From assembly GCF_000299415.1 (NCBI RefSeq), contig NZ_AMPG01000001.1, positions 1,178,001 through 1,242,000 on the forward strand: a DNA stretch of 64,000 nt. Direction: 5' to 3'. Each line of letters opens with the position of its first letter. Position 1 is the first letter of the stretch. The notes under the pieces were generated by a model. The model worked only from the letters and a program-made list of their open reading frames with translations. It was not told the DNA's origin and did no database searches. Below are positions 1-64,000 of this stretch, piece by piece. The DNA is from Candidatus Microthrix parvicella Bio17-1 (lineage in GTDB: Bacteria > Actinomycetota > Acidimicrobiia > Acidimicrobiales > Microtrichaceae). A program made the position numbers and the translations under genes.

Positions 1-256
1 CCTCGAATGCAGTGCCGATCGACGTCGCCTCGTCCCCGACGGCGGAGCGTGCTGCGGCGAACTGCCCGAACAGGAACAGGATTGAAAAACCGACGACCAC
101 GCCGAACGCAGTCGAGACGTAGGACAGCGTTGCGGCCCACGGTCCCGCTTCGACGTTCTCGACACGCGGAAAGACCCGCCGGACCGCAAAGCCCAGCCCA
201 CCGACGACAAGCCCGGCGACGAGCAGATACAGCAGGTTGGTTTGAAAGGGGGTCAT
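1..256 (-). CDS. DUF4239 (bestrophin-like) membrane protein, N-terminal part
   Basis: Only the first 85 codons are inside the window; the gene runs off the left edge. An ATG at 256 follows an AAGGAG ribosome site. The visible part has one hydrophobic segment right after the start (LLYLLVAGLVVGGLGF) and a second (FGVVVGFSILFLFGQF) followed by SAVGDEATSIGTAF, the pattern of DUF4239 proteins, where a Glu/Ala-rich helix follows the second membrane span. The family is of unknown function and resembles bestrophin channels. The call rests on this short N-terminal pattern alone. Confidence 0.6.
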   Translation of the reverse strand, partial: MTPFQTNLLYLLVAGLVVGGLGFAVRRVFPRVENVEAGPWAATLSYVSTAFGVVVGFSILFLFGQFAAARSAVGDEATSIGTAFE

Positions 257-328
257 CGCTACTCCTTATCAGGGTCAACCCCCAGGCCGGCGATCGGCCG
301 GCCAGGGGGTCGACGCGCTGGCTCTCAC

Positions 329-2701
<2,373 letters not shown>

Positions 2702-3016
2702 GGCAAATCTCCAAATTCAGGTCCGGTCGGGAAGGTGGATCGTCCCGATACACAACGAGGTTCTGAAGTTAGTAGGACCGGATACCGACCAGCATCACCC
2801 ACTCCGTACGATTCTGATCCGACCCCCACTGGCCCAGGTGTGGGTGAAGCCGGAGGCGGCCCGCTTCCCAATGTTGACGAGACACCGATCGAAGCGGCGA
2901 TATATTGGCGCACCCATGGATACGAGCAGGGCCGCTGGCCGTCCAGCCAACTACTCATCATGGCGGGCCCGGCCTTCCGACGCGGAGCGTCCGCCAAGAG
3001 GTGAGAGTATTGAGCT
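2702..3016. other. divergent intergenic region
   Basis: 315 bases between the start codons of the arylsulfatase (leftward) and the LuxR-type regulator (rightward). It must hold both promoters. I see no convincing -35/-10 pair. A repeated GGTCGG/CCGGATACC-type motif around 2727-2800 could be an operator, but the match is loose. Short open frames here are not credible genes. Confidence 0.4.
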
Positions 3017-5329
3017 GTGATTGACCTGGTTGCCGTTCGCGATCCAGCCCGCTTTACCGGGCCGCCCACGCGACTCCTCACACCCACGTCCGGGTCGGAG
3101 ATCATCGAACGGACCCGCCTCGACGATCAGTATCGGGCCGCAACCGGTGGAGTCGTTCGCGTCCTGGCCCCAGGCGGTTACGGGAAGTCCACCCTCGTCG
3201 CACGATGGGCTCAGCACGACGAGCGCGTCGTCCGTTGGATCGACCTCGAACCCATCGACAACGACCCCCTGGTGTTTGGCCATTCCCTCAACCAGGCGTT
3301 GTCCGACCTGGACCCGACCGACCTGGACCCGACCGGGCCCAACGCGCCGGCAGGCCACGACACAGCGCGTCTTCTCGGAGGGTGCACCAACCCGTTCGTC
3401 CTGGTTCTTGACGACATCCATCATCTTGAGGGAGAGGCATCGCTCACGCTCCTCAATTCACTCATCGAGCACCTCCCTCCGGCGTCGACGCTGGTCATCG
3501 TGGGGCGGGCCCATCACCGGTCCGCGTCCGTCGCCCGCTTTCGACTCGATCCAGGCGTGATCGATGTGGGTGCCGACGCGTTGGCGTTCGACCTGGCCGA
3601 AACCGAACAGATGCTGAAGTCGATGGGCGTCGAGTCGAACATCGACGACCTCACCGACCTCGCCGACCAGTTCGAAGGTTGGCCTGCCGGACTTCGTCTG
3701 GCCGGCATGGCCGTCTCAAACGGACGTCACGGCTTGGACAGCCCGCTCGATCAGCTGGGGAGCCTCGATCACATCACCGGGTACATCACCGAAGAGTGGT
3801 TCGGGGCCCTGGATGCCGACGATCAACGGCTCCTGATGTGTCTCGGGTGCCTCGGACGCTTCTCTGGCGAGTCATGCGCAGCCATTCTTGGCCTCGCAGA
3901 TGCGTCGTCGACGCTGCACCGACTGTGCCGCGAACAGTTGGTGCTCTTCGCAATGGATCAACGAGGGGAATGGTATCGGCTCCATCCGCTCCTCCAGCGC
4001 TGGCTCTGCGTCCGGCTCCGAAGCCAGGACCTCGCCCTGTGGAGCAAGATCCACGAGACCGCCGCCCGCTGGTGGGAGCAACGAGGCGATGTCGATCTTG
4101 CAATCGAATACGCTGTGGCCGGCGAGCATCTTGAACTGTGCGAGCAGCTGATCGCCACCCACACCCCGCTCTACGCAGTGCGCGGTATGCACACCACGGT
4201 GCAGCGTTGGCTCACCCACCTCGGCGCCGACAGGATTCGCGCATCGCCTCACATGTGCATCGTCGCGGCGGTGATCGCCATCGACGTCGGCGATGGCGAG
4301 GCGGCGCTGAACTGGTCACGTTTGGCCTGGCGTGAGGTTGACCGCGCTGACGACGCGGCGGTTCGGTTGGGTGACCAGTTCGTCCTGCAGGCGGAGGCAC
4401 TTCAGGCTGCACTCGAACCACGTCCAGCTGCTGATCTCATCTCGGTGGGTGCCCATGCCTTCGCCCTCCTCCCCGGCGGCCCATGGCGAGCATTCGCAGG
4501 CCTTGCACTGGGCGTCAACCGATACCTCTCCGGCGATGCGGGCGCGATCGACACCCTGAACGAGGCGCTGTTCGAGAACGAGGTCGGCGACTGGTCGATC
4601 ATGAACGCCGGTGCCGCCGCGGCCTTGGCGATCGTGCTCGATCTCGAAGGCCGCCAGGATGAGGCCGCCGGGCTCTGCACACGTGCGCTTCGACTCCTCG
4701 ACACCAGGCGCGGCGAAACGTATCCGGCAACGGGGCTCACCATGGCGATCGCCTCGCTCATCGAAGCGCGACGCGGGCGTCATCAACTGGCATCCGAACA
4801 CCTGTTGGCCAGCCGCCGGCGCCTCGACATGCTCGAGAGCTGCGCCCCGTGGTACCGGATCCTCGGACTCGTCACGCTCATCCGCACCTGCCTGCTGCTC
4901 GACGATGCCCAAACTGCGGGGGATCTGCTCCGACAGCTTGATCTGAGCATGGCGATCCAAGACGACACCACCCCGTTTGCGGCCCGGACCGGCGAGCTTC
5001 GCCATCAGGCGCAGGCAGCCACCCGGCTGCTGTCGGGGCGGTCTTGGTCGTTGACCGCGGCCGAACTGCGGGTCGTCCAATTCCTGCCGACCAACCTCAG
5101 CCTCGCCGAAATCGCAACCCGGCTATTCGTGTCGCGCAACACCGTGAAAAGCCACGCGGCCGCCATCTACCGAAAGCTCGGCGCCACGTCGAGAAGCAAT
5201 GCGGTGCTGCTGGCCCGAAGCGCCGGACTGATTCAGGAACGTCCCGCTGCCACCCACGCCGCAGCGCTGAACTCACGGTTGGTTTCAGGCCCACCACAAG
5301 GAGGGCAGCGTGTTCAGACCAAACGGTAG
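3017..5329 (+). CDS. MalT/LAL-like LuxR-family transcriptional regulator with AAA/NACHT-type ATPase
   Basis: A 770-residue regulator. A Walker A motif (APGGYGKST, about residues 51-59) and a VLVLDDIHH Walker B-like stretch mark an N-terminal STAND-type ATPase. A long alpha-helical, TPR-like middle region follows. The last 80 residues hold a LuxR helix-turn-helix (LSLAEIATRLFVSRNTVKSH). Such large regulators sense a ligand through the middle region, oligomerise with ATP and activate promoters. A GTG start is used. A short in-gene tandem repeat near 3307-3335 encodes DLDPTDLDPT. It is divergent from the arylsulfatase, a possible target, but no operator identifies it. Confidence 0.88.
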   Translation: MIDLVAVRDPARFTGPPTRLLTPTSGSEIIERTRLDDQYRAATGGVVRVLAPGGYGKSTLVARWAQHDERVVRWIDLEPIDNDPLVFGHSLNQALSDLDPTDLDPTGPNAPAGHDTARLLGGCTNPFVLVLDDIHHLEGEASLTLLNSLIEHLPPASTLVIVGRAHHRSASVARFRLDPGVIDVGADALAFDLAETEQMLKSMGVESNIDDLTDLADQFEGWPAGLRLAGMAVSNGRHGLDSPLDQLGSLDHITGYITEEWFGALDADDQRLLMCLGCLGRFSGESCAAILGLADASSTLHRLCREQLVLFAMDQRGEWYRLHPLLQRWLCVRLRSQDLALWSKIHETAARWWEQRGDVDLAIEYAVAGEHLELCEQLIATHTPLYAVRGMHTTVQRWLTHLGADRIRASPHMCIVAAVIAIDVGDGEAALNWSRLAWREVDRADDAAVRLGDQFVLQAEALQAALEPRPAADLISVGAHAFALLPGGPWRAFAGLALGVNRYLSGDAGAIDTLNEALFENEVGDWSIMNAGAAAALAIVLDLEGRQDEAAGLCTRALRLLDTRRGETYPATGLTMAIASLIEARRGRHQLASEHLLASRRRLDMLESCAPWYRILGLVTLIRTCLLLDDAQTAGDLLRQLDLSMAIQDDTTPFAARTGELRHQAQAATRLLSGRSWSLTAAELRVVQFLPTNLSLAEIATRLFVSRNTVKSHAAAIYRKLGATSRSNAVLLARSAGLIQERPAATHAAALNSRLVSGPPQGGQRVQTKR

Positions 5330-5481
5330 CAACGGGCCAAATCGTCTGGTCACCGCGCGCTCCCGGCGGGGGAGGCTCGTGGCTCAGATCAGCGATGCCG
5401 CACCTGCGGGGTGGCATCCCGAACCGCAACGGCAGACGCCCGAAGCCAATGGCGGTGCCACGGCGCAACACACGCGCCTCA

Positions 5482-7836
5482 ATGCGGTTGTATTCCGCTA
5501 AGGCGGGCGGGGCACGGGAACGCTCGGCCTCAGACCTGGCGCTCCTGCTCTTCACGCTGGCGCCCACCCTCTTGTTGGGGCTGATCGCCGTGCCGGAGTC
5601 CGGATTCGAGCGTGCGGTTTCCGCGTTCGTCGCTGCGGTCCCGCGGGGGCTGGACATCATCTGGCGCCTCGGGATCGCCGGACTTGGGCTGTGGGTGGTG
5701 ACGGTGCTCATCGGTGCTGCGTTGCTTCGCCGATGGGGGGTGTTGGTCGAGATCGGACTGAGCATGATCGTTGGCCTTGGCTTTGCAATGATCGCGTCGC
5801 TGCGGGTCAACCGCAGCTGGCCCAGCGTCGACCAGATCGTCACCGGCGGCGCCCACGGCGCGGTCCCTCTCGCACTGCTGGCGGTCGCCGCATCGCTGTC
5901 CTCAGCGGCGGGACCTCACTCCACCAAACCTGCGCGCATCGGTGGTCGGTGGAGCGTCTTCGTTGGCGCCGCATCCGCCGTCCTCCTCGGCCTCACCACA
6001 CCGGCCGGCGGGTTGATCAGCGTGCTTCTGGGCGTCGCTGCGGCGGCATCGGCCCACCTTGGCCTCGGGACATCGACCGGCCGTCCCACCGTCGAGGAAG
6101 CAACGGCCGCGCTACGGGCACTCGGGCTGGAGGTCACCGCACTCACCAGTTCACCACGCCAATCCTCGGGAATCGTGGAGATGAACGGCATCGGGGCGGA
6201 CCGCGAGCCGATGCGGGTCAAGGTGTACGGGCGGGACGCGCGGGACGCCCAGTTGCTCAATGCCATGTGGCGCCGAGCCTGGTACAGCAACGACACGTCC
6301 TTCTCGGGCAGCCGCGAACGACAGGTTGAGCACGAGGCCTTTATCACCCTGCTCGCCGCAGCCTCGGAAGCGGGGGTCCCAGACGTGGTTGCCGCAGGTA
6401 TGACCGTGCAGAGGGACGCCATCATTGCCCTGCGGGGGGCCGGGCGCCCGTTGACCAACCTCGTGTCCCTTGATGCCACACAGGTCGTTCCGCAGCTCTG
6501 GGAGTTGATCCACCAACTCCACAACGCCCGCATCGTCCATGGCGATTTGAGTCTTGATTCGTTTGGTTCCGTCGACGGCACGGTCGTTTTGGCCGAGCTG
6601 GCGCCCGCCACGATGTCGATCAGCGACGACGAGCGCACCACCGACCTGGCCCAGCTGAGCTGCATCACCGCGGCGCTGGTCGGGGTCGACGCAGCAGTGG
6701 GCATCGTCACCGAGCAGCTTGGACCGGCGGGCATCGAGGCGGTTCTGCCATACCTGCAGGTCCCGGCGCTCAGCCGGGAGTCACGGAGAAGCATCAAGAC
6801 CGCCGATATCGATCTGGGACAATTCCGAACGGCGTTGGCCGGCGCTGCCGAAGTGGAGCCGCCCGAGTCCGCCAAGCTCCGACGGGTGTCGCCCAAGTCG
6901 ATCGCAATGGTAGGGCTCATCGCCTTCGTCGCCTTCTCCCTCATCAGCACCTTCGGCAACATCGATCTGGCCGAGCTCGCCGACCTGCTCGCCGACATGT
7001 CGCCCGGCTGGGCATTCGCCACCCTGTGCGTCGCCCAACTCGTGTACGTCCCCCAGGCGATCGCGATCAGGGGGGCCTCACCAAAGGAGGTCTCCCTCGG
7101 ACCGTTGACCATGCTGCAGGCATCCGTGGCGTTCATCGCCTTGGCGGTCCCTTCGACCGCGGGGCGCCTTGCGTTAAACGTGCGGTTCTTTCAGCGCCAA
7201 GGCATGACCGCGCCGACTGCGCTGTCGGTGGGGGCGATCGACGGGTTCAGCGGATTTCTCGTCCAGATCACCGTGTTGCTGCTGACCCTGGTCGTGGGCG
7301 TCGGCCAGGTGGACCTCACGCTCGACATCTCGGGCTCCTCCAAGCTGGGTTGGATCCCCATTGCCCTCGGGGTGGTGGCGGTTTGCATCGTTGTGGCGGT
7401 CGTGGTTGCCGTTGCGGTGCCACAGCTCCGCACCCGCATCGCAGATCGCGTCCGGCCCGTCGTGGCCGACGCTCGTTTGACGCTCAGCTCGCTCCAATCG
7501 CCGGCAAAGCTCGCACAGCTGTTTGGCGGCAACCTCCTCAGCGAACTCATCCTGGCTGCAGCACTCGGCCTCTCGCTGGGTGCGTTTGGGGCATCGGCGA
7601 ACCTGGCGACGCTGCTGGTGATCTCCATCGGCGCAGCGCTCTTCGGCGGATTCATGCCGGTTCCAGGCGGCATCGGGGTGATGGAGGCGGCGCTGGCAAC
7701 AGGCCTGGCCGCCACCGGTATCGATGCGTCGACCGCAATGGCGACCGCCTTGTTGTTCCGAGCGACGACCTATTACCTGCCACCGTTGTGGGGCTGGATG
7801 GCCATGCGATGGCTACAACGCAACAGTTTTCTGTAG
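5482..7836 (+). CDS. kinase-like domain fused to lysylphosphatidylglycerol synthase-type (UPF0104) flippase-like membrane domain
   Basis: About 784 residues from this ATG. The N-terminal part has several membrane spans. A soluble middle domain carries HGDLSLDSF, which resembles the catalytic loop of RIO/aminoglycoside-type kinases. The C-terminal third is a multi-span UPF0104/LPG_synthase_TM domain with the family-like GGFMPVPGGIGVMEAAL. The combination occurs in actinobacterial proteins named flippase-like or TIGR00374-like and suggests a role at the membrane in moving or modifying lipids. The start is uncertain: in-frame ATGs at 5395 and 5449 also exist and none has a good ribosome site. 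It begins within 170 bases of the upstream regulator. Confidence 0.75.
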   Translation: MRLYSAKAGGARERSASDLALLLFTLAPTLLLGLIAVPESGFERAVSAFVAAVPRGLDIIWRLGIAGLGLWVVTVLIGAALLRRWGVLVEIGLSMIVGLGFAMIASLRVNRSWPSVDQIVTGGAHGAVPLALLAVAASLSSAAGPHSTKPARIGGRWSVFVGAASAVLLGLTTPAGGLISVLLGVAAAASAHLGLGTSTGRPTVEEATAALRALGLEVTALTSSPRQSSGIVEMNGIGADREPMRVKVYGRDARDAQLLNAMWRRAWYSNDTSFSGSRERQVEHEAFITLLAAASEAGVPDVVAAGMTVQRDAIIALRGAGRPLTNLVSLDATQVVPQLWELIHQLHNARIVHGDLSLDSFGSVDGTVVLAELAPATMSISDDERTTDLAQLSCITAALVGVDAAVGIVTEQLGPAGIEAVLPYLQVPALSRESRRSIKTADIDLGQFRTALAGAAEVEPPESAKLRRVSPKSIAMVGLIAFVAFSLISTFGNIDLAELADLLADMSPGWAFATLCVAQLVYVPQAIAIRGASPKEVSLGPLTMLQASVAFIALAVPSTAGRLALNVRFFQRQGMTAPTALSVGAIDGFSGFLVQITVLLLTLVVGVGQVDLTLDISGSSKLGWIPIALGVVAVCIVVAVVVAVAVPQLRTRIADRVRPVVADARLTLSSLQSPAKLAQLFGGNLLSELILAAALGLSLGAFGASANLATLLVISIGAALFGGFMPVPGGIGVMEAALATGLAATGIDASTAMATALLFRATTYYLPPLWGWMAMRWLQRNSFL

Positions 7837-7870
7837 GCACTGCACCTCCCTCTACTGCAACTCGGTCTTG

Positions 7871-7890
7871 ATTTTAGATATCTTGATCGG
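7871..7890 (+). promoter_or_regulatory. possible operator/promoter of the cysteine-rich regulator
   Basis: An AT-rich stretch in otherwise GC-rich DNA directly before the GTG at 7891. It contains the 8-base palindrome AGATATCT (7876-7883), flanked by two TCTTGAT direct repeats. The position fits autoregulation of the downstream regulator. Seen in sequence; function inferred. Confidence 0.35.
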
Positions 7891-8601
7891 GTGAGCAACC
7901 GAGATCCTTCAACCCAGGATTCGCTGGCCGCGGTCAGCGCCTTGGGCGAACCCAACCGGCGGGCGTTGTACGACTACGTCGTTGCAGCCGGTGACTGGGT
8001 CGGCCGTGACCAGGCTGCCGACGCCACCGAGCTGCAACGCGGGGTAACCGCCCACCACCTCGACCGCCTTGCCGCAGACGGTCTCCTTGAGGTCGACTTT
8101 CAACGGCTGAGCGGACGCTCCGGGCCCGGCGCCGGTCGACCCGCAAAGGTGTACCGACGCGCCACGTACGACATCCAGGTGACACTCCCCCCAAGGGACT
8201 ATCAACTCGCCGGAGCACTCCTCGCCGACGCCGTGGCGCTCGCACAATCAAATGGCATCGCGGTGGAGGTCGCGATCGATACCGTCACCAAAGAAGCCGG
8301 GCGTCGCCTGGGCCGCGACATGAAGCAACGCATGGGCGGACGACAAACCGCTGAGAGCGCCCACAGAGCCACCATCGAAGTGCTTTCCGAGCAGGGCTTC
8401 GAGCCCGACGAGCACGAAGACGGCACCATCGAACTGAGCAACTGCCCCTTTCATGCCTTGGCCCAACAGCAGACCGAACTCATCTGCGGCATGAACCACT
8501 GCCTGATCGACACCGCGCTCACCGAACTCGACGCCGGCGACCTTCAAGCCAGGCTCCAGCCAGACCCCAACGCCTGTTGCGTGCGGCTGTACCGAACCTG
8601 A
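7891..8601 (+). CDS. COG2345/SufR-like winged-helix regulator with C-terminal cysteine cluster
   Basis: A 236-residue regulator. Residues 15-70 form an ArsR/DeoR-type winged helix, followed by a basic GRSGPGAGRPAKVYR wing that is typical of COG2345. The C-terminus has Cys185, Cys199, Cys204 and the pair Cys229-Cys230, spaced as in SufR-type proteins that bind an Fe-S cluster. The protein probably switches DNA binding with iron-sulfur or redox state. It starts with GTG. The downstream methyltransferase has its own operator, so the two need not be co-regulated. Whether it binds the TTCTAG palindromes near 24.6 and 26.8 kb, next to Fe-S genes, is an open question. Confidence 0.75.
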   Translation: MSNRDPSTQDSLAAVSALGEPNRRALYDYVVAAGDWVGRDQAADATELQRGVTAHHLDRLAADGLLEVDFQRLSGRSGPGAGRPAKVYRRATYDIQVTLPPRDYQLAGALLADAVALAQSNGIAVEVAIDTVTKEAGRRLGRDMKQRMGGRQTAESAHRATIEVLSEQGFEPDEHEDGTIELSNCPFHALAQQQTELICGMNHCLIDTALTELDAGDLQARLQPDPNACCVRLYRT

Positions 8602-8637
8602 AGCGTGCCGCTCAGGGAATTCCGCGGTGGGCTACCC

Positions 8638-8655
8638 TATACCCCCTAGGGTATA
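8638..8655 (+). promoter_or_regulatory. CsoR/CstR-type palindromic operator overlapping a -10 box
   Basis: A perfect inverted repeat, TATACCC-CCTA-GGGTATA. It has the form of operators bound by the CsoR/CstR/RcnR family, which sense copper or persulfide. The right arm overlaps a consensus TATAAT at 8652-8657, so bound protein would block the -10 element. The methyltransferase start lies 31 bases downstream of the operator. No gene for a CsoR-family protein is in this window. Confidence 0.65.
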
Positions 8656-8686
8656 ATGATCGTCTCGGAGGCGACGGGAGCACCAC

Positions 8687-9310
8687 ATGAGCCAACACCG
8701 GCGGCAATCACACTGGGACGATCGATACCTCGCCACGGGTGGAACCACCGCAAGCTGGTTCGAGGCCGAGCCACAACTGTCGCTCGATCTCATCGAACTC
8801 GTTGGGGCCACCCCGGGGGACTCCATCATCGATCTCGGCGGCGGCGCATCATCGCTCACAGCCAGGCTTCAGCAGGGTGGTTACACCGACCTGACCGTGC
8901 TGGACGTCTCCGCCCAGGCGCTCGATACCGCGAAGCAGGGTGTCGAGCGCCCCGAGGAGGTCACCTGGATTCGAGCCGACCTCCTTGCCTGGTCACCTGC
9001 TCGATGTTGGAATGTCTGGCACGACCGCGCCGTGTTCCACTTCCTCGTTGACCCTGATGAACGCCGCACCTACCGCGAACTGCTGCACCGATCCCTCAGC
9101 CCGGGAGGCGCCGTGATCGTCGCCACGTTCGCCGAGGACGGCCCCACCACCTGCTCGTCGCTGCCGGTGGAACGCTACAGCGCCGACCGGCTCGTTGCAG
9201 AGATCGGACCCGGCTTCACGGTGAACGGGTCCGGCCGGTTCGAGCACGTGACGCCGAGCGAGGCCATTCAGCCATTTACGTGGGTCGCGCTGACAGCCGA
9301 ACGCACCTGA
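8687..9310 (+). CDS. class I SAM-dependent methyltransferase
   Basis: A 207-residue Rossmann-fold methyltransferase. The N-terminal HWDDRYLATG and WFEAEP are typical of a small-molecule methyltransferase group. The SAM motif I is IIDLGGGASSLTARL (about residues 45-60), and HDRAVFHFL is motif IV/V. A GGGAG ribosome site precedes the ATG. It stands alone between a regulator and the convergent heme operon. The metal/persulfide-type operator in front of it suggests induction by copper or reactive sulfur, hence a role in detoxification or sulfur chemistry. That role is inference; the substrate is unknown. Confidence 0.85.
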   Translation: MSQHRRQSHWDDRYLATGGTTASWFEAEPQLSLDLIELVGATPGDSIIDLGGGASSLTARLQQGGYTDLTVLDVSAQALDTAKQGVERPEEVTWIRADLLAWSPARCWNVWHDRAVFHFLVDPDERRTYRELLHRSLSPGGAVIVATFAEDGPTTCSSLPVERYSADRLVAEIGPGFTVNGSGRFEHVTPSEAIQPFTWVALTAERT

Positions 9311-9321
9311 CCAACCCGGGT

Positions 9322-10440
9322 TCAAGGCGTCACCAATCGTCGGGCGCCCCCCAAGGACCAGTGTGCCGCCGCAACCGTGACCACCAGGAGCACCACCGCG
9401 CCCGTCTGATGTGCCACGCCAAGCGCCACCGGGACCGAGTGCAACAGGGTGAGGACGCCCAGCAGAAACTGCGCCCCAACGGCCGCCTCGACCGCAATCG
9501 CGTAACCCCGGGCCCCTGCACGAAACAGCTGGGCGGCCACCGCCAGCGCGGCCACAGCGACGACGACGGCCAGCCAGCGATGTAGAAACTGCACCGCCAC
9601 GGGATTGTCCACGGCGTTCGACCACACCGGTGACAACTCGTTGAGCCCGCGCGGTATCCAGGTGCCGTTCATCATGGGCCAGGTGTTGTAGATGCGTCCT
9701 GCGTCCAGCCCGGCGACAAATGCACCCAAGGTGATCTGGGAGCCGAGCAACACGGCAAACGGCCACACCCAGCGGGACGGCCGACCCGTGACGGCACTAC
9801 GGTGCGATGCGAGCGCCCGAAGGTCGAGGGCGGTCCAGATGAGCGCCACCAGCAGCACCAGGGCGGTCATCAGGTGTAGCGCCAGCCGCTCGTGGGCCAC
9901 ATCGGGACGGTCCACCAATCCGCTGGCCACCATCCACCAGCCGATCAGGCCCTGCAGACCCACCAGCAGCACCAATGCACCGAGACGGCGCGCATAGCCG
10001 GGCGGGATGGCACGCCTGGCCAGGAACCAGAAAAAGGGGAGTGCCAGCGCCAGGCCCAAAACCCGCCCCAGGAGGCGATGGAGGTATTCCCAGAAGTAGA
10101 TGCCCTTGAATTCGGACAGGGTCATGTCGGTGTTGATGCGCTGGAACTCGGGCGAGGTTTTATAGGCGTCGAACTCGTCGTTCCATGCAGCCTCATCAAG
10201 GGGCGGCACGGCACCGCTGACCGGCTCCCAACTCACCATCGACAGGCCGGACTGCGTCAGCCGGGTGGTGCCTCCCACCACGATCATCACCAACACGATC
10301 GCTGCGAGCCCAAACAGCCAGATGCTCAGTTGTGCGGGCCGGGCACGGCTCGGTGGTGATGGCCCTTCCACCTCGGTGGGGGCGTGCTCCCGGTCGGCAG
10401 CGGCGACCACATCGAGCATCTGCTCACCCATCACGTCCAA
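9322..10440 (-). CDS. ctaA: heme A synthase, Cox15 type
   Basis: A 372-residue membrane protein with about eight spans that oxidises heme O to heme A for aa3-type cytochrome oxidase. GGTTRLTQSGLSMVSWEP after the first span, EYLHRLLGR, HERLALHLM and FLHRWLA are family signatures, including conserved heme-ligand histidines. The TRLTQSGLSM-type N-terminus resembles the mitochondrial/alphaproteobacterial Cox15 branch more than the short CtaA of many actinobacteria. It is last in a three-gene operon; its start overlaps the radical SAM gene by 17 bases. It is convergent with the methyltransferase gene, with only 11 bases between stops. Confidence 0.92.
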   Translation of the reverse strand: MDVMGEQMLDVVAAADREHAPTEVEGPSPPSRARPAQLSIWLFGLAAIVLVMIVVGGTTRLTQSGLSMVSWEPVSGAVPPLDEAAWNDEFDAYKTSPEFQRINTDMTLSEFKGIYFWEYLHRLLGRVLGLALALPFFWFLARRAIPPGYARRLGALVLLVGLQGLIGWWMVASGLVDRPDVAHERLALHLMTALVLLVALIWTALDLRALASHRSAVTGRPSRWVWPFAVLLGSQITLGAFVAGLDAGRIYNTWPMMNGTWIPRGLNELSPVWSNAVDNPVAVQFLHRWLAVVVAVAALAVAAQLFRAGARGYAIAVEAAVGAQFLLGVLTLLHSVPVALGVAHQTGAVVLLVVTVAAAHWSLGGARRLVTP

Positions 10441-11620
10441 CCGGTTCGTAGAAGCAGGTGGGGTCCTCGGCCAGCGGGTCGCCCGTCACCGCGTAGGCGT
10501 GCGAGCGGGAACCGCCACAGACCTCCCGGTATTCACAACGACCGCACTTTCCGCCCAACCGGGCCGGATCGCGAAGGGACGCCAACAACTCGGAGCGCCG
10601 GTAAATCTCGGTGAACGGCGCCTTGCGCACCGATCCCGCCGCTCGGGGCAGGAAGCCGCTGGGATAGACGACGCCGAGGTGATCGACAAACGCAAACCCA
10701 CGGCCGGCGTTGACATCCAACGGCGGACGTCGAGGCCCCGCGCCGGTGCGCGGCGTGGAAGCGCCGTCTGATGCAGCCGCTGCGGGCGGAACGGTCGCTG
10801 CTCGCAGGGCGCGCCCGACCGGCCCAGGTTCATACCCGGGCGGATCGCCACCGGCCTCGGCTCGTTGCAGCATCACCCGTCTGAAGTGGGGTGCTTCCGT
10901 GGTCTTGACCGGCACCCGGTCCGCGACCGACGCAAGCCACATCAAGACGTCCTCGACCCCTCGGGCGTCGAGGGCCACCAACTGCTCGCCGCGGCCGGTC
11001 GGCACCAGAAAGAACACGCTCCACAACGAGGCGCCAAGGGCCATCATCGTGTCGAGCAATGCTGGAAGCTCCTGGGCATTGTCCCGGGTGACGGTGGTGT
11101 TGATCTGCAGTCGGAACCCGGCGGCGCGCACGTTGGCTGCCGCCTCGATCGTGTCAGCATGTACGCCGTCAAACCCTCGGAATGCGTCGTGGGTGGCGGG
11201 CGTGGCACCGTCGAGCGAGAGCGACACCGCCGACGCCCCCGCCTCACGCAATTCGATCAATGCCTCGCTGGTCAAACGCGGCGTCACCGACGGTGACAGC
11301 GCCATCGGGAGGCCAAGGTCATGCCCATGTCGCACCAGCTCGACCAGATCGTCGCGCTCAAACGGGTCACCTCCGGTGAGCACCACGATGGGGCGGGGAG
11401 CGCCCAGCCCGGCAAGGTCGTCGAGCAGTGCCTTGCCCTCATCGGTACTCAACTCGAGGGAGTTGCGCCGAGTGATGGCATCGGCCCGACAGTGTGCACA
11501 GGCCAGCGCGCAGGCCCGCGTGACCTCCCAGATGACGATAAAGGGTCGATCGGAGGGGTCCAAGGTCAAGGTTCGCACCGCGCTGCGGGTGCCCGGGGCC
11601 GTCTGCGACGTTGTGGTCAT
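10424..11620 (-). CDS. radical SAM/SPASM protein, heme-biosynthesis type (TIGR04053-like)
   Basis: A 398-residue enzyme. The radical SAM cluster motif is CALACAHC (Cys37, Cys41, Cys44), followed by LTGGDPF. The C-terminal SPASM-like region has CGRCEYREVCGG and a later Cys for auxiliary clusters. Relatives named TIGR04053 or AhbD-like occur beside heme genes; AhbD decarboxylates Fe-coproporphyrin to heme. The ATG at 11620 overlaps the hemY stop (ATGA), and the 3' end overlaps ctaA, so the three are one operon. A much longer open frame reading back into the antisense of hemY is rejected. The exact reaction is inferred from context. Confidence 0.85.
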   Translation of the reverse strand: MTTTSQTAPGTRSAVRTLTLDPSDRPFIVIWEVTRACALACAHCRADAITRRNSLELSTDEGKALLDDLAGLGAPRPIVVLTGGDPFERDDLVELVRHGHDLGLPMALSPSVTPRLTSEALIELREAGASAVSLSLDGATPATHDAFRGFDGVHADTIEAAANVRAAGFRLQINTTVTRDNAQELPALLDTMMALGASLWSVFFLVPTGRGEQLVALDARGVEDVLMWLASVADRVPVKTTEAPHFRRVMLQRAEAGGDPPGYEPGPVGRALRAATVPPAAAASDGASTPRTGAGPRRPPLDVNAGRGFAFVDHLGVVYPSGFLPRAAGSVRKAPFTEIYRRSELLASLRDPARLGGKCGRCEYREVCGGSRSHAYAVTGDPLAEDPTCFYEPVGRDG

Positions 11621-13011
11621 GGTTGTGCCTCCTCGTTGAGAACAAGTTCGTCGATCAATGCCTCGGCGCTGCGGTGGCCCGAAGCGATGCAACTGGAGAT
11701 GCCCAGGCCGTCGTAGGCGGCACCGGCCAGCGCAAGACCGGGCAGCCGTGCGAGCCCCGCCCGCACGTTGGCCAGCTTCTCCAGGTGCCCCACCTCCAGC
11801 TGTGGGATGGCTCCGGGCCATCGGTACACCTGCGCCTGAAGCGGCGAACCCGTCAGCCCGGTGGCCCGCTGAAGCTCGTCCACCATCTGGTCGACCAGTT
11901 GCCCGTCGGTCAGCGCTGCAACACGTTGCTCCCCCACCCGTCCCGCAGAGAGCCTGAACAGCACATGGTCGGGGTGACGAAGATGCGGCCACTTCGTGGA
12001 CAGAAACGTGGCCGCCTTCATCAGCGTGCGGGCCTTGGCAGGGGTAAGTATCCCGGTGGCGCGCAGGGGATCGCACGACGCCGCCGATGCGGCGTCCCAT
12101 GCCACCACAGCGGTCGCGACCGATGCGGTTCGCAGCGTGCCGAGCGGCGCTGCGTCCACGCCCAGCAGCGGTTGCATCAGGCCCAGCGCCGGCGCAGCCG
12201 GCAGCGCCACGACCACACCATCGAACTCGCTTCCGTCGGCGCCGGTTTCCACCAGCCGAAAGCGGCGCCCCGAGCGGGCGATGGTCTCGACCGGGGACGA
12301 GAGGCGCACCCGCACGTTGGTCCCAGCGAGGATGTGGTCGATCAGCGTCGCCAGCCCATTCGCAAACGTCACGAAGGACGGGGCCGGGTGAGCGGAGCGG
12401 ACCGAGCCCAGCAGCAGCGAGCGGTGGCGGGCGGCCTTCGCCGCCAGCATCGGGGTGGCGGCCCGCATGCTGAGCCGGTGCACGTCGCCGGCGTGCAGGC
12501 TGCCGAGGACCGGGTCCACCAAACGGTCGGTCACCTCGGCGCCAAAACGTCGACCAATGAACGAACCGACGGATACATCGCCTTGGGCGCCAGTTCGCTG
12601 CTCCCGGGTCGCGGGCAGCAGCGGTTCCAAGCCGGCACGGGCCATGCCGAGGGGCGAAAGCGCCCCGGAGCGGACGATAGGCCACATGCGGGTGGGGCCG
12701 GCCGGGCCCATGCCTGCCGGCAATCGGCGTCGACGGGCGCCGTCCCAGATCCAGGCGAAACTGGAGTCGGCGGTGATCAGTTGGTCGGTGAGCCCCAGTT
12801 CGTCAAGCAGTTGTGCGTTGGGTCCGGCCAGGTGCAGCGACTCGGCGCCGACGTCCACCGGCTGCCCCAGCATCTCCACCGTGCGCACCTGCCCACCAAG
12901 CCGAGCACCGGCCTCGAACAAGGTGACGTCATGCCCGGCACCGGCCAGCCTGCGAGCAGCCACCAACCCGGTGACACCCCCACCGATCACTGCCAGAGAA
13001 GCTTGCACCAT
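11617..13011 (-). CDS. hemY: protoporphyrinogen/coproporphyrinogen oxidase
   Basis: A 464-residue FAD-dependent oxidase of the HemY/HemG type (CgoX). The N-terminal dinucleotide fold is VIGGGVTGLVAARRL, followed by EAGARLGGQVRT and DVGAESL. Near the C-terminus LAGAAYDGLGISSCIASG is the second FAD-contact motif. In actinobacteria this enzyme usually makes coproporphyrin III in the coproporphyrin-dependent heme path. It is first in the hemY-radical SAM-ctaA operon, and its promoter faces that of the amidohydrolase across a 199-base gap. A 515-codon open frame on the other strand is a shadow. Confidence 0.9.
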   Translation of the reverse strand: MVQASLAVIGGGVTGLVAARRLAGAGHDVTLFEAGARLGGQVRTVEMLGQPVDVGAESLHLAGPNAQLLDELGLTDQLITADSSFAWIWDGARRRRLPAGMGPAGPTRMWPIVRSGALSPLGMARAGLEPLLPATREQRTGAQGDVSVGSFIGRRFGAEVTDRLVDPVLGSLHAGDVHRLSMRAATPMLAAKAARHRSLLLGSVRSAHPAPSFVTFANGLATLIDHILAGTNVRVRLSSPVETIARSGRRFRLVETGADGSEFDGVVVALPAAPALGLMQPLLGVDAAPLGTLRTASVATAVVAWDAASAASCDPLRATGILTPAKARTLMKAATFLSTKWPHLRHPDHVLFRLSAGRVGEQRVAALTDGQLVDQMVDELQRATGLTGSPLQAQVYRWPGAIPQLEVGHLEKLANVRAGLARLPGLALAGAAYDGLGISSCIASGHRSAEALIDELVLNEEAQP

Positions 13012-13155
13012 ACCGAGGGAAACCTCCCGGATTCTGCGCCGGACCGACTGCCGTCGTGCCCAATTCGCAAGCTACCGGGCACCGGCGGCGCTGCCATCAC
13101 CCGGACGCGGTGCCAGTGGGCACAGCACGCTCCAGCATCCGGTCTTGCGCGTAAC

Positions 13156-13169
13156 TAGAACGTGTTCTA
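13156..13169 (+). promoter_or_regulatory. KstR-type operator
   Basis: The 14 bases TAGAACGTGTTCTA match the TnnAACnnGTTnnA consensus of KstR, the TetR-family repressor of steroid/cholesterol catabolism, at every fixed position. The site is 42 bases before the amidohydrolase start, where it could control that gene; it could also affect hemY, which diverges from the same gap. The match is seen directly. That a KstR acts here is inference, since no kstR gene is in the window. Confidence 0.65.
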
Positions 13170-13210
13170 CTTTTCGATGAACCATCGACCACCAGGAAGC
13201 GGAGCCACCC

Positions 13211-14419
13211 ATGGTTGTAATCCCCCGGATCGTCTCGGTCGATGACCACGTCATCGAGCCACCCCACCTGTGGGAGAACTACATCGCCCCGGAGTTCCGC
13301 GGCCGTGCACCGAGGGTCGAGCGCATCCCGTGCGCCCACATGGGTTACGTAGGGGGAAAGTTCACCGCCGAGCCCGGCGACGATGGTGTGCCGTGCGATT
13401 GGTGGCGGTTCGAAGACCTCCTGATTCCACGAACCAGGGTGGAGTCAGCGGTGGGCTACGACCGCGCCGACATCACGGTGACCCCAACGACCTACGAGGA
13501 GATGCGGACGGGTTGTTATGACCCCACCGCCCGGCTCGCCGACATGGACCAGGGCCATATCGAGGCACAACTGTGTTTCCCCTCCAGCTTCCCGCGGTTC
13601 TGCGGCCAAACCTTCTCCGAGACCAAGGACAAAGACCTGGGGCTCGCCTGCATCGAGGCCTACAACAACTGGATGATCGAGGAATGGTGTGCCGATTCCA
13701 ACGGGCGGCTGATGCCGTTGGCCATCGTTCCGCTCTGGGACCCCGAGTTGGCGGCCACCGAGTTGCTTCGCAACGTGCGGCGGGGCGTACGAGCCGTCAC
13801 CTTCTCCGAAATTCCCGCCTACCTGGGCCTACCGTCAATCCACACCGAATACTGGGATCCGTTCTTCGCCGCATGCGCCGAGCACGGCGTGTCCATCCAC
13901 ATGCACATCGGCTCGTCGTCGAAAATGCCTTCCACGTCCCCCGACGCACCGGCGCTCGTGGCCTCGGCGTTGACGTTCGGCAACGCCATGTCGTCCATGG
14001 TGGACTTCATGTTGTCGGGCGTGCTCGTTCGCTTCCCCGAACTCCAACTCGCCTACTCCGAGGGCCAGATCGGCTGGATTCCCTACATCCTCGAGCGCAC
14101 CGACCACGTCTGGGAGGCAAACCGGGCGTGGGGCGACGTGGGCGACAGCGTGCCCGAACCGCCGAGCACCTATTTCCACCGGCAGATCTATGCGTGCTTC
14201 TTCGAGGATGAGTTTGGGTTGACCTCCGAGGCGCTCAACAAGATCACCCCCCAGCGCATCCTGTTCGAGACCGACTACCCGCACTCGGACAGTGTCTGGC
14301 CGGAGACAGAAGCCACCGCACAGCGGCTGATGGGCCACCTCGACCAGGAAACGGTCAACCTGTTGTGCCGCGGCAATGCCATCAAGCTGCTCGACCTCGA
14401 CCTACCGGTCAACCCGTAG
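13211..14419 (+). CDS. amidohydrolase-family metal-dependent hydrolase
   Basis: A 402-residue TIM-barrel protein of the amidohydrolase 2 (ACMSD-like) family. The N-terminal IVSVDDHVIEPPHLW carries the D-x-H metal motif. HMHIGSSS in the middle and FETDYPHSDSVWP near the C-terminus are further metal-site strands. Such enzymes act as decarboxylases or hydrolases in ring degradation. The KstR-type box upstream suggests steroid degradation, but the substrate cannot be read from the sequence. The ATG at 13211 opens the conserved N-terminus. Transcribed alone; the convergent neighbour is a wax ester synthase. Confidence 0.87.
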   Translation: MVVIPRIVSVDDHVIEPPHLWENYIAPEFRGRAPRVERIPCAHMGYVGGKFTAEPGDDGVPCDWWRFEDLLIPRTRVESAVGYDRADITVTPTTYEEMRTGCYDPTARLADMDQGHIEAQLCFPSSFPRFCGQTFSETKDKDLGLACIEAYNNWMIEEWCADSNGRLMPLAIVPLWDPELAATELLRNVRRGVRAVTFSEIPAYLGLPSIHTEYWDPFFAACAEHGVSIHMHIGSSSKMPSTSPDAPALVASALTFGNAMSSMVDFMLSGVLVRFPELQLAYSEGQIGWIPYILERTDHVWEANRAWGDVGDSVPEPPSTYFHRQIYACFFEDEFGLTSEALNKITPQRILFETDYPHSDSVWPETEATAQRLMGHLDQETVNLLCRGNAIKLLDLDLPVNP

Positions 14420-14492
14420 CCCCATCGGCAAGGGCCGACAACACGAGGCTGCACCACAGGGCGATCCTCGCCCCACCCGCCAGCTGCTCAGG

Positions 14493-15929
14493 TCACTGCT
14501 CGGCGGTTCGACGCGCCGGCGCCGCCTGTGCCACCAGTTCCGCAGCAGACGCCTCAAGATGCGCGAGGAACCCATCGGGGTCATCGATGACCTCGGGGTC
14601 GACCGTGAGGCCTACCCCGAGCTCCTCCCCGTAGGACAAAACCCCGATGATGAGCGCAATGTTTCCAACGCCGGTGATGAACGGGTGGACTGCCTGCAGC
14701 TGGGAACCCAGGAGGTACATGGGTAGCGGCGAGCCTGGAATATTGGTGACCGCAAGGTTTGCAAACGGCTGCCGGGACAGTGCAAGTGGTCCCAGCCGAC
14801 GAAGCAGCAGCGGTGGCACCACGTCCACCACCGAGAACAACGACGAGACCATCGAAGATCCTCCGCCCTGCTTGCGGCGCACCATCTCTGCATGGACCTC
14901 GGCCAGACGCTCCAGTGGATCAGCCGTGGCGACCGGGAGTTCAGCGACCAGTGCCGAGAAACTGTTGCCCGCCCCGGAATCGTCCCCGCCCACCGACCCC
15001 ACCGGCACCAGCACGCGTGGCGGCTGGTCGGCCAATTCGGCCGAGACCTCATCACCCAGGTGTCGCCGAAGGGCGCCGGTCACCACGGTAAGCACCACGT
15101 CGTTCAGCGTGGTGCCGTGAGCGCGCTTCACCGACATCAGGTCGGGCATCGACATCGCTGCCCAGAGCACGTCTCGGTGGGGGCCCACCCGACCGTTCAG
15201 CGGCATTGGTGGCGCCGTCTCGACCCCTCCGCGCATGGCGCCGGCCACGGTGTCGGCCACCGACCGAACCACCCCGGGCACCCGTCGGGGATCCAGCAGG
15301 GACGCAAGTGAGCGAACCGCCCCAACAGCAATCTCACCCTGACGTCGGGCGCGGGCCATGAGTGCCTCGGCCAGTAGCCGGTCGTTCCCGGGGGATGGCT
15401 CCGGTTTCCACGGCGCGCCCACATCGGGATCATCCCGAGGTTCAAGGTCCATCAGCAACATCGCAGCGTCGAACAACGACAAGCCATCGGCCAACACATG
15501 GTGGACCCGAAGCACGAATGCCACCCGGTCGTCGTCCACACCCTCGACGAACCACGCGTCCCACAACGGCCGTGACCAATCCAGTGGCTCCGAAAGCAAC
15601 TCGCCGACGAAGCGACGCAGCTCGGCCTCACCCCCCGGTTCCGGCAGGGTCGAGGCCATCACATGATGGGCGATGTGGAAGTGGTCGTCATCAAGCCACA
15701 TGGGGCGACCGGCATCAAAGGGGATCGAGGCAAGCCGCTTGCGAAATCGGGGCGACTGGTCCAACCGGGCATCAACGTGAGCCCGAATCGCGTCGAGCCG
15801 AAGGTTGCCGACCTCATCCCGCAGGGGCGCCGCCTCAAAAAAGCACACCGCCCCGATTTGAAGTTGAGCCTCCGGATCGCTGACGAAGAGCAGCGTTGCG
15901 TCCTCGGCGCTGAGAGGCTCGTGGCTCAC
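14493..15929 (-). CDS. wax ester synthase / diacylglycerol acyltransferase (WS/DGAT)
   Basis: A 478-residue acyltransferase that makes triacylglycerol or wax esters from acyl-CoA. The catalytic HHxxxDG motif is HHVLADG at residues 143-149. The start LSAEDATLLFVSDPEAQLQIG and the C-terminal VTNIPGSPLPMYLLG fit the WS/DGAT (TIGR02946) family in order and length. It is second in a two-gene operon and overlaps the alpha/beta hydrolase by ATGA. With the patatin and acyltransferase genes nearby this points to storage-lipid turnover. Confidence 0.93.
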   Translation of the reverse strand: MSHEPLSAEDATLLFVSDPEAQLQIGAVCFFEAAPLRDEVGNLRLDAIRAHVDARLDQSPRFRKRLASIPFDAGRPMWLDDDHFHIAHHVMASTLPEPGGEAELRRFVGELLSEPLDWSRPLWDAWFVEGVDDDRVAFVLRVHHVLADGLSLFDAAMLLMDLEPRDDPDVGAPWKPEPSPGNDRLLAEALMARARRQGEIAVGAVRSLASLLDPRRVPGVVRSVADTVAGAMRGGVETAPPMPLNGRVGPHRDVLWAAMSMPDLMSVKRAHGTTLNDVVLTVVTGALRRHLGDEVSAELADQPPRVLVPVGSVGGDDSGAGNSFSALVAELPVATADPLERLAEVHAEMVRRKQGGGSSMVSSLFSVVDVVPPLLLRRLGPLALSRQPFANLAVTNIPGSPLPMYLLGSQLQAVHPFITGVGNIALIIGVLSYGEELGVGLTVDPEVIDDPDGFLAHLEASAAELVAQAAPARRTAEQ

Positions 15930-16813
15930 GAGACCTCCGCCCCGCTGGAGGTATTGCTCCCCGCCACGGTGAGCCTTGGCTTGGCGGCCGTTCGCCCCGC
16001 CACCTCATCGATGAACTCGACGACGCAGTCGGTCAGACGCGCGGGCGAAAAGCGCAGCTCCACCGGCGAACGCGCACGTTCCAGGCGGGCGTTGGGCAGC
16101 TGGTTCACCAGGTTGACCGCATCGCTGAACGGGTGGATCAGATCGTTGCTGTGGGCCAGCACCAGCGTGGGCGCTTCGAGGCGTGACCGCTGGTCAAGGC
16201 TGGGCGCCACCGGGCCAACCAGCACCCCGTGCAGGATCGCCGCCATCACCTCGGGCGGAAGCGAACCGGCGTGCATCAGCGCGTTGACCGGCCCCCATGG
16301 GGTCTTTGGAAGGCGCCTCACCGCAGCGGACGTCACGCGCATCACCGGCCGCCCATAGTGGGCGGCCAGCAACATGGGCACGAAGGCAAGCGCGGCTGAA
16401 GGCACCGCCCACTCCAGCACGGGCATCTCCAGCACCAGGCCCTGCACACGTTCGGGGTGCTCGACCGCAGCAAAGAGGCTGACGTTGGCGCCAAGTGACA
16501 GCCCACCAAGCACGGCGCGCTCGACCCCAAGGTGATCGAGCAGGCCAATGACCTGCTCCGCATAACTGTCGATTCGGTATTCGGCCGCGTGCGCCGGGCT
16601 GTCGCTGCGACCGTGTCCAAGGAGATCCAAAAGCACCACCCGGTTTCCGCGGTCGGCCAGCGCGTCGGCGATGCCCCGGTTGAGGTTGGAGTCGAGCAAC
16701 AACCCGTGCAGGTACACCACGACGCTGTCGCCCGAGCCGTACTCGTCGTAGACCAGTCGGTGGCCCTCGTGTTCGAAGCTGGACGTTCGGTAGGTCATGG
16801 GCGTCCTCGCCAT
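15926..16813 (-). CDS. alpha/beta hydrolase
   Basis: A 295-residue alpha/beta-fold hydrolase. The oxyanion region is VVYLHGLLLDSN, the nucleophile elbow is GGLSLGA with Ser106, and LLDLLGHGRSD precedes it as in many esterases and lipases. A later LVLAHSNDLIHPF probably carries the acid residue. It is first in an operon with the WS/DGAT gene, so a lipase or esterase role in neutral-lipid metabolism is plausible. The start could be 16813 or the internal ATG five codons on (MTYRT). Confidence 0.87.
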   Translation of the reverse strand: MARTPMTYRTSSFEHEGHRLVYDEYGSGDSVVVYLHGLLLDSNLNRGIADALADRGNRVVLLDLLGHGRSDSPAHAAEYRIDSYAEQVIGLLDHLGVERAVLGGLSLGANVSLFAAVEHPERVQGLVLEMPVLEWAVPSAALAFVPMLLAAHYGRPVMRVTSAAVRRLPKTPWGPVNALMHAGSLPPEVMAAILHGVLVGPVAPSLDQRSRLEAPTLVLAHSNDLIHPFSDAVNLVNQLPNARLERARSPVELRFSPARLTDCVVEFIDEVAGRTAAKPRLTVAGSNTSSGAEVS

Positions 16814-16976
16814 TCATTTCGAGGGATTTCAGCCTAGCAACGAGTCCCTCTGCGCCGGGTGGGTCAGAACCCTCACCTCACCGGGGGCGCTTCATGATCG
16901 TCGAAGCGACCGTCATCAACTCAGAGCCTTTTGACGGGACGATTACCTGCTGCTCAGCCCAAAAATTCATCGACAT

Positions 16977-17002
16977 TTATATCGAACAGGTGTACGATAT
17001 AA
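16977..17002 (+). promoter_or_regulatory. SOS (LexA)-like box inside an 8-bp-arm inverted repeat
   Basis: TCGAACAGGTGTACGA at 16982-16997 differs from the actinobacterial LexA box TCGAAC-N4-GTTCGA at one position. It lies inside a longer perfect inverted repeat, TTATATCG...CGATATAA (16977-17002). The ATG of the HNH gene is 3 bases downstream, so bound protein would cover the start region. Related 13E12-family genes of mycobacteria are known to carry SOS boxes. Confidence 0.6.
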
Positions 17003-17004
17003 CC

Positions 17005-18297
17005 ATGTCCACCGGCGAGTCAAACCCCAACCAACCGAACAGCGACGGCAACCGCTGTGACAGCGGTCGCGACGGTGAGCCGGCGGCCATCTCCGGCGAC
17101 CTTGTCGGGGCTTCCGAAGGTGCCCCGGAGCTAGATGAGTTGGTGGCGATCGCCGCTCAGCGGTGCAGGTTGGATCACCGCGAGAGTGTGTTGCTGGCCG
17201 AGATTGCCCAAACCGACGTGTGCGACGTGTTGCACGGACATCACCCCAACGTCTGGTTCGCCGACCGAACCCGACAGGCCCGCTACACCGCATCTTCACG
17301 CATGCGCACCGCGCAGCGGCTCCACAACCGGTGCGGCGAATTGGCCGACGCGCTTGCGGCCGGGGTGGTTGGATGGCAACACGTTGTGGTGTTCGATCGG
17401 GCCGCCAACAGCCGCATCCGAGCAGCCATGATCGAGTTGCTGCCAGGGATCATCAACCTCGCCCAGGTAGCAACGTTTGAACGCTGGTCCCAAGAAGTCC
17501 GCGGAATCGCCGACCGTCTCGACCAGGATGGCGGCTACGACCCCGCCACCGACCCGACCAACAACCAGCTTCACCTGGTGCCCACCACCGGCGGCATCAC
17601 CTACATTTCCGGACAGCTGGTCGGCGAACTGGCACTCACGATCAAACAGCTGATCGATGGGGAGACCGACCGGGTTCTGACCCGTTACCGGTCCGACGCT
17701 GAAGCCTCCGACGGCGACATTCCAGTGCCGTCACGAGCACAAGCCGCAGCCGAAGCGCTCGGCGAACTCGTCGACCGCGCTTCTAGCATCCCCGACGCAA
17801 CAGGAAAGCTCCCCGAGCCCGAAATTGTGGTCATCCTCAACGATCAGACCGGTGATCTCACCGACGACGACGGCAACCACCTCTCACCGGTGATCCTCCG
17901 GTTCATCATCGCCGCCGGGCTCATCCGACCCCTTGAAATGGCTGGTTCCGGCGACCCGCTGCGAATGGGCCGCACCCTCCGCTGCGCCAACCGCCATCAA
18001 CGCCGGGCCCTCACGGTCCGCGACGGCGGCTGCCTCTTCCCCGGCTGCGGCCGACCCGCTCACTGGTGCGACGCCCACCACGCCGACCACTGGGACACAA
18101 ACGGCCCGACCGACATCGAAAACCTCGCTTTGTTGTGCCGGCACCACCACCGAGTCACCCACCGGCCCGGCTGGGCCATGACCCGGGATCAAGACACCGG
18201 AGACCCCAACGAAATCCGGTTCCGATGGAGGACCCCCACCGGTCGCCTCCTCGAATCCCAACGACACCACCAACGCAGCAAACCAGCCGCAGCGTAG
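17005..18297 (+). CDS. DUF222 / HNH endonuclease-like protein (13E12 repeat family)
   Basis: A 430-residue protein with an N-terminal DUF222 region and a C-terminal HNH domain (CLFPGCGRP, CDAHHADHW, NLALLCRHHHRVTHR). These proteins are multicopy in many actinobacteria; their biological role is not established, though the HNH fold implies DNA cleavage or binding. The start is ATG 17005; an upstream in-frame GTG at 16894 would put the operator inside the gene and is less likely. The SOS-like palindrome directly before the start suggests DNA-damage control. Confidence 0.85.
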   Translation: MSTGESNPNQPNSDGNRCDSGRDGEPAAISGDLVGASEGAPELDELVAIAAQRCRLDHRESVLLAEIAQTDVCDVLHGHHPNVWFADRTRQARYTASSRMRTAQRLHNRCGELADALAAGVVGWQHVVVFDRAANSRIRAAMIELLPGIINLAQVATFERWSQEVRGIADRLDQDGGYDPATDPTNNQLHLVPTTGGITYISGQLVGELALTIKQLIDGETDRVLTRYRSDAEASDGDIPVPSRAQAAAEALGELVDRASSIPDATGKLPEPEIVVILNDQTGDLTDDDGNHLSPVILRFIIAAGLIRPLEMAGSGDPLRMGRTLRCANRHQRRALTVRDGGCLFPGCGRPAHWCDAHHADHWDTNGPTDIENLALLCRHHHRVTHRPGWAMTRDQDTGDPNEIRFRWRTPTGRLLESQRHHQRSKPAAA

Positions 18298-18411
18298 GTC
18301 AGTAGTCGCCGCAAACCCGGCCAACAAGATGTCATCAACGCGCACCAGCCCCACCGACCTCGACAATGAGGGTTTGTGTGACCGCCTCTGCGACCACGAC
18401 CGATCGAGGTG

Positions 18412-19440
18412 CTATTCCCTCTCGCGTTGCTCGTCGATCCACCGGTCGATGCGTTCCCAGGCCCGGAACAGCCAGTCCATACGCTCGGCCGAGTCGGTCG
18501 GAATCTCGCTGGCCGGGACAACCCGCCAGGCCAAATGCAACGTCTTGTCCTCGGGGAGCGATGCCCACAGGTCCGAAACCGTAAAGATCTGATCGAGGCC
18601 GGTGTGAGCAACGAAGACCACATCAGCGGCGGGGCATGCGTCGATGGCGGCCAAGGTGCCCGCCGGGCGCGGGGCCAACACATGGGTCATCGACTCTGCG
18701 CGTCGGGCCGCCTCTTCGTGGCCGTCGCTTCGCAGCCGTTCAATGGCCCGTGTGCGGCGGCCTTCGGTGAAGTTGCCACCTTCCGGGAAGATCACAAACG
18801 CACCCTGGTTGGTCATACCTGATGCCAGTTCGGCAATCGAGGAGGTCGTGTCGCTGCCCGGTGCGGGGTTCTGCATGATGAACCGGTTGGGAAGCCGGTT
18901 GAGCAGTATGTCGAACACCGGATCAAGCTGAAGCGCCGCCTTGGCAACGATTCGGGGACGACGGCCCTCCCAGGACATGACCTCGTGCAGCAGGAGAAAC
19001 GAGTCGGCGGGTCCGGCATGCCTGCTCAGCACGATCAGCGGGGCATCGCTGCTGGTGCCATCACGGGAATCGGTGGGCAACGCCATTCCGTCTTGTTCGA
19101 TGTTGAGGGAGAACAGTCGGCTTCCCGTGTACACGAGGAGCCGCAATGCCCAACGCAGCAGCCGGTAGTGGGCGCTCACAAACGCCTCCAACGAGAGTTT
19201 CCAGCCGAACCCCGACGCCAACCACAAACCAAGGGCGGCCACGGTGACCACCACCTCGACGAACAGATAGCACGTGGCAAGCCCCAAAAGGCGCAGTGCC
19301 CGCCACTTGCCGGGAAGTCGATAGGACAGGATCAGCGCGGCGATCAGAAGCAGCGGCACGGTCGTGACGTACAGGAAAAAGATCAGCAGCGGAAGTGGCC
19401 AGAAAACAATTCGACGCACCCAGCGAGGGGGCAGCTTCAC
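18412..19440 (-). CDS. 1-acyl-glycerol-3-phosphate acyltransferase-like membrane acyltransferase
   Basis: A 342-residue protein. Three hydrophobic N-terminal segments (about residues 10-85) anchor it. The PlsC-type H(x4)D motif is RHAGPADS, and FPEGGNFTEGRR is the second acceptor-binding motif. It probably acylates lysophosphatidic acid or a related lipid at the membrane. It is second in an operon with the patatin gene; the coding regions overlap by ATGA. It ends about 114 bases from the convergent HNH gene; nothing is visible in that gap. Confidence 0.85.
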   Translation of the reverse strand: MKLPPRWVRRIVFWPLPLLIFFLYVTTVPLLLIAALILSYRLPGKWRALRLLGLATCYLFVEVVVTVAALGLWLASGFGWKLSLEAFVSAHYRLLRWALRLLVYTGSRLFSLNIEQDGMALPTDSRDGTSSDAPLIVLSRHAGPADSFLLLHEVMSWEGRRPRIVAKAALQLDPVFDILLNRLPNRFIMQNPAPGSDTTSSIAELASGMTNQGAFVIFPEGGNFTEGRRTRAIERLRSDGHEEAARRAESMTHVLAPRPAGTLAAIDACPAADVVFVAHTGLDQIFTVSDLWASLPEDKTLHLAWRVVPASEIPTDSAERMDWLFRAWERIDRWIDEQRERE

Positions 19441-20270
19441 GATTCGAATGCATTCAGGTAGTCGACGGATGCCTCATAGGACCTGTCGATTCGACGCTCA
19501 ATCGACTCCGAGTTGCCGCGCCGATACTGGCTCACGTCGTTGAACGACTTCGGGTCTCCGGTCGGCAGGACGTGCACTGCGATGTTGTCCGGCAGGTTGC
19601 GCAACGCCTCGGTGAAACGATGCCGACGGGAGATCTCGAAGGCCACCATCGCCACCTCCCACGGGTTTGACGGCGGCGCCAACGGCGCTTCCACCCGGCC
19701 GACCTGCAGCACGTAGATGGTGGTCGCACCGTGGGTGATCGCCCGGTCCAAGGGAATCGAGGAGACCAGCCCGCCATCGAGGAAGTGCTCGCCGTCGATT
19801 TCAACCGGGGGAAACATGCCTGGCACGGCCGACGACGCCAGGATGGCGTCAACCAGGGGCCCCGCCGAGAAGTAGTGGGCTGTGGCGTGCTCGATGCTCG
19901 CTGCGACACACTCGAAGCTCACCGCGAGGTCTTCGATGTGTCGAACGGGCAGGATCTGTTCGAGGAGTTCCCGCAGCACCCGGTTGTCGCTCAGGTGGGT
20001 CCCCGATCTGGCGAGGGTGGTCACCTTGGAAAAGACCGAGCCACCAAACACCCCCGAGTGGTCGAGCGTGGTCCACAGCTCGGTCAGCGCCTCGACGCTA
20101 CGAGCGGAAGGGTCTGCGGCGATCATGGCCCCGTTGATGGAACCAATCGAGGTGCCCACGACCAGGTCGGGAATGATGCCGAAATCGATCAGCGCGCCGA
20201 GCATTCCCACCTCGTGTGCACCGAGATCCCCGCCGCCACCCAGGACGAACGCCGTCTCTGTTTCCATCAC
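19437..20270 (-). CDS. patatin-like phospholipase
   Basis: A 277-residue patatin-family acyl hydrolase. The oxyanion glycines are in VLGGGGDLGAHEVG (residues 9-22), the nucleophile elbow is GTSIGS with Ser41, and the catalytic Asp is in FLDGGLVSSIPL. It lacks a signal peptide, so it acts on cytoplasmic or membrane lipids. It is first in a two-gene operon with a PlsC-like acyltransferase, which together could remodel phospholipid chains. Confidence 0.92.
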   Translation of the reverse strand: MMETETAFVLGGGGDLGAHEVGMLGALIDFGIIPDLVVGTSIGSINGAMIAADPSARSVEALTELWTTLDHSGVFGGSVFSKVTTLARSGTHLSDNRVLRELLEQILPVRHIEDLAVSFECVAASIEHATAHYFSAGPLVDAILASSAVPGMFPPVEIDGEHFLDGGLVSSIPLDRAITHGATTIYVLQVGRVEAPLAPPSNPWEVAMVAFEISRRHRFTEALRNLPDNIAVHVLPTGDPKSFNDVSQYRRGNSESIERRIDRSYEASVDYLNAFES

Positions 20271-20355
20271 GCAGTTTCTACACCTTGGTGGTCACCTGGT
20301 GGCTCCGACCGACGGCAGGTGGAGGTAGGTTTTTCTAGTATCACGTAGAGGTATC

Positions 20356-21702
20356 GTGTCCGTGATGATGGCAGCCACCCTGGGAACGAAGCCGCAGGCA
20401 CGCATCGTGCTCCTCCTCCCTACCGAGGGCTATCGGGCCGAAGCGTTCTTCGATGCCGCCTCTGCGCTCAATGTCGAGGTGGTTGTGGCCACCGAACACC
20501 CCCCGCCACTCGCCACCGAGATGGAGGGTCGCCTGGTCGATGTCGACTTCGATCGGCCCGAGGTGTCGGCCGCAAAGATCGCCGCACTCGCCGAGCGGGT
20601 CCCGGTTGATGCCGTGGTCGGGGTGGATGATCAGGGCGTGCTCACCGCGGCGCACGCAAGCGAACTGCTGGGCCTGGCGGACAATCCGCCCGACGCAGTT
20701 GCGGCAACCCGGGACAAGGTGGAGATGCGCAGCGTGCTCAAGGCATGGGCGGTTCCCCAACCTGAGTTCCGGGTCGCCGATTCCGATGCGGACATCGCCT
20801 CGCTCGCTGCCTTCGTGGGACTGCCCTGCGTGGTGAAACCAATCTCGCTCTCGGCCAGCACCGGTGTGATCCGCGCCGACACCCCTGATGACGCCGCCCT
20901 GGTGGCCCAACGGGTGCGCAGGATTCTCGTCACACACGACCGGCCGGGCGACGAACTGCTGCTCGTTGAGCACTTCGTCGCCGGGGCCGAGGTGTCGATC
21001 GAGGGGTTGTTGCGTCACGGCGAGCTGGAGGTTCTCGCGCTCTTCGACAAGCCCGATCCGCTCAATGGCCCCTACTTCGAGGAAACGATCTACGTCACCC
21101 CATCGCGCCTCTCCGTTGCCCAGCAGAACGCCGTGATCGAGGTGGCCGCTGCCGGCTGCCATGCGTTGGGTCTACGCGAGGGCCCGGTTCACGCCGAGGT
21201 CCGGGTGGGCAACGACACCACCGATACCCAGCCAGCGGTGTGGTTGTTGGAGGTGGCGGCCCGTTCCATCGGCGGTCTGTGCTCCCGGGTGTTGCGATTT
21301 GGCGCCGGTGTCTCCCTCGAAGAGGTCATTCTGCGCCATGCGCTGGGGCTCGATACCGGCCAACTCACCCGTTTCACCGGCGGGCCCGCCGGCCGCGGTT
21401 CCGCAGGGGTGATGATGCTTCCGATCCCCCGGTCCGGCCTCCTGGTCGAGTTCGCCGGCGTCGAGGCTGCCGCCGCCGTCGAGGGCATCGTCGGGGTGGA
21501 GATCACCGCCCGGCCCGGCCGGTTGATCCAAGCTCTCCCGGAGGGAGGGCGCTACCTCGGTTTCGTTTTCGCACGGCGGGACACACCGGCACTGGTTGAG
21601 GCCTCCCTGCGGCAAGCGCACGCAGCCTTGGAAATCAACATCATCGACGTGCCTCGACCTGTCGGTGCGGCCATGGGATCCGGGCGCACTCGTCGGGGTT
21701 GA
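20356..21702 (+). CDS. ATP-grasp domain protein
   Basis: A 448-residue ATP-grasp ligase. After an N-terminal Rossmann-like part (RIVLLLPTEGYRAEAF), the ATP-grasp core has NPPDAVAATRDKVEMR, PCVVKPISLSASTGV and VEHFVAGAEVSIEG. A C-terminal region of the LAL/carbamoyl-phosphate synthase-like type follows (LLEVAARSIGGLCS). The family joins a carboxylate to an amine, as in carnosine- or dipeptide-type ligases; the substrate is unknown. It diverges from the patatin gene across 85 bases. Start chosen at ATG 20356; ATGs at 20365 and 20368 are alternatives. Confidence 0.85.
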   Translation: MSVMMAATLGTKPQARIVLLLPTEGYRAEAFFDAASALNVEVVVATEHPPPLATEMEGRLVDVDFDRPEVSAAKIAALAERVPVDAVVGVDDQGVLTAAHASELLGLADNPPDAVAATRDKVEMRSVLKAWAVPQPEFRVADSDADIASLAAFVGLPCVVKPISLSASTGVIRADTPDDAALVAQRVRRILVTHDRPGDELLLVEHFVAGAEVSIEGLLRHGELEVLALFDKPDPLNGPYFEETIYVTPSRLSVAQQNAVIEVAAAGCHALGLREGPVHAEVRVGNDTTDTQPAVWLLEVAARSIGGLCSRVLRFGAGVSLEEVILRHALGLDTGQLTRFTGGPAGRGSAGVMMLPIPRSGLLVEFAGVEAAAAVEGIVGVEITARPGRLIQALPEGGRYLGFVFARRDTPALVEASLRQAHAALEINIIDVPRPVGAAMGSGRTRRG

Positions 21703-21864
21703 CGCCCTGGCCATCTCGGTGCCGATGCACACCGCCAGCCGCATCTCACCTTCGGCTGCACCACCAAAGTGGAGCTGATCCTGCGCCAGAGCGACCTGCG
21801 CAGAACCGACCGAACTCCAGCTACAGCCGCTTCAACAACCATGACGAGCACGCCCTGAGGCGAG

Positions 21865-22473
21865 CTACTTCTTGGCGGGTTCGTAGTAGGGGTTGGTTCC
21901 CGATGCGTGATCGGTGACGTCGACCACCTCAAGGATTTCGGGGATCTGGTCCTTCAGCGTGCGCTCGATCCCCGAACGCAGCGTCATCGCCGAGACGGCA
22001 CAGCCCTGGCAGCCCCCGCCCATCAGGATGTACGCCTTCGGTTCCTCCCAGGCGCGCAACTCGGCGTAGCCGCCGTGCTGGGCCAGGCTCGGATTGATCG
22101 CCTTCTCCAGCAGCAGGTTGATGCGCTCGGGCACCTCCCCGGTGAGTTCCACATCCAGTCCGGCCAGTGGGTTGGGCCGGTTCGGATTGCGCAGCACCAT
22201 CCCCGATCCGCCGGCGGGAAGGTCGAGTGTTGCCCCCTGAAGTTTGTCGATCGAACTCGCCGGCACGATCACGCCCAGACCCAGCCAGTCGACGACCGAG
22301 TCGTCGGCTTCGGCCGAGTCCAGCGCGTCGAAGGAGAGTTCGTAGCGATACTCGGGGCCACTTTCTCCGGTGACCTCGATGCGCAGCCCCTGTGGGGTGG
22401 CGGCCTCCTCCTCGTTGAGCAGGTCGAGGATCTTGGCCCGGGCAAGGTCGGTCACGAGCACCACGGGATTCAT
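21865..22473 (-). CDS. NfuA/NifU-type Fe-S cluster carrier
   Basis: A 202-residue protein. The N-terminal half resembles a degenerate A-type (HesB/IscA) domain; the C-terminal half is a NifU domain with GGYAEL and the cluster-binding GGGCQGCAVS. It delivers Fe-S clusters to client enzymes. The ATG at 22473 follows a GGAGG site by 8 bases; a longer frame to 22512 lacks this. It is last in an operon after a DUF59 protein and the DUF2249 membrane protein, so it may serve a redox enzyme made under the same operator. Confidence 0.88.
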   Translation of the reverse strand: MNPVVLVTDLARAKILDLLNEEEAATPQGLRIEVTGESGPEYRYELSFDALDSAEADDSVVDWLGLGVIVPASSIDKLQGATLDLPAGGSGMVLRNPNRPNPLAGLDVELTGEVPERINLLLEKAINPSLAQHGGYAELRAWEEPKAYILMGGGCQGCAVSAMTLRSGIERTLKDQIPEILEVVDVTDHASGTNPYYEPAKK

Positions 22474-22522
22474 CGAAACCTCCGAGGCGTGACTTCGTTG
22501 GGGTAGGGCCAAGCAAGGTCCA

Positions 22523-22840
22523 TCACAGGCCCAATGCTGCCAGGCTTTCCGGTTCGATCAGGTCGGGGCACCATGGCGGATCCCACACGATCTGGAAGTC
22601 GATTCGGCTTTCGCCGTCGGGCCCCAGCGCGTTGGCGGCCGCCAGCCGGGCCATCTCCGGCAGCGTCTCGGAGACGGGACATCCGGGTGTGGTCAGCGTC
22701 ATGTCGATCTTCACCCGGTCGCCCTCCGCCTCCAGGCGGTAAATCAGCCCCATGCTGACGATGTCCAACCCCAACTCGGGGTCATACACCTGACGCAACG
22801 CGTTGTAGATCGCTTCGATCGGATCGTTCGTGAGTGCCAT
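22523..22840 (-). CDS. DUF59/MIP18-family (SufT/PaaD-like) Fe-S maturation protein
   Basis: A 105-residue protein. VYDPELGLDIVSMGLIY is the DPE-x(4)-DIV-x-LGLIY family motif, and TTPGCPVSETLP holds the conserved Cys. Members assist Fe-S assembly. The ATG comes 1 base after the stop of the DUF2249 membrane gene and the NifU-type gene follows 49 bases on, so the three are co-transcribed. Confidence 0.9.
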   Translation of the reverse strand: MALTNDPIEAIYNALRQVYDPELGLDIVSMGLIYRLEAEGDRVKIDMTLTTPGCPVSETLPEMARLAAANALGPDGESRIDFQIVWDPPWCPDLIEPESLAALGL

Positions 22841-22841
22841 A

Positions 22842-24533
22842 TCAGGCCTCCTGTTGTTGATCGTGCCATCGAATCATCAGCAGCGGGCCCGACACCAGGT
22901 TCGCCACGGCAAGAACGCCTGCCAGACCCAGTGAAATACCCGCCCCCCGCACCAGCCAACTGGTGGCGGTGAGAACGCCGAGCACACCGGCACCGGCACC
23001 GACGACCGCCGCCCCAAAGGTCACCCGAGCCGCAGTGTCGTTCACGAGGTGGGCAAACAGGAGCGCCCTGCCGTCGGGCCCCTTCATGATTCCCCGGGAG
23101 CGCAATCGGTTCCAGGTGATGAATGGCACGATCTTGTGCGAGTGGCCAATGACCGCCAAGGTGAGCCAGAGGATCAGGGAGAAGACCTCGGTGACCACCA
23201 GCCGGGTCCTGAGTTCGGTGTCGATGGGAGCGAGACCGGCCACGATGCCGGTCATGATGGCGATCACCAGGAAGGCTGCGGAGGCAAGCACAAAGCCGTG
23301 CAGCAGTTCGAGGCTGCGTCTGCGGTGAGCGATGACCGAGGCCAGCGAGGCGAGGTGAAAACCGAGGCCCGCCACCACGAGCGCTCCTCCGACGATCGTC
23401 ACCGGTTGCGACGAGAACAACAGCCCAAGCGTCACGATCGGCGCCCCGGTGCCGACCAACCAAACTGCCCGTTCGCCGGCGCGGGCGTGCGGACGGTGCG
23501 CCAGCAGAAACATCGGCCACAGCTTCTCGGCAACCGCCACGTAGGCGAGGCCGAGCCATCCGATCAAGCCGAGGTGAGCATGGGCGAGCACCCGGTCGGA
23601 CAGCAGCGGGAACCAGTAGAACCCACGATCGAACGCGTAGGTGACCCCGAATCCAGCGGTGATCACCAGGTAGGCCACCGCAAGGCGCAGTCCAACAATC
23701 GGCGCACCCTTACCGGTGGCCGACAGCGGCCGCGAGAGGTTCCAAGCTGCGGTGCAGACCGCCGTCGTGGCGAGCACTCCGCCCAGTTGCACCACGCCGG
23801 TGTGTCTGGTGGCAAAACCGAGGGGTATCAGCCATGCCCCCGGCACAAACAGCACGCCGGTGAGCACGCCGGCGGGAACCGACCGCAGCGGCTTGGCCCC
23901 CACCACCGGGCCGAACTGGTGCAGCGCACCCAGCACTGCGGCGCTCAGAAATGCGAGCACGCCGAAATGCACCGCTGCCAACACATGGTCATCCCTGGGG
24001 AAGGTCACCGCCGTTGGTGCCGTAACCATCATGGCGACCCCAAACCCGATCAGGCCCGCCCCGGCGGCGGCCAGGAAGCCGAGCGGCAGCCAGGCCGGGG
24101 GCACGTTCTGCGTCGGGTCCATCGCCATCACCGAGGCCGGCAACGTCGGCGCCGATGGGGCATGCGTTGCTGAGGGGGCATGCGTTGCTGAGGGGACAGG
24201 AGAGGTTCTCGACTTGATCGTGAAGGGTGACTCCGCCACCGCCTTCGCTTCGGACTGGTCGGTCGCTACCGCACCCGCACCCGCATCGGCGGGTTCGAAG
24301 CGGACCCGCCACTCGGTGTCGGTCACTCGTTCGGATTGATAGGTGTAACCCTGCGCCGCGAGCACGCCTTCCAGGGGCGTCGGCTCGAACGGCGCCACCA
24401 GCAGCAGGGACCGACCATCAAGGGCGGCCACGGTCTGCATGATCGTTCCGAAGGGCTCCTCCCCTCGTTCGATGATGGGACGGACGTCGAGCAGGACCTC
24501 ACCTGTGTCACCGGTCAGGTTGTCTGCGCTCAT
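22842..24533 (-). CDS. DUF2249 domain fused to a heme-copper-oxidase-subunit-I/NnrS-like membrane protein
   Basis: 563 residues. Residues 1-70 are a DUF2249 domain (EVLLDVRPIIERGEEPFGTIM, VRFEPAD). A linker with a THAPSA repeat, coded by an 18-base tandem duplication near 24160-24195, leads to about 12 membrane spans. Histidines in DDHVLAAVHFG, GALHQFGPV, HAHLGLIGWLG and IGHSHKIVPF sit where CcoN/NorB-like proteins bind heme or copper. DUF2249 genes often lie near nitric-oxide and denitrification genes. A role in NO or oxygen metabolism is inference. GGAGG precedes the ATG at 24533; the operon continues with DUF59 and NifU genes. Confidence 0.7.
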   Translation of the reverse strand: MSADNLTGDTGEVLLDVRPIIERGEEPFGTIMQTVAALDGRSLLLVAPFEPTPLEGVLAAQGYTYQSERVTDTEWRVRFEPADAGAGAVATDQSEAKAVAESPFTIKSRTSPVPSATHAPSATHAPSAPTLPASVMAMDPTQNVPPAWLPLGFLAAAGAGLIGFGVAMMVTAPTAVTFPRDDHVLAAVHFGVLAFLSAAVLGALHQFGPVVGAKPLRSVPAGVLTGVLFVPGAWLIPLGFATRHTGVVQLGGVLATTAVCTAAWNLSRPLSATGKGAPIVGLRLAVAYLVITAGFGVTYAFDRGFYWFPLLSDRVLAHAHLGLIGWLGLAYVAVAEKLWPMFLLAHRPHARAGERAVWLVGTGAPIVTLGLLFSSQPVTIVGGALVVAGLGFHLASLASVIAHRRRSLELLHGFVLASAAFLVIAIMTGIVAGLAPIDTELRTRLVVTEVFSLILWLTLAVIGHSHKIVPFITWNRLRSRGIMKGPDGRALLFAHLVNDTAARVTFGAAVVGAGAGVLGVLTATSWLVRGAGISLGLAGVLAVANLVSGPLLMIRWHDQQQEA

Positions 24534-24568
24534 CTGAGCCTCCGCTGGGTTGCGCTGCAATGCAGGGC

Positions 24569-24590
24569 TATTCTAGCACTTGCTAGAATA
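24569..24590. promoter_or_regulatory. palindromic operator, copy 1
   Basis: A perfect inverted repeat with 9-base arms, TATTCTAGC-ACTT-GCTAGAATA, between the divergent starts of the DUF2249 membrane gene (24533) and the small DUF2249 gene (24613). A near copy with the same spacing is at 26844-26861. A dimeric repressor or activator could control both directions. I cannot name its regulator. Confidence 0.7.
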
Positions 24591-24612
24591 ACTCACGATC
24601 AAGGAGCACAAC

Positions 24613-24846
24613 ATGCCCAGCACCGACCAAACCCTCGATATCCGCACCGAGGTACCCCGCCGGCGCCACGAACTCATCTTCGAGACCTACGGCAAGCTCG
24701 GGGCCGGTGAGAACTTCGTGCTCATCAACGACCACGACCCCAAGCCGCTGCGCTACCAGTTCGAGGCGGAGCACTCCCGCGAGTTCTCCTGGGACTACCT
24801 GGAAGAGGGTCCTGAGGTCTGGCGAGTCCGCATCGGCAAGGTCTGA
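24613..24846 (+). CDS. stand-alone DUF2249 protein
   Basis: A 77-residue single-domain DUF2249 protein (RRRHELIFETYGKLGAGENF, NDHDPKPLRYQFEAEH, PEVWRVRIGK). The His-Asp-Pro-Lys-Pro-Leu segment is typical of the family. Function is not established; genomic neighbours elsewhere include NO reductase and hemerythrin genes. An AGGAG site precedes the ATG. It diverges from the fused DUF2249 membrane gene and shares the palindromic operator. Confidence 0.88.
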   Translation: MPSTDQTLDIRTEVPRRRHELIFETYGKLGAGENFVLINDHDPKPLRYQFEAEHSREFSWDYLEEGPEVWRVRIGKV

Positions 24847-25040
24847 AGCCTGCGACAGGGGCCGAGGAATTACCCGGCCTGCTCGAAGCGGACCCTCCAC
24901 TCAGCGTCGCTCACCTTTTCAACTTCGTAGGTGAAACCCTGCGAGGAGAGCACGCCCATCAGCGGAGTCGGCTCGAAGGAGGCGACCAGCATCAGACCCG
25001 GATATTGCAGCCGGGTAGCGGGTTGTTGGTGGTTTGACGC

Positions 25041-25114
25041 GGCAGGTGCCCCTGCTGGCTGGAAGAATGGAGAGTACGAACAGCTCTATTCGACTAGCGA
25101 GAGGAGCACCTGCC
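25041..25114 (+). promoter_or_regulatory. leader inverted repeat covering the transposase ribosome site (copy 1)
   Basis: GGCAGGTGC (25041-25049) pairs perfectly with GCACCTGCC (25106-25114). The 3' arm starts at the last G of the GAGAGGAG ribosome site and ends 2 bases before the GTG start. In a transcript entering from outside, the hairpin could hide the ribosome site and damp transposase synthesis, as leader structures do in other IS elements. The same pair recurs in copy 2 at 38200-38273. Confidence 0.45.
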
Positions 25115-25116
25115 AG

Positions 25117-26517
25117 GTGAATGCTACAGGCGCGTTGTTTGATGCCGGGGAACTGATCGGACAGCCCCGCCGCCGGAGTGCTTCGGTGAAGGTCAAGGTG
25201 AGCGATGACAAGGTGACCGGGGTGGGCGGGGTGGCGTTGTGGGGACCGATGTTGGACAACCTGAACCTGGTCGGTGTCGCCGATGGGCGCCGGTTGCGGC
25301 CGATCGGGCCTGGCGGCTACACCGGCGGGGAGTGCTATCGGGCGTTGGTCGAGATCCTGTTGGCCGGAGGCGATTTCTTGTCGGACCGGTCCCTGTTGGA
25401 TGGGCCGACCCAACAGTTGCGGGGCGCTCACGTGTTGCCCTCACACGCGACGATGTTCCGGTTTTGTGGCGGAGCCGATTTTGGTCGGGTCCAGAAAGCC
25501 GCGGCGGTGAACCGGACGATGTTGGCTCGGGCGTGGGCGTCGGGTGCGGGACCTTCTGGTGGGATGGTCACGGTTGATCCCGATGCCACGCTGGTCGACA
25601 CCTACGGGCCGGACAAGGAAGGTTCGAAGTTCTCCTACCGGGGCGAGGTTGGCTTGTCACCGCTGATCGGGGTGTGTGGTGAGACCGGTGACGTGCTCGC
25701 GATCCGTGCCCGGTCTGGGAATGCCCATCCGGGCCGGGACAACGCCGGGTTCATTCGAGAGTGTGTGTCGGCGATCCCCGGCCCGGTCCGGGAAACAACG
25801 AACCTGTGGGTCCGTGTCGATTCCGCCGGCTACCAACACGCCGTGTTCGACACCGTCGAGGCGCTGGGTGGGGTGTTCTCCGTGACCGCGCCACAACGGT
25901 CCAACGTGAAAGCGAAAGTCCGGGCGTTGGCCACCAACCCTGACACGCAATGGGTGCCAGCGTTGGCCGGCGAGGCCAAGCGGGGTTCCGAGGTCGCAGA
26001 AACACCTTTCGTGATGGGGCAAGGCAAGACCCGGCGCATGTTGCGGATGATCGTGCGCCGTCAACGCACCAGCGCCGGTGACCAGTTGTCCTTTGATGAT
26101 CTTGACGGTTGGAGGTTCCATGCGATTGTCACGAACCTTCCCGCCCTGTTCGCACCCCCAGCAGAGGTCGAGGCCCACCATCGGCTTCGTGGCGGGATCC
26201 CCGAGGACACCATCCGGCAACTCAAGGAAGACTTTGGGCTGATCCACGCGCCGGTGAAGAACTTCTTCGGGAACTGGTTGTGGTGGCACGCCTCTGTGCT
26301 TGCTCACAACACCGCCCGCTGGGTCCGTCACCTCGGGCTGCCCCCGACGTTCAAACGGTGCCGTGGGAAACGGCTCCGCCTCGCGTTCTTCAATGTCGCA
26401 GCACGAGTTGTCAACCACGCCGGCGGCCTCGAGTTGCGGCTCCCACGATCCCACGCCTGGGCCGACGCGTTCATCGAAGCCCTCACACGCATCCGGGCCC
26501 TGCCCGCGTTCGCCTGA
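25117..26517 (+). CDS. IS1380-family DDE transposase, copy 1
   Basis: 466 residues. VDPDATLVDTYGPDKEGSKF carries the first catalytic Asp, RSGNAHPGRDN follows, and LWVRVDSAGY the second Asp; the C-terminal RLKEDFGL-like stretch (IRQLKEDFGL) probably has the Glu. This order is that of IS1380 transposases. The start is the GTG behind GAGAGGAG; no ATG occurs before this point in the frame. The frame stays open upstream to and beyond the IS end, which matters for copy 2. Confidence 0.92.
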   Translation: MNATGALFDAGELIGQPRRRSASVKVKVSDDKVTGVGGVALWGPMLDNLNLVGVADGRRLRPIGPGGYTGGECYRALVEILLAGGDFLSDRSLLDGPTQQLRGAHVLPSHATMFRFCGGADFGRVQKAAAVNRTMLARAWASGAGPSGGMVTVDPDATLVDTYGPDKEGSKFSYRGEVGLSPLIGVCGETGDVLAIRARSGNAHPGRDNAGFIRECVSAIPGPVRETTNLWVRVDSAGYQHAVFDTVEALGGVFSVTAPQRSNVKAKVRALATNPDTQWVPALAGEAKRGSEVAETPFVMGQGKTRRMLRMIVRRQRTSAGDQLSFDDLDGWRFHAIVTNLPALFAPPAEVEAHHRLRGGIPEDTIRQLKEDFGLIHAPVKNFFGNWLWWHASVLAHNTARWVRHLGLPPTFKRCRGKRLRLAFFNVAARVVNHAGGLELRLPRSHAWADAFIEALTRIRALPAFA

Positions 26518-26843
26518 CCCGGCCAGGCACCCACACACCCAGACTCAGCCCGGACAACCCGACCACACCACAACCTTCTGCCTCACCGCGCCCCAAAACC
26601 AGACAAACACCATTCAACCTCACACCAGAGGCAGCACCCACCCAAACCAGTGGCCTACACGCCGTTCAAGAACCGGGCTGCAATATCCGGGTCAGAGACC
26701 GGCCATCGAGCGAGGCCACGGTCTCCATGATCTTGCCGAACGGCTCCTCCCCACGCTCAAGCATGGGACGCACGTCGAGTAGGACCTCACCAGAGCCTCG
26801 GTCGTCGCTCTCGGTTACTCCGCTCATCACGCCTCCCGCGTTC

Positions 26844-26861
26844 TTCTAGTGTTGACTAGAA
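26844..26861. promoter_or_regulatory. palindromic operator, copy 2
   Basis: TTCTAGT-GTTG-ACTAGAA, a perfect inverted repeat with 7-base arms and the same 4-base spacer as copy 1 at 24571-24588. It lies 16 bases before the start of the split DUF2249 gene and about 160 bases before the ferredoxin reductase gene, which faces the other way. It marks both genes as candidate members of one regulon. Confidence 0.65.
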
Positions 26862-27021
26862 AAGACTACCAGAAGGTGTTCTCGGACGGTGCGGCGCCGA
26901 CCGCGTCCTCCGCCCTGGGAGTGCGCGGTGCGCCCACCCGAAGACGGTCGTTGCATCACCGACTCCCGCCGGTGGTGCCCGAGGGTTTCTGCGGTTTGAG
27001 AATCCCTGCCAGAATTAACCG

Positions 27022-28011
27022 ATGGCCATTCCCGAGTCGATTGATACCTCCGTCACCTTCGAAGAGGCCCGGACGACCATCCCGGATCTCACCTCCAAGC
27101 TGTCGGACGCCTACTACAACGCAACGATCAGCTACTTCAACCGGCTCACCGACGAGGTGTGGATCTTCGGCGTGAAGCCGGACGATGGGCCGGTTTCCTT
27201 CGTGCCCGGCCAGTACACCTCGCTGGGCCTGGGCTACTGGGAACCCCGCATCGACGATGCCATCGAGTCCGACATCGACACGCAGTGGTCCAAACTGGCG
27301 CGCCGCTCCTATTCGGTGTCGAGCCCCATGTTCACCAGCGACGATTACCACGCCGATCATGGGGTGGCCGACCTGGCCCGCTGCGAGGACCTGGATGACA
27401 TCGAGATCTACGCGGTGCTCGTGAGCCCCGACGGCGACTTCGTGCCCGGCCTGACACCGCGCCTGGCGATGAAGAACGTTGGCGACCGACTGTTTATGGG
27501 CCGGAAGATGGCGGGGCGCTACGACGCCACTGCGGTTGACGACCCGACTGCACCGCTGGTCTTCCTCTCCACCGGCACAGGTGAAGCCCCCCAGATGGCG
27601 ATGATCGTCGAACTGCTGCGCACCGGTCATACAGGCCCAATCGTGTCGGTGGTGACCGCACGGCACTGGTCAGACCTGGTGTACGTGGACAAGAACCGGG
27701 CGCTCGAGAAGCGCTTCGACAACTACACCTACCTGCCGATCCCCACCCGGGAGCCGGACGTGAAAAAGCGCTACATCCAGGACGTGGTGCGCAACGACTT
27801 CACCGCAGACAAGCTTGGATTCGAGCTGGACCCCACCAACACGCACGTGTTCGTCTGCGGCAACCCCGACATGATCGGGCTGCCCGATGAGTCCGGCGAT
27901 CAGCCGGTGTTCCCCACGACCCTCGGAGTGTCCGAGATCCTCGTCGAGCGTGGCTTCAAGCTCGACAAGCGCAAAGACCCAGGCAACATCCACTTCGAAG
28001 AGTTCTGGTAG
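27022..28011 (+). CDS. ferredoxin-NADP+ reductase
   Basis: A 329-residue FAD enzyme of the bacterial FNR family, moving electrons between NADPH and ferredoxin or flavodoxin. VPGQYTSLGLGY and RRSYSVSSP bind FAD; FLSTGTGEAPQMAM and THVFVCGNPDMIG bind NADP. It lies downstream of operator copy 2 and next to the Fe-S and DUF2249 genes, so it may supply electrons to that system. ATG at 27022 gives the full family length. Confidence 0.9.
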   Translation: MAIPESIDTSVTFEEARTTIPDLTSKLSDAYYNATISYFNRLTDEVWIFGVKPDDGPVSFVPGQYTSLGLGYWEPRIDDAIESDIDTQWSKLARRSYSVSSPMFTSDDYHADHGVADLARCEDLDDIEIYAVLVSPDGDFVPGLTPRLAMKNVGDRLFMGRKMAGRYDATAVDDPTAPLVFLSTGTGEAPQMAMIVELLRTGHTGPIVSVVTARHWSDLVYVDKNRALEKRFDNYTYLPIPTREPDVKKRYIQDVVRNDFTADKLGFELDPTNTHVFVCGNPDMIGLPDESGDQPVFPTTLGVSEILVERGFKLDKRKDPGNIHFEEFW

Positions 28012-28018
28012 GCCGAGG

Positions 28019-28447
28019 TCAGCTCTCCGGGACGCTCTGATAGCGGGCGACCGTGAAGGCGATCATGAGCGGCACGATCGTCGCAAACACCACAAGTCCG
28101 GCGGTGAGGACCGCCAGTGGGCGTCCCGGAACGTCATTGATGATGAACGACCATTCGATGACTGCGCTTTGGATGACGTAGGCCAGCAGCGTCCATCTGA
28201 GCACCAGAAGGAATCGGGCCCACGCGAACGGGTGGATCCTCACGAGCATCACGATGGCGCTCAGCTCAAGGACGATCGCTACGACCATGGATGCGGTCGG
28301 CACCGCCAGCGATGGCTCCTTCCCGATCTGTGCGATGACAAGAACCCCACCGGTGATTGCCAACGTCAATCCGAGCATCGCCACAACAACCACGGGCGGA
28401 AGCCGGCGTTCAAAGGGCCGCACTGCGGCGGTTGGTACGGCGCTCAT
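28019..28447 (-). CDS. small polytopic membrane protein
   Basis: 142 residues with four hydrophobic segments and short charged loops. I recognise no family. The ATG at 28447 overlaps the stop of the upstream membrane gene (ATGA), so the two are translationally coupled. A longer frame to 28663 lies inside the upstream gene and is rejected. Its stop is 8 bases from that of the convergent ferredoxin reductase. Confidence 0.65.
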   Translation of the reverse strand: MSAVPTAAVRPFERRLPPVVVVAMLGLTLAITGGVLVIAQIGKEPSLAVPTASMVVAIVLELSAIVMLVRIHPFAWARFLLVLRWTLLAYVIQSAVIEWSFIINDVPGRPLAVLTAGLVVFATIVPLMIAFTVARYQSVPES

Positions 28448-29064
28448 TGCGTGGCAACCCGGGTCATGATCAGCAGCGTCGCAACCTGCATGAGGCCGGT
28501 GATGCCGGCGGTATAAACGAATCGCTTCATCAGATGATCGATGACATCGCCGTCGGGCGGAGCCTTCTTCATTTCGAACAGCACCGCGATGTTCGCCGGT
28601 TCGAGAATGCCGAGCGCGATGACCGCCATGATTCCAACGACAACCATCGAAGCAATCAACCATGGCCGATTGATCGATTCCGGATAGAGGTTGCCGTAAT
28701 TGATCGCCACCTGGAAGCCGGCAGCCAGGGTCATCATGACCAGGACCGGCATCAACAGCACCATCTTCGGCATGAACTTCGACGCAAACTCAACACGGGC
28801 GGGAGGGGACAGACCTCCCAGGATCGGCCCGATGACCAACCCCACGAAGAGATCAACCGCGGTCCAGATTCCGCCACCTGCAACGTGAGTCAGCATCAAC
28901 GCCCAGGTTGAATTTGATGCGATCGAAAATATTACGAGCACCAGCGCGGCAGCCGCTATCGGCAAGCCCTTGAGCGGCACGATCTGAATGTCGAGGGGTG
29001 CCGCACGCTGCCCGCCACTCGACGCACCAACATTGGCCGAATTGGCATCACCCGTTGCGCTCAT
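28444..29064 (-). CDS. CopD/DUF2269-like membrane protein
   Basis: 206 residues with about five membrane spans after a Ser/Gly-rich hydrophilic start. MLTHVAGGGIWTAVDLFVG, with a His at the start of a span, followed by ARVEFASKFMPKMVLLMP, recalls CopD/DUF2269 proteins, which have been linked to copper and heme. The similarity is by eye only. It is the first gene of a coupled pair and diverges from the SDR gene. A copper chaperone gene lies 1 kb away. Confidence 0.5.
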   Translation of the reverse strand: MSATGDANSANVGASSGGQRAAPLDIQIVPLKGLPIAAAALVLVIFSIASNSTWALMLTHVAGGGIWTAVDLFVGLVIGPILGGLSPPARVEFASKFMPKMVLLMPVLVMMTLAAGFQVAINYGNLYPESINRPWLIASMVVVGIMAVIALGILEPANIAVLFEMKKAPPDGDVIDHLMKRFVYTAGITGLMQVATLLIMTRVATQ

Positions 29065-29222
29065 CGGCTGCCCCCTGCGTGACCGACGTCTGTTTGCGAA
29101 TGCTAGCAGACGGATTTGACAATCTCATCAATCTTCGTTACGTGCCGACGTGGGCCGGCGCCGCGGCGCAGGCCCCCTCCCTCAAGGGCCTATCGTTGGG
29201 TCGGAGACGAAGGGGAGGTCCA

Positions 29223-30041
29223 GTGGGACGACTCGACGGCAAGGTGGCCATTATCACCGGTGCGGCCAGGGGCATGGGTGAGGCCGAGGCACGGCTGTTC
29301 GCATCCGAGGGCGCCCGGGTGGTGATCGCCGACGTGCTCACCGAGGAGGGCGCAGCAGTGGCAGCCGACATCGGCGAGGCCGCTCGATTTGTGCCGCTCG
29401 ATGTGACCGACGAGGCGGCCTGGCTCGATCTGATGAAAATCACCACCGACGTGTTCGGGTGCCCCGACGTGCTGGTGAACAACGCAGGTGTGCTCGTGCC
29501 GTCACCGATCCGCGAGCTCGAGGTCGAGCAGTTGCGTTACGTGCTCGACGTCAACCTGCTTGGCCCGATCCTTGGAGTAAAGGTTGTGGGAGCGGCCATG
29601 GCCGACGCCGGACGCGGTTCGATCGTCAACGTCTCCTCCACCGGCGGGTTGCTGGGCATGTCGATGATCAGCAGCTATGTCGCGTCCAAATGGGGCCTGC
29701 GCGGCTTCAGCCGATCTGCAGCGATCGAGCTCGGACCCAACGGGGTGCGGGTCAACTCGCTGCACCCCGGCGGCGTGACCACTCCCATGGTTGGCGTGAC
29801 CGACGTTTCCGCGATGGTCGAACCGCCCGGACCCGGTGAGGCCGAATCCAACCCCACCCTGGCCGCATCCGACGCTCAGGGCGCGACCCAACCCATCCGC
29901 CGGTTGGGTCGCCCAATCGAGATCGCGCGGCTGGCGCTGTTTCTGGCATCGGACGAGTCGTCGTACTGCACGGGTGCCGAGTTCGTCGCCGACGGTGGGT
30001 CGGTGGCCGGACAGGATCTGACCGCCACCTTCGGAGGCTGA
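29223..30041 (+). CDS. short-chain dehydrogenase/reductase (classical SDR)
   Basis: 272 residues. The cofactor motif TGAARGMG is at 12-19, NNAG at 86-89, Ser139, and the catalytic Tyr152-x3-Lys156 (YVASK). The C-terminal FLASDESSYCTGAEFVADGG is the usual SDR close. It is an NAD(P)-dependent oxidoreductase of unknown substrate, similar to hydroxysteroid or 3-oxoacyl reductases. The start is GTG 29223; a longer frame to 28998 runs over the divergent gene and is not used. Confidence 0.92.
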   Translation: MGRLDGKVAIITGAARGMGEAEARLFASEGARVVIADVLTEEGAAVAADIGEAARFVPLDVTDEAAWLDLMKITTDVFGCPDVLVNNAGVLVPSPIRELEVEQLRYVLDVNLLGPILGVKVVGAAMADAGRGSIVNVSSTGGLLGMSMISSYVASKWGLRGFSRSAAIELGPNGVRVNSLHPGGVTTPMVGVTDVSAMVEPPGPGEAESNPTLAASDAQGATQPIRRLGRPIEIARLALFLASDESSYCTGAEFVADGGSVAGQDLTATFGG

Positions 30042-30053
30042 ATCGACCCTGGC

Positions 30054-30257
30054 TCAGGAGGCGGCCGGGTACCCCGCCGAGGTCAGCGTCGACCTCACAG
30101 CATCGGGGTCGCCACCCACAACCGTCACGCTCTTCGATGCCACGTCAACCTCGACCGACTGCACGCCGGCCATGGCCCCGACAGCCGATTCGATGGTCGC
30201 CTTGCAATGTTCACAGCTGACGTCGGGCACCTTGAAAGTTGTCTCCTGCTCGGACAC
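30054..30257 (-). CDS. copZ: heavy-metal-associated (HMA) copper chaperone
   Basis: 67 residues forming one ferredoxin-like HMA domain. The metal-binding motif is VSCEHCK (Cys15, Cys18). GVQSVEVDVASKSVTV and a C-terminal AGYPA complete the fold. It would carry Cu(I) to a P-type ATPase or sensor. It stands alone, convergent with the SDR gene. No copper ATPase is in the window. Confidence 0.88.
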   Translation of the reverse strand: MSEQETTFKVPDVSCEHCKATIESAVGAMAGVQSVEVDVASKSVTVVGGDPDAVRSTLTSAGYPAAS

Positions 30258-30364
30258 TGTCGCCTCCTTGAGGGGTGCTGAGGTCGGGTTGGGTGGTTGT
30301 TGGCCACCCGTCTGACAAGTTCAAGACGAATCTACCGACCTGCTGCGGATATCGAGCATCACAT

Positions 30365-32578
30365 TCATGACGGAAGCCAGTGGCCCACCGTTACCGTCAA
30401 CCGGTAGTTCCCATCTCCGAAGTCGAACCCCAGCTCACCATGGACGACACCGCCTGGTTCCTCCCGGAGGATCTTGAAGTTCGGCGAGCCTGCCAGCTGA
30501 TCGGCTCCGAGGAGCGTCGCCGATGCTCTGTCGTTCGCAGACGTATCATCGAGCTCGATGATGGTCACGTCGATCTTGTCGACGTAGGTGATGGACGTGA
30601 TCCAGGGGTCCAGAGTGCGGGAGTCATCGTCGTCAAAGTCGCCCACCTGATCATTGCTGATCTTGATCGTCAGACTCTCGTCGGCGACAAGTTCTACAGC
30701 AATGTCGTCTGAACCCCACTCGTTCCCCAAGAAGCCATCGGTTTCGTCTTCGCAGAAGAGTGTGATCTCACTGTTCGGAATGCCAGATCCCCGCCCGTAG
30801 AGCACGGAGAGATCGGTGCGCCAGATCGCTGTCAGGTCGCGCGCGTCCGGGTCGAGACGCCTCGCGACCGCGAAGAAGTGGCCGTTGTCGGCGGTCCCGA
30901 ACCGAACCGACGGGGTGTTCGATCCCGGGCCGTCGGTTCCCAACACCGACCATTGGTTGCCATCTCGCAGTTCCACGACGGAGAGTTCAAATCCCGCTGC
31001 GTCGGCACCGCCGAGTTGGACTTCCACCGTTTGCTCGGCGCCGGTGTCCACCTTCACGGTGTCGAACATGAACCACAACGCGTTTTCGTCGGAGAAGGGC
31101 GTGCTGGAATCGTCGTTCGCAAAGTTGGGGCTGCTCGGCGCCTCAACAGCGGCTTCGACTGAAGGCAACAGGCCAATCGCATCGAACCTATCCAGCCCTT
31201 CGTTTCGATGTAAGCGAAGCTCAAAGCCGGACTTCGAATCACGCACAAGTTCCGAGACCCGCAGAAAGAACGGAACATCGGGAAACACGAACCGCCGCCC
31301 GCGTTCGGACTCCGAAATCCCGAAGGGAGGCATCGGGGTGGACAGGTTCGTCGCAGCGAAGGCTGCCAGCTCGGGAGTCCCGTACTTCTGGTGCAGGTCG
31401 ATCTCGTAGCTCCCCTTCTCCTCCACGCGGAACCACCACATGCTCCCCGAGTAGATCCCCCCGCTCTCGGAGGCGTCCGGCGGAGCTGAGATCACCTGGG
31501 CGAGCGCTACCGAGTTGTGTTCGTCTTGATGGGCCAAGTCGACCCTGACGGGGCGATGGTCGCTGGTGTACGAGCTCGAGGGGTCGAGGATCTCGAGGGC
31601 GAGGCATTGGTGTTGCATCTCGAGGCGACCCGCAAACGAGGCCGGGTGCAGGAAGTAGTCAAGCCGTTGCTCCTTCGGCTCGTAGCGGGCCGGCGCAGTG
31701 TGGCCTGGATCGCGGCCGTTGTCGTCACCGCACTGCTCGATGCCCCATGCTTCTACCAGCGAATCGGTGAAGAACGCTCCGGGGTTGTAGAAGAGATTGC
31801 TCCACTCTTCGGCGCCGAGAGGGGTCCCGCCGGGCGTCGCGGGGTTCGTGTTGGCTCCGACGATGTTGAGGTCGCCGAGCAGGTACACCTCCTCCTGGAA
31901 CGGGGCTGCCGTCCCCACGCAGGTCTCGATGAACCGCTGCATCTGGGCCATCTGGTCGACGCGGGTCTCGGCGTGTTCGCCGACGGCGTCCGAATCGGCC
32001 TGCGTGTGAGACGCGAACACGTGGACCCGGTCAGCACCTGAGCGGAGTCGGGCGTAGATCATCCCCTTGGCGGCATGGACGTCATTACCGGCCGTCTCGC
32101 TGAAGGGTTCATAACCAACGAACGGCACTCCATTCGGGAACACACCGGCGAATTCGGGAGGCGCCGGGACCGTGTCGAATGGCAACCGGCTGAAGAGCAT
32201 CAGGCCGCTGTCCTCCCAGATCCCTTCCAGCAACGACCAACCGATGAGCCCCAGCCCTACCAGCTGCGAAATCAGCGATGGAGCGACGAGCAAGCCGACT
32301 CCGAGCAGCTGCAGGCCGAGTTGGTCTTCGTCGGCCTTCGTGATCATGCTGCCAAAGCGGCCCCCAAGCCGATCAGCGAGGATCTCGCGGGCATCCTCGT
32401 CGAACACTTCGTTGAGGAGCACGATGTCGTAGTCCTGGGGGCTCGCCAGGATCCGGTCTGCGATCGAATGAGCACGAGGTTCGGCGTTCTCGGACGGAAA
32501 GAGGGACTTGTCGGCACCAGCCTCCATCCCCCAGGACCGCAGCTGGGTATTGAACGTCAGGATGCGTAAGGGCTGCAT
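30365..32578 (-). CDS. endonuclease/exonuclease/phosphatase-family protein, sphingomyelinase-like, with large C-terminal extension
   Basis: 737 residues. The N-terminal ~390 residues are an EEP domain: ILTFNTQ (Asn10), LLNEVFD (Glu57), FASHTQADS, LLGDLNIVGAN and SDHRPV hold the expected Mg-binding and catalytic residues, and the layout recalls neutral sphingomyelinases. The other ~350 residues are beta-rich with acidic stretches and may be two sandwich domains. A hydrophobic segment near residues 85-110 could contact a membrane. No signal peptide. Last gene of a four-gene operon with a phospholipase C-like gene, hence a lipid phosphodiesterase guess. A frame extending to 32968 runs over the propeller gene. 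Confidence 0.75.
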   Translation of the reverse strand: MQPLRILTFNTQLRSWGMEAGADKSLFPSENAEPRAHSIADRILASPQDYDIVLLNEVFDEDAREILADRLGGRFGSMITKADEDQLGLQLLGVGLLVAPSLISQLVGLGLIGWSLLEGIWEDSGLMLFSRLPFDTVPAPPEFAGVFPNGVPFVGYEPFSETAGNDVHAAKGMIYARLRSGADRVHVFASHTQADSDAVGEHAETRVDQMAQMQRFIETCVGTAAPFQEEVYLLGDLNIVGANTNPATPGGTPLGAEEWSNLFYNPGAFFTDSLVEAWGIEQCGDDNGRDPGHTAPARYEPKEQRLDYFLHPASFAGRLEMQHQCLALEILDPSSSYTSDHRPVRVDLAHQDEHNSVALAQVISAPPDASESGGIYSGSMWWFRVEEKGSYEIDLHQKYGTPELAAFAATNLSTPMPPFGISESERGRRFVFPDVPFFLRVSELVRDSKSGFELRLHRNEGLDRFDAIGLLPSVEAAVEAPSSPNFANDDSSTPFSDENALWFMFDTVKVDTGAEQTVEVQLGGADAAGFELSVVELRDGNQWSVLGTDGPGSNTPSVRFGTADNGHFFAVARRLDPDARDLTAIWRTDLSVLYGRGSGIPNSEITLFCEDETDGFLGNEWGSDDIAVELVADESLTIKISNDQVGDFDDDDSRTLDPWITSITYVDKIDVTIIELDDTSANDRASATLLGADQLAGSPNFKILREEPGGVVHGELGFDFGDGNYRLTVTVGHWLPS

Positions 32579-32589
32579 GGTGGCTCCGA

Positions 32590-33483
32590 TCAGGCGAAGT
32601 GAGCGATGGCGATGCCGACGGGTTCGTCGAACCGTCTGGGCTCGCCCTCGGCAACGATGGAGGACAGCGTCGTGTTGGGGCTCCACCCGCCGGCTCCCTC
32701 GGTGACGAACTGAACGATCACGGATGCGCGTGGATCGGTGACATAAACCACGTTGCTCGACTCGCTCGCCATGGCCGACGGCATCACGAGGACCCCTGCA
32801 GCTCCATGTTCCACAAAGGTCTCGACACCCGTGCCCGCATCGAGGATCTCGACCAACGCCGAGCGTCTGACATCGACGACGAGCACCGTGTCTCCGATCG
32901 CGCAGACTCCGACGGGTGCAGCGAGTGGCACCCCCCCGACGAACGGCCCGATGGCAGACCAACCCCACCCTCCGATCTCGTCGATACGAACGACCCGGCC
33001 GGCACGTCCGTCAGTGACGTAAATGCGACCAGCGGCATCGTGGGCGAGGCTGGTCGGAGCGAGGAAACCAATGGCATCGGGATCTGCCGATGTAGGGCCC
33101 GGCAACGGACCCAACGCGGCCCAACCCGAACCGGACAGCGAATCGACACGGACAACCCGGCGATTACCGGTGTCGGCAATCCAGATCACACCCTTCTCGT
33201 CCACGTGGACCGCAGTCGGTGTGTCGAACTCGTCGACCCCTGAACCAAACGTGCCGTACTCCTGCCACGATCCGACAAAATCGACCGGATCGAATGACAC
33301 GATCCGATGGTTGCCGGCGTCAGCGACCAACAACTGGTTCACATCATCGGAGGCCAGCCCACGCGGTCGTTCAAACTCACCGATGCCGCTCCCACGTGCA
33401 CCAAAGCGCTCATCGACATCAGCCAGATCGCCCGGGAGCACGATGACCTCGCAGCGCCGACGATCGCTCACGTAAACCTTCAT
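32590..33483 (-). CDS. NHL-repeat beta-propeller protein
   Basis: 297 residues made of about six NHL-like blades: repeated units such as NQLLVADAGNHRIVSFD, GVIWIADTGNRRVVRVD and GRIYVTDGRAGRVVRID at roughly 45-residue spacing. Propellers of this type bind proteins or ligands; no catalytic site is evident. It overlaps the upstream gene by ATGA and lies 11 bases before the EEP gene. No signal peptide. Its place between two predicted lipases suggests a scaffold or targeting role, which is inference. Confidence 0.8.
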   Translation of the reverse strand: MKVYVSDRRRCEVIVLPGDLADVDERFGARGSGIGEFERPRGLASDDVNQLLVADAGNHRIVSFDPVDFVGSWQEYGTFGSGVDEFDTPTAVHVDEKGVIWIADTGNRRVVRVDSLSGSGWAALGPLPGPTSADPDAIGFLAPTSLAHDAAGRIYVTDGRAGRVVRIDEIGGWGWSAIGPFVGGVPLAAPVGVCAIGDTVLVVDVRRSALVEILDAGTGVETFVEHGAAGVLVMPSAMASESSNVVYVTDPRASVIVQFVTEGAGGWSPNTTLSSIVAEGEPRRFDEPVGIAIAHFA

Positions 33484-34679
33484 GACTGAGTCACCACAAT
33501 GCTGTAACCGCCGATCACGACGCCGTCGCGCAGTGCCTCGAACCGGAGCAGGTGCGTGTCCGCCGGATCTTCCGACATTGCTGCGGCCAACGCCCGGCCC
33601 GTCAGCTCATCGGCCTCGATCAGGCGAGCGAGGGCAACTGCGGACCGCCCTCGCTTCGTGGGTTCGCCTTCGCTCTCGGGGTTCTGACCGAAGCGGTAGA
33701 GGCGGCTGCCACGCTCAGGAGCGGTGACCCACCCGATGGTTCCACGGGTGCGAGAGGCGCTCTCCTCCTGCTCGGATTCTCCCCGGTCGTGCCTCACCAA
33801 AAGATGGGTAGGTGGGCGCGGGCGGGGAATGCCCACCCAATCCCCGCCGCCGGCCAGCGCGTGTGGTGCGAGCACGTCGGTCACCGTTTCAAGGCCGTGA
33901 ACCAACTGCATCGAGTCGTTGGGGCCGATCTGCCGGCCGAGCCAGAGAAGAAGTGGGTGGAGATCGAGATCGGGGCGGGCCACGTGGAGGTTGAGCTGGC
34001 CCACGTGACGGTCCGTGGCGGCGTCGAACCCGACCGTGGCGCGATCCATCAGACACGATACGACCGCGAGCAGGCACTCGTGTCCCTCGTTTTCCCACCT
34101 CGGGATCCACGGCTCGGCGATGCGGACGACGCTCATACATGCGGTCGACGTGCGGTCGGCAAGATCGAAACCTGCATTCCCGATCAGCTCCGGAGGATGG
34201 GGCGAACCGGCGCCGAAGGAGAAGGCCGGGTTCGCCCAGTAAGCATCAACGCGCGCTCCGATCGCGGCGAGGCGACCCAGATTCCACACCCGGACAAAGA
34301 TCGTGTGCGGTTCGCCCAGCCGGGGCGTGAGCGTTGCAGCCTGAGCGTCGATCGAGTCCACGATGCCGGGAACGACGATGATGTCGGGCGACTGCCAGAA
34401 GTAGGGCATAGGCGGTTCTCGTACGCCGTGATCGCCGGTCATCGCCCGGATGAGGAGGTACGGGAGCAACTGGTCTTGGCGGGGACGCCGACCGGGCGCT
34501 CGCTCATCGACCCAGGCGAGGACGTGCCTGAGCGCGTCCTCCTCGTCAGCCTCATCGGGCAGGTGGTGGAGCGGTTGTAACGGATGTTTACGAGTGGTGG
34601 TTGGATCGCCGCCGCGAGCGAGACGATCCTCCTCCGGCGTGAGTTCGGGATGGTCGAAGTGCTCACGGATGTCGCTCAC
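33480..34679 (-). CDS. protein with CARDB/Ig-like domain, function unknown
   Basis: 399 residues from a GTG 1 base after the preceding stop; an ATG at 34730 would overlap the phospholipase gene by 50 bases. The N-terminal ~110 residues are charged and possibly helical. SPDIIVVPGIVDS opens a beta-rich region with HTIFVRVWNLGRLAA and ECLLAVVSCLMD, the look of a CARDB-type sandwich. The C-terminal ~150 residues are another beta-rich part. I recognise no enzyme motif. It is second in the operon and is coupled at both ends. Confidence 0.65.
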   Translation of the reverse strand: MSDIREHFDHPELTPEEDRLARGGDPTTTRKHPLQPLHHLPDEADEEDALRHVLAWVDERAPGRRPRQDQLLPYLLIRAMTGDHGVREPPMPYFWQSPDIIVVPGIVDSIDAQAATLTPRLGEPHTIFVRVWNLGRLAAIGARVDAYWANPAFSFGAGSPHPPELIGNAGFDLADRTSTACMSVVRIAEPWIPRWENEGHECLLAVVSCLMDRATVGFDAATDRHVGQLNLHVARPDLDLHPLLLWLGRQIGPNDSMQLVHGLETVTDVLAPHALAGGGDWVGIPRPRPPTHLLVRHDRGESEQEESASRTRGTIGWVTAPERGSRLYRFGQNPESEGEPTKRGRSAVALARLIEADELTGRALAAAMSEDPADTHLLRFEALRDGVVIGGYSIVVTQS

Positions 34680-34680
34680 G

Positions 34681-36990
34681 TCATTCCTTCCGTCCGGCCG
34701 GGTCGAGACCCCCGGCAGCGACGATGTCATCCGGGGTCACCTCGGTGCCGCTCAAGTCGCCCTCGTGTGGGTTGCAACCGGGGTCAACGCCTTCGAGATA
34801 GTGGATCGCCAGATGGGTGTGCGCGTCGTAGACCCGAGCGTCGGTGTTCCCCTGGTAGCCCTCGGGTGGGGTGCACGGCTTACCGAACTTGAACGTGCCA
34901 TCAAACTCAGATCCGTCCGGTGTGGTGGTGCCCGTCATACGGTTCCAATCCCAACAGTGATACCCGTACCCCCGGTCGGCATCGAGGTTGTAGTCGGGAT
35001 GCTGGTCGCCCGACGTCATCCGGCCGATCACGTGGAGGCCATAATCGACCGGGTCGCCGAGGTGCTCGCCCTTGCCGAGGTGGAAATCGCATGCTTCCTC
35101 GGTGGCGTGCGGAGTCTTTGCAGCGTCGAAAAGCCTGCGGGCTTCGGTGTGGCCGGGGTCGTTTCCGAAAAGCGCCGTCGCGTCCTGCCATTGCTGCCAC
35201 GGACCGGCATGGGTCAGCGATGGCTCCCAGCCGTTGACGGTTCCGTCGTTGTGCCGGTGTGGGTACCGCCAAGGTCGCAAGAACTCCGAGGGAGCCTTGC
35301 CGTCAGCCCAGGAATCACCGACGATCGCCCCGAACACCTGTTGAAATGTGGACGGATCGTCACGGATAATCGAGCGGGGGTAGGCGGCATCTGCGTCCCG
35401 TGGGGAGCCCGCTTGGCGGCCCGACGGCTCGTCCGGGACTGGGAAGGGTGGCACGCCGGTCGGGCTCTTCAGCATCGCTGCCAGGTTCGGACCCGCAGCC
35501 GTCGAGATACCCAGGCGGACGAGGCCTTCGGAAATCTCCTCGTGCTTCGGCATGAGGAAGCCCGTCATCACGAGTGGTTGTCGAGCGGCAAGCATCGCGC
35601 TCCACATCGGGACCACGACGTTTTCGTACAGAACTTCACGGACGGGATACGTGGCGAGATCATTGATCACGGCGACAGGCAGGGTGCCAAACCAAACCCC
35701 AAGCTCTGCCAGATACAAAGGCCAGCTCAACACCGCCAAGAGCATGTCGAGCAGATCGAAGTCGTCGTCGTCGTCACCTCCACGTGCCGGATCGTCATGT
35801 CCGCCGAACCCTGGAGGCGACGGAGGACTGTGATCGTTGAAGACAGGGGGCGCCGTCGGTCGGCGGGGTGAGTATCCCGAAGTGCTGGTGTACTTGACGT
35901 ACTTGTACAGCGTCCACCAAGTGTCCTGAATGGCGTCCACGCTGGGGCGGCCACTCGATCCGTCATGGAAGCTTGCCGAGCCCTGCGTGAGCAGCCTCGG
36001 GCCGTCGTCGCCGTAGACGTCGGCCATCGTGTCGATGATGAGACGACACAGGTCGGCAGGAAGGTCGAGGGTGTCGAGGTCCCACAGCTCCTCGCGTTCG
36101 TGATCTGCGGCCGCTGAGTCATCCGTCGGATAACCCGGCAGGCCGGTGAAATAGTCGTACGCAGGCGCATCTGAAGCGCCCAGGTAGGGGGCCTGCTGTC
36201 CGTTTCGGAACGCAAGTCGGAAGTGCAGGGCAGCGGTGTCCATTTCCCCGTAAGGCTCGGTCCCGCCGTGCTGCGCGTCGTAGACCCGAGCGTCCATGTG
36301 GTTCTCGACCAGGTGGTGACGCTGCCAATGCAGGCGGAACGGGCCACCACATTTGGCATTCACGAACGAGTGCCCGGTGACATCGGTTGCACAGTGACTC
36401 ATCCAGCCGAGGGCGAAGGCTTTATGTTGTTCGGTGGTCGCGTTCTCGTACAGCTTGCGGGCAAACTCAAACGTCTTTCGGTAATGGAACATGTCAGACC
36501 AGTAAAAGCCCGAATCCCCCCAGCCTTTCGGAACGCCACTGGTGAGCAGGCCGAACCAGTCGTAGAGCTTGGTGAGTAGTCCGAGAATCGCATCCTTGAT
36601 CAGCTCGGCGAGCTCCTGCAGCATCGTTCCGATCTCTCTTGCAACACCACCGCTGATCTGGTTGATCACGTTGCCCACACCGCTGATCACTGGGGCTGCC
36701 CACTCGTTCCAGCGCTTCAGAAACTCCTCGTCGAGCACTTCCCAGACATCTCGAATCCAGTCGATGATCGTGCGGAGCACGTTTCCCTTGTCGCCGGAGA
36801 AGTCGGGCAGCAAGAAGAAGATGTCGGGACCTAGCGCGCCCGCGGCCAGGTAGTTGCGCCACTTGTAGGCGATCTCTCCGAGATCGATGGCCCCGTCCTT
36901 ACCGATCGGGAAGTCGATGGGGACATCGCCGTTGCGGAGTTGGTCGGCCGTCTTTTTCGCGGCTTCCATATGAATGTACCAGCCAGGCAT
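34681..36990 (-). CDS. zinc-dependent phospholipase C-like protein
   Basis: 769 residues. The start MPGWYIHMEAAKKTADQL and AGALGPDIFFLLPD match the N-terminus of PF00882-type zinc-dependent phospholipase C proteins. GWMSHCATDVTGHSFVNA followed by RHHLVENHMDARVYD supplies the His/Asp metal ligands. A second half with a proline- and aspartate-rich linker (about residues 395-425), a hydrophobic segment and repeated His-rich stretches (DARVYDAHTHLAIHYLEG) is unusual; DARVYDA recurs in both halves. No signal peptide is seen. GGAGG precedes the ATG. First gene of the four-gene operon. Confidence 0.75.
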   Translation of the reverse strand: MPGWYIHMEAAKKTADQLRNGDVPIDFPIGKDGAIDLGEIAYKWRNYLAAGALGPDIFFLLPDFSGDKGNVLRTIIDWIRDVWEVLDEEFLKRWNEWAAPVISGVGNVINQISGGVAREIGTMLQELAELIKDAILGLLTKLYDWFGLLTSGVPKGWGDSGFYWSDMFHYRKTFEFARKLYENATTEQHKAFALGWMSHCATDVTGHSFVNAKCGGPFRLHWQRHHLVENHMDARVYDAQHGGTEPYGEMDTAALHFRLAFRNGQQAPYLGASDAPAYDYFTGLPGYPTDDSAAADHEREELWDLDTLDLPADLCRLIIDTMADVYGDDGPRLLTQGSASFHDGSSGRPSVDAIQDTWWTLYKYVKYTSTSGYSPRRPTAPPVFNDHSPPSPPGFGGHDDPARGGDDDDDFDLLDMLLAVLSWPLYLAELGVWFGTLPVAVINDLATYPVREVLYENVVVPMWSAMLAARQPLVMTGFLMPKHEEISEGLVRLGISTAAGPNLAAMLKSPTGVPPFPVPDEPSGRQAGSPRDADAAYPRSIIRDDPSTFQQVFGAIVGDSWADGKAPSEFLRPWRYPHRHNDGTVNGWEPSLTHAGPWQQWQDATALFGNDPGHTEARRLFDAAKTPHATEEACDFHLGKGEHLGDPVDYGLHVIGRMTSGDQHPDYNLDADRGYGYHCWDWNRMTGTTTPDGSEFDGTFKFGKPCTPPEGYQGNTDARVYDAHTHLAIHYLEGVDPGCNPHEGDLSGTEVTPDDIVAAGGLDPAGRKE

Positions 36991-37252
36991 GAGGCCTCCA
37001 ACGAGCCATCGACAAAAAGCACGTATTCCAATAGATTTAGATTGCCGACCGCGGAACGAAAGCGCTTACACTTTACCAGACTCATCATATATTGCAATGT
37101 CTTTATAGACTGCCCTTGGCTGGAAAGACGGCGTGATCCATGGGTGGTCGCGGTGGGCACGCAACCTGAGCTCAAACGGCTCGACCTAGACTTGGCCGAC
37201 CGCCACCACGCCAAGGGCGGAACGCCAAGCATCACCGCGCAGGGACCAGATC
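36991..37252. promoter_or_regulatory. divergent promoter region, AT-rich
   Basis: 262 bases between the phospholipase operon (leftward) and cbpA (rightward). The stretch 37010-37110 is clearly more AT-rich than the surroundings (AATAGATTTAGATTG, CATATATTGCAATG, CTTTATAG) and probably holds the promoters. I see no HspR-type inverted repeat. Confidence 0.5.
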
Positions 37253-38155
37253 ATGAGCGACTCCACCGACTACTACGAGGTGCTCGGAGTCGATCGCACT
37301 GCGACGAGCGACGAGATCAAGCGTGCCTATCGCAAACTGGCCCGAACGCATCACCCCGACATCAACAAGGATCCATCGGCCGAAGCGCGGTTCAAGGAAA
37401 TCGGCCAGGCCAACGAGGTGCTCTCAGACCCCGGGTTGCGCGCAAGGTACGACGCGTTCGGTGCCGACTTCCGCCATGTACCCGACGATGTCGATCCAGA
37501 GGAATGGGCCAACGCCCAGCGCATGCGCGACCAGGGCGGCCGGCCTTCGCCGGGCCAGCAGCAAAACGTCGACGACGCCGCGTTCCAGGACTTCTTCGAG
37601 GACCTCCTTCGCGAACAAGGGAGAACCGCTCGCGGGTGGGGTCCGATCCCGGGTGCTGACCAGCGGGCGGGCATCACCTTGAGCCTCGAGGATGCATTCC
37701 ACGGCGGGCGTCGGTCGCTCACGATGGCCGGGCCCACCGGGGAACGGACCATCCAGGTGAAGATCCCCGCCGGGGTGACCGACGGCCAGACGATCCGCCT
37801 GCCGGGACAAGGCGCCCGTGGGTCCGAGGGTGCCCCGCCGGGTGACCTGTTCCTTCACGTCACCATCGAGCCCGATCCCAGGTTCCGGCTGGATGGCCGG
37901 GACATCGAGACCGACCTTCCGCTGGCACCATGGGAAGCGGTGCTGGGTGCCACGGTGCCCGTCGGGGGTCCGGGTGGCACGACCAAGATCAAGGTGTCTC
38001 CGGGAACGTCGACCGGTAAGCGGCTGCGCATTCGCGGCCAGGGGCTCCCCGGGCCGGCGACCGCCGGCGACCTCTATGCCCGCGTTCAGATCGTCGTGCC
38101 CGAACAGTCGTCCCCAGACGACCGGCGCCTGTACGAAGAGCTGGCGGAGCTCAGT

Positions 38156-39850
38156 CCCGGATATTGCAGCCGGGTAGCGGGTTGTTGGTGGTTTGACGCG
38201 GCAGGTGCCCCTGCTGGCTGGAAGAATGGAGAGTACGAACAGCTCTATTCGACTAGCGAGAGGAGCACCTGCCAGGTGAATGCTACAGGCGCGTTGTTTG
38301 ATGCCGGGGAACTGATCGGACAGCCCCGCCGCCGGAGTGCTTCGGTGAAGGTCAAGGTGAGCGATGACAAGGTGACCGGGGTGGGCGGGGTGGCGTTGTG
38401 GGGACCGATGTTGGACAACCTGAACCTGGTCGGTGTCGCCGATGGGCGCCGGTTGCGGCCGATCGGGCCTGGCGGCTACACCGGCGGGGAGTGCTATCGG
38501 GCGTTGGTCGAGATCCTGTTGGCCGGAGGCGATTTCTTGTCGGACCGGTCCCTGTTGGATGGGCCGACCCAACAGTTGCGGGGCGCTCACGTGTTGCCCT
38601 CACACGCGACGATGTTCCGGTTTTGTGGCGGAGCCGATTTTGGTCGGGTCCAGAAAGCCGCGGCGGTGAACCGGACGATGTTGGCTCGGGCGTGGGCGTC
38701 GGGTGCGGGACCTTCTGGTGGGATGGTCACGGTTGATCCCGATGCCACGCTGGTCGACACCTACGGGCCGGACAAGGAAGGTTCGAAGTTCTCCTACCGG
38801 GGCGAGGTTGGCTTGTCACCGCTGATCGGGGTGTGTGGTGAGACCGGTGACGTGCTCGCGATCCGTGCCCGGTCTGGGAATGCCCATCCGGGCCGGGACA
38901 ACGCCGGGTTCATTCGAGAGTGTGTGTCGGCGATCCCCGGCCCGGTCCGGGAAACAACGAACCTGTGGGTCCGTGTCGATTCCGCCGGCTACCAACACGC
39001 CGTGTTCGACACCGTCGAGGCGCTGGGTGGGGTGTTCTCCGTGACCGCGCCACAACGGTCCAACGTGAAAGCGAAAGTCCGGGCGTTGGCCACCAACCCT
39101 GACACGCAATGGGTGCCAGCGTTGGCCGGCGAGGCCAAGCGGGGTTCCGAGGTCGCAGAAACACCTTTCGTGATGGGGCAAGGCAAGACCCGGCGCATGT
39201 TGCGGATGATCGTGCGCCGTCAACGCACCAGCGCCGGTGACCAGTTGTCCTTTGATGATCTTGACGGTTGGAGGTTCCATGCGATTGTCACGAACCTTCC
39301 CGCCCTGTTCGCACCCCCAGCAGAGGTCGAGGCCCACCATCGGCTTCGTGGCGGGATCCCCGAGGACACCATCCGGCAACTCAAGGAAGACTTTGGGCTG
39401 ATCCACGCGCCGGTGAAGAACTTCTTCGGGAACTGGTTGTGGTGGCACGCCTCTGTGCTTGCTCACAACACCGCCCGCTGGGTCCGTCACCTCGGGCTGC
39501 CCCCGACGTTCAAACGGTGCCGTGGGAAACGGCTCCGCCTCGCGTTCTTCAATGTCGCAGCACGAGTTGTCAACCACGCCGGCGGCCTCGAGTTGCGGCT
39601 CCCACGATCCCACGCCTGGGCCGACGCGTTCATCGAAGCCCTCACACGCATCCGGGCCCTGCCCGCGTTCGCCTGACCCGGCCAGGCACCCACACACCCA
39701 GACTCAGCCCGGACAACCCGACCACACCACAACCTTCTGCCTCACCGCGCCCCAAAACCAGACAAACACCATTCAACCTCACACCAGAGGCAGCACCCAC
39801 CCAAACCAGTGGCCTACACGCCGTTCAAGAACCGGGCTGCAATATCCGGG
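38156..39850 (+). mobile_element. IS1380-family insertion sequence, copy 2
   Basis: 1,695 bp, by eye identical to copy 1, in the same orientation. The flanking 5-bp direct repeat is TCAGT (38151-38155 and 39851-39855). Both copies chose a TCAG(A/T) target. It separates cbpA from cbpM. The leader inverted repeat is at 38200-38273. Confidence 0.95.
38276..39676 (+). CDS. IS1380-family DDE transposase, copy 2
   Basis: 466 residues, same sequence as copy 1 at 25117-26517, with its own GTG and GAGAGGAG site. Here the reading frame is also open from the cbpA start, so translation from the chaperone gene could run into it without a stop. Confidence 0.92.
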   Translation: MNATGALFDAGELIGQPRRRSASVKVKVSDDKVTGVGGVALWGPMLDNLNLVGVADGRRLRPIGPGGYTGGECYRALVEILLAGGDFLSDRSLLDGPTQQLRGAHVLPSHATMFRFCGGADFGRVQKAAAVNRTMLARAWASGAGPSGGMVTVDPDATLVDTYGPDKEGSKFSYRGEVGLSPLIGVCGETGDVLAIRARSGNAHPGRDNAGFIRECVSAIPGPVRETTNLWVRVDSAGYQHAVFDTVEALGGVFSVTAPQRSNVKAKVRALATNPDTQWVPALAGEAKRGSEVAETPFVMGQGKTRRMLRMIVRRQRTSAGDQLSFDDLDGWRFHAIVTNLPALFAPPAEVEAHHRLRGGIPEDTIRQLKEDFGLIHAPVKNFFGNWLWWHASVLAHNTARWVRHLGLPPTFKRCRGKRLRLAFFNVAARVVNHAGGLELRLPRSHAWADAFIEALTRIRALPAFA

Positions 39851-39878
39851 TCAGTGACTTCGACCCGAGGAGCGGCTG

Positions 39879-40196
39879 ATGGCATCCGAGATCGAGCCGG
39901 CCGAACGCATCGAGTTCGAGGTGTTCTCCCGGGTGTGTGACCTCCATCCCGAGCTGGTCGAACGTTTCATCGTTCTCGGACTCCTCGAGACCGTCAGCGA
40001 CGACGAGGGCCGGCTCTGGTTTGAACGACGCCAGGTTGCGGCGGTGGGCCGTATTCGTCGACTTCGCTCGGGGCTCGGGTTGAGCTACTCGGCGATCGCA
40101 GTCGTAGCGGAACTGATCGACCGCATCGACGAACTCGAGTCCGAGCTGATGCGCCGTGGCGACCACGAACCGAGCCCTGGAAGAGACCATGCCTGA
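39879..40196 (+). CDS. cbpM: CbpM-like MerR-type chaperone modulator
   Basis: 105 residues: a MerR-like helix-turn-helix fold (FSRVCDLHPELVERFIVLGL, LWFERRQVAAVGRIRRLRSGLGL) with a C-terminal helix. CbpM binds the J-domain of CbpA and inhibits it. Originally its ATG overlapped the cbpA stop (TGATG); IS copy 2 now parts the two, so its expression must rely on read-through or on the IS right end. It overlaps the amidase start by 8 bases. Confidence 0.85.
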   Translation: MASEIEPAERIEFEVFSRVCDLHPELVERFIVLGLLETVSDDEGRLWFERRQVAAVGRIRRLRSGLGLSYSAIAVVAELIDRIDELESELMRRGDHEPSPGRDHA

Positions 40197-41643
40197 CAAC
40201 CCCGCAGACAAGCCGGACACCGGCCCCGTTTGGATGGGTACAGATGACGCCCTCGGCGATCACGACGCCGTTGGGGTTGCCGACCTGATTGCGTCAGGCG
40301 AGATCTCCGCTGCAGAAGCGGTCGACGCGGCCATCGAGCGCGCCGAGCGGGCGGAGCCGCTGATCGCAGCCTTCGCTACGACCGACTTCGACCGCGCCCG
40401 CCGGCGGGCGGGTGGTCCCGTCGAGGGCCGGTTCGGCGGTTTGCCCACCGCCATCAAAGACCAAACAGCGGTGGCCGGGCTGCCCCTTGGATTCGGCTCC
40501 CAAACACTCGCCGACGCAGAACCCTCCGCCACATCGTCGCCGATCACCGAAATCTTCGAAGCGGTGGGCACCATCAGCCTCGGCACCACCACCTTGCCGG
40601 AGTTCGGCCTCACCTCGTCGTCGGATTTCCACCACGGGCCACCGACTCACAACCCGTGGAACCGTGACCACATCGCCGGCGGCTCCTCAAGCGGGGCTGC
40701 CGCCTTGGTCGCCGCCGGAGTGCTACCCCTGGCGCACGGAGGCGACGGTGGCGGCTCGATCCGTATTCCTGCCGCCGCATGCGGGCTGGTCGGCCTCAAG
40801 CCGAGTCGGGGCCGACTTCCCCACGAGAACGATGTCGCTCCGCTGCCCGTGAAGATCTCCGCCTACGGCGTGCTCTCCCGCAGCGTTGCCGATCAGTGTG
40901 CATTTCTGGCGGCCGCGGAACAGCACTTCCCCCAGCCTGCCCTGACGCCGGTCGGCCTCGTCGACCGCCCACTCGACCGGCCCCTGCGCATCGGCGTGTT
41001 AACCACCAGCCCGGTCAACCGAACCCCCTCACCGTCGGTGACCGCTGCGGTCAACGAGACCGCCTCGCTGCTGGAGCATCTTGGCCACCACGTGACCTAC
41101 ATCGACGAGTCAGACGAGGCGACCACCCAGGCGTTTGGTGACGACTTCGTGCTGTACTGGGCCTTCCTCGCCGGAGCCCTCGCCATTGGGGGAAAGAAGC
41201 TGATCAACCCGGCCTTCGACTCGTCAAAACTCACGTCGTTCACCCGGGGACTCGCAGGCCACGCCCGCCGAAACATCCATCTGATTCCTGGCGCGATCCG
41301 GCGGCTCAAGGCGGCGCCGGAGCTCTACCACCAGCAATTTGGAGCATGTGACGTGGTGCTCTCCCCAACCGTGTCAGACCCGGCACCAACCCTGGCCCAC
41401 CTCGGCAAGGACCTCGACTACCAGACCCACATGGACCGCCTGATGCGGTGGGCCGCCTATACCCCGCTCCACAACGTCGTCGGTGCACCCGGCATCCACC
41501 TTCCTGTGGGGCTCGACGCCGACCTCACCTTGCCGGTCGGGGTCCATTTCGCCGCCCGGGTCGGGCAGGAACGACTGCTGTTGGAACTCGCACTCCAGGT
41601 TGAACAGGCCAGCAGCTTCCCGAAGCTCTCCGACTTCGTCTGA
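40189..41643 (+). CDS. amidase (amidase signature family)
   Basis: 484 residues. The Ser-cisSer-Lys triad is visible: Lys90 in LPTAIKDQ, the GGSSSGAAALVAAG segment at 164-177, and Ser190 in GDGGGSIRIPA. It hydrolyses a C-N amide bond; the substrate is unknown. GGAAGAG lies 6 bases before ATG 40189; a longer frame starting at 40156 inside cbpM is not used. It overlaps cbpM and was part of the cbpA-cbpM transcript. Confidence 0.93.
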   Translation: MPDNPADKPDTGPVWMGTDDALGDHDAVGVADLIASGEISAAEAVDAAIERAERAEPLIAAFATTDFDRARRRAGGPVEGRFGGLPTAIKDQTAVAGLPLGFGSQTLADAEPSATSSPITEIFEAVGTISLGTTTLPEFGLTSSSDFHHGPPTHNPWNRDHIAGGSSSGAAALVAAGVLPLAHGGDGGGSIRIPAAACGLVGLKPSRGRLPHENDVAPLPVKISAYGVLSRSVADQCAFLAAAEQHFPQPALTPVGLVDRPLDRPLRIGVLTTSPVNRTPSPSVTAAVNETASLLEHLGHHVTYIDESDEATTQAFGDDFVLYWAFLAGALAIGGKKLINPAFDSSKLTSFTRGLAGHARRNIHLIPGAIRRLKAAPELYHQQFGACDVVLSPTVSDPAPTLAHLGKDLDYQTHMDRLMRWAAYTPLHNVVGAPGIHLPVGLDADLTLPVGVHFAARVGQERLLLELALQVEQASSFPKLSDFV

Positions 41644-41715
41644 CGGGTAGCCGCTTGACCGAAGGCCAAGAGAGGCCCCCGCCGTGCCGGTCGGGCTGCC
41701 TCGGCAACCTGCACC

Positions 41716-42050
41716 GTGCGTTTGGCGGTCAGGTATCGGGGTGCAGCCGTCCTCGTTGTTTTTGTTCATGCGGGAGTGGTGCCGCGGCACGGCCAGGCGA
41801 TCGTGATTCCCGGCCGATCAATGTCCGGCAAAACCACCCTGGTGCGTACCCTCCTGGCCCAGGGGGCCGGCTACATGTCCGACGAGTACGCCGTGATCAA
41901 CCCAACCGGACGAGTCCACCCATACGCTCGCCCGTTGAGCGTCTGGAAACCGACGCTGCGCACCACCGCAGCGGTGGTCGTGCCAGCCATGCTTCGGCCT
42001 CACCCGTGGCTCCTGTTCGAAGGCCGTAACCCGCGTGCCAGACTGAGATC
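41716..42050 (+). pseudogene. remnant of an HPr kinase-like (HprK-type) P-loop protein
   Basis: An open stretch encodes VVFVHAGVV, AIVIPGRSMSGKTTLV and YMSDEYAVINPTGRVHPYARPLSV, the P-loop core of HprK-like kinases that often accompany PqqD-type peptide genes. About 100 N-terminal residues and the whole C-terminal part of such a protein are missing, and the sequence after PLSV is unrelated. I read it as a decayed fragment between the amidase and methyltransferase genes. Confidence 0.5.
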
Positions 42051-42052
42051 TC

Positions 42053-43411
42053 ATGAGAAAACCAAGCCTTCATCAGCTCGGCGAGTCGGCCAAACACTTC
42101 ATCGTCAAGCACCTGCCGGCAGGATCGACCGACCGGCTACGGACCATTCGGGCGGTGGTCCCTGAACGCGTCAGGTCGATCGATGCGCAGGCCCCGCGAC
42201 CTGCCGGCGCGGTGGATGCCAAGCGACTCGCCCGCGAGCTCTCAGTCGAGGAGCTGGCCGACACGGCAGACGCGTATTACCTGAACAACATGGAGGCCAA
42301 GGACCACTGGCTGGCCAAACCGTTCTGGAACGTGGCCGATGCCACCGACACGATGATGGTCCTTGGCCAACTCCTCGCAGGACTCAACCTTTCCCCCGGC
42401 ATGAGGGTGCTCGACTTCGGCGCAGGTAGCGGCTGGATGTCGCGGATGCTGACACAGCTGGGATGTGAGGTGGTGGTCTGCGACGTCTCACCGACAGCGC
42501 TCGAGCTCGCTCGTGAGCTCTACGACCAATATCGCGTTCTGGGCGACAAACCAACGCCCGAGTTTCTTCTCTTCGATGGGGCGACCTTCGACCTCCCCGA
42601 TGCCGACATTGACAGAGTCATCTGCTTCGGCGCCCTGCACCACACCATCAACCCGCAGGAGGTCATCTCCGAGCTTGGACGGGTGCTTCGACCTGGCGGA
42701 CGGGCGGCGTTTGCCGAACCCGGGGCGAATCACTCCATCGACCCCAAGTCCCAGTACGAGATGAAGAACTACACCGTCATCGAGAACGACATCCTCATGC
42801 GCAGCATTGAGCGATGGGCGGCTCAGGCCGGCTTCAAGCCACCACAATTGGCGGTGTTCTCGACCACACCGTTCCACCTCAGCATCGACGACTACGAACG
42901 GCTGCTGGCCGGGCGAGCACCCGGATATCGGCACCTCTATTCCAACCGCGAGTTTCTGAAGCGGCGCCGAATATTCATGCTCCACAAACACGGCGACGAG
43001 ATGGCCGATAGTCGATCGGTCGACTCGCTGAAGGCGACAATCAAGGTGAGCCCGACAACGAAATCGCTCCCAGACAACGAGCCATTGCGCGTGTCGTACA
43101 CCCTGACAAACACCGGGTCCGGCCGATGGCTCCCGTCGTCGGCGCCGGTCGGCCCGGTGCAGCTCGGCGTCCACCTCTACGACCTTGACCGGACGCTGCA
43201 TGACCTGGACCATCACCGGATCGACCTCGGACCCAACGGCGTGATGCCCGGTGACACCATCGAGGGTACCGCTCTGATTCCAAATCCCGGTCCGGGCTCC
43301 TGGCGGCTTCAGTTCGACTTGGTTTCAGACCGTGTCAGTTGGTTTGAAATGGCCGGATCGACCCCGGTGTGGGTTGGGCTTTCAGTTGAAGGCGCCAGCA
43401 CAAAACCATGA
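42053..43411 (+). CDS. class I SAM methyltransferase with C-terminal beta-sandwich domain
   Basis: 452 residues. The central methyltransferase fold has VLDFGAGSGWMSRML (motif I), VVVCDVSPTAL, and FGALHHTINPQEVISELGRVLRPGG. The last ~110 residues (from about 340) look like an Ig/CARDB-type sandwich (PLRVSYTLTNTGSGRWLP, GPVQLGVHLYD). Such methyltransferase-sandwich proteins occur in glycan or cell-surface clusters; the substrate here is unknown. ATG at 42053. Confidence 0.8.
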   Translation: MRKPSLHQLGESAKHFIVKHLPAGSTDRLRTIRAVVPERVRSIDAQAPRPAGAVDAKRLARELSVEELADTADAYYLNNMEAKDHWLAKPFWNVADATDTMMVLGQLLAGLNLSPGMRVLDFGAGSGWMSRMLTQLGCEVVVCDVSPTALELARELYDQYRVLGDKPTPEFLLFDGATFDLPDADIDRVICFGALHHTINPQEVISELGRVLRPGGRAAFAEPGANHSIDPKSQYEMKNYTVIENDILMRSIERWAAQAGFKPPQLAVFSTTPFHLSIDDYERLLAGRAPGYRHLYSNREFLKRRRIFMLHKHGDEMADSRSVDSLKATIKVSPTTKSLPDNEPLRVSYTLTNTGSGRWLPSSAPVGPVQLGVHLYDLDRTLHDLDHHRIDLGPNGVMPGDTIEGTALIPNPGPGSWRLQFDLVSDRVSWFEMAGSTPVWVGLSVEGASTKP

Positions 43412-43421
43412 GTACGTTGCC

Positions 43422-43661
43422 ATGAGCATCTCCGAATCTTCGACCAGCCAGAGGAAGCACGATGCGCCTGCCCCGCCCCCAACGACGTTCCAACCACAAC
43501 CTGCACCTGGTTGCGGCGCTCGCACCCGCCCTGCCGGCGTGATGGAGCAGGAGGCCGCCGCGCCTGAGGCGGCACATACGGTGCAAGTCACTCCTTCGCC
43601 GCTTGCCTTCTTCCACGCGGACGGAACCATCCTCGTCACGGCTTCGAACGAACCCGGCTAG
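43422..43661 (+). CDS. small hypothetical protein
   Basis: 79 codons from an ATG 11 bases after the methyltransferase stop. Rich in Pro, Ala, Gln and Thr, without a recognisable domain or membrane segment. It is kept because it fills the gap before the YihY gene on the same strand, but there is no clear ribosome site and it may not be expressed. Confidence 0.3.
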   Translation: MSISESSTSQRKHDAPAPPPTTFQPQPAPGCGARTRPAGVMEQEAAAPEAAHTVQVTPSPLAFFHADGTILVTASNEPG

Positions 43662-43671
43662 AACTCAGCCA

Positions 43672-44766
43672 GTGTCTGCCGCTCCCCAAGATCAGAGTGA
43701 ACAAAGCGGCAGCCGCATCGCAGCCCTGCAGGCGACCGCCAAGACCCAAATCGCCGTTGCCAACAGATGGGCGAGCAGACTCCGCGAACGGTCCTCGCTC
43801 GTCGATGCGGTATTCGTCATCTACGAACGTGACCGTGTCGCTGCGGGTTCCGTCCTCGGCAGCGCCATCGCCTTTCGGCTCTTTCTCTTCTTCGTGCCCA
43901 CCGTCGTGTTCTTCGTCGGCCTTCTGGGTGCGTTGTCCGGCCACATCGATTCCGAGACCGTGACCAGCACCGCCAGCATCAGCGGCGCGCTCGCCACCCA
44001 GGTGCGCGCTGCGCTGAGCCAGTCGTCAAAGGCGGCATATCTGACCCTGGCCACCGGCTTGTTCCTGATGCTCATGGCCGGTCGGACACTTGCCAACGCG
44101 CTCGTCGCGTCGAGCAGCCTCGTCTGGCTCACCGGCGGAAAGGTCACGGCCAAGGCGAAAGTCATGGCGATCAGCATCGGCCTGATCACCAGCTTGATGC
44201 TCATGGGATTGGTGATGAATCGGATCCGCAGCCAATTCGGCATCGCAGCTGCCGGGATGTCGGTCAGCCTGAGCGCAGCACTGTACGTGGTCGTGTTCGT
44301 TGTCCTCATGGCCGCTCTCCCACGCCGGACCCTCGACCCCGCCGCCATGGTGCCCGGAGCGATTTTTGCGAGTCTCGTGGTACACGGCATGCAGGCCTTC
44401 TCTCAATTTTACCTTCCGGGTCGGCTCTCCGAAGCCTCACAGCTCTATGGCGGCATGGGCGTAGCGGTGGTCACCCTCAGCTGGCTCTTCATCTTCGGAC
44501 GAGCCCTCGCCTTCTCATTCGCCATCAACGCCGCGCTGTTCGATCGCTTCGGAAGCCTGTCGCAGGCGTTGTTTGCGCTACCCGTGCTTCGATCTGCGCG
44601 TCGACGATCCGCCTGGGTGCGGCACCACTTCAGCCTGGACGTCGATGGCCGATCGGTGGAGTCTCACGAGCCAAGTGCGAGCGAGATCGACGACCCTCTG
44701 CTCACCAGCATCGAGACGCTAAGCCAGGTTGAGAGCCCAGACCCTGGCCGCCCAACAAGAATCTGA
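43672..44766 (+). CDS. YihY/BrkB-family membrane protein
   Basis: 364 residues from GTG 43672. About six membrane spans; VLGSAIAFRLFLFFVPTVVF near the N-terminus and the C-terminal LYGGMGVAVVTLSWLFIFGRAL are YihY-family (formerly RNase BN) patterns. A charged tail of ~65 residues follows. Function of the family is not settled; roles in transport or envelope biology are suggested. A start at 43603 is possible but overlaps the small upstream frame. Confidence 0.85.
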   Translation: MSAAPQDQSEQSGSRIAALQATAKTQIAVANRWASRLRERSSLVDAVFVIYERDRVAAGSVLGSAIAFRLFLFFVPTVVFFVGLLGALSGHIDSETVTSTASISGALATQVRAALSQSSKAAYLTLATGLFLMLMAGRTLANALVASSSLVWLTGGKVTAKAKVMAISIGLITSLMLMGLVMNRIRSQFGIAAAGMSVSLSAALYVVVFVVLMAALPRRTLDPAAMVPGAIFASLVVHGMQAFSQFYLPGRLSEASQLYGGMGVAVVTLSWLFIFGRALAFSFAINAALFDRFGSLSQALFALPVLRSARRRSAWVRHHFSLDVDGRSVESHEPSASEIDDPLLTSIETLSQVESPDPGRPTRI

Positions 44767-44863
44767 GCAGTGCGTGCAGGGTACCGATGAGAATTGGCGC
44801 CGTCAGTCGTCTACGTGCGATCCGGTGACCGCGCCATGGCGCACATCAGGGGAGAGGTAACGA

Positions 44864-45429
44864 ATGAGACCACTGCGATACTCGATCAACGTCACGCTCG
44901 ACGGCTGCTGCCATCACGAGGCAGGGCTACCGCCGGACGAAGAGTCGATGCGTTACTGGACCACAGCCATCAGACGGGCCGACGCCCTGCTGTTCGGCCG
45001 GGTGACCTACCAGATGATGGAGTCGGCGTGGCGACAGCCGGCCACGCGCACCTGGCCTGACTGGATGAATGGGAGACCCCGTTCGCCGAAACCATCGACG
45101 GGAAGAAGAAGTACGTCGTGTCGAGCACGCTGAGCTCGGTCGACTGGAATGCCGAGCTACTGCGAGGCGACCTGGGGCAAGCGGTACAACTGCTCAAGCA
45201 GGAGTCAGGCCAGGGCCTGTGGGTGGGCGGCGTGACGCTCCCCTTGGCGTTGGCAGACCTGGGGCTCATCGATGAGTACGAGTTCGTGGTTCAGCCAGTC
45301 CTTGCCGGACACGGGCCGACGTTGCTCGCCGGTCTACGTGAGCGCGTCCAACTTCAACTTGTGGAGCACCAAGAGTTCCGGTCTGGAGCGGTAGCCATGC
45401 GATACCGACCCACGCGAGTTCCGGCTTGA
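44864..45429 (+). pseudogene. dihydrofolate reductase/RibD C-terminal-family protein with a frameshift
   Basis: Two frames together code one RibD_C-type protein. The first (44864 to about 45067) gives RYSINVTLDGC, ALLFGRVTYQMME and TWPDWM. The second continues EWETPFAETIDGKKKYVVSS, GLWVGGVTLPLALADLGLIDEY, VLAGHGPTLLAGL to 45429. The switch needs one extra base near 45064-45069, so one base has been lost, or there is a sequencing error. An intact protein would be about 188 residues. The second half may also be translated from a GTG or ATG inside the gene. Confidence 0.8.
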
Positions 45430-45471
45430 CCGTGCCCCGAACACGCGCACAAATCGACGGGGAAACAGAAA

Positions 45472-45493
45472 GCCCCACTCCGAGAAGTGGGGC
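45472..45493 (-). terminator. Rho-independent terminator (leftward)
   Basis: GCCCCACT pairs with AGTGGGGC around a 6-base loop. Read leftward it is followed by TTTCTGTTT. It sits 17 bases past the 3' end of the tRNA relic, the same arrangement as the terminator after the intact tRNA gene, so it probably once ended tRNA transcription. It could also stop AbiE transcripts. Confidence 0.7.
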
Positions 45494-45510
45494 CTGACCT
45501 GCATCTTCGA

Positions 45511-45560
45511 TGGTGGCGGGGGCAGGATTTGAACCTGCGACCTTCGGGTTATGAGCCCGA
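45511..45560 (-). repeat. 3' fragment of tRNA-fMet (direct repeat, att-like)
   Basis: 50 bases identical to 49432-49481: the anticodon loop, variable loop, T-arm, 3' acceptor strand and CCA of the initiator tRNA. To its right the sequence no longer matches, and the 5' half needed to pair the acceptor stem is missing, so it cannot be a working tRNA. Such 3'-end duplications are the usual scar of integration into a tRNA gene. Confidence 0.85.
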
Positions 45561-45641
45561 TGGTCACCATCCCAGCGCTGCACCACAGCCTCGTTGCCCT
45601 CCGCTCGCGTCCTTGTCGACGCGCGGCCTTCGTGCTGGCCC

Positions 45642-45959
45642 TTAAGCGACGATGCGCTTCAGCAGGTGGCGGTTCTTCGCCACGGACCCCGGGAGGATGC
45701 TGAAATGACCCTGACCGTCATCATCGATGGCGGACACCCGCACAACAGCCGTCGCTTGGCGGTTGCCAGCAAGCAGCATTGCTCCTGGGCGGACACAGCC
45801 GGGGCTGTTGGCGTCGGTCAGAGCGCTCAGTCGCTTGCGCCTGACGAGTCGGCGACCGAAACCAGTCGGAGCCTGGCATCTACGCGAATCAGCTGGCGCT
45901 GATGGCAGCCTCGATCTCGTGGCGATGGCAAGGGTCGCAGGCGGCCCAGCGACGTTCAT
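45642..45959 (-). CDS. doubtful hypothetical frame
   Basis: A 105-codon frame overlapping the abiEii 3' end by 71 bases. Its last ~50 residues (GCVRPGAMLLAGN, FSILPGSVAKNRHLL) look protein-like, and may be the tail of an older gene cut by whatever created this island. The N-terminal part looks random. The rest of 45561-45888 holds nothing else I can support. Confidence 0.25.
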   Translation of the reverse strand: MNVAGPPATLAIATRSRLPSAPADSRRCQAPTGFGRRLVRRKRLSALTDANSPGCVRPGAMLLAGNRQATAVVRVSAIDDDGQGHFSILPGSVAKNRHLLKRIVA

Positions 45960-46773
45960 CTTCGTCGAGGGCTACGAGGAACTCGAATCGTTCTCGGACG
46001 ACTCTCTCCCAGCGTCTGAGGTCCACCGGTTGGGTCAGCTTGCCGATCGAGTCGGGAGCGAAGTCGCCTTCGGATCTGGGTTCGAGAATGTCCGCTGGGT
46101 CGGCCGGTTTGTCGCCGCGGCCATCGTCGACAACGTCACCCCACACCTTGAGTACCCACAGCCGTCGCACGAGAGCTTCGTCCATCGCTCCGGAAGCGAA
46201 TTGAGCGAGGTCATAGACGTCGCGGCCAAGCGCTACGCGCCGGTAGCGAGCGAGCTTCTCCGCGCACGCCTCCGCCTCGGCTATCACGGGAAGCTCCGGT
46301 AGGGCGATCTCGTACACCCGGTGTATAGACAGATGAACGAAGCCGATGCGCTCGGGCCGCAGAATCAGGGGCCGCCGCGCGAACTCCACCGATGTGGCGA
46401 CATCGGGCTGGCCGAGCTGAGGATGTCGGACCTGCATGGTCCAGTGCCGCCCGTCGCCGCGAGTGGACTGGAGCGAATACTGAAACCCGGCGACGCTCGC
46501 ACCATCGATGGACTCGCACACCTCCAGAACGGTGTCGTCATCAGGGGCGACGAAGTCGAGATCCGTGGAGAATCGTCCCCCACTGCCAAGTCGGCACTTC
46601 CGGAGCGCAGTTCCGCCCTTGAACACCAAGGTGCCGTCATCGAAGTGACCGAGCTCGGCCAGTAACCACAGCAGATGATCCTGCGCGACGTCGAGTAGCG
46701 CCGCACCGTAGGTGTCGGCGCGGCCCGCTCCATGTAGTCGAACTAGCGCTTCGGTCAGCGTGCCAGCGGCCAT
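45889..46773 (-). CDS. abiEii: AbiEii nucleotidyltransferase toxin
   Basis: 294 residues from the ATG at 46773. The nucleotidyltransferase motif is FKGGTALRK (about 51-59) with FSTDLDF (69-74), and EKLARYRRVALGRDVYDLAQF is the helix typical of AbiEii/AbiGii (DUF1814) toxins. In AbiE systems this enzyme transfers nucleotides to tRNA and arrests growth upon phage infection. The start overlaps the antitoxin stop (TGATG); a GTG one codon upstream is an alternative. Confidence 0.9.
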   Translation of the reverse strand: MAAGTLTEALVRLHGAGRADTYGAALLDVAQDHLLWLLAELGHFDDGTLVFKGGTALRKCRLGSGGRFSTDLDFVAPDDDTVLEVCESIDGASVAGFQYSLQSTRGDGRHWTMQVRHPQLGQPDVATSVEFARRPLILRPERIGFVHLSIHRVYEIALPELPVIAEAEACAEKLARYRRVALGRDVYDLAQFASGAMDEALVRRLWVLKVWGDVVDDGRGDKPADPADILEPRSEGDFAPDSIGKLTQPVDLRRWERVVRERFEFLVALDEDERRWAACDPCHRHEIEAAISAS

Positions 46774-47645
46774 CACGCCTTCCCCAGTTGATCTTGCAAC
46801 GGTGCGATCAGGTGATCATTGACGCTGAATCGTGATGACCATGCTGCGGTAGCGCCGTCGCCAAAGGACGCTACCGGCATCGACCTGCTTGGACGCCGGT
46901 CGAGTAGATCAACAGCGTCGTCGCTTCTGCCTCCGCGGTGCAGAAGGTACGCGGCACGTTGCCATGCGGAGGCTGACTGACCGCCGAGCAGGCGCTCGAT
47001 CTTGTCGGTGTCACAGTCCGATGCCAAGACATCGAGTTGGGGAACCAGGTCGGCCCAGACCCGAAACGACGCGGGCCTGGCACCCAACTGGACCACCAGC
47101 GCTTCAGGACCGAAGGCCGGGAGCCCAGCGGCCCAGTTGGTCAGGTCCAGCCCCTTGCGACGAAGGAGACGAGAGTTGGGCACGAACTCGCTGGTTTTTT
47201 CGCCCGCCCAGCTGAGCCGTACGAGCGAGACGTAGCTCCGCAGTCCGTGCGGAACGCGCTCGTTCGGCGGCAGCCAGACCGCGATCGTCCCGCCGAAGTT
47301 GCGGGGGAGGTAGCCAAGGTGCCAAGCCGCCGCCTCTCCTGCGAGAGCGAACGCGGCATCGGGTTCGCGCGCCTTCCAAGCCCGTAGATCGATGTATGGG
47401 TCGGTGACGTTGGCCTCCCCCGCCGGCACGAACGCCCACACGCCTTTGAGATGCAAGCTCGCGAACCAGCCAAGCTGCTGAAGGTCGCGGGCGGTCCTTT
47501 CTAGGTCCCGACCGACTCCAAGTTCCTCAAGGCGGCCGGCGAGATCCTGTCGCGTGACGACTGCCGGACGATCCCGAGAGAGAACCGCAATCAGATCCGC
47601 TGCCCACCCTGGGATCGAACGTGAAGCACCACCTGTTCTGCTCAT
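46773..47645 (-). CDS. abiEi: AbiEi-family antitoxin (type IV)
   Basis: 290 residues. An N-terminal winged helix (VVTRQDLAGRLEELGVGRDLERTARDL) is followed by the C-terminal domain (GEAAAWHLGYLPRN, WLPPNERVP, SRLLRRKGLDLTNW). AbiEi represses its own promoter and counteracts AbiEii without binding it. It is the first gene of the pair and is translationally coupled to the toxin. An inverted repeat 34 bases upstream is a candidate self-operator. Confidence 0.88.
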   Translation of the reverse strand: MSRTGGASRSIPGWAADLIAVLSRDRPAVVTRQDLAGRLEELGVGRDLERTARDLQQLGWFASLHLKGVWAFVPAGEANVTDPYIDLRAWKAREPDAAFALAGEAAAWHLGYLPRNFGGTIAVWLPPNERVPHGLRSYVSLVRLSWAGEKTSEFVPNSRLLRRKGLDLTNWAAGLPAFGPEALVVQLGARPASFRVWADLVPQLDVLASDCDTDKIERLLGGQSASAWQRAAYLLHRGGRSDDAVDLLDRRPSRSMPVASFGDGATAAWSSRFSVNDHLIAPLQDQLGKA

Positions 47646-47678
47646 CCACCGGTCCCTCTCTTAGGTCTGAGCCCGAAT

Positions 47679-47697
47679 CTACACCCTCAGGGGGTAG
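47679..47697 (-). promoter_or_regulatory. candidate AbiEi operator
   Basis: CTACACCC-TCA-GGGGGTAG, an imperfect inverted repeat (7 of 8 positions) 34 bases before the abiEi start. AbiEi proteins are known to bind inverted repeats in their own promoter. Sequence seen; role inferred. Confidence 0.4.
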
Positions 47698-47734
47698 AAC
47701 CGGGCACGTAGTTAAGACCTGCCCGGCGCTGGCC

Positions 47735-47789
47735 GGTGGCGGGGGCAGCATGAGAGCTGTGACCTTCGGTCATGAGCCCGACGAGCTAC
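47735..47789 (-). repeat. decayed second tRNA-fMet relic
   Basis: GGTGGCGGGGGCAG, then a changed T-arm, then GACCTTCGG-TCATGAGCCCGACGAGCTAC in two pieces aligns with the intact tRNA at 49433-49488 with several substitutions and small gaps. It reaches further into the tRNA (into the D-arm) than the relic at 45511. It lies between the AbiE pair and the PIN pair, splitting the island into two modules. Confidence 0.7.
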
Positions 47790-47838
47790 AGCGACAAGGC
47801 TGCGCACCCGGGCCGTCAGGCAACCCGAACGCCGTCAA

Positions 47839-48276
47839 TCATCTGATCGGGTGCCTGGGCTGCCCGATCCCCACCGACGCCATCGCCTCGGGTGAGAAGT
47901 CCTTGACGTTGTCGGTGCACAGGATGTCCGCGTGCGCGGCCACCGCTGCCACAAGAACGTGGCGATCGTCGTCATCGGGCATGACGAGCCCCTTCACTTT
48001 GCGTCGAGCCTGTGCCGTTGGCTCGACCTCAGGCTCTGGGTAGGCATCGTTGAGGAGCCGGATGAGCAGCTCGGCCCGCTTGTCGTCGAACGTTGAGTTG
48101 TTGACCTGCAAGTGCTTCACAACCTCGATGAGGATCGCCCTGCTCCACCTGATCGAGATGGCACCCTCGTCTGCGGCGTAGACGAGGTAGTCCCGGAGCA
48201 CGCGGGAGTAGAGGACGTTGGCATCGCCGAGGACGATCCTTGTAGGGCCGACAACCTCCGGGGCCTCGCCAGTCAC
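47839..48276 (-). CDS. PIN-domain toxin (VapC-like)
   Basis: 145 residues. The acidic residues of a PIN ribonuclease are in VLGDANVLYSR (Asp18), DDDDRHVLVAAVAAHADILCTDNVKDF. The start overlaps the antitoxin stop by ATGA, the standard layout of a toxin-antitoxin pair. It would cleave RNA and arrest growth when the antitoxin is lost. Confidence 0.87.
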   Translation of the reverse strand: MTGEAPEVVGPTRIVLGDANVLYSRVLRDYLVYAADEGAISIRWSRAILIEVVKHLQVNNSTFDDKRAELLIRLLNDAYPEPEVEPTAQARRKVKGLVMPDDDDRHVLVAAVAAHADILCTDNVKDFSPEAMASVGIGQPRHPIR

Positions 48277-48656
48277 TCCACGAGTCCCGCATCGTTCTGG
48301 AGCCTGGCCAGCTCAGCGAGGACAGGCGCTCGCCGCTCGCGCTCAGCCGCTAGGAACGTCCGAATCGAGACAACGGGGATCCGGTGGTGAGTACCCACCT
48401 TGCGAAAGGCAAGCTTGCCGTCGTCCATGAGCTTGCGGACCTGGGGCCGGGACATGCCCAGCAACTGACCAGCCTGGGTCGGCGTGACATCCCCAAGACT
48501 GTTCGTGAGCACAACGTCGTGGCCGCTGACCTTGGCATCGACGAGCCGTGCCATCCACTCGGCGGTCTCCCGCGAGACAGACAGGCGGACCTCGTCGCCG
48601 ACTTTCGCCAGCGCTTGGTGCAATTTGTCAGCATCTCGAGTCAAGATTTCGGTCAT
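48273..48656 (-). CDS. helix-turn-helix (excisionase-type) antitoxin for the PIN toxin
   Basis: 127 residues from the ATG behind GGAGG (7 bases). The C-terminal part has a MerR/excisionase-like helix-turn-helix (TPTQAGQLLGMSRPQVRKLMDDGKL, shown here only in part as TPTQAGQLLGMSRPQ). Antitoxins of this shape pair with PIN toxins in actinobacteria. A longer frame to 48701 has no ribosome site. Confidence 0.83.
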   Translation of the reverse strand: MTEILTRDADKLHQALAKVGDEVRLSVSRETAEWMARLVDAKVSGHDVVLTNSLGDVTPTQAGQLLGMSRPQVRKLMDDGKLAFRKVGTHHRIPVVSIRTFLAAERERRAPVLAELARLQNDAGLVE

Positions 48657-48883
48657 GATAAACCTCCACGCTATCTGCTCTATCTGCACCAACCGTAGCA
48701 TCTGTCACAAGGAGGGGATTCGAGAACTACTTTCCGTTCCGTCCCTGACTCCATCGAATCGCCCGACACGTCACCAGCCGCATCGACCTCGACGCCCAGA
48801 CCATGGCGTCTCGATCGCTGGCGGCGACGACTACTGCGGTGTCGTTCATCACTACACACTGACGCTGCCGGTTGTTGCTGAGC

Positions 48884-49183
48884 TCATGCGACGGGATGCA
48901 GCTCGAAGCGGAGCCCGAGAGCGGTCGTCACTTTGAGAATCGTGGTCCACGTGGGATTACCGTCAGCCGACAGCGCCTTGTAGAGCCCGTCGCGACTCAT
49001 CCCGACACGGCACGCCAACGCGCTCATGTTCTGCGTGCGCGCGATTACCCCCAGAGCACGCGGGACCGCGAAGGGATCATCGTCCGACTCCTCGATCGCA
49101 AGCTCGAGGTAACCGGCGATGTCGTCCAAATCGACGAGATAGTTGGCCACGTCGAAGTCGTGCGTCCTGATGACCTCGACCAC
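48884..49183 (-). CDS. orphan HigA-type antitoxin (addiction-module antidote protein)
   Basis: 99 residues, GTG start. YLELAIEESDDDPFAVPRAL, then a helix-turn-helix ALACRVGMSRDGLYKALS and GNPTWTTILKVTTALGL are the pattern of the addiction-module antidote family that pairs with a HigB/Gp49-like toxin. In such pairs the toxin gene usually comes first, but 49184-49431 has no room for one and the downstream 160 bases have none. The antitoxin is therefore without a visible partner. Confidence 0.8.
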   Translation of the reverse strand: MVEVIRTHDFDVANYLVDLDDIAGYLELAIEESDDDPFAVPRALGVIARTQNMSALACRVGMSRDGLYKALSADGNPTWTTILKVTTALGLRFELHPVA

Positions 49184-49431
49184 GTGTCGACTATATCTGA
49201 CAGATCGAGCTGTTTAGATCAGGCGTCGCCGCCGCACGGTTCTATCGGTGGACAATGAAGTCGGGCGAACGCCACGGTGCGGCGTCAACGGGCAAGATCG
49301 TGGCCATTGCTGGCGGATGACCCCGTTTGACCTGTTTGACACGGCCCCGAATTCTGGCCGCCTCGGCGCGTCTAGGAATGACAAAGGCCCGGAATCCCTT
49401 GGGATTCCGGGCCTTCTGTTGCCGATTTCGT
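49184..49431. other. intergenic region with no supported gene
   Basis: Between the orphan antitoxin and the tRNA gene. Apart from the tRNA terminator near its right end I see nothing. The short frames here are antisense or cross the tRNA. It may hold the remains of a lost toxin gene, but no such motif is readable. Confidence 0.4.
49384..49415 (-). terminator. terminator of tRNA-fMet
   Basis: A perfect inverted repeat with 15-base arms, AAGGCCCGGAATCCC-TT-GGGATTCCGGGCCTT, 17 bases past the tRNA 3' end. Read leftward it runs into TTTGTCATT. The stem could act in both directions. Confidence 0.8.
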
Positions 49432-49508
<77 letters not shown>

Positions 49509-49620
49509 GCGTGATGGTCATGATATCGGGAGATGCGCCCAGTGACAAACCACTGAGCCGTATGGTCGCAACAACCATGCCCAGCCAACGGCCACCGGCA
49601 TCCGCCTGCCGTGAGCGACA

Positions 49621-49950
49621 TCAGGAAGTGGAACCACGCAGCCCAACAACCGTCGCGATTGCCTCGTCCACACCCCAGAGCTCCTCCGGGCCCAAGTGGC
49701 CCTCGAGCTCGCCGAGTCGAGCGACATCGACGGCCGCCATCTGCTCGACCAGCACTCGTGTTCGCTCGCCGCGCACCTCGACCTCGGGCCGGTAGGAGGC
49801 CGGGCGGGCACTCAGCGACGTCGGAGCCATGAGAACAACCGACCGAGGCAAAAGCTCGTTCGCTTGAATCAGGACGCCGTAGCGGTTGCCTCGTTGTTCG
49901 AGCCCGGTGCCCTTGGGCACCAAGAACCGGTACACATCACCGCGGAGCAC
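49621..49950 (-). CDS. mazF: MazF/PemK-family endoribonuclease toxin
   Basis: 109 residues. MLRGDVYRFLVPKG has the RGD-W/Y-type start of MazF, and YGVLIQAN, VVLMAPTS and VLVEQMAAVDVARLGE follow the family order. It would cut mRNA at short motifs. The start overlaps the antitoxin gene by 14 bases. It lies on the 5' side of the tRNA, outside the span bounded by the tRNA repeats. Confidence 0.88.
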   Translation of the reverse strand: MLRGDVYRFLVPKGTGLEQRGNRYGVLIQANELLPRSVVLMAPTSLSARPASYRPEVEVRGERTRVLVEQMAAVDVARLGELEGHLGPEELWGVDEAIATVVGLRGSTS

Positions 49951-50176
49951 GAAGCGAATCCATCATTTCAGCCACCGCAAGCATCTCTCTGCGATCCTCG
50001 TCGTCGGCCTCAAGCGCAGCGGACTCGGCCGCCAGTTGCGAGCTTCGGCCTTGGCGAGCAGCCGCATCGACGAGTGCTGATCGGATCGCATCCGATCGAG
50101 ACCTCCCAGACTGCTGGAGCGAGCGAAGCGCCCGCTCCGCTTCGTCGTCAAGTCGAACCGAAATTGCTTGCGCCAT
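49937..50176 (-). CDS. ribbon-helix-helix (CopG-type) antitoxin of the MazF toxin
   Basis: 79 residues. AQAISVRLDDEAERAL is the beta strand and first helix of a ribbon-helix-helix fold; GRSRSDAIRSALVDAA is the second helix. The acidic C-terminal half would wrap the toxin. First gene of the pair. A GTATCACGAATGTAACTAC stretch upstream may be the promoter. Confidence 0.85.
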   Translation of the reverse strand: MAQAISVRLDDEAERALRSLQQSGRSRSDAIRSALVDAAARQGRSSQLAAESAALEADDEDRREMLAVAEMMDSLRAPR

Positions 50177-50226
50177 GGCTCGAGTGTATCACGAATGTAA
50201 CTACACGTGGTCGGTGACCCGGCGAA

Positions 50227-50658
50227 TCAGGCGCCCCGGTCGATGCGGTCCTGGACTTCCTCGGGAGACAGGTCCTCCCCTGCTTGGCTCAGGATCCACA
50301 GGTGCCCAAATGGGTCGCGGAGCCGGCCTTCACGGGGTCCGTAATAGCGGGCCTCGATGGGGACGATCACCTCGGCGCCGCCCGCCTCCATCGCCTGCCC
50401 AACCGCATCGGCGTCGGGCACCATCAGCCGGAGCAGCAGGCCGGACCCACCGATTGCGAGGGGAGATGGTGAGTGGTCGACATCCTCCTCGGTGAGTGAG
50501 AAGACATCGTCCCCGATGCGGAGTTCGCAGTGCACGACCTTGCCGGATGGCTCGGTGTAGCGGTCGACCTCCTCGGCGCCGAGAGAGCTCACGTAGAACT
50601 CGATGGCCTTGGGCGCATCGCGCACGACCAGGCGGGGTTGCAGGTGTGGCTTCGTCAT
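50227..50658 (-). CDS. VOC-family (glyoxalase/PhnB-like) protein
   Basis: 143 residues from the ATG at 50658; a frame to 50700 exists. Two babbab-type modules: KPHLQPRLVVRDAPKAIEFYV, then FSLTEEDVDHSP, VPIEARYYGPREGRLRDPFGHLW. The DPFGHLW end is typical of PhnB/YdcA-like vicinal oxygen chelate proteins. The reaction is unknown. Confidence 0.85.
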   Translation of the reverse strand: MTKPHLQPRLVVRDAPKAIEFYVSSLGAEEVDRYTEPSGKVVHCELRIGDDVFSLTEEDVDHSPSPLAIGGSGLLLRLMVPDADAVGQAMEAGGAEVIVPIEARYYGPREGRLRDPFGHLWILSQAGEDLSPEEVQDRIDRGA

Positions 50659-50736
50659 GGGGCCATCATCCTCGCTGACTTGGCCGACCGTCTTGAACAT
50701 TTGGGATCAGTGAGGGGACGCCACCATCGGCCCAGC

Positions 50737-51243
50737 TCACAGATGGACGGCCTCATCGTGGTCGGCGCCGACCACCTCGTCGCAGGTGGGGCAATACCAA
50801 CGGAGTTCCAGGTCGGACCCGCAGACTCCGTGCGACGGCGCCGCGGCGCCGTCGCCTCCATCGACCAGGTGCGTCGAACCCCACGCCCCCATGGCCGACC
50901 ACACCGAACCGAGCTGTCGGCCGGTGTCGCTCAGCCGGTAGCGCACCCGAAGCGGCCGCTGCTGGTAGGGCTCGGAGGTGATGAGGCCGTCGGCTTCCAG
51001 CGACCGCAACCGCTTGGTGAGCACGTTCGGAGCGATCCCATCCAACCGCTCGGACAGCTCGCCGAAGGTGGCGTCGTCAGCGGCCAACTCCACGAGCACC
51101 AGTGGTGTCCAGCGGTCCCCAACCCGCCGCAGCGCCGCATCCAAGCCCGGTAGCCGGACGGAACCTGGCGCCAGGCCGCTTGCAGCGTTGCGGCGCATTC
51201 GCCCCGGCGGCCGGCGACCTGGCGAATGTGCGGGGGCTGCCAT
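50737..51243 (-). CDS. HxlR-family winged-helix regulator
   Basis: 168 residues from the ATG at 51243. LDAALRRVGDRWTPLVLVEL and FGELSERLDGIAPNVLTKRL are the HxlR winged helix; the tail has WYCPTCDEVV with a Cys pair. It diverges from the serine protease gene, a likely target. A much longer antisense frame to 51933 is rejected. Confidence 0.87.
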   Translation of the reverse strand: MAAPAHSPGRRPPGRMRRNAASGLAPGSVRLPGLDAALRRVGDRWTPLVLVELAADDATFGELSERLDGIAPNVLTKRLRSLEADGLITSEPYQQRPLRVRYRLSDTGRQLGSVWSAMGAWGSTHLVDGGDGAAAPSHGVCGSDLELRWYCPTCDEVVGADHDEAVHL

Positions 51244-51330
51244 GCCCAACGTTGGCCCAAGACGGGGCCGCCCGCAAGGTTCAGACAACGTGTTGCCACG
51301 TGGGGCGCGTTGGCGCCACCCCGAGGTGTG

Positions 51331-51356
51331 GTTACTATTCGATAGCAAGTCACTAC
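51331..51356. promoter_or_regulatory. possible operator between HxlR gene and protease gene
   Basis: GTTACTATTCGATAGCAAGT followed by CACTAC is AT-rich and contains the imperfect symmetric elements CTATTCGATAG and GTTACT/AGTCACT. HxlR proteins often bind TTAC/GTAA-type sites in the gap to a divergent gene. The site is 20 bases before the protease start. Confidence 0.4.
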
Positions 51357-51376
51357 CTACACCCCAAGGCGAACCC

Positions 51377-52348
51377 ATGAGCACCACCACGACCACCGAA
51401 TCCGCATCCAACGACCCCACATCCACCAACAGCCCATCCAAGGCCCAGAGCGACTCGGTGCTGGATGCGCTGGAGCACGCCACCCGAGCCGCCTCCTCCG
51501 TGCTCGACTCGATCGTGGGCATCGGCCGCCGAAGCCGGGGCTCGGGGGTGATCGTTGCACCCAACCGGGTGTTGACCTCGGCCCACAACCTGCGCGACCG
51601 CACCACCCAGGTGAACTTCCCCGACGGCACCCAGGGCGCGCTGCTGGGCGTCGACCCGGCCGGTGACCTGGCGGTACTGGAAGTGGACACCGGCGATCGC
51701 CCCGCAGTCACCTGGTCGGCCGAGCCCGCTGAATTGGGCCAGATCGTGTTCGCCGCTTCGGCCTCCCAGCAGGGCGCCCGGCTGACGTGGGGCACGGTGT
51801 CGGCGACCGACCGCACGTTCCGCGGCCCGCACCGCCGACCCATCACCGGCGCCATCGAGCACACCGCACCCCTGCCCCGGGGCGCTTCCGGCGGGGTCGT
51901 GGTCGACCGCACCGGCGCCGTGCTCGGCATCAATACACACCGCCTCGGCGACGGCTTCTACCTGGCCCGCCCCGCCACGACGGATCTCCGCTCCATCGTG
52001 GATCGCCTGTCGGAGGGCGTGGACGTCCGGCCGCGCACGCTGGGCATCAGCATCGCCCCGCCCAAGGCCGCCCGCCACCTGCGAGCCTCGGTTGGCCTGC
52101 CCGAGCGCGACGGCATCCTGATCCGCGACGTGGACGACGGCTCGCCGGCCGACGCTGCCGGTTTGAAGCGTGGCGACCTGATCGTCGCTGTCGGCGACGG
52201 CGAGATCACCCAGATCCCCGAGCTGTACGCGGCACTTGAGCTGGTCGCCGACGGCGACACCCTGACCCTGGGCATCGTGCGAGCAACCGACGAGCTCACC
52301 GTCACCGTGCGCTTCGAGGCAACCGCGAGCGAGTCGCCCGAGGGCTGA
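51377..52348 (+). CDS. S1C (HtrA-like) serine protease with PDZ domain
   Basis: 323 residues. The trypsin-like triad is His70 (TSAHN), Asp97 (DPAGDLAVLEV) and Ser171 (PRGASGGVVV; the more common form is GNSGG). A C-terminal PDZ domain follows (GILIRDVDDGSPADAAGLKR). There is no signal peptide or membrane anchor, only a Thr/Ser-rich start, which is unusual for HtrA proteins. It probably degrades damaged proteins in the cytoplasm, or is activated by a ligand. Divergent from the HxlR regulator. Confidence 0.85.
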   Translation: MSTTTTTESASNDPTSTNSPSKAQSDSVLDALEHATRAASSVLDSIVGIGRRSRGSGVIVAPNRVLTSAHNLRDRTTQVNFPDGTQGALLGVDPAGDLAVLEVDTGDRPAVTWSAEPAELGQIVFAASASQQGARLTWGTVSATDRTFRGPHRRPITGAIEHTAPLPRGASGGVVVDRTGAVLGINTHRLGDGFYLARPATTDLRSIVDRLSEGVDVRPRTLGISIAPPKAARHLRASVGLPERDGILIRDVDDGSPADAAGLKRGDLIVAVGDGEITQIPELYAALELVADGDTLTLGIVRATDELTVTVRFEATASESPEG

Positions 52349-52351
52349 GCG

Positions 52352-52505
52352 CCAAAGCACCCGAACGAAGCCGCCATCGTGCTGACCCACGGCGGCGGGT
52401 TTACGGCGGCGGGTTTATGGGCGGCGACAAGGCCAACCTGGAGTCCGAGGCCAAGCGGCCGGCCGGCAAGGGGTACACGGTGGTGAGGATCAGTTTGCCC
52501 ACGGG
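52352..52505 (+). pseudogene. fragment of an alpha/beta-hydrolase (esterase) gene with a tandem-duplication frameshift
   Basis: The frame first reads KHPNEAAIVLTHGGGF, the oxyanion-hole region of an HGGG-type esterase. Then a 14-base tandem repeat (52391-52404 and 52405-52418, one mismatch) shifts the frame. Dropping one repeat gives THGGGFMGGDKANLESEAK, then KGYTVVRISLP, the normal continuation. Everything after about 50 codons is missing, cut off next to the downstream toxin gene. A remnant, not expressed as an enzyme. Confidence 0.55.
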
Positions 52506-52508
52506 CGC

Positions 52509-52802
52509 TCAAGGCCGGGAGAAGATCGCGTGGGTCCCGATACGACGCCACATCACGTGGGCTTCACCCTGAACGGCTTCATCGCCATACTCAAAGGTTG
52601 CCCGGCCATCCGGAGCCCAGGTCATTTCAAAGATGCCCTTGGCGCCCTGGACACCCTTGACCCGCAACCCCTTTCGGAGAGGCCGATCTTCAGCAAGATC
52701 CGCAACGAGTTGGCGGACAGCCAGCAGGAACGCTGCCTGTTGCGCCGGCGAGAGGTGGTCGAAGTCGGCGCGGAACCGGCCAAGCCATTCGAAGGTCGGC
52801 AC
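52509..52802 (-). CDS. RelE/ParE-superfamily toxin
   Basis: 97 residues. FRADFDHLSPAQQAAFLLAV and GLRVKGVQGAKGIFEMTWAP, with a final HVMWRRIGTH, fit the RelE/YafQ-like fold. RelE-type toxins cut mRNA in the ribosome. It follows an AbrB-type antitoxin gene by 6 bases. Confidence 0.8.
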   Translation of the reverse strand: MPTFEWLGRFRADFDHLSPAQQAAFLLAVRQLVADLAEDRPLRKGLRVKGVQGAKGIFEMTWAPDGRATFEYGDEAVQGEAHVMWRRIGTHAIFSRP

Positions 52803-52808
52803 CGCCGA

Positions 52809-53114
52809 CTAGCTCGTCGCCGCAGTGCCAGACGGCTTGGCTCTCGCCGAAAGCGCATCGAGGAACTCCTCAGCTGACTCAAAGCGCTCGCTCCTACCAG
52901 CGGCACGATCAAGGTCGGCCTCGCGCTCGCCAGCCTGCCATTCCGGCGACCAGAACCACGCTTGCGTGGCATCGATGACCTTCTGCGGCCGCAGCAAAAT
53001 GCCATCTTCGGTCAGCTCAGCATCAAGGAGGTCGCCTTCCTCAAGACGTGCCGAACTCCGGATCTCCTCCGGCAAAGTGATCTGACCCTTTGCCCGCAAC
53101 GTGGTTCGCGCCAT
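52809..53114 (-). CDS. AbrB/SpoVT (MazE-type) antitoxin
   Basis: 101 residues from the ATG at 53114. ARTTLRAKGQITLPEEIRS is the swapped-hairpin AbrB DNA-binding domain; the rest is an acidic helical tail (FESAEEFLDAL) that would bind the toxin. First gene of the pair. A frame starting at 53129 is possible. It is the fourth toxin-antitoxin pair in 7 kb. Confidence 0.85.
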   Translation of the reverse strand: MARTTLRAKGQITLPEEIRSSARLEEGDLLDAELTEDGILLRPQKVIDATQAWFWSPEWQAGEREADLDRAAGRSERFESAEEFLDALSARAKPSGTAATS

Positions 53115-53171
53115 GGAACAAGCATACATTCCGAAAGTAGGAAAGTGCGACCATCGCGGCGGTGAGACCGC

Positions 53172-54143
53172 CTACGACACTCGGCGGCCATCTTCGACCA
53201 GGTTTATCTGCCACAACACCTGGTCGAGCAGATCACCCGCCTCGATGCCGGTGTAGCGCTGCGGGTTGTCCGTGGTGATGCAAGCCTCGATGGGCGCCAG
53301 GATGGTCCAGGGCGTCGGGTGGCAGAACTGCACCACCGAGTAGCGCTCCCCGGGCGCCTCGGGGTCGGCGGCCACGCGGTGCCAGCCAACCGGGATATAC
53401 CCGTTGGACAGCCGCTCCAACATGATGCCGGTGTTGATGATGGCGTGGCCGTCCGGCGGCACCGCATCGACCCACCGATCGTCCACCTGCACCTGCAACC
53501 CCTTCGAGGTGGCCCGGGGTAGTGCCGTGATCAGGTTGATGTCGGCGTGCTCGCCCGCCCACAGGTGGTTGACGCCGGGCGCCAGGTCCATCGCCGGGTA
53601 ATGGATGGCCCGGGTGAGCGTCGCACCGTCTCGCACCAGTTCGTCGAAGAACCCCTCGGCGGCGCCGAGCCCCAGGGCGATGATCCGCAGGAACCGACGC
53701 TGCAGATCGGCCATGCGCCGATGGAACTCCATGAGCACGTCCGTGATGCCGGGCACCGCAGCCTCGGGCAACACCAGGTCGGCGTAGCGATGCGGATAGC
53801 GGCGACGCAGGGGATGGCCCTCGGGCACGGTCTCGCCCCAGTTCAACATCTCCTTCCAGTCCGGCGTGTCGCTGACGGCCGCGGTCTCCACCAGCAGGCC
53901 GGTGTAGCCGGTCTGCCCCATCGACCCCGGAGCACGGAACCGGTCCTTCTCGTCGGCGTCGCGGCCGAAGAACTCGGCAAGGTAGCCGTAGGCCTCGTCG
54001 AGGAAGCCCTCGCCCATGTCGTGGGTGGTGTAGACGAACCCGGTCTCCAGCGATCGCATGACGCCATCGACCACGGCACGCCGCACCGCATCGTCGCCCG
54101 ACTCGAAGGCCAGCAGGTCAACGTCGAGAATCTCGTCGGTCAT
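53172..54143 (-). CDS. isopenicillin N synthase-like 2-oxoglutarate/Fe(II) oxygenase
   Basis: 323 residues. The HxD...H iron triad is in GEHADINLITAL and PVGWHRVAAD, and the RYSVVQF R-x-S motif binds the co-substrate. The N-terminal domain (LETGFVYTTHDMGEGFLDEAY) matches the family. It oxidises a small molecule of unknown identity. It stands alone; ATG at 54143 follows AAGGAGG. Confidence 0.9.
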   Translation of the reverse strand: MTDEILDVDLLAFESGDDAVRRAVVDGVMRSLETGFVYTTHDMGEGFLDEAYGYLAEFFGRDADEKDRFRAPGSMGQTGYTGLLVETAAVSDTPDWKEMLNWGETVPEGHPLRRRYPHRYADLVLPEAAVPGITDVLMEFHRRMADLQRRFLRIIALGLGAAEGFFDELVRDGATLTRAIHYPAMDLAPGVNHLWAGEHADINLITALPRATSKGLQVQVDDRWVDAVPPDGHAIINTGIMLERLSNGYIPVGWHRVAADPEAPGERYSVVQFCHPTPWTILAPIEACITTDNPQRYTGIEAGDLLDQVLWQINLVEDGRRVS

Positions 54144-54321
54144 GGGCCTCCTTCGGGCGGCGAGCCCATGCAGTCTCCCCCGGACGTCCGAACTCCGCCA
54201 CCGGTCGACACGACTCGGTCGATCGGCACAGCGCCAAGGCCATCGAGCATCGATAGATAGGGTGCGACGGTGTCACCCGCTCGATGCCGGCCTTCGGTCG
54301 TGGAGCTGAGCTGGTGAAGGG
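54144..54321. other. intergenic region with nothing recognised
   Basis: 178 bases upstream of the oxygenase, with a repeated GATCGGCACAGC/CATCGATAGATAG-type texture but no clear operator. With the doubtful small frame to the right it forms a gap of about 540 bases before the next firm gene. Confidence 0.3.
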
Positions 54322-54642
54322 GTGGAAGCGGCGCCTCAGCGCCCTGCCGGCCGGTCACGTCGAGCGCGCTTGGACAGAAAGCTCCTCGTGGACCTGCAGA
54401 TCGTGTCTCGCCTCGGGTGGTCGAGCAACAACTTTGGCTCCGGCGACGGACGCGGTGCGGACGACCTCTTCGGGCAGGCCGTCGCCCGGCGATCTTCCGG
54501 TCGGATTCCCGACGGCACACCGGAGAACGGGGTCCACCTGAGCTGGGGACCGATCTGGCTGATGCTGGGGTTCATGCTCGCATCGTCGATCGGATGGACG
54601 CTCGGGCTCGTGATACGCAGGCGCCGTGCGACGAGGCCCTGA
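54322..54642 (+). CDS. small single-span membrane protein, doubtful
   Basis: 106 codons from a GTG. The first two thirds are Arg/Gly/Ser-rich without pattern. The end has one clear membrane segment followed by positive charge (WLMLGFMLASSIGWTLGLV then IRRRRA), typical of a C-terminal anchor. No ribosome site is evident, so it is uncertain. Confidence 0.35.
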   Translation: MEAAPQRPAGRSRRARLDRKLLVDLQIVSRLGWSSNNFGSGDGRGADDLFGQAVARRSSGRIPDGTPENGVHLSWGPIWLMLGFMLASSIGWTLGLVIRRRRATRP

Positions 54643-54680
54643 CAGCTTCAGGGTGGGGGCCGCTCTGACAGACTTCGCCG

Positions 54681-55628
54681 ATGGGGAACGACTTTGAGAC
54701 CATCCGCTACGAGGTGAGCGATCAGATCGCCACGTTGACGTTGGACCGGCCAGAACGTCTGAACGCCTTCACGTCGCTGATGGCCGCCGAGATCATCGCG
54801 GTGCTCGACCTGGTGGACGCCGACGACGACGTGCGGGCCCTGATCATCACCGGTGAGGGCAAGGCGTTCTGTGCGGGGGCGGACCTGGCGGCGGGCACGT
54901 CGACCTTCGACTACGAAGCCCGGGGCGACTCGGTCTTCGGGGGTGACGAGGCCGACGCTGCGGGCGACGACCCCGTGGTGGCGTTCTATGGCGGCATCGA
55001 TGACATGCGAGGCGACGGCCCCGACGCCATACGCGACACCGGCGGCATCGTGGTGCTGAGAATGTTCCGCTGCACCAAGCCCATCATCGCCGCCATCGGG
55101 GGCGATGCGGTGGGCATCGGCGTCACTATGTGTCTGCCCGCCGACATCCGCATGGCCAGCCGAACCGCCCGTTTTGGGTTCGTGTTCAACGCCCGGGGTC
55201 TGGTGCCCGAGGCGACGTCGTCGTGGTTCCTTCCTCGCATCGTGGGCATCTCCACCGCGCTGGAGTGGTGCTACACCGCCGGCCTGGTCAGAGCCGACCA
55301 GGCCTTGACCGCCGGTCTGGTGCGCTCGCTTCATGCGCCTCACGAGCTGGTGGAGGATGCCCGGAAGCTGGCCCGACGTTTCATCGCCGGATCGGCCCCG
55401 GTGTCGGCCGCGCTCACCCGCCAGATGATGTGGCGTGGTCTCGGCGCCGCCCACCCCATGGAGGCCCACCGCATCGACAGCCGGGCGGTGGTGGCCCAGG
55501 GCCGCGGCAGCGACGCGGCCGAGGGCATCGGGTCGTTTCTAGAGAAACGCCCGCCGGTGTGGACCCAATCGCTGCCCGCCGACCTGCCGGACTGGTATCC
55601 GTGGTGGGACGAGCCCACGTTCACCTGA
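54681..55628 (+). CDS. enoyl-CoA hydratase/isomerase-family protein
   Basis: 315 residues of the crotonase family. LTLDRPERLNAFTSLM, then ALIITGEGKAFCAGADLAAG and KPIIAAIGGDAVGIGVTM form the CoA-binding and oxyanion parts. An insertion of about 35 residues (after GTSTFDYEARGD) lengthens the loop next to the active site. The final EKRPPVW is also family-like. Role in fatty-acid or steroid side-chain beta-oxidation. Its end overlaps the convergent HAD gene by 8 bases. Confidence 0.9.
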   Translation: MGNDFETIRYEVSDQIATLTLDRPERLNAFTSLMAAEIIAVLDLVDADDDVRALIITGEGKAFCAGADLAAGTSTFDYEARGDSVFGGDEADAAGDDPVVAFYGGIDDMRGDGPDAIRDTGGIVVLRMFRCTKPIIAAIGGDAVGIGVTMCLPADIRMASRTARFGFVFNARGLVPEATSSWFLPRIVGISTALEWCYTAGLVRADQALTAGLVRSLHAPHELVEDARKLARRFIAGSAPVSAALTRQMMWRGLGAAHPMEAHRIDSRAVVAQGRGSDAAEGIGSFLEKRPPVWTQSLPADLPDWYPWWDEPTFT

Positions 55629-56310
55629 GTTGACGAAGGGTGTCGATCGTCTCGGCATCGACGCGGTCCAAGCTGCGCAGCACCCGATCACAAAACTCGA
55701 ACCGTGGATCATCTGCCTGCGCGGCAGCCGGGACGGCGACCACCCGCATGCCGGCGGCCGCTGCGGCGATGGCGCCGTTGACCGAGTCCTCGATGGCCAC
55801 GCACGTGCCGGGCCGAACGCCGAGCAACGCTGCAGTGCTCAGGTAACAGGCCGGATGCGGTTTCCCGGCGGGTTCGTCCTCGGCCGAGTGCACCCGCTCG
55901 AAGCGATCGCCAAGCCCCAGGCCCAGCAGCGAGGCGTCGATCAGGCGCCTGGGCGACGACGAGCACACGGCCAGCCGATGACCGGCTGCGGCCAGCCGAG
56001 CGACGGCACCGGTCGCTCCTGCGATCTCGATGGGGCCGTTCTGCGCATGATCGACCATGGCATCGACGATCGCGTTGGCCACGGCGCCCACCGATGAGTT
56101 CGGTGCCGTGACGTCCCATGGGCGACGGGCCAGCCAGTGCCCGACCACCTCGTCGACCCGCAGCCCGGTGGTCGAGGCGGTGTCGGCGGCGTCGAGGCGA
56201 ACTCCCACCTCGGCGAACACCTCCACCTCGGCCGCCTCCCATCGGGGTTCGGAGTCGATCAACACCCCGTCCAGATCGAAGATCACGGTCGGGCTCGTGG
56301 GGCGCACCAT
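55621..56310 (-). CDS. HAD-family phosphatase (beta-phosphoglucomutase-like)
   Basis: 229 residues from the ATG at 56310. Motif I is VIFDLDGVLIDSEP, motif II AVCSSS, and GKPHPACYLSTA then VAIEDSVNGAIAA are motifs III and IV. Closest in shape to YcjU/beta-PGM-like sugar-phosphate phosphatases. A longer frame to 56349 is possible. Confidence 0.9.
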   Translation of the reverse strand: MVRPTSPTVIFDLDGVLIDSEPRWEAAEVEVFAEVGVRLDAADTASTTGLRVDEVVGHWLARRPWDVTAPNSSVGAVANAIVDAMVDHAQNGPIEIAGATGAVARLAAAGHRLAVCSSSPRRLIDASLLGLGLGDRFERVHSAEDEPAGKPHPACYLSTAALLGVRPGTCVAIEDSVNGAIAAAAAGMRVVAVPAAAQADDPRFEFCDRVLRSLDRVDAETIDTLRQLR

Positions 56311-56383
56311 GGCGGCGCACCGTACCGCCTTCAGGCTCAACGTCGACACTCCCCGGCGGGTCGGCGGACCCCGACGGGTGTAG

Positions 56384-57772
56384 CCATGGGGAATCGCTCG
56401 ACGCTCTCCCGACCACCCGAACGGCGGTGCTCAACACCCACAGTCGCCACCGCCCGACGACGAACCTGGTGCGGCCGCGCCGGTTGGGCGTCGCAGCATC
56501 TTCGCCTCACTCGCATCGCGAAACTTCCGGCTGTTCTTCGTCGGACAGACCATCTCCCAGGTGGGCAACTGGATGACGATGGTGGCCCTCACGCTGCTGA
56601 TCCTGCGCAGGACCGACAGCGGCATGGCCATCGGGTTGCTGTCGGCCTGCCAGTTCGGACCAGTGCTGTTGTTCTCGGCCTGGGCGGGGCTGATCGCCGA
56701 CCGGTCCAACAAGCGCAACCTGCTGATGCTCACCCAGGCCCTGGCGATGTGCCAGTCGGCGGCGTTGGGCGTGCTGGCCTTCATGGACCATGCCCCGATT
56801 GGCGCGTTCTACGTGGTCGCCTTCATCGGCGGCCTGTCACTGGCCGTCGACAACCCGGTGCGCCGACCGTTCGTCAACGAGCTGGTGCCGATCGGGGACG
56901 TCGCCAACGCCGTGTCGCTGTACAGCGCGATGAACAGCCTCGCGCGCATCGCCGGGCCGACCATCGCCGGCGTGCTCATCGTGACCGTCGGGTTCGGCTG
57001 GACGTTCACGATCGACGCCGTGTCCTACGTGGCCGTGCTGGGTTCGCTGGCGCTGATGCGCCCTGACGAGTTGCGGCGGGCGCCCCGCACACCACGCGGC
57101 GCCGGGCAGGTGCGGGAGGGACTGCGCTACATCACCGGGGTGCCGGAGCTGTGGATCACCTTCGCGATGCTGCTGATCATCGGACTCATCAGCTACAACT
57201 TCTCCGTCACCTTTCCGCTCTTCGTCGTCAAGGCCCTGCACGGCAGCGACCGCGCCTACACGTTGGTGTACGCGGCCTTCAGCGCCGGGGGACTGGTCGG
57301 GGCGCTGGTGACCGCTCGGCGATCGGTCGTGACCATCACCAACGTCGCCCGGGCCGCCGCTGGGCTGGGTGCCTCGATGCTGGTGCTCGCGTTCGTGCCC
57401 AACCCGGTGGTGGCGGCTGCCGTGGCGGTGGCGGTCGGCGCCATGGGCATCGGCTACATGACCGGAACCACCGCCATCGCCCAACTGCGAACCGACAACC
57501 GAATGCTCGGCCGGGTGCTGGCGGTGCAGATGGTGCTCCTCATCGGCACCACGCCGATCGGCGGACCGATCCTGGGAGCCGTCGCCGACGCGCTGGGTGC
57601 ACGGGCCCCGGTGCTCATCGGCGGTGTCGGGGCCTTGGCCGCTGCCGCGTTCGGCACGCTGGCCGCCCGTCGCTTCGACCAGACCTCGCCAACCCGGCCC
57701 GAAACCACGACCACGCCCGGAACTCGGGATCCGCCCGAACCCCCAGTGTGGGTCGAGCCCCAGGCGACGTAG
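56384..57772 (+). CDS. MFS transporter with unclear start
   Basis: An MFS permease of the enterobactin-exporter/MFS_3 type with 10-12 spans (VGNWMTMVALTLLIL, LSLAVDNPVRRPFVNELVP). The family's N-terminal segment, here SLASRNFRLFFVGQTIS, lies before the first GTG in frame (56561), and no ATG, GTG or TTG occurs in this frame back to the stop at 56381-56383. An ATG at 56386 is in another frame. A one-base error or mutation between 56386 and about 56500 would explain this. Probably exports a drug or metabolite. Confidence 0.8.
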   Translation, partial: PWGIARRSPDHPNGGAQHPQSPPPDDEPGAAAPVGRRSIFASLASRNFRLFFVGQTISQVGNWMTMVALTLLILRRTDSGMAIGLLSACQFGPVLLFSAWAGLIADRSNKRNLLMLTQALAMCQSAALGVLAFMDHAPIGAFYVVAFIGGLSLAVDNPVRRPFVNELVPIGDVANAVSLYSAMNSLARIAGPTIAGVLIVTVGFGWTFTIDAVSYVAVLGSLALMRPDELRRAPRTPRGAGQVREGLRYITGVPELWITFAMLLIIGLISYNFSVTFPLFVVKALHGSDRAYTLVYAAFSAGGLVGALVTARRSVVTITNVARAAAGLGASMLVLAFVPNPVVAAAVAVAVGAMGIGYMTGTTAIAQLRTDNRMLGRVLAVQMVLLIGTTPIGGPILGAVADALGARAPVLIGGVGALAAAAFGTLAARRFDQTSPTRPETTTTPGTRDPPEPPVWVEPQAT

Positions 57773-57781
57773 GTTGACGTG

Positions 57782-59167
57782 ATGGACCGGCTGCACACAC
57801 GTCGACGGCGACCCGCGCTGGATCCGGGACACCGCCGCCATCACGTGGTGGTGGTCGGCGCCGGGTTCGGTGGGTTGGCCGCCGCCCGGGCGCTGGACGA
57901 CGTCCCGGTGGACGTCACCGTGGTCGACGCCCACAACCACCACACGTTCCAACCCCTGCTTTACCAGGTGGCCACCGCCGGGCTGGACGCCGGCGACGTC
58001 ACCTACGCCGCCCGGGGCATCTTCCACCGACAGGCCAACGTCTCGGTGCACATGGCCCGGGTGGTCGGAGGCGACCTCGACGGTCGAACCCTCGCGTTGG
58101 CCGACGGATCCGAGCTGAGCTACGACCACCTGGTGTTGGCTGCCGGAGCCGTCACCAACACCTATGGCATTCCGGGCGTCGCCGAGCATGCCTTTGGGCT
58201 GAAGTCGCTCCGGGACGCCCTGGCGGTGCGGGCTCATGTGCTCAGCTGCTTCGAGGAGGCGGACGCTCGGCCCGAGCTGATCGACGACGGGCTGTTGAAC
58301 GTGGTGATCGCCGGTGGCGGTCCCACCGGCGTGGAGTTGGCCGGCGGGATGGTCGAGCTGATCGAGCACGTGTTGCGCCACGACTTCCCCCGCTTGGACC
58401 TCCGCCGTGCCCGGGTGGTGCTGGTGGAAATGGGCGACACACTGTTGCCCCCGTTCCATCCCAAGCTGGGCGCCAAAGCGAAGGCCACGTTGGAACGTCG
58501 GGGGGTGGAGGTGCTCCTCGGGACCACCGTCGACCAGGTACACCGAACCTCGGTGGTGGTCAGCGGCCGCATGCTGGGCGAAGGAGCGGTGATTCCGGCC
58601 CACACGATGGTGTGGGCCGCCGGGATCCGTGCCAGTCCACTGGCTGACGCGCTCGATCTGGCGAACGGACCGGCCGGGCGTATCCCGGTGGGCGACGACC
58701 TGTCGCTCCCCGGGCATCCGGAGGTCTTCGTCATCGGCGACCTGGCGGCGGCCACCGACCACTCTGGTACACCCCTCCCACAAGTGGCGCCGGTGGCCAT
58801 ACAGGGCGGAACGCACGTCGCGGCCATGATCCATCGCCGTCTGGACGGCGAGGCGACCAGCGCCTTCCACTACACCGACAAGGGTTCGATGGCGACCGTG
58901 GGTCGGGCATCAGCGGTTGCCCAACTGCCCGGTGGGCTGCGCCTGTCGGGGCTGATCGGCTGGCTGGCCTGGCTGGCACTGCACCTGGTGCAGCTGGTGG
59001 GCTTCCGCAACCGGGCCAACGTGTTGGTGAACTGGGCTTGGAATTACGTCACCTACGACCGGGCCAGCCGCATCATCCCGGAGGCCGAGGTCGGTGCCGG
59101 GGAACGGACTCCCGGCCTGCGCCACGACGCCGGTGGTCTGGAGGACCCCGCCGAACGTTCGGCCTAA
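57782..59167 (+). CDS. ndh: type II NADH dehydrogenase (NDH-2)
   Basis: 461 residues. The FAD site is VVVVGAGFGGLAAARAL, the NADH site VVIAGGGPTGVELAGGM, and VFVIGDLAAA is the second FAD contact. Near the C-terminus a hydrophobic stretch (LIGWLAWLALHLVQLVGF) and FRNRANVLVNWAWNY anchor it to the membrane. It passes electrons from NADH to quinone without pumping protons. It lies 9 bases after the transporter stop and is probably co-transcribed with it. Confidence 0.92.
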   Translation: MDRLHTRRRRPALDPGHRRHHVVVVGAGFGGLAAARALDDVPVDVTVVDAHNHHTFQPLLYQVATAGLDAGDVTYAARGIFHRQANVSVHMARVVGGDLDGRTLALADGSELSYDHLVLAAGAVTNTYGIPGVAEHAFGLKSLRDALAVRAHVLSCFEEADARPELIDDGLLNVVIAGGGPTGVELAGGMVELIEHVLRHDFPRLDLRRARVVLVEMGDTLLPPFHPKLGAKAKATLERRGVEVLLGTTVDQVHRTSVVVSGRMLGEGAVIPAHTMVWAAGIRASPLADALDLANGPAGRIPVGDDLSLPGHPEVFVIGDLAAATDHSGTPLPQVAPVAIQGGTHVAAMIHRRLDGEATSAFHYTDKGSMATVGRASAVAQLPGGLRLSGLIGWLAWLALHLVQLVGFRNRANVLVNWAWNYVTYDRASRIIPEAEVGAGERTPGLRHDAGGLEDPAERSA

Positions 59168-59224
59168 CCACGCGCCACTACCGATGAACCATACGGATTT
59201 GGTGCCGCCTGCTGTACTGGCGGG

Positions 59225-60136
59225 ATGGTTGACACCGCACCGCTCTCCCCGATCGACCCGGGCAACACCCCGATGCGCGACTTCTGGGGTGGCAGCCGAG
59301 GCCAGTCGTGGGTTCGGCGCAGCGTCGCCTACGACGGGCAACTTCGGGCCTACACCGACGCGTTGATGGACGCCCTGAAACCGGTGCCTGGTGAGCACTG
59401 CCTGGATGTGGGCTGCGGCACCGGGTACACCACGAGAGAACTCGCCGTCGAGGTCACACCCGCCGGCGCTGCCGTGGGAGTGGACCTGTCGCACGCCATG
59501 GTGGCGGGAGCCCGGGCCGCTGCCGACGCGTCCGGCGCCGAGCGCAACCGACGCCCCTCCTTTGCGGTCGCCGACGTGCAGGTGGCCGACCTGGCGGCGC
59601 TCAACCAGAGCCGTGCCTACAACGTGATCGCCAGCCGATTCGGGATCATGTTTTTTGCTGACCCCGTGGCGGCCTTCACCAACCTGGCCTCGGCAGCCGC
59701 ACCGGGCGCCCGCCTTGGCCTGGTGTGCTGGGCCGCGCTGCAGGACAACCCATGGTTCACCGAGCCGCGCGACGCCGCACTTCCAATCTTGGAGCACGTG
59801 TTGGCGGCCCCGCCCGCCGAGCCGCCGCGGGATGCCCCAGGACCGTTCTCCATGGCCGATCCCACCCGCCCCACCGACCTGCTTGAGCGTGCCGGGTGGA
59901 CCAACGCATCCGTGCGAACGCTGACGAACGACCTCTACCTGGGAGGCCCGGGCTCCGTTGAATCAACCGTCAACTTCCTGACCTCGGGGTCGGCCATGGC
60001 GCCGACCCTGCACGACCATCCAGAGCTGTTGGAGCCGATGAATGTTGTACTTCGCAAGGTCTTGGCCCCACACCACGACGGCACCGGGGTGCGGTATCCG
60101 GCAACGGCGCACCTGGTGACCGCAACCCGGCCGTGA
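59225..60136 (+). CDS. class I SAM-dependent methyltransferase (UbiE/Coq5-like)
   Basis: 303 residues. Motif I is CLDVGCGTGYTTREL, followed by VGVDLSHAMVAGAR, YNVIASRFGIMFFADP and GARLGLVCWAAL. Similar to methyltransferases of the UbiE type that act on small molecules. The stop overlaps the acyltransferase start (GTGA type), so the two are coupled. Confidence 0.87.
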   Translation: MVDTAPLSPIDPGNTPMRDFWGGSRGQSWVRRSVAYDGQLRAYTDALMDALKPVPGEHCLDVGCGTGYTTRELAVEVTPAGAAVGVDLSHAMVAGARAAADASGAERNRRPSFAVADVQVADLAALNQSRAYNVIASRFGIMFFADPVAAFTNLASAAAPGARLGLVCWAALQDNPWFTEPRDAALPILEHVLAAPPAEPPRDAPGPFSMADPTRPTDLLERAGWTNASVRTLTNDLYLGGPGSVESTVNFLTSGSAMAPTLHDHPELLEPMNVVLRKVLAPHHDGTGVRYPATAHLVTATRP

Positions 60137-61590
60137 GCGCCGACGCTGGGGCCTTCCCCAGCGATGATTGGGGGGTTGACCCACCGGACACCGATGGAGT
60201 GCGCGCCCAAGATGGGGCCATGTTCACCAACGAGTCCGGCCGGCCAAACACCCAGCCCCAACCCGAAGCCAACCGGCCCGGCGCAACCGAAACCGACCCG
60301 GCCGAGCGAGATCGGGTGGTTGACGCCGTTCGTGCCGGCTGCCTGGTGGTGGTGGTGGCCGGTCACTGGCTGATGGCCGCCATCGGCACCGAAGCAACGG
60401 GCACCGGCGCCTACCGGGTGCAACTCGCCAACATGCTGGAGCTACGTCCGTGGACCCAATGGCTCACCTGGGTGCTGCAGGTGATGCCGCTGTTCTTCAT
60501 CGTCGGTGGGTTTGCCAACGCCGTCTCGTGGACCCGGACCGTCAACCGGGGTGGCCGGTGGGCTGACTGGGTGGCCAACCGCATGCGCCGCCTGCTGGCG
60601 CCGGCGATTGGGCTGCTGGCCGTCTGGCTGGTGGTCGTCGCCGTGGCCCAGCCGTTTCTGGACCCCCGGCTGGTTCATGGGGGCCACCGTCTGGTGACCA
60701 AGCCGTTGTGGTTCCTCGGCGTGTACCTGGTGATCACAGCGATGACCCCGCTGCTGGTGCGTCTTCAGACCCGGCTGGGCATCTGGGCGGTCGTCCCCTG
60801 GGCCGTCGCCGCCGTCGCCGTCGACGTTCTGCGCTTCAACGACCACGACACCGCACTGGCCTCATTGAACTTCGTCTTCGTCTGGGCCGCACTCACCCAG
60901 GTGGGTATGAGTTGGGACCGGCTGGTGGCAAACCGCGATCGTTGGTGGATGCTCGCCGGAGGCGGCTACCTGGCCCTCGGTCTTCTGGTGGGCATCGGCC
61001 CGTATGGCCTCTCCATGGTGGGCGTTGGTGGCAAGGTGTCCAACATGGCGCCGCCGAGCATCGCCCTGCTGGCCCTGGGCTGCGCGCAGCTGGGCTTGAT
61101 CCTGGCGGCCTGGGATCGGCTGCGATCCGTCCTGGCCCAGGAGCGCTACTGGACGCCGGTCATGCGGATCGGCGCAGGTGGCATGACCCTGTACTTGTGG
61201 CACCTGACGGCGATGGCCATCGGGGTGTGCCTGGTAGCGCTGGCCGCATCCCTCGGCATTGCCCAACCCACGCCCGGCTCGGCGCTGTGGTGGGCCACCA
61301 GGCCGCTGTGGTTCGGCGTGCTGGCGGTGGTTCTCTCGCCAATCCTACGTCGGGCCGCACCGGTTGAGGTGCGCTCGTTGTTGGCGCCGCAAAGCACCGG
61401 GACCCCGCTGTGGGCGGCCGTGCTCGGAGTGACGGCCGGCGCCGCCGCCATCGCCTACCTGGTGATCGAAGGGCTCCAGCCCGTGGGCCCCGCAGTGGTA
61501 CCGGTGCTGGTGTTGGCCGCCCTCGTGCGTTGGCTCTCGCCCCCCAACGACGCCGAGCCGGCCATCGATCGGGCCGATCGGTCCGATTGA
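60133..61590 (+). CDS. membrane acyltransferase (acyltransferase 3 family)
   Basis: 485 residues. After ~60 hydrophilic residues there are about ten membrane spans. RDRVVDAVRAGCLVVVVAGH, with the conserved His, MPLFFIVGGFANAVSW and RRLLAPAIGLLAVW are acyltransferase 3 (PF01757) patterns. It transfers acyl groups to a sugar or other surface molecule. GTG start, coupled to the methyltransferase. Confidence 0.85.
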   Translation: MSADAGAFPSDDWGVDPPDTDGVRAQDGAMFTNESGRPNTQPQPEANRPGATETDPAERDRVVDAVRAGCLVVVVAGHWLMAAIGTEATGTGAYRVQLANMLELRPWTQWLTWVLQVMPLFFIVGGFANAVSWTRTVNRGGRWADWVANRMRRLLAPAIGLLAVWLVVVAVAQPFLDPRLVHGGHRLVTKPLWFLGVYLVITAMTPLLVRLQTRLGIWAVVPWAVAAVAVDVLRFNDHDTALASLNFVFVWAALTQVGMSWDRLVANRDRWWMLAGGGYLALGLLVGIGPYGLSMVGVGGKVSNMAPPSIALLALGCAQLGLILAAWDRLRSVLAQERYWTPVMRIGAGGMTLYLWHLTAMAIGVCLVALAASLGIAQPTPGSALWWATRPLWFGVLAVVLSPILRRAAPVEVRSLLAPQSTGTPLWAAVLGVTAGAAAIAYLVIEGLQPVGPAVVPVLVLAALVRWLSPPNDAEPAIDRADRSD

Positions 61591-61633
61591 GGCTCGGCCG
61601 CCGCAGATCGGTTGGTTGACCAAACGGCAGCGC

Positions 61634-63130
61634 TCAGCTGGACCAGACGATGCTCTGCAGTTCACTGTAGGCATGCAGGCCGTAGGAGCCGCCATCGCGC
61701 CCCACGCCTGACTGCTTGAACCCACCGAAGGGGGCCTCGTGGTTGCGCTGCAGCGTGTTGAGGCCAACGTTGCCGGAGCGAAGCCGCTTGGCCATGTCCA
61801 GCGCCACCGCCGAGTCGCTGGTGAAGACATAGCTGTAGAGTCCGAAGTCGGAGTCGTTGGCGACGGCAATCGCCTCCTCCGCGTCGTCGACGGGCACCAC
61901 CGCAACCACCGGGCCGAAGATCTCCTCCCGCACCGGCGTCATCTGATTGGTGGCGTCGGCCAGCAGGGTGGGCGCCACGTAGAAGCCCCGCTCCATGTCG
62001 GGGCGTTCGCCGCCGACCGCAATGGTCGCCCCCTCCGCCCGCCCGGCCTCGATGTAGCCCTCCACCCGCGCTCGATGTGCCGCCGAGATGACCGGGCCGA
62101 CCACGGTGCCCCGCTCCAGGGGGTCCCCAACCGGCATGTAGGCGGCGGTCTTGGTGAGACCCGCCACCAGCTGGTCGTAGATGCCCCGCTGGGCGATCAC
62201 CCGGGTGGGACTGGTGCAGATCTGCCCGGAGTGGAAGCCCCACACGGAGGAGATGCCACCGATGGCCGCCTTCAGGTCTGCGTCGTCCAACACGATGCAG
62301 GCGCCTTTGCCACCCAGCTCCAGCAGGAGGCGTTTCATGCGGGCGCCGGACACCTCACCGATGCGTTGCCCGACGGCTGTCGAGCCGGTGAAGCTCACCA
62401 TGTCGACATTTTCGTCGGTGGTCAGCACCTCGGAGGGGGCCACATCCTGGCTGACGACACAGTTGACGACGCCGGGCGGGAACCCGGCCTCCACGAGAAG
62501 CTCGGCCATGCGGATGACGCCGAGAGGATCCTGCGGTGCGGGCTTCATGATGACCGTGTTGCCCATCGCCAGGGCCGGGGCCACCTTGCCCGCCATATTG
62601 ACCACCGGGAAGTTGTACGACGAGATCGCGGTGACCACGCCGACCGGGGCCCGGTTGGCGATCGCCGAGATCACACCGCCGGGGGCCAACGCGGTTGACG
62701 GCACGCTCTGCGGGCGCAGCGGGGTTACCGGCGACTCCTTGGCCCCCTCGGCGTAGCGACGGAACCGGGCCGCCGCCTGAGGCACCTGCATCGACTTGGT
62801 GACGCGCATCGTGGCGCCGGTCTCAGCCTGCACCAGCGGCACCAACTCGGCGGCGTGGGAATCGATCAGCTCGGCGGCACGGTTGAGCAGCTCGTAGCGG
62901 AGCTCGGGGGTGGTGCGTGACCACGACTCGAACGCCTCGGCGGCAGCCGCCGCGGCGTCGGCGGCCTGGTCGGTGGTCGCCTCGGGGGCGCGACCCACAA
63001 CCGCCTCGGTGGCCGGGTTGATGACGTCGTAGGTGCCTGCGCCGCCGGCTGGGCGGTCGCCGCCGATGATCAACGTCCACGGCTGATCGGGATCGGGTGC
63101 GTTGGTGGCTGCTTCGTCGGTGCTGCTCAT
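61634..63130 (-). CDS. aldehyde dehydrogenase
   Basis: 498 residues from the ATG at 63130. SSYNFPVVNMAGKVAPALA, FTGSTAVGQRIGE, LLLELGGKGACIVLDDADL (general base Glu) and GFHSGQICTSPTRV (catalytic Cys) are in family order. NAD(P)-dependent oxidation of an aldehyde. A frame to 63325 reads through a Pro/Arg-rich stretch and is rejected. The LLM oxidoreductase ends 89 bases upstream on the same strand. Confidence 0.93.
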   Translation of the reverse strand: MSSTDEAATNAPDPDQPWTLIIGGDRPAGGAGTYDVINPATEAVVGRAPEATTDQAADAAAAAAEAFESWSRTTPELRYELLNRAAELIDSHAAELVPLVQAETGATMRVTKSMQVPQAAARFRRYAEGAKESPVTPLRPQSVPSTALAPGGVISAIANRAPVGVVTAISSYNFPVVNMAGKVAPALAMGNTVIMKPAPQDPLGVIRMAELLVEAGFPPGVVNCVVSQDVAPSEVLTTDENVDMVSFTGSTAVGQRIGEVSGARMKRLLLELGGKGACIVLDDADLKAAIGGISSVWGFHSGQICTSPTRVIAQRGIYDQLVAGLTKTAAYMPVGDPLERGTVVGPVISAAHRARVEGYIEAGRAEGATIAVGGERPDMERGFYVAPTLLADATNQMTPVREEIFGPVVAVVPVDDAEEAIAVANDSDFGLYSYVFTSDSAVALDMAKRLRSGNVGLNTLQRNHEAPFGGFKQSGVGRDGGSYGLHAYSELQSIVWSS

Positions 63131-63218
63131 GGCGGTGGGGTTCCGTTTCTCGGTCGGTGGGATCGTCGTGATCGGGTCGGGGTGAAGGTTCGGACGGCGG
63201 GTTGGATCGGTCGGCGGG

Positions 63219-64000
63219 TCAGGCAGCCGGGTCGGATGGCAGGGCCGGCGATGGTGGCAGATGTGGTGCCACCTCCTGACCGAAACGCAGCAGTTGGTCG
63301 CAGTAGTCATCGACCGACGTGGCAAGGAAGCTCAGCTGAAGCTGGTTGATACCGCGGGAGGCGTAACGGGCCAGACGGTCGGCGACGTTTTCGGCCGGGC
63401 CGCTCAGGGTGTAATCGGGTTGGCCCTCGATGGGATCGCCCAGGCGGATCGGCTCGCACAGCACGCCCACTGCAAACGGCTCGTCGACTCGTCCGGCCGC
63501 CTCGCGCAACTCGCCGATGCGTTGAATCGCGGCCCGCATACCGCCCTTCGGTGGCCCCTGCGGAAGCCAGCCGTCACCCAACTGGGCGGCGCGCCGCACC
63601 GCCGCCGGCGAGGATCCACCCACCCAGATCGGCGGGCCGCCCGGGCGTGTCGGGGCCGGGCCAACCCGCACCGAGGTGGCCGGATAACGCTTGCCGACAA
63701 GGCTGAACCCGGCGTCGACGTCGCCGGGATTGGCGGCCTCGAACGCCGTGCGCACCGCAACGATCGCCTCCTCCAGCGCCGAGCCACGATCATCGAAGTT
63801 CACGCCAAGCGCCTCGAACTCGCGTTGCACGTGGCCGGCGCCCACGCCGAGGATCACTCGGCCGCCGGTGAGCGCGTCCAGCGTTGCGAAGCTCTTCGCC
63901 ACAGCCAACGGATGCCGGTAGGCGGCAACGTAGACGTGGCTGAGCAGCCAGAGGTTGGGGCAGCGGGCGCCAAGCCACGCCAGCGTGGCCACCGTGTCAT
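63219..64000 (-). CDS. F420-dependent LLM-class oxidoreductase, C-terminal part
   Basis: About 260 codons; the N-terminus lies beyond the right edge. HPLAVAKSFATLDALTGGRVILGVGAGH is family-diagnostic (in part: LDALTGGRVILGVGAG), and GGPPIWVGGSSPAAVRRAA is the second flavin-contact region. Actinobacterial members use F420. The substrate is unknown. It precedes the aldehyde dehydrogenase gene on the same strand, so the two may be co-transcribed. Confidence 0.9.
   Translation of the reverse strand, partial: DTVATLAWLGARCPNLWLLSHVYVAAYRHPLAVAKSFATLDALTGGRVILGVGAGHVQREFEALGVNFDDRGSALEEAIVAVRTAFEAANPGDVDAGFSLVGKRYPATSVRVGPAPTRPGGPPIWVGGSSPAAVRRAAQLGDGWLPQGPPKGGMRAAIQRIGELREAAGRVDEPFAVGVLCEPIRLGDPIEGQPDYTLSGPAENVADRLARYASRGINQLQLSFLATSVDDYCDQLLRFGQEVAPHLPPSPALPSDPAA

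Follow-up and report, generated by a model that had tools for sequence, protein, structure and literature searches.

Four tightly packed genes in the genome of Candidatus Microthrix parvicella Bio17-1 raise the question of what two predicted phosphodiesterases, both lacking a signal peptide, are doing in one cluster with a beta-propeller and a putative beta-sandwich protein. The genes are located in a stretch of 64,000 nucleotides (the window, to which all coordinates without a locus name refer), and the earlier note had tentatively read them as a four-part system attacking or remodelling membranes. The analysis did not support that reading. It supported instead a conserved unit consisting of a phospholipase C-like enzyme and the protein encoded directly downstream of it, with the other two genes as a lineage-specific extension.

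Layout of the gene cluster

The four genes and the region upstream of them are as follows:

36990-34681, minus strand: PLC, a PF00882 phospholipase-C-like protein, 769 aa
34730-33480, minus strand: CARDB-like partner, 416 aa (start ATG 34730) or 399 aa (start GTG 34679)
33483-32590, minus strand: NHL beta-propeller, 297 aa, without signal peptide
32578-30365, minus strand: EEP (endonuclease/exonuclease/phosphatase) protein, sphingomyelinase-like, 737 aa from ATG 32578
36991..37252: divergent intergenic spacer that separates the operon from a cbpA/dnaJ-like gene and probably holds the promoter

An open reading frame check of the window confirmed the cluster at these coordinates, with all four genes on the minus strand and tightly packed. 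The CARDB-like and NHL genes overlap by 4 nt, and the NHL and EEP genes are separated by a gap of 11 nt. At the junction between the PLC and the CARDB-like partner the overlap amounts to 50 nt if ATG 34730 is the start. GTG 34679 follows directly after the PLC stop codon and has GGAAGGA ahead of it, and the homology to the nearest relative starts only downstream of this GTG, which is the likelier start. The PLC is translationally coupled to the partner, and the arrangement supports one transcription unit for the four genes, as proposed from their overlaps and gaps of at most 11 bases.

Codon-position composition supported the four as real genes. For the PLC and the partner, the two for which it was calculated, dN/dS against the nearest relative was about 0.2-0.35, and these are thus genes under purifying selection. 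No sigma-70-like site was found on the minus strand of 36991..37252, and no Rfam match in 29900-40300. By inspection, none of the four proteins displayed a signal peptide, in agreement with the earlier note.

An IS1380-like element (PF13701 transposase) is located at 37253-39676 (+), near the 3′ end of the cbpA/dnaJ-like gene, whose frame reads through into the transposase and yields an 807-aa DnaJ-transposase open reading frame. The element is flanked by a TCAGT target duplication and has eight near-identical copies in the genome. A second of these copies, at 24997-26695 (+), is identical over 1699 nt and carries its own TCAGA duplication. Because each of the two flanking copies has its own 5-bp target duplication they are separate insertions, and a composite transposon around the operon was ruled out. 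An AbiEi/AbiEii type IV toxin-antitoxin pair was also present in the window (45889-47645, minus strand).

Predicted metal site, N-terminus and extra length of the PLC

The PLC scored 27.4 bits against PF00882, above the curated cut-off of 26.8, and 11 of the 12 PLC homologue rows matched the same family (best 9.4e-11), the exception being a C-terminal fragment. Eight predicted metal residues were identified: H7, D56, H169, H199, D203, H207, H225 and E229. The first seven are invariant in all 11 rows that have an N-terminus, and position 229 is Glu, or Asp in two of these rows. When short PF00882 proteins were aligned to the PLC by profile, their HxxxDxxxH motif and H...E pair fell on those of the PLC. 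The assignment of these residues to individual zinc ligands, which we take from Bacillus cereus PLC and P1 nuclease, is presumably valid here and draws also on that alignment.

The missing signal peptide had been regarded as an anomaly for a fold that is usually secreted, a view that a sample of 30 PF00882 loci from 296 genomes of the phylum did not uphold. Approximately 24 of the 30 begin with (M/V/L)-P-x4-H (22 found by a script and two by eye), a count into which Pro is partly built, as the script sought Pro at position 2. Four others have a Sec-type leader that ends before W-x4-H with identical spacing, and two were left unclassified. Leaderless PF00882 proteins are thus common, mostly as short proteins, and since they make up the majority of the sample a leaderless PLC is to be expected and needs no secretion route.

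Independently of the script, Pro2 was found in 10 of the 11 PLC rows, the eleventh being given from residue 3 on. In all rows the distance from Pro2 to His7 equals the five residues between a free N-terminus and the first ligand His. Methionine aminopeptidase removes Met before Pro. Mature S1 nuclease begins with a Trp whose main chain is a ligand of the zinc cluster (PMC5201275). With Met1 removed, Pro2 would become the N-terminus that coordinates zinc, and judged from the sequences it is probably the mature zinc-binding residue of the leaderless members, in the place of Trp1 of the secreted ones. The puzzle of a secreted-type lipase without a signal peptide would then turn into a testable rule, which would extend to many unstudied short leaderless PF00882 proteins.

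At 600-920 aa the PLC subfamily is considerably longer than most of the sampled PF00882 members (about 250-430 aa). The extra length has three sources: an insertion (about residues 66-142), a long segment (about residues 413-475) and the C-terminal half, in which D670, D672, R673, W680 and D681 are conserved. The features discussed here are:

36565..36795, minus strand: helical insertion in the PLC catalytic region (about residues 66-142)
35566..35754, minus strand: helical, moderately hydrophobic PLC segment (about residues 413-475)
36274..36294, minus strand: first DARVYDA (residues 233-239), adjoining a conserved metal-site motif
34822..34842, minus strand: second DARVYDA (residues 717-723), not conserved in homologues

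Hydrophobicity of the PLC segments is moderate, with a maximum of 1.58 on the 19-residue scale. An AlphaFold model, built from an alignment without the row from a plasmid record, had a mean pLDDT of 53, with confident prediction restricted to the core (residues 1-60 and about 170-210). Foldseek returned no PDB fold match with this model, which is too poor for a conclusion to be drawn. The repetition of DARVYDA in both halves of the protein, noted earlier, is real and identical over 21 nt, but does not reflect a duplicated domain: the halves have no homology to each other (blastp E 0.22) and the homologues lack the second copy.

Conservation of the pair and its two additional genes

The partner had no Pfam match, and the earlier CARDB-like label was not borne out, as six partner homologues gave no match to CARDB (PF07705) at E <= 10 within HMMER's filters. 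Its AlphaFold model (pLDDT 47) contained a plausible beta-sandwich at about residues 116-250, for which the structure matches were weak (best E 0.017, none below E 0.01). Weaker matches of the partner profile in L052, L053 and L054 were rejected as belonging to different proteins that carry a similar domain and do not adjoin a PLC. In the genome G329, a second partner-like leaderless protein (L052:5991-8467, minus strand) has a 4-nt overlap with a 496-aa protein that has a membrane segment.

Conservation of the four genes was investigated in genome contigs, viral contigs, phages and plasmids, and in taxonomic samples (248 genomes of the order and 396 of the phylum for the PLC, the same 396-genome level for the partner, and 296 of the class and 316 of the phylum for the EEP protein). 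Throughout the order and phylum samples and these collections, the PLC-partner pair was the only part of the set that recurred. Nine PLC loci were found in the scan of genome contigs, and G329 was added by the phylum sample, in which the PLC was present in three of 396 genomes and a full-length partner in two, both of them PLC carriers. The two genes are adjacent in seven genomes of Actinomycetota, Hydrogenedentes and Bacteroidia: that of the window, G616, L013 (a Mycobacterium MAG), L014 (a Hydrogenedentes MAG), L015 (a Bacteroidia MAG), L016 (a Mycobacteriaceae MAG) and G329. A partner detectable by HMM was thereby found directly downstream in 7 of the 9 PLC genomes of these groups. PLC and partner overlap by 4 nt in L014 and L025 and are separated by 0 nt in L013, 3 nt in L038 and 54 nt in L015, a locus with a short partner frame close to the contig end.

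The closest relative is G616 (PLC 66% and 52% over its two pieces, the gene being split between two contigs), in which a dienelactone-hydrolase-like gene is located downstream instead of the NHL and EEP genes. A subtilase follows the pair in L013. At the order level the PLC was present in only two other genomes, G033 and G083, neither with a detectable partner. The outcome for the proposed gene set was accordingly mixed: two of the genes co-occur widely and the metal residues are conserved, but the other two genes do not follow, as neither NHL nor EEP was found at any PLC locus other than that of the window.

In two Deltaproteobacteria loci a different protein occupies the partner slot, 44 nt downstream of a leaderless PLC:

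L018:10001-12915: PLC and partner-slot protein
L019:7623-10537: PLC and partner-slot protein

This partner-slot protein has a twin-arginine-type start (RRQFLK; PF10518 E 0.05, below the cut-off) and shares with the partner only a short segment of the type WNxGxxxAxG. A Ruegeria plasmid encodes yet another, 176-aa protein 10 nt downstream of its PLC. Against the partner profile these slot proteins align over no more than about 18 residues, and homology is not proven. From its start motif, the deltaproteobacterial pair may be considered a candidate for Tat hitchhiking, as a lead only.

The NHL protein matched PF01436 (2.7e-17) and the NHL domain of TRIM71 (3e-41). The EEP protein matched PF03372 (9.8e-8) and resembles sphingomyelinases of known structure, with the catalytic motifs present at positions 10, 57, 191, 235-238 and 340-341 (N10, E57, H191, D236, N238, H341). 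Since it reached only 48.7 bits (6.7e-13) against the TIGR03395 sphingomyelinase cut-off of 248.2, it is termed sphingomyelinase-like and is not a member of that family. Two parts of the EEP protein stand out:

30365..31501, minus strand: C-terminal extra part (about residues 360-737), without family match
32225..32323, minus strand: hydrophobic insert in the catalytic domain (about residues 86-118)

The former corresponds to the extra part of some 350 residues already noticed. The insert is absent from a Streptomyces-type sphingomyelinase and contains a 19-residue segment with a mean hydropathy of 2.02; its parallel to the hydrophobic inserts of the PLC is suggestive only. The EEP protein had no full-length relative among the other genomes sampled, 295 at the class level and 315 at the phylum level. 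A match in G382 proved to be a transporter, hit by chance through the hydrophobic insert, and phage families gave only a weak match, to a family whose function is not known. In both the PLC and the EEP protein the metal-phosphodiesterase folds and their site residues are thus retained, whereas the identity as lipid phosphodiesterases, which the earlier note had proposed, is a prediction from sequence.

Interpretation and comparison with known systems

The reading that we prefer, with a probability of about 0.5, is that the PLC acts as a metal phosphodiesterase in the cytoplasm, facing the membrane and complexed with its partner, and that this lineage has added the NHL and EEP proteins. Its core would be a two-gene module of a leaderless metal phosphodiesterase (PF00882, the phospholipase C-S1/P1 nuclease fold) and a coupled beta-sandwich partner, which probably binds the PLC, stabilises it and covers its hydrophobic insertions. 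With its two helical and in part hydrophobic insertions the enzyme would be directed to membranes, so that a phospholipid is its likely substrate, and cleavage would take place in the producer's own cytoplasmic membrane or on intracellular lipid. The substrate could alternatively be a nucleic acid or nucleotide, since the fold also covers nucleases. In the window lineage the operon would add the NHL protein as an interaction platform and the EEP protein, so that two phosphodiesterases are made together.

It is possible, if doubtful, that the pair is the sole functional unit and that the NHL and EEP genes are recent, functionally unrelated and co-transcribed by chance. The other PLC loci without NHL or EEP, the different downstream gene of G616 and the lack of full-length EEP relatives would fit such a view, but the 4-nt overlap and the 11-nt gap point to selection for expressing the genes jointly. 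Furthermore, the EEP protein and the PLC are both leaderless phosphodiesterase folds with hydrophobic inserts, and the subtilase of L013 is a third hydrolase placed after the pair. A lipid-attacking toxin set against competitors or predators, released by lysis or a non-classical route, appears unlikely. Both enzyme families include secreted cytolysins, and the Tat-type signal on the deltaproteobacterial slot protein suggests export in one lineage; with Pseudomonas PlcH-PlcR there is a known case of an accessory-protein gene adjoining that of a PLC (PMC5150637). However, no toxin or defence family was matched (none by PADLOC), other lineages have no leader, and with leaderless PF00882 proteins being so common the trait is no hint of release by lysis. 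Also rather improbable is a broader scheme, in which these proteins would form a family of membrane phosphodiesterases not described before, leaderless and dependent on the partner. The partner would serve as chaperone or targeting subunit and recruit interchangeable hydrolases (EEP here, the subtilase in L013), and in some lineages Tat would export the folded complex by means of a signal that only the partner carries.

A set of lipid genes is located at 14493-20270 (-) of the window, comprising WS/DGAT (14493-15929), an alpha/beta hydrolase-like gene, an acyltransferase (18412-19440) and a patatin (19437-20270). These have been considered for a role of the operon in intracellular lipid recycling, whereby diacylglycerol would be passed to storage-lipid synthesis, which we hold to be very improbable: WS/DGAT, acyltransferase and patatin lie about 10-16 kb from the operon end and are not adjacent to it, and genes of this kind are often found in Actinomycetota. 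That the proteins are cargo of a contractile injection system, as had also been suggested, is hardly to be expected. The fold-related Het-C domain has been reported in such systems (PMC3482391), but none of the 12 PLC homologue rows had a Het-C Pfam match. Phage_sheath_1 (PF04984) was absent from the window genome and from nine of the ten other carriers (one positive among 11), in a search limited to this phage-type sheath family.

No named system with this gene set was found, as the earlier note had anticipated, nor, among the papers searched, any that joins a zinc-dependent phospholipase C with CARDB. Pseudomonas PlcH is not known to be related to the PF00882 fold. Its likeness to the present PLC is one of layout only, an enzyme encoded beside an accessory protein, and it differs in carrying a Tat signal (PMC6085387). 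Het-C is reported to have the PLC/S1-P1 active site and the HxxxDxxxH motif (PMC3482391); the motif is shared by the PLC, but as it was present in all PF00882 proteins examined it is not diagnostic for Het-C, whose Pfam family the PLC homologues do not match. With TIGR03395 (PDB 7cne, 2ddr) the EEP protein shares the fold and the NTQ, NE, KG, HTQ, GDLN and DH motifs, but it starts with MQPLRILTFNT without a signal peptide and adds the hydrophobic insert and the 350-residue C-terminal part. The partner resembles CARDB in its predicted beta-sandwich and differs in that much of it lies outside the sandwich. The PLC, finally, has the PF00882 score, the eight predicted metal-ligand positions and the N-terminus-to-His spacing in common with its fold, and is set apart by the two helical insertions, a C-terminal half without family match (conserved NxDxDRGxxxxxWD) and a dedicated partner gene. 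It represents a rare subfamily of a well-known fold, and the partner a matching protein family that Pfam lacks.
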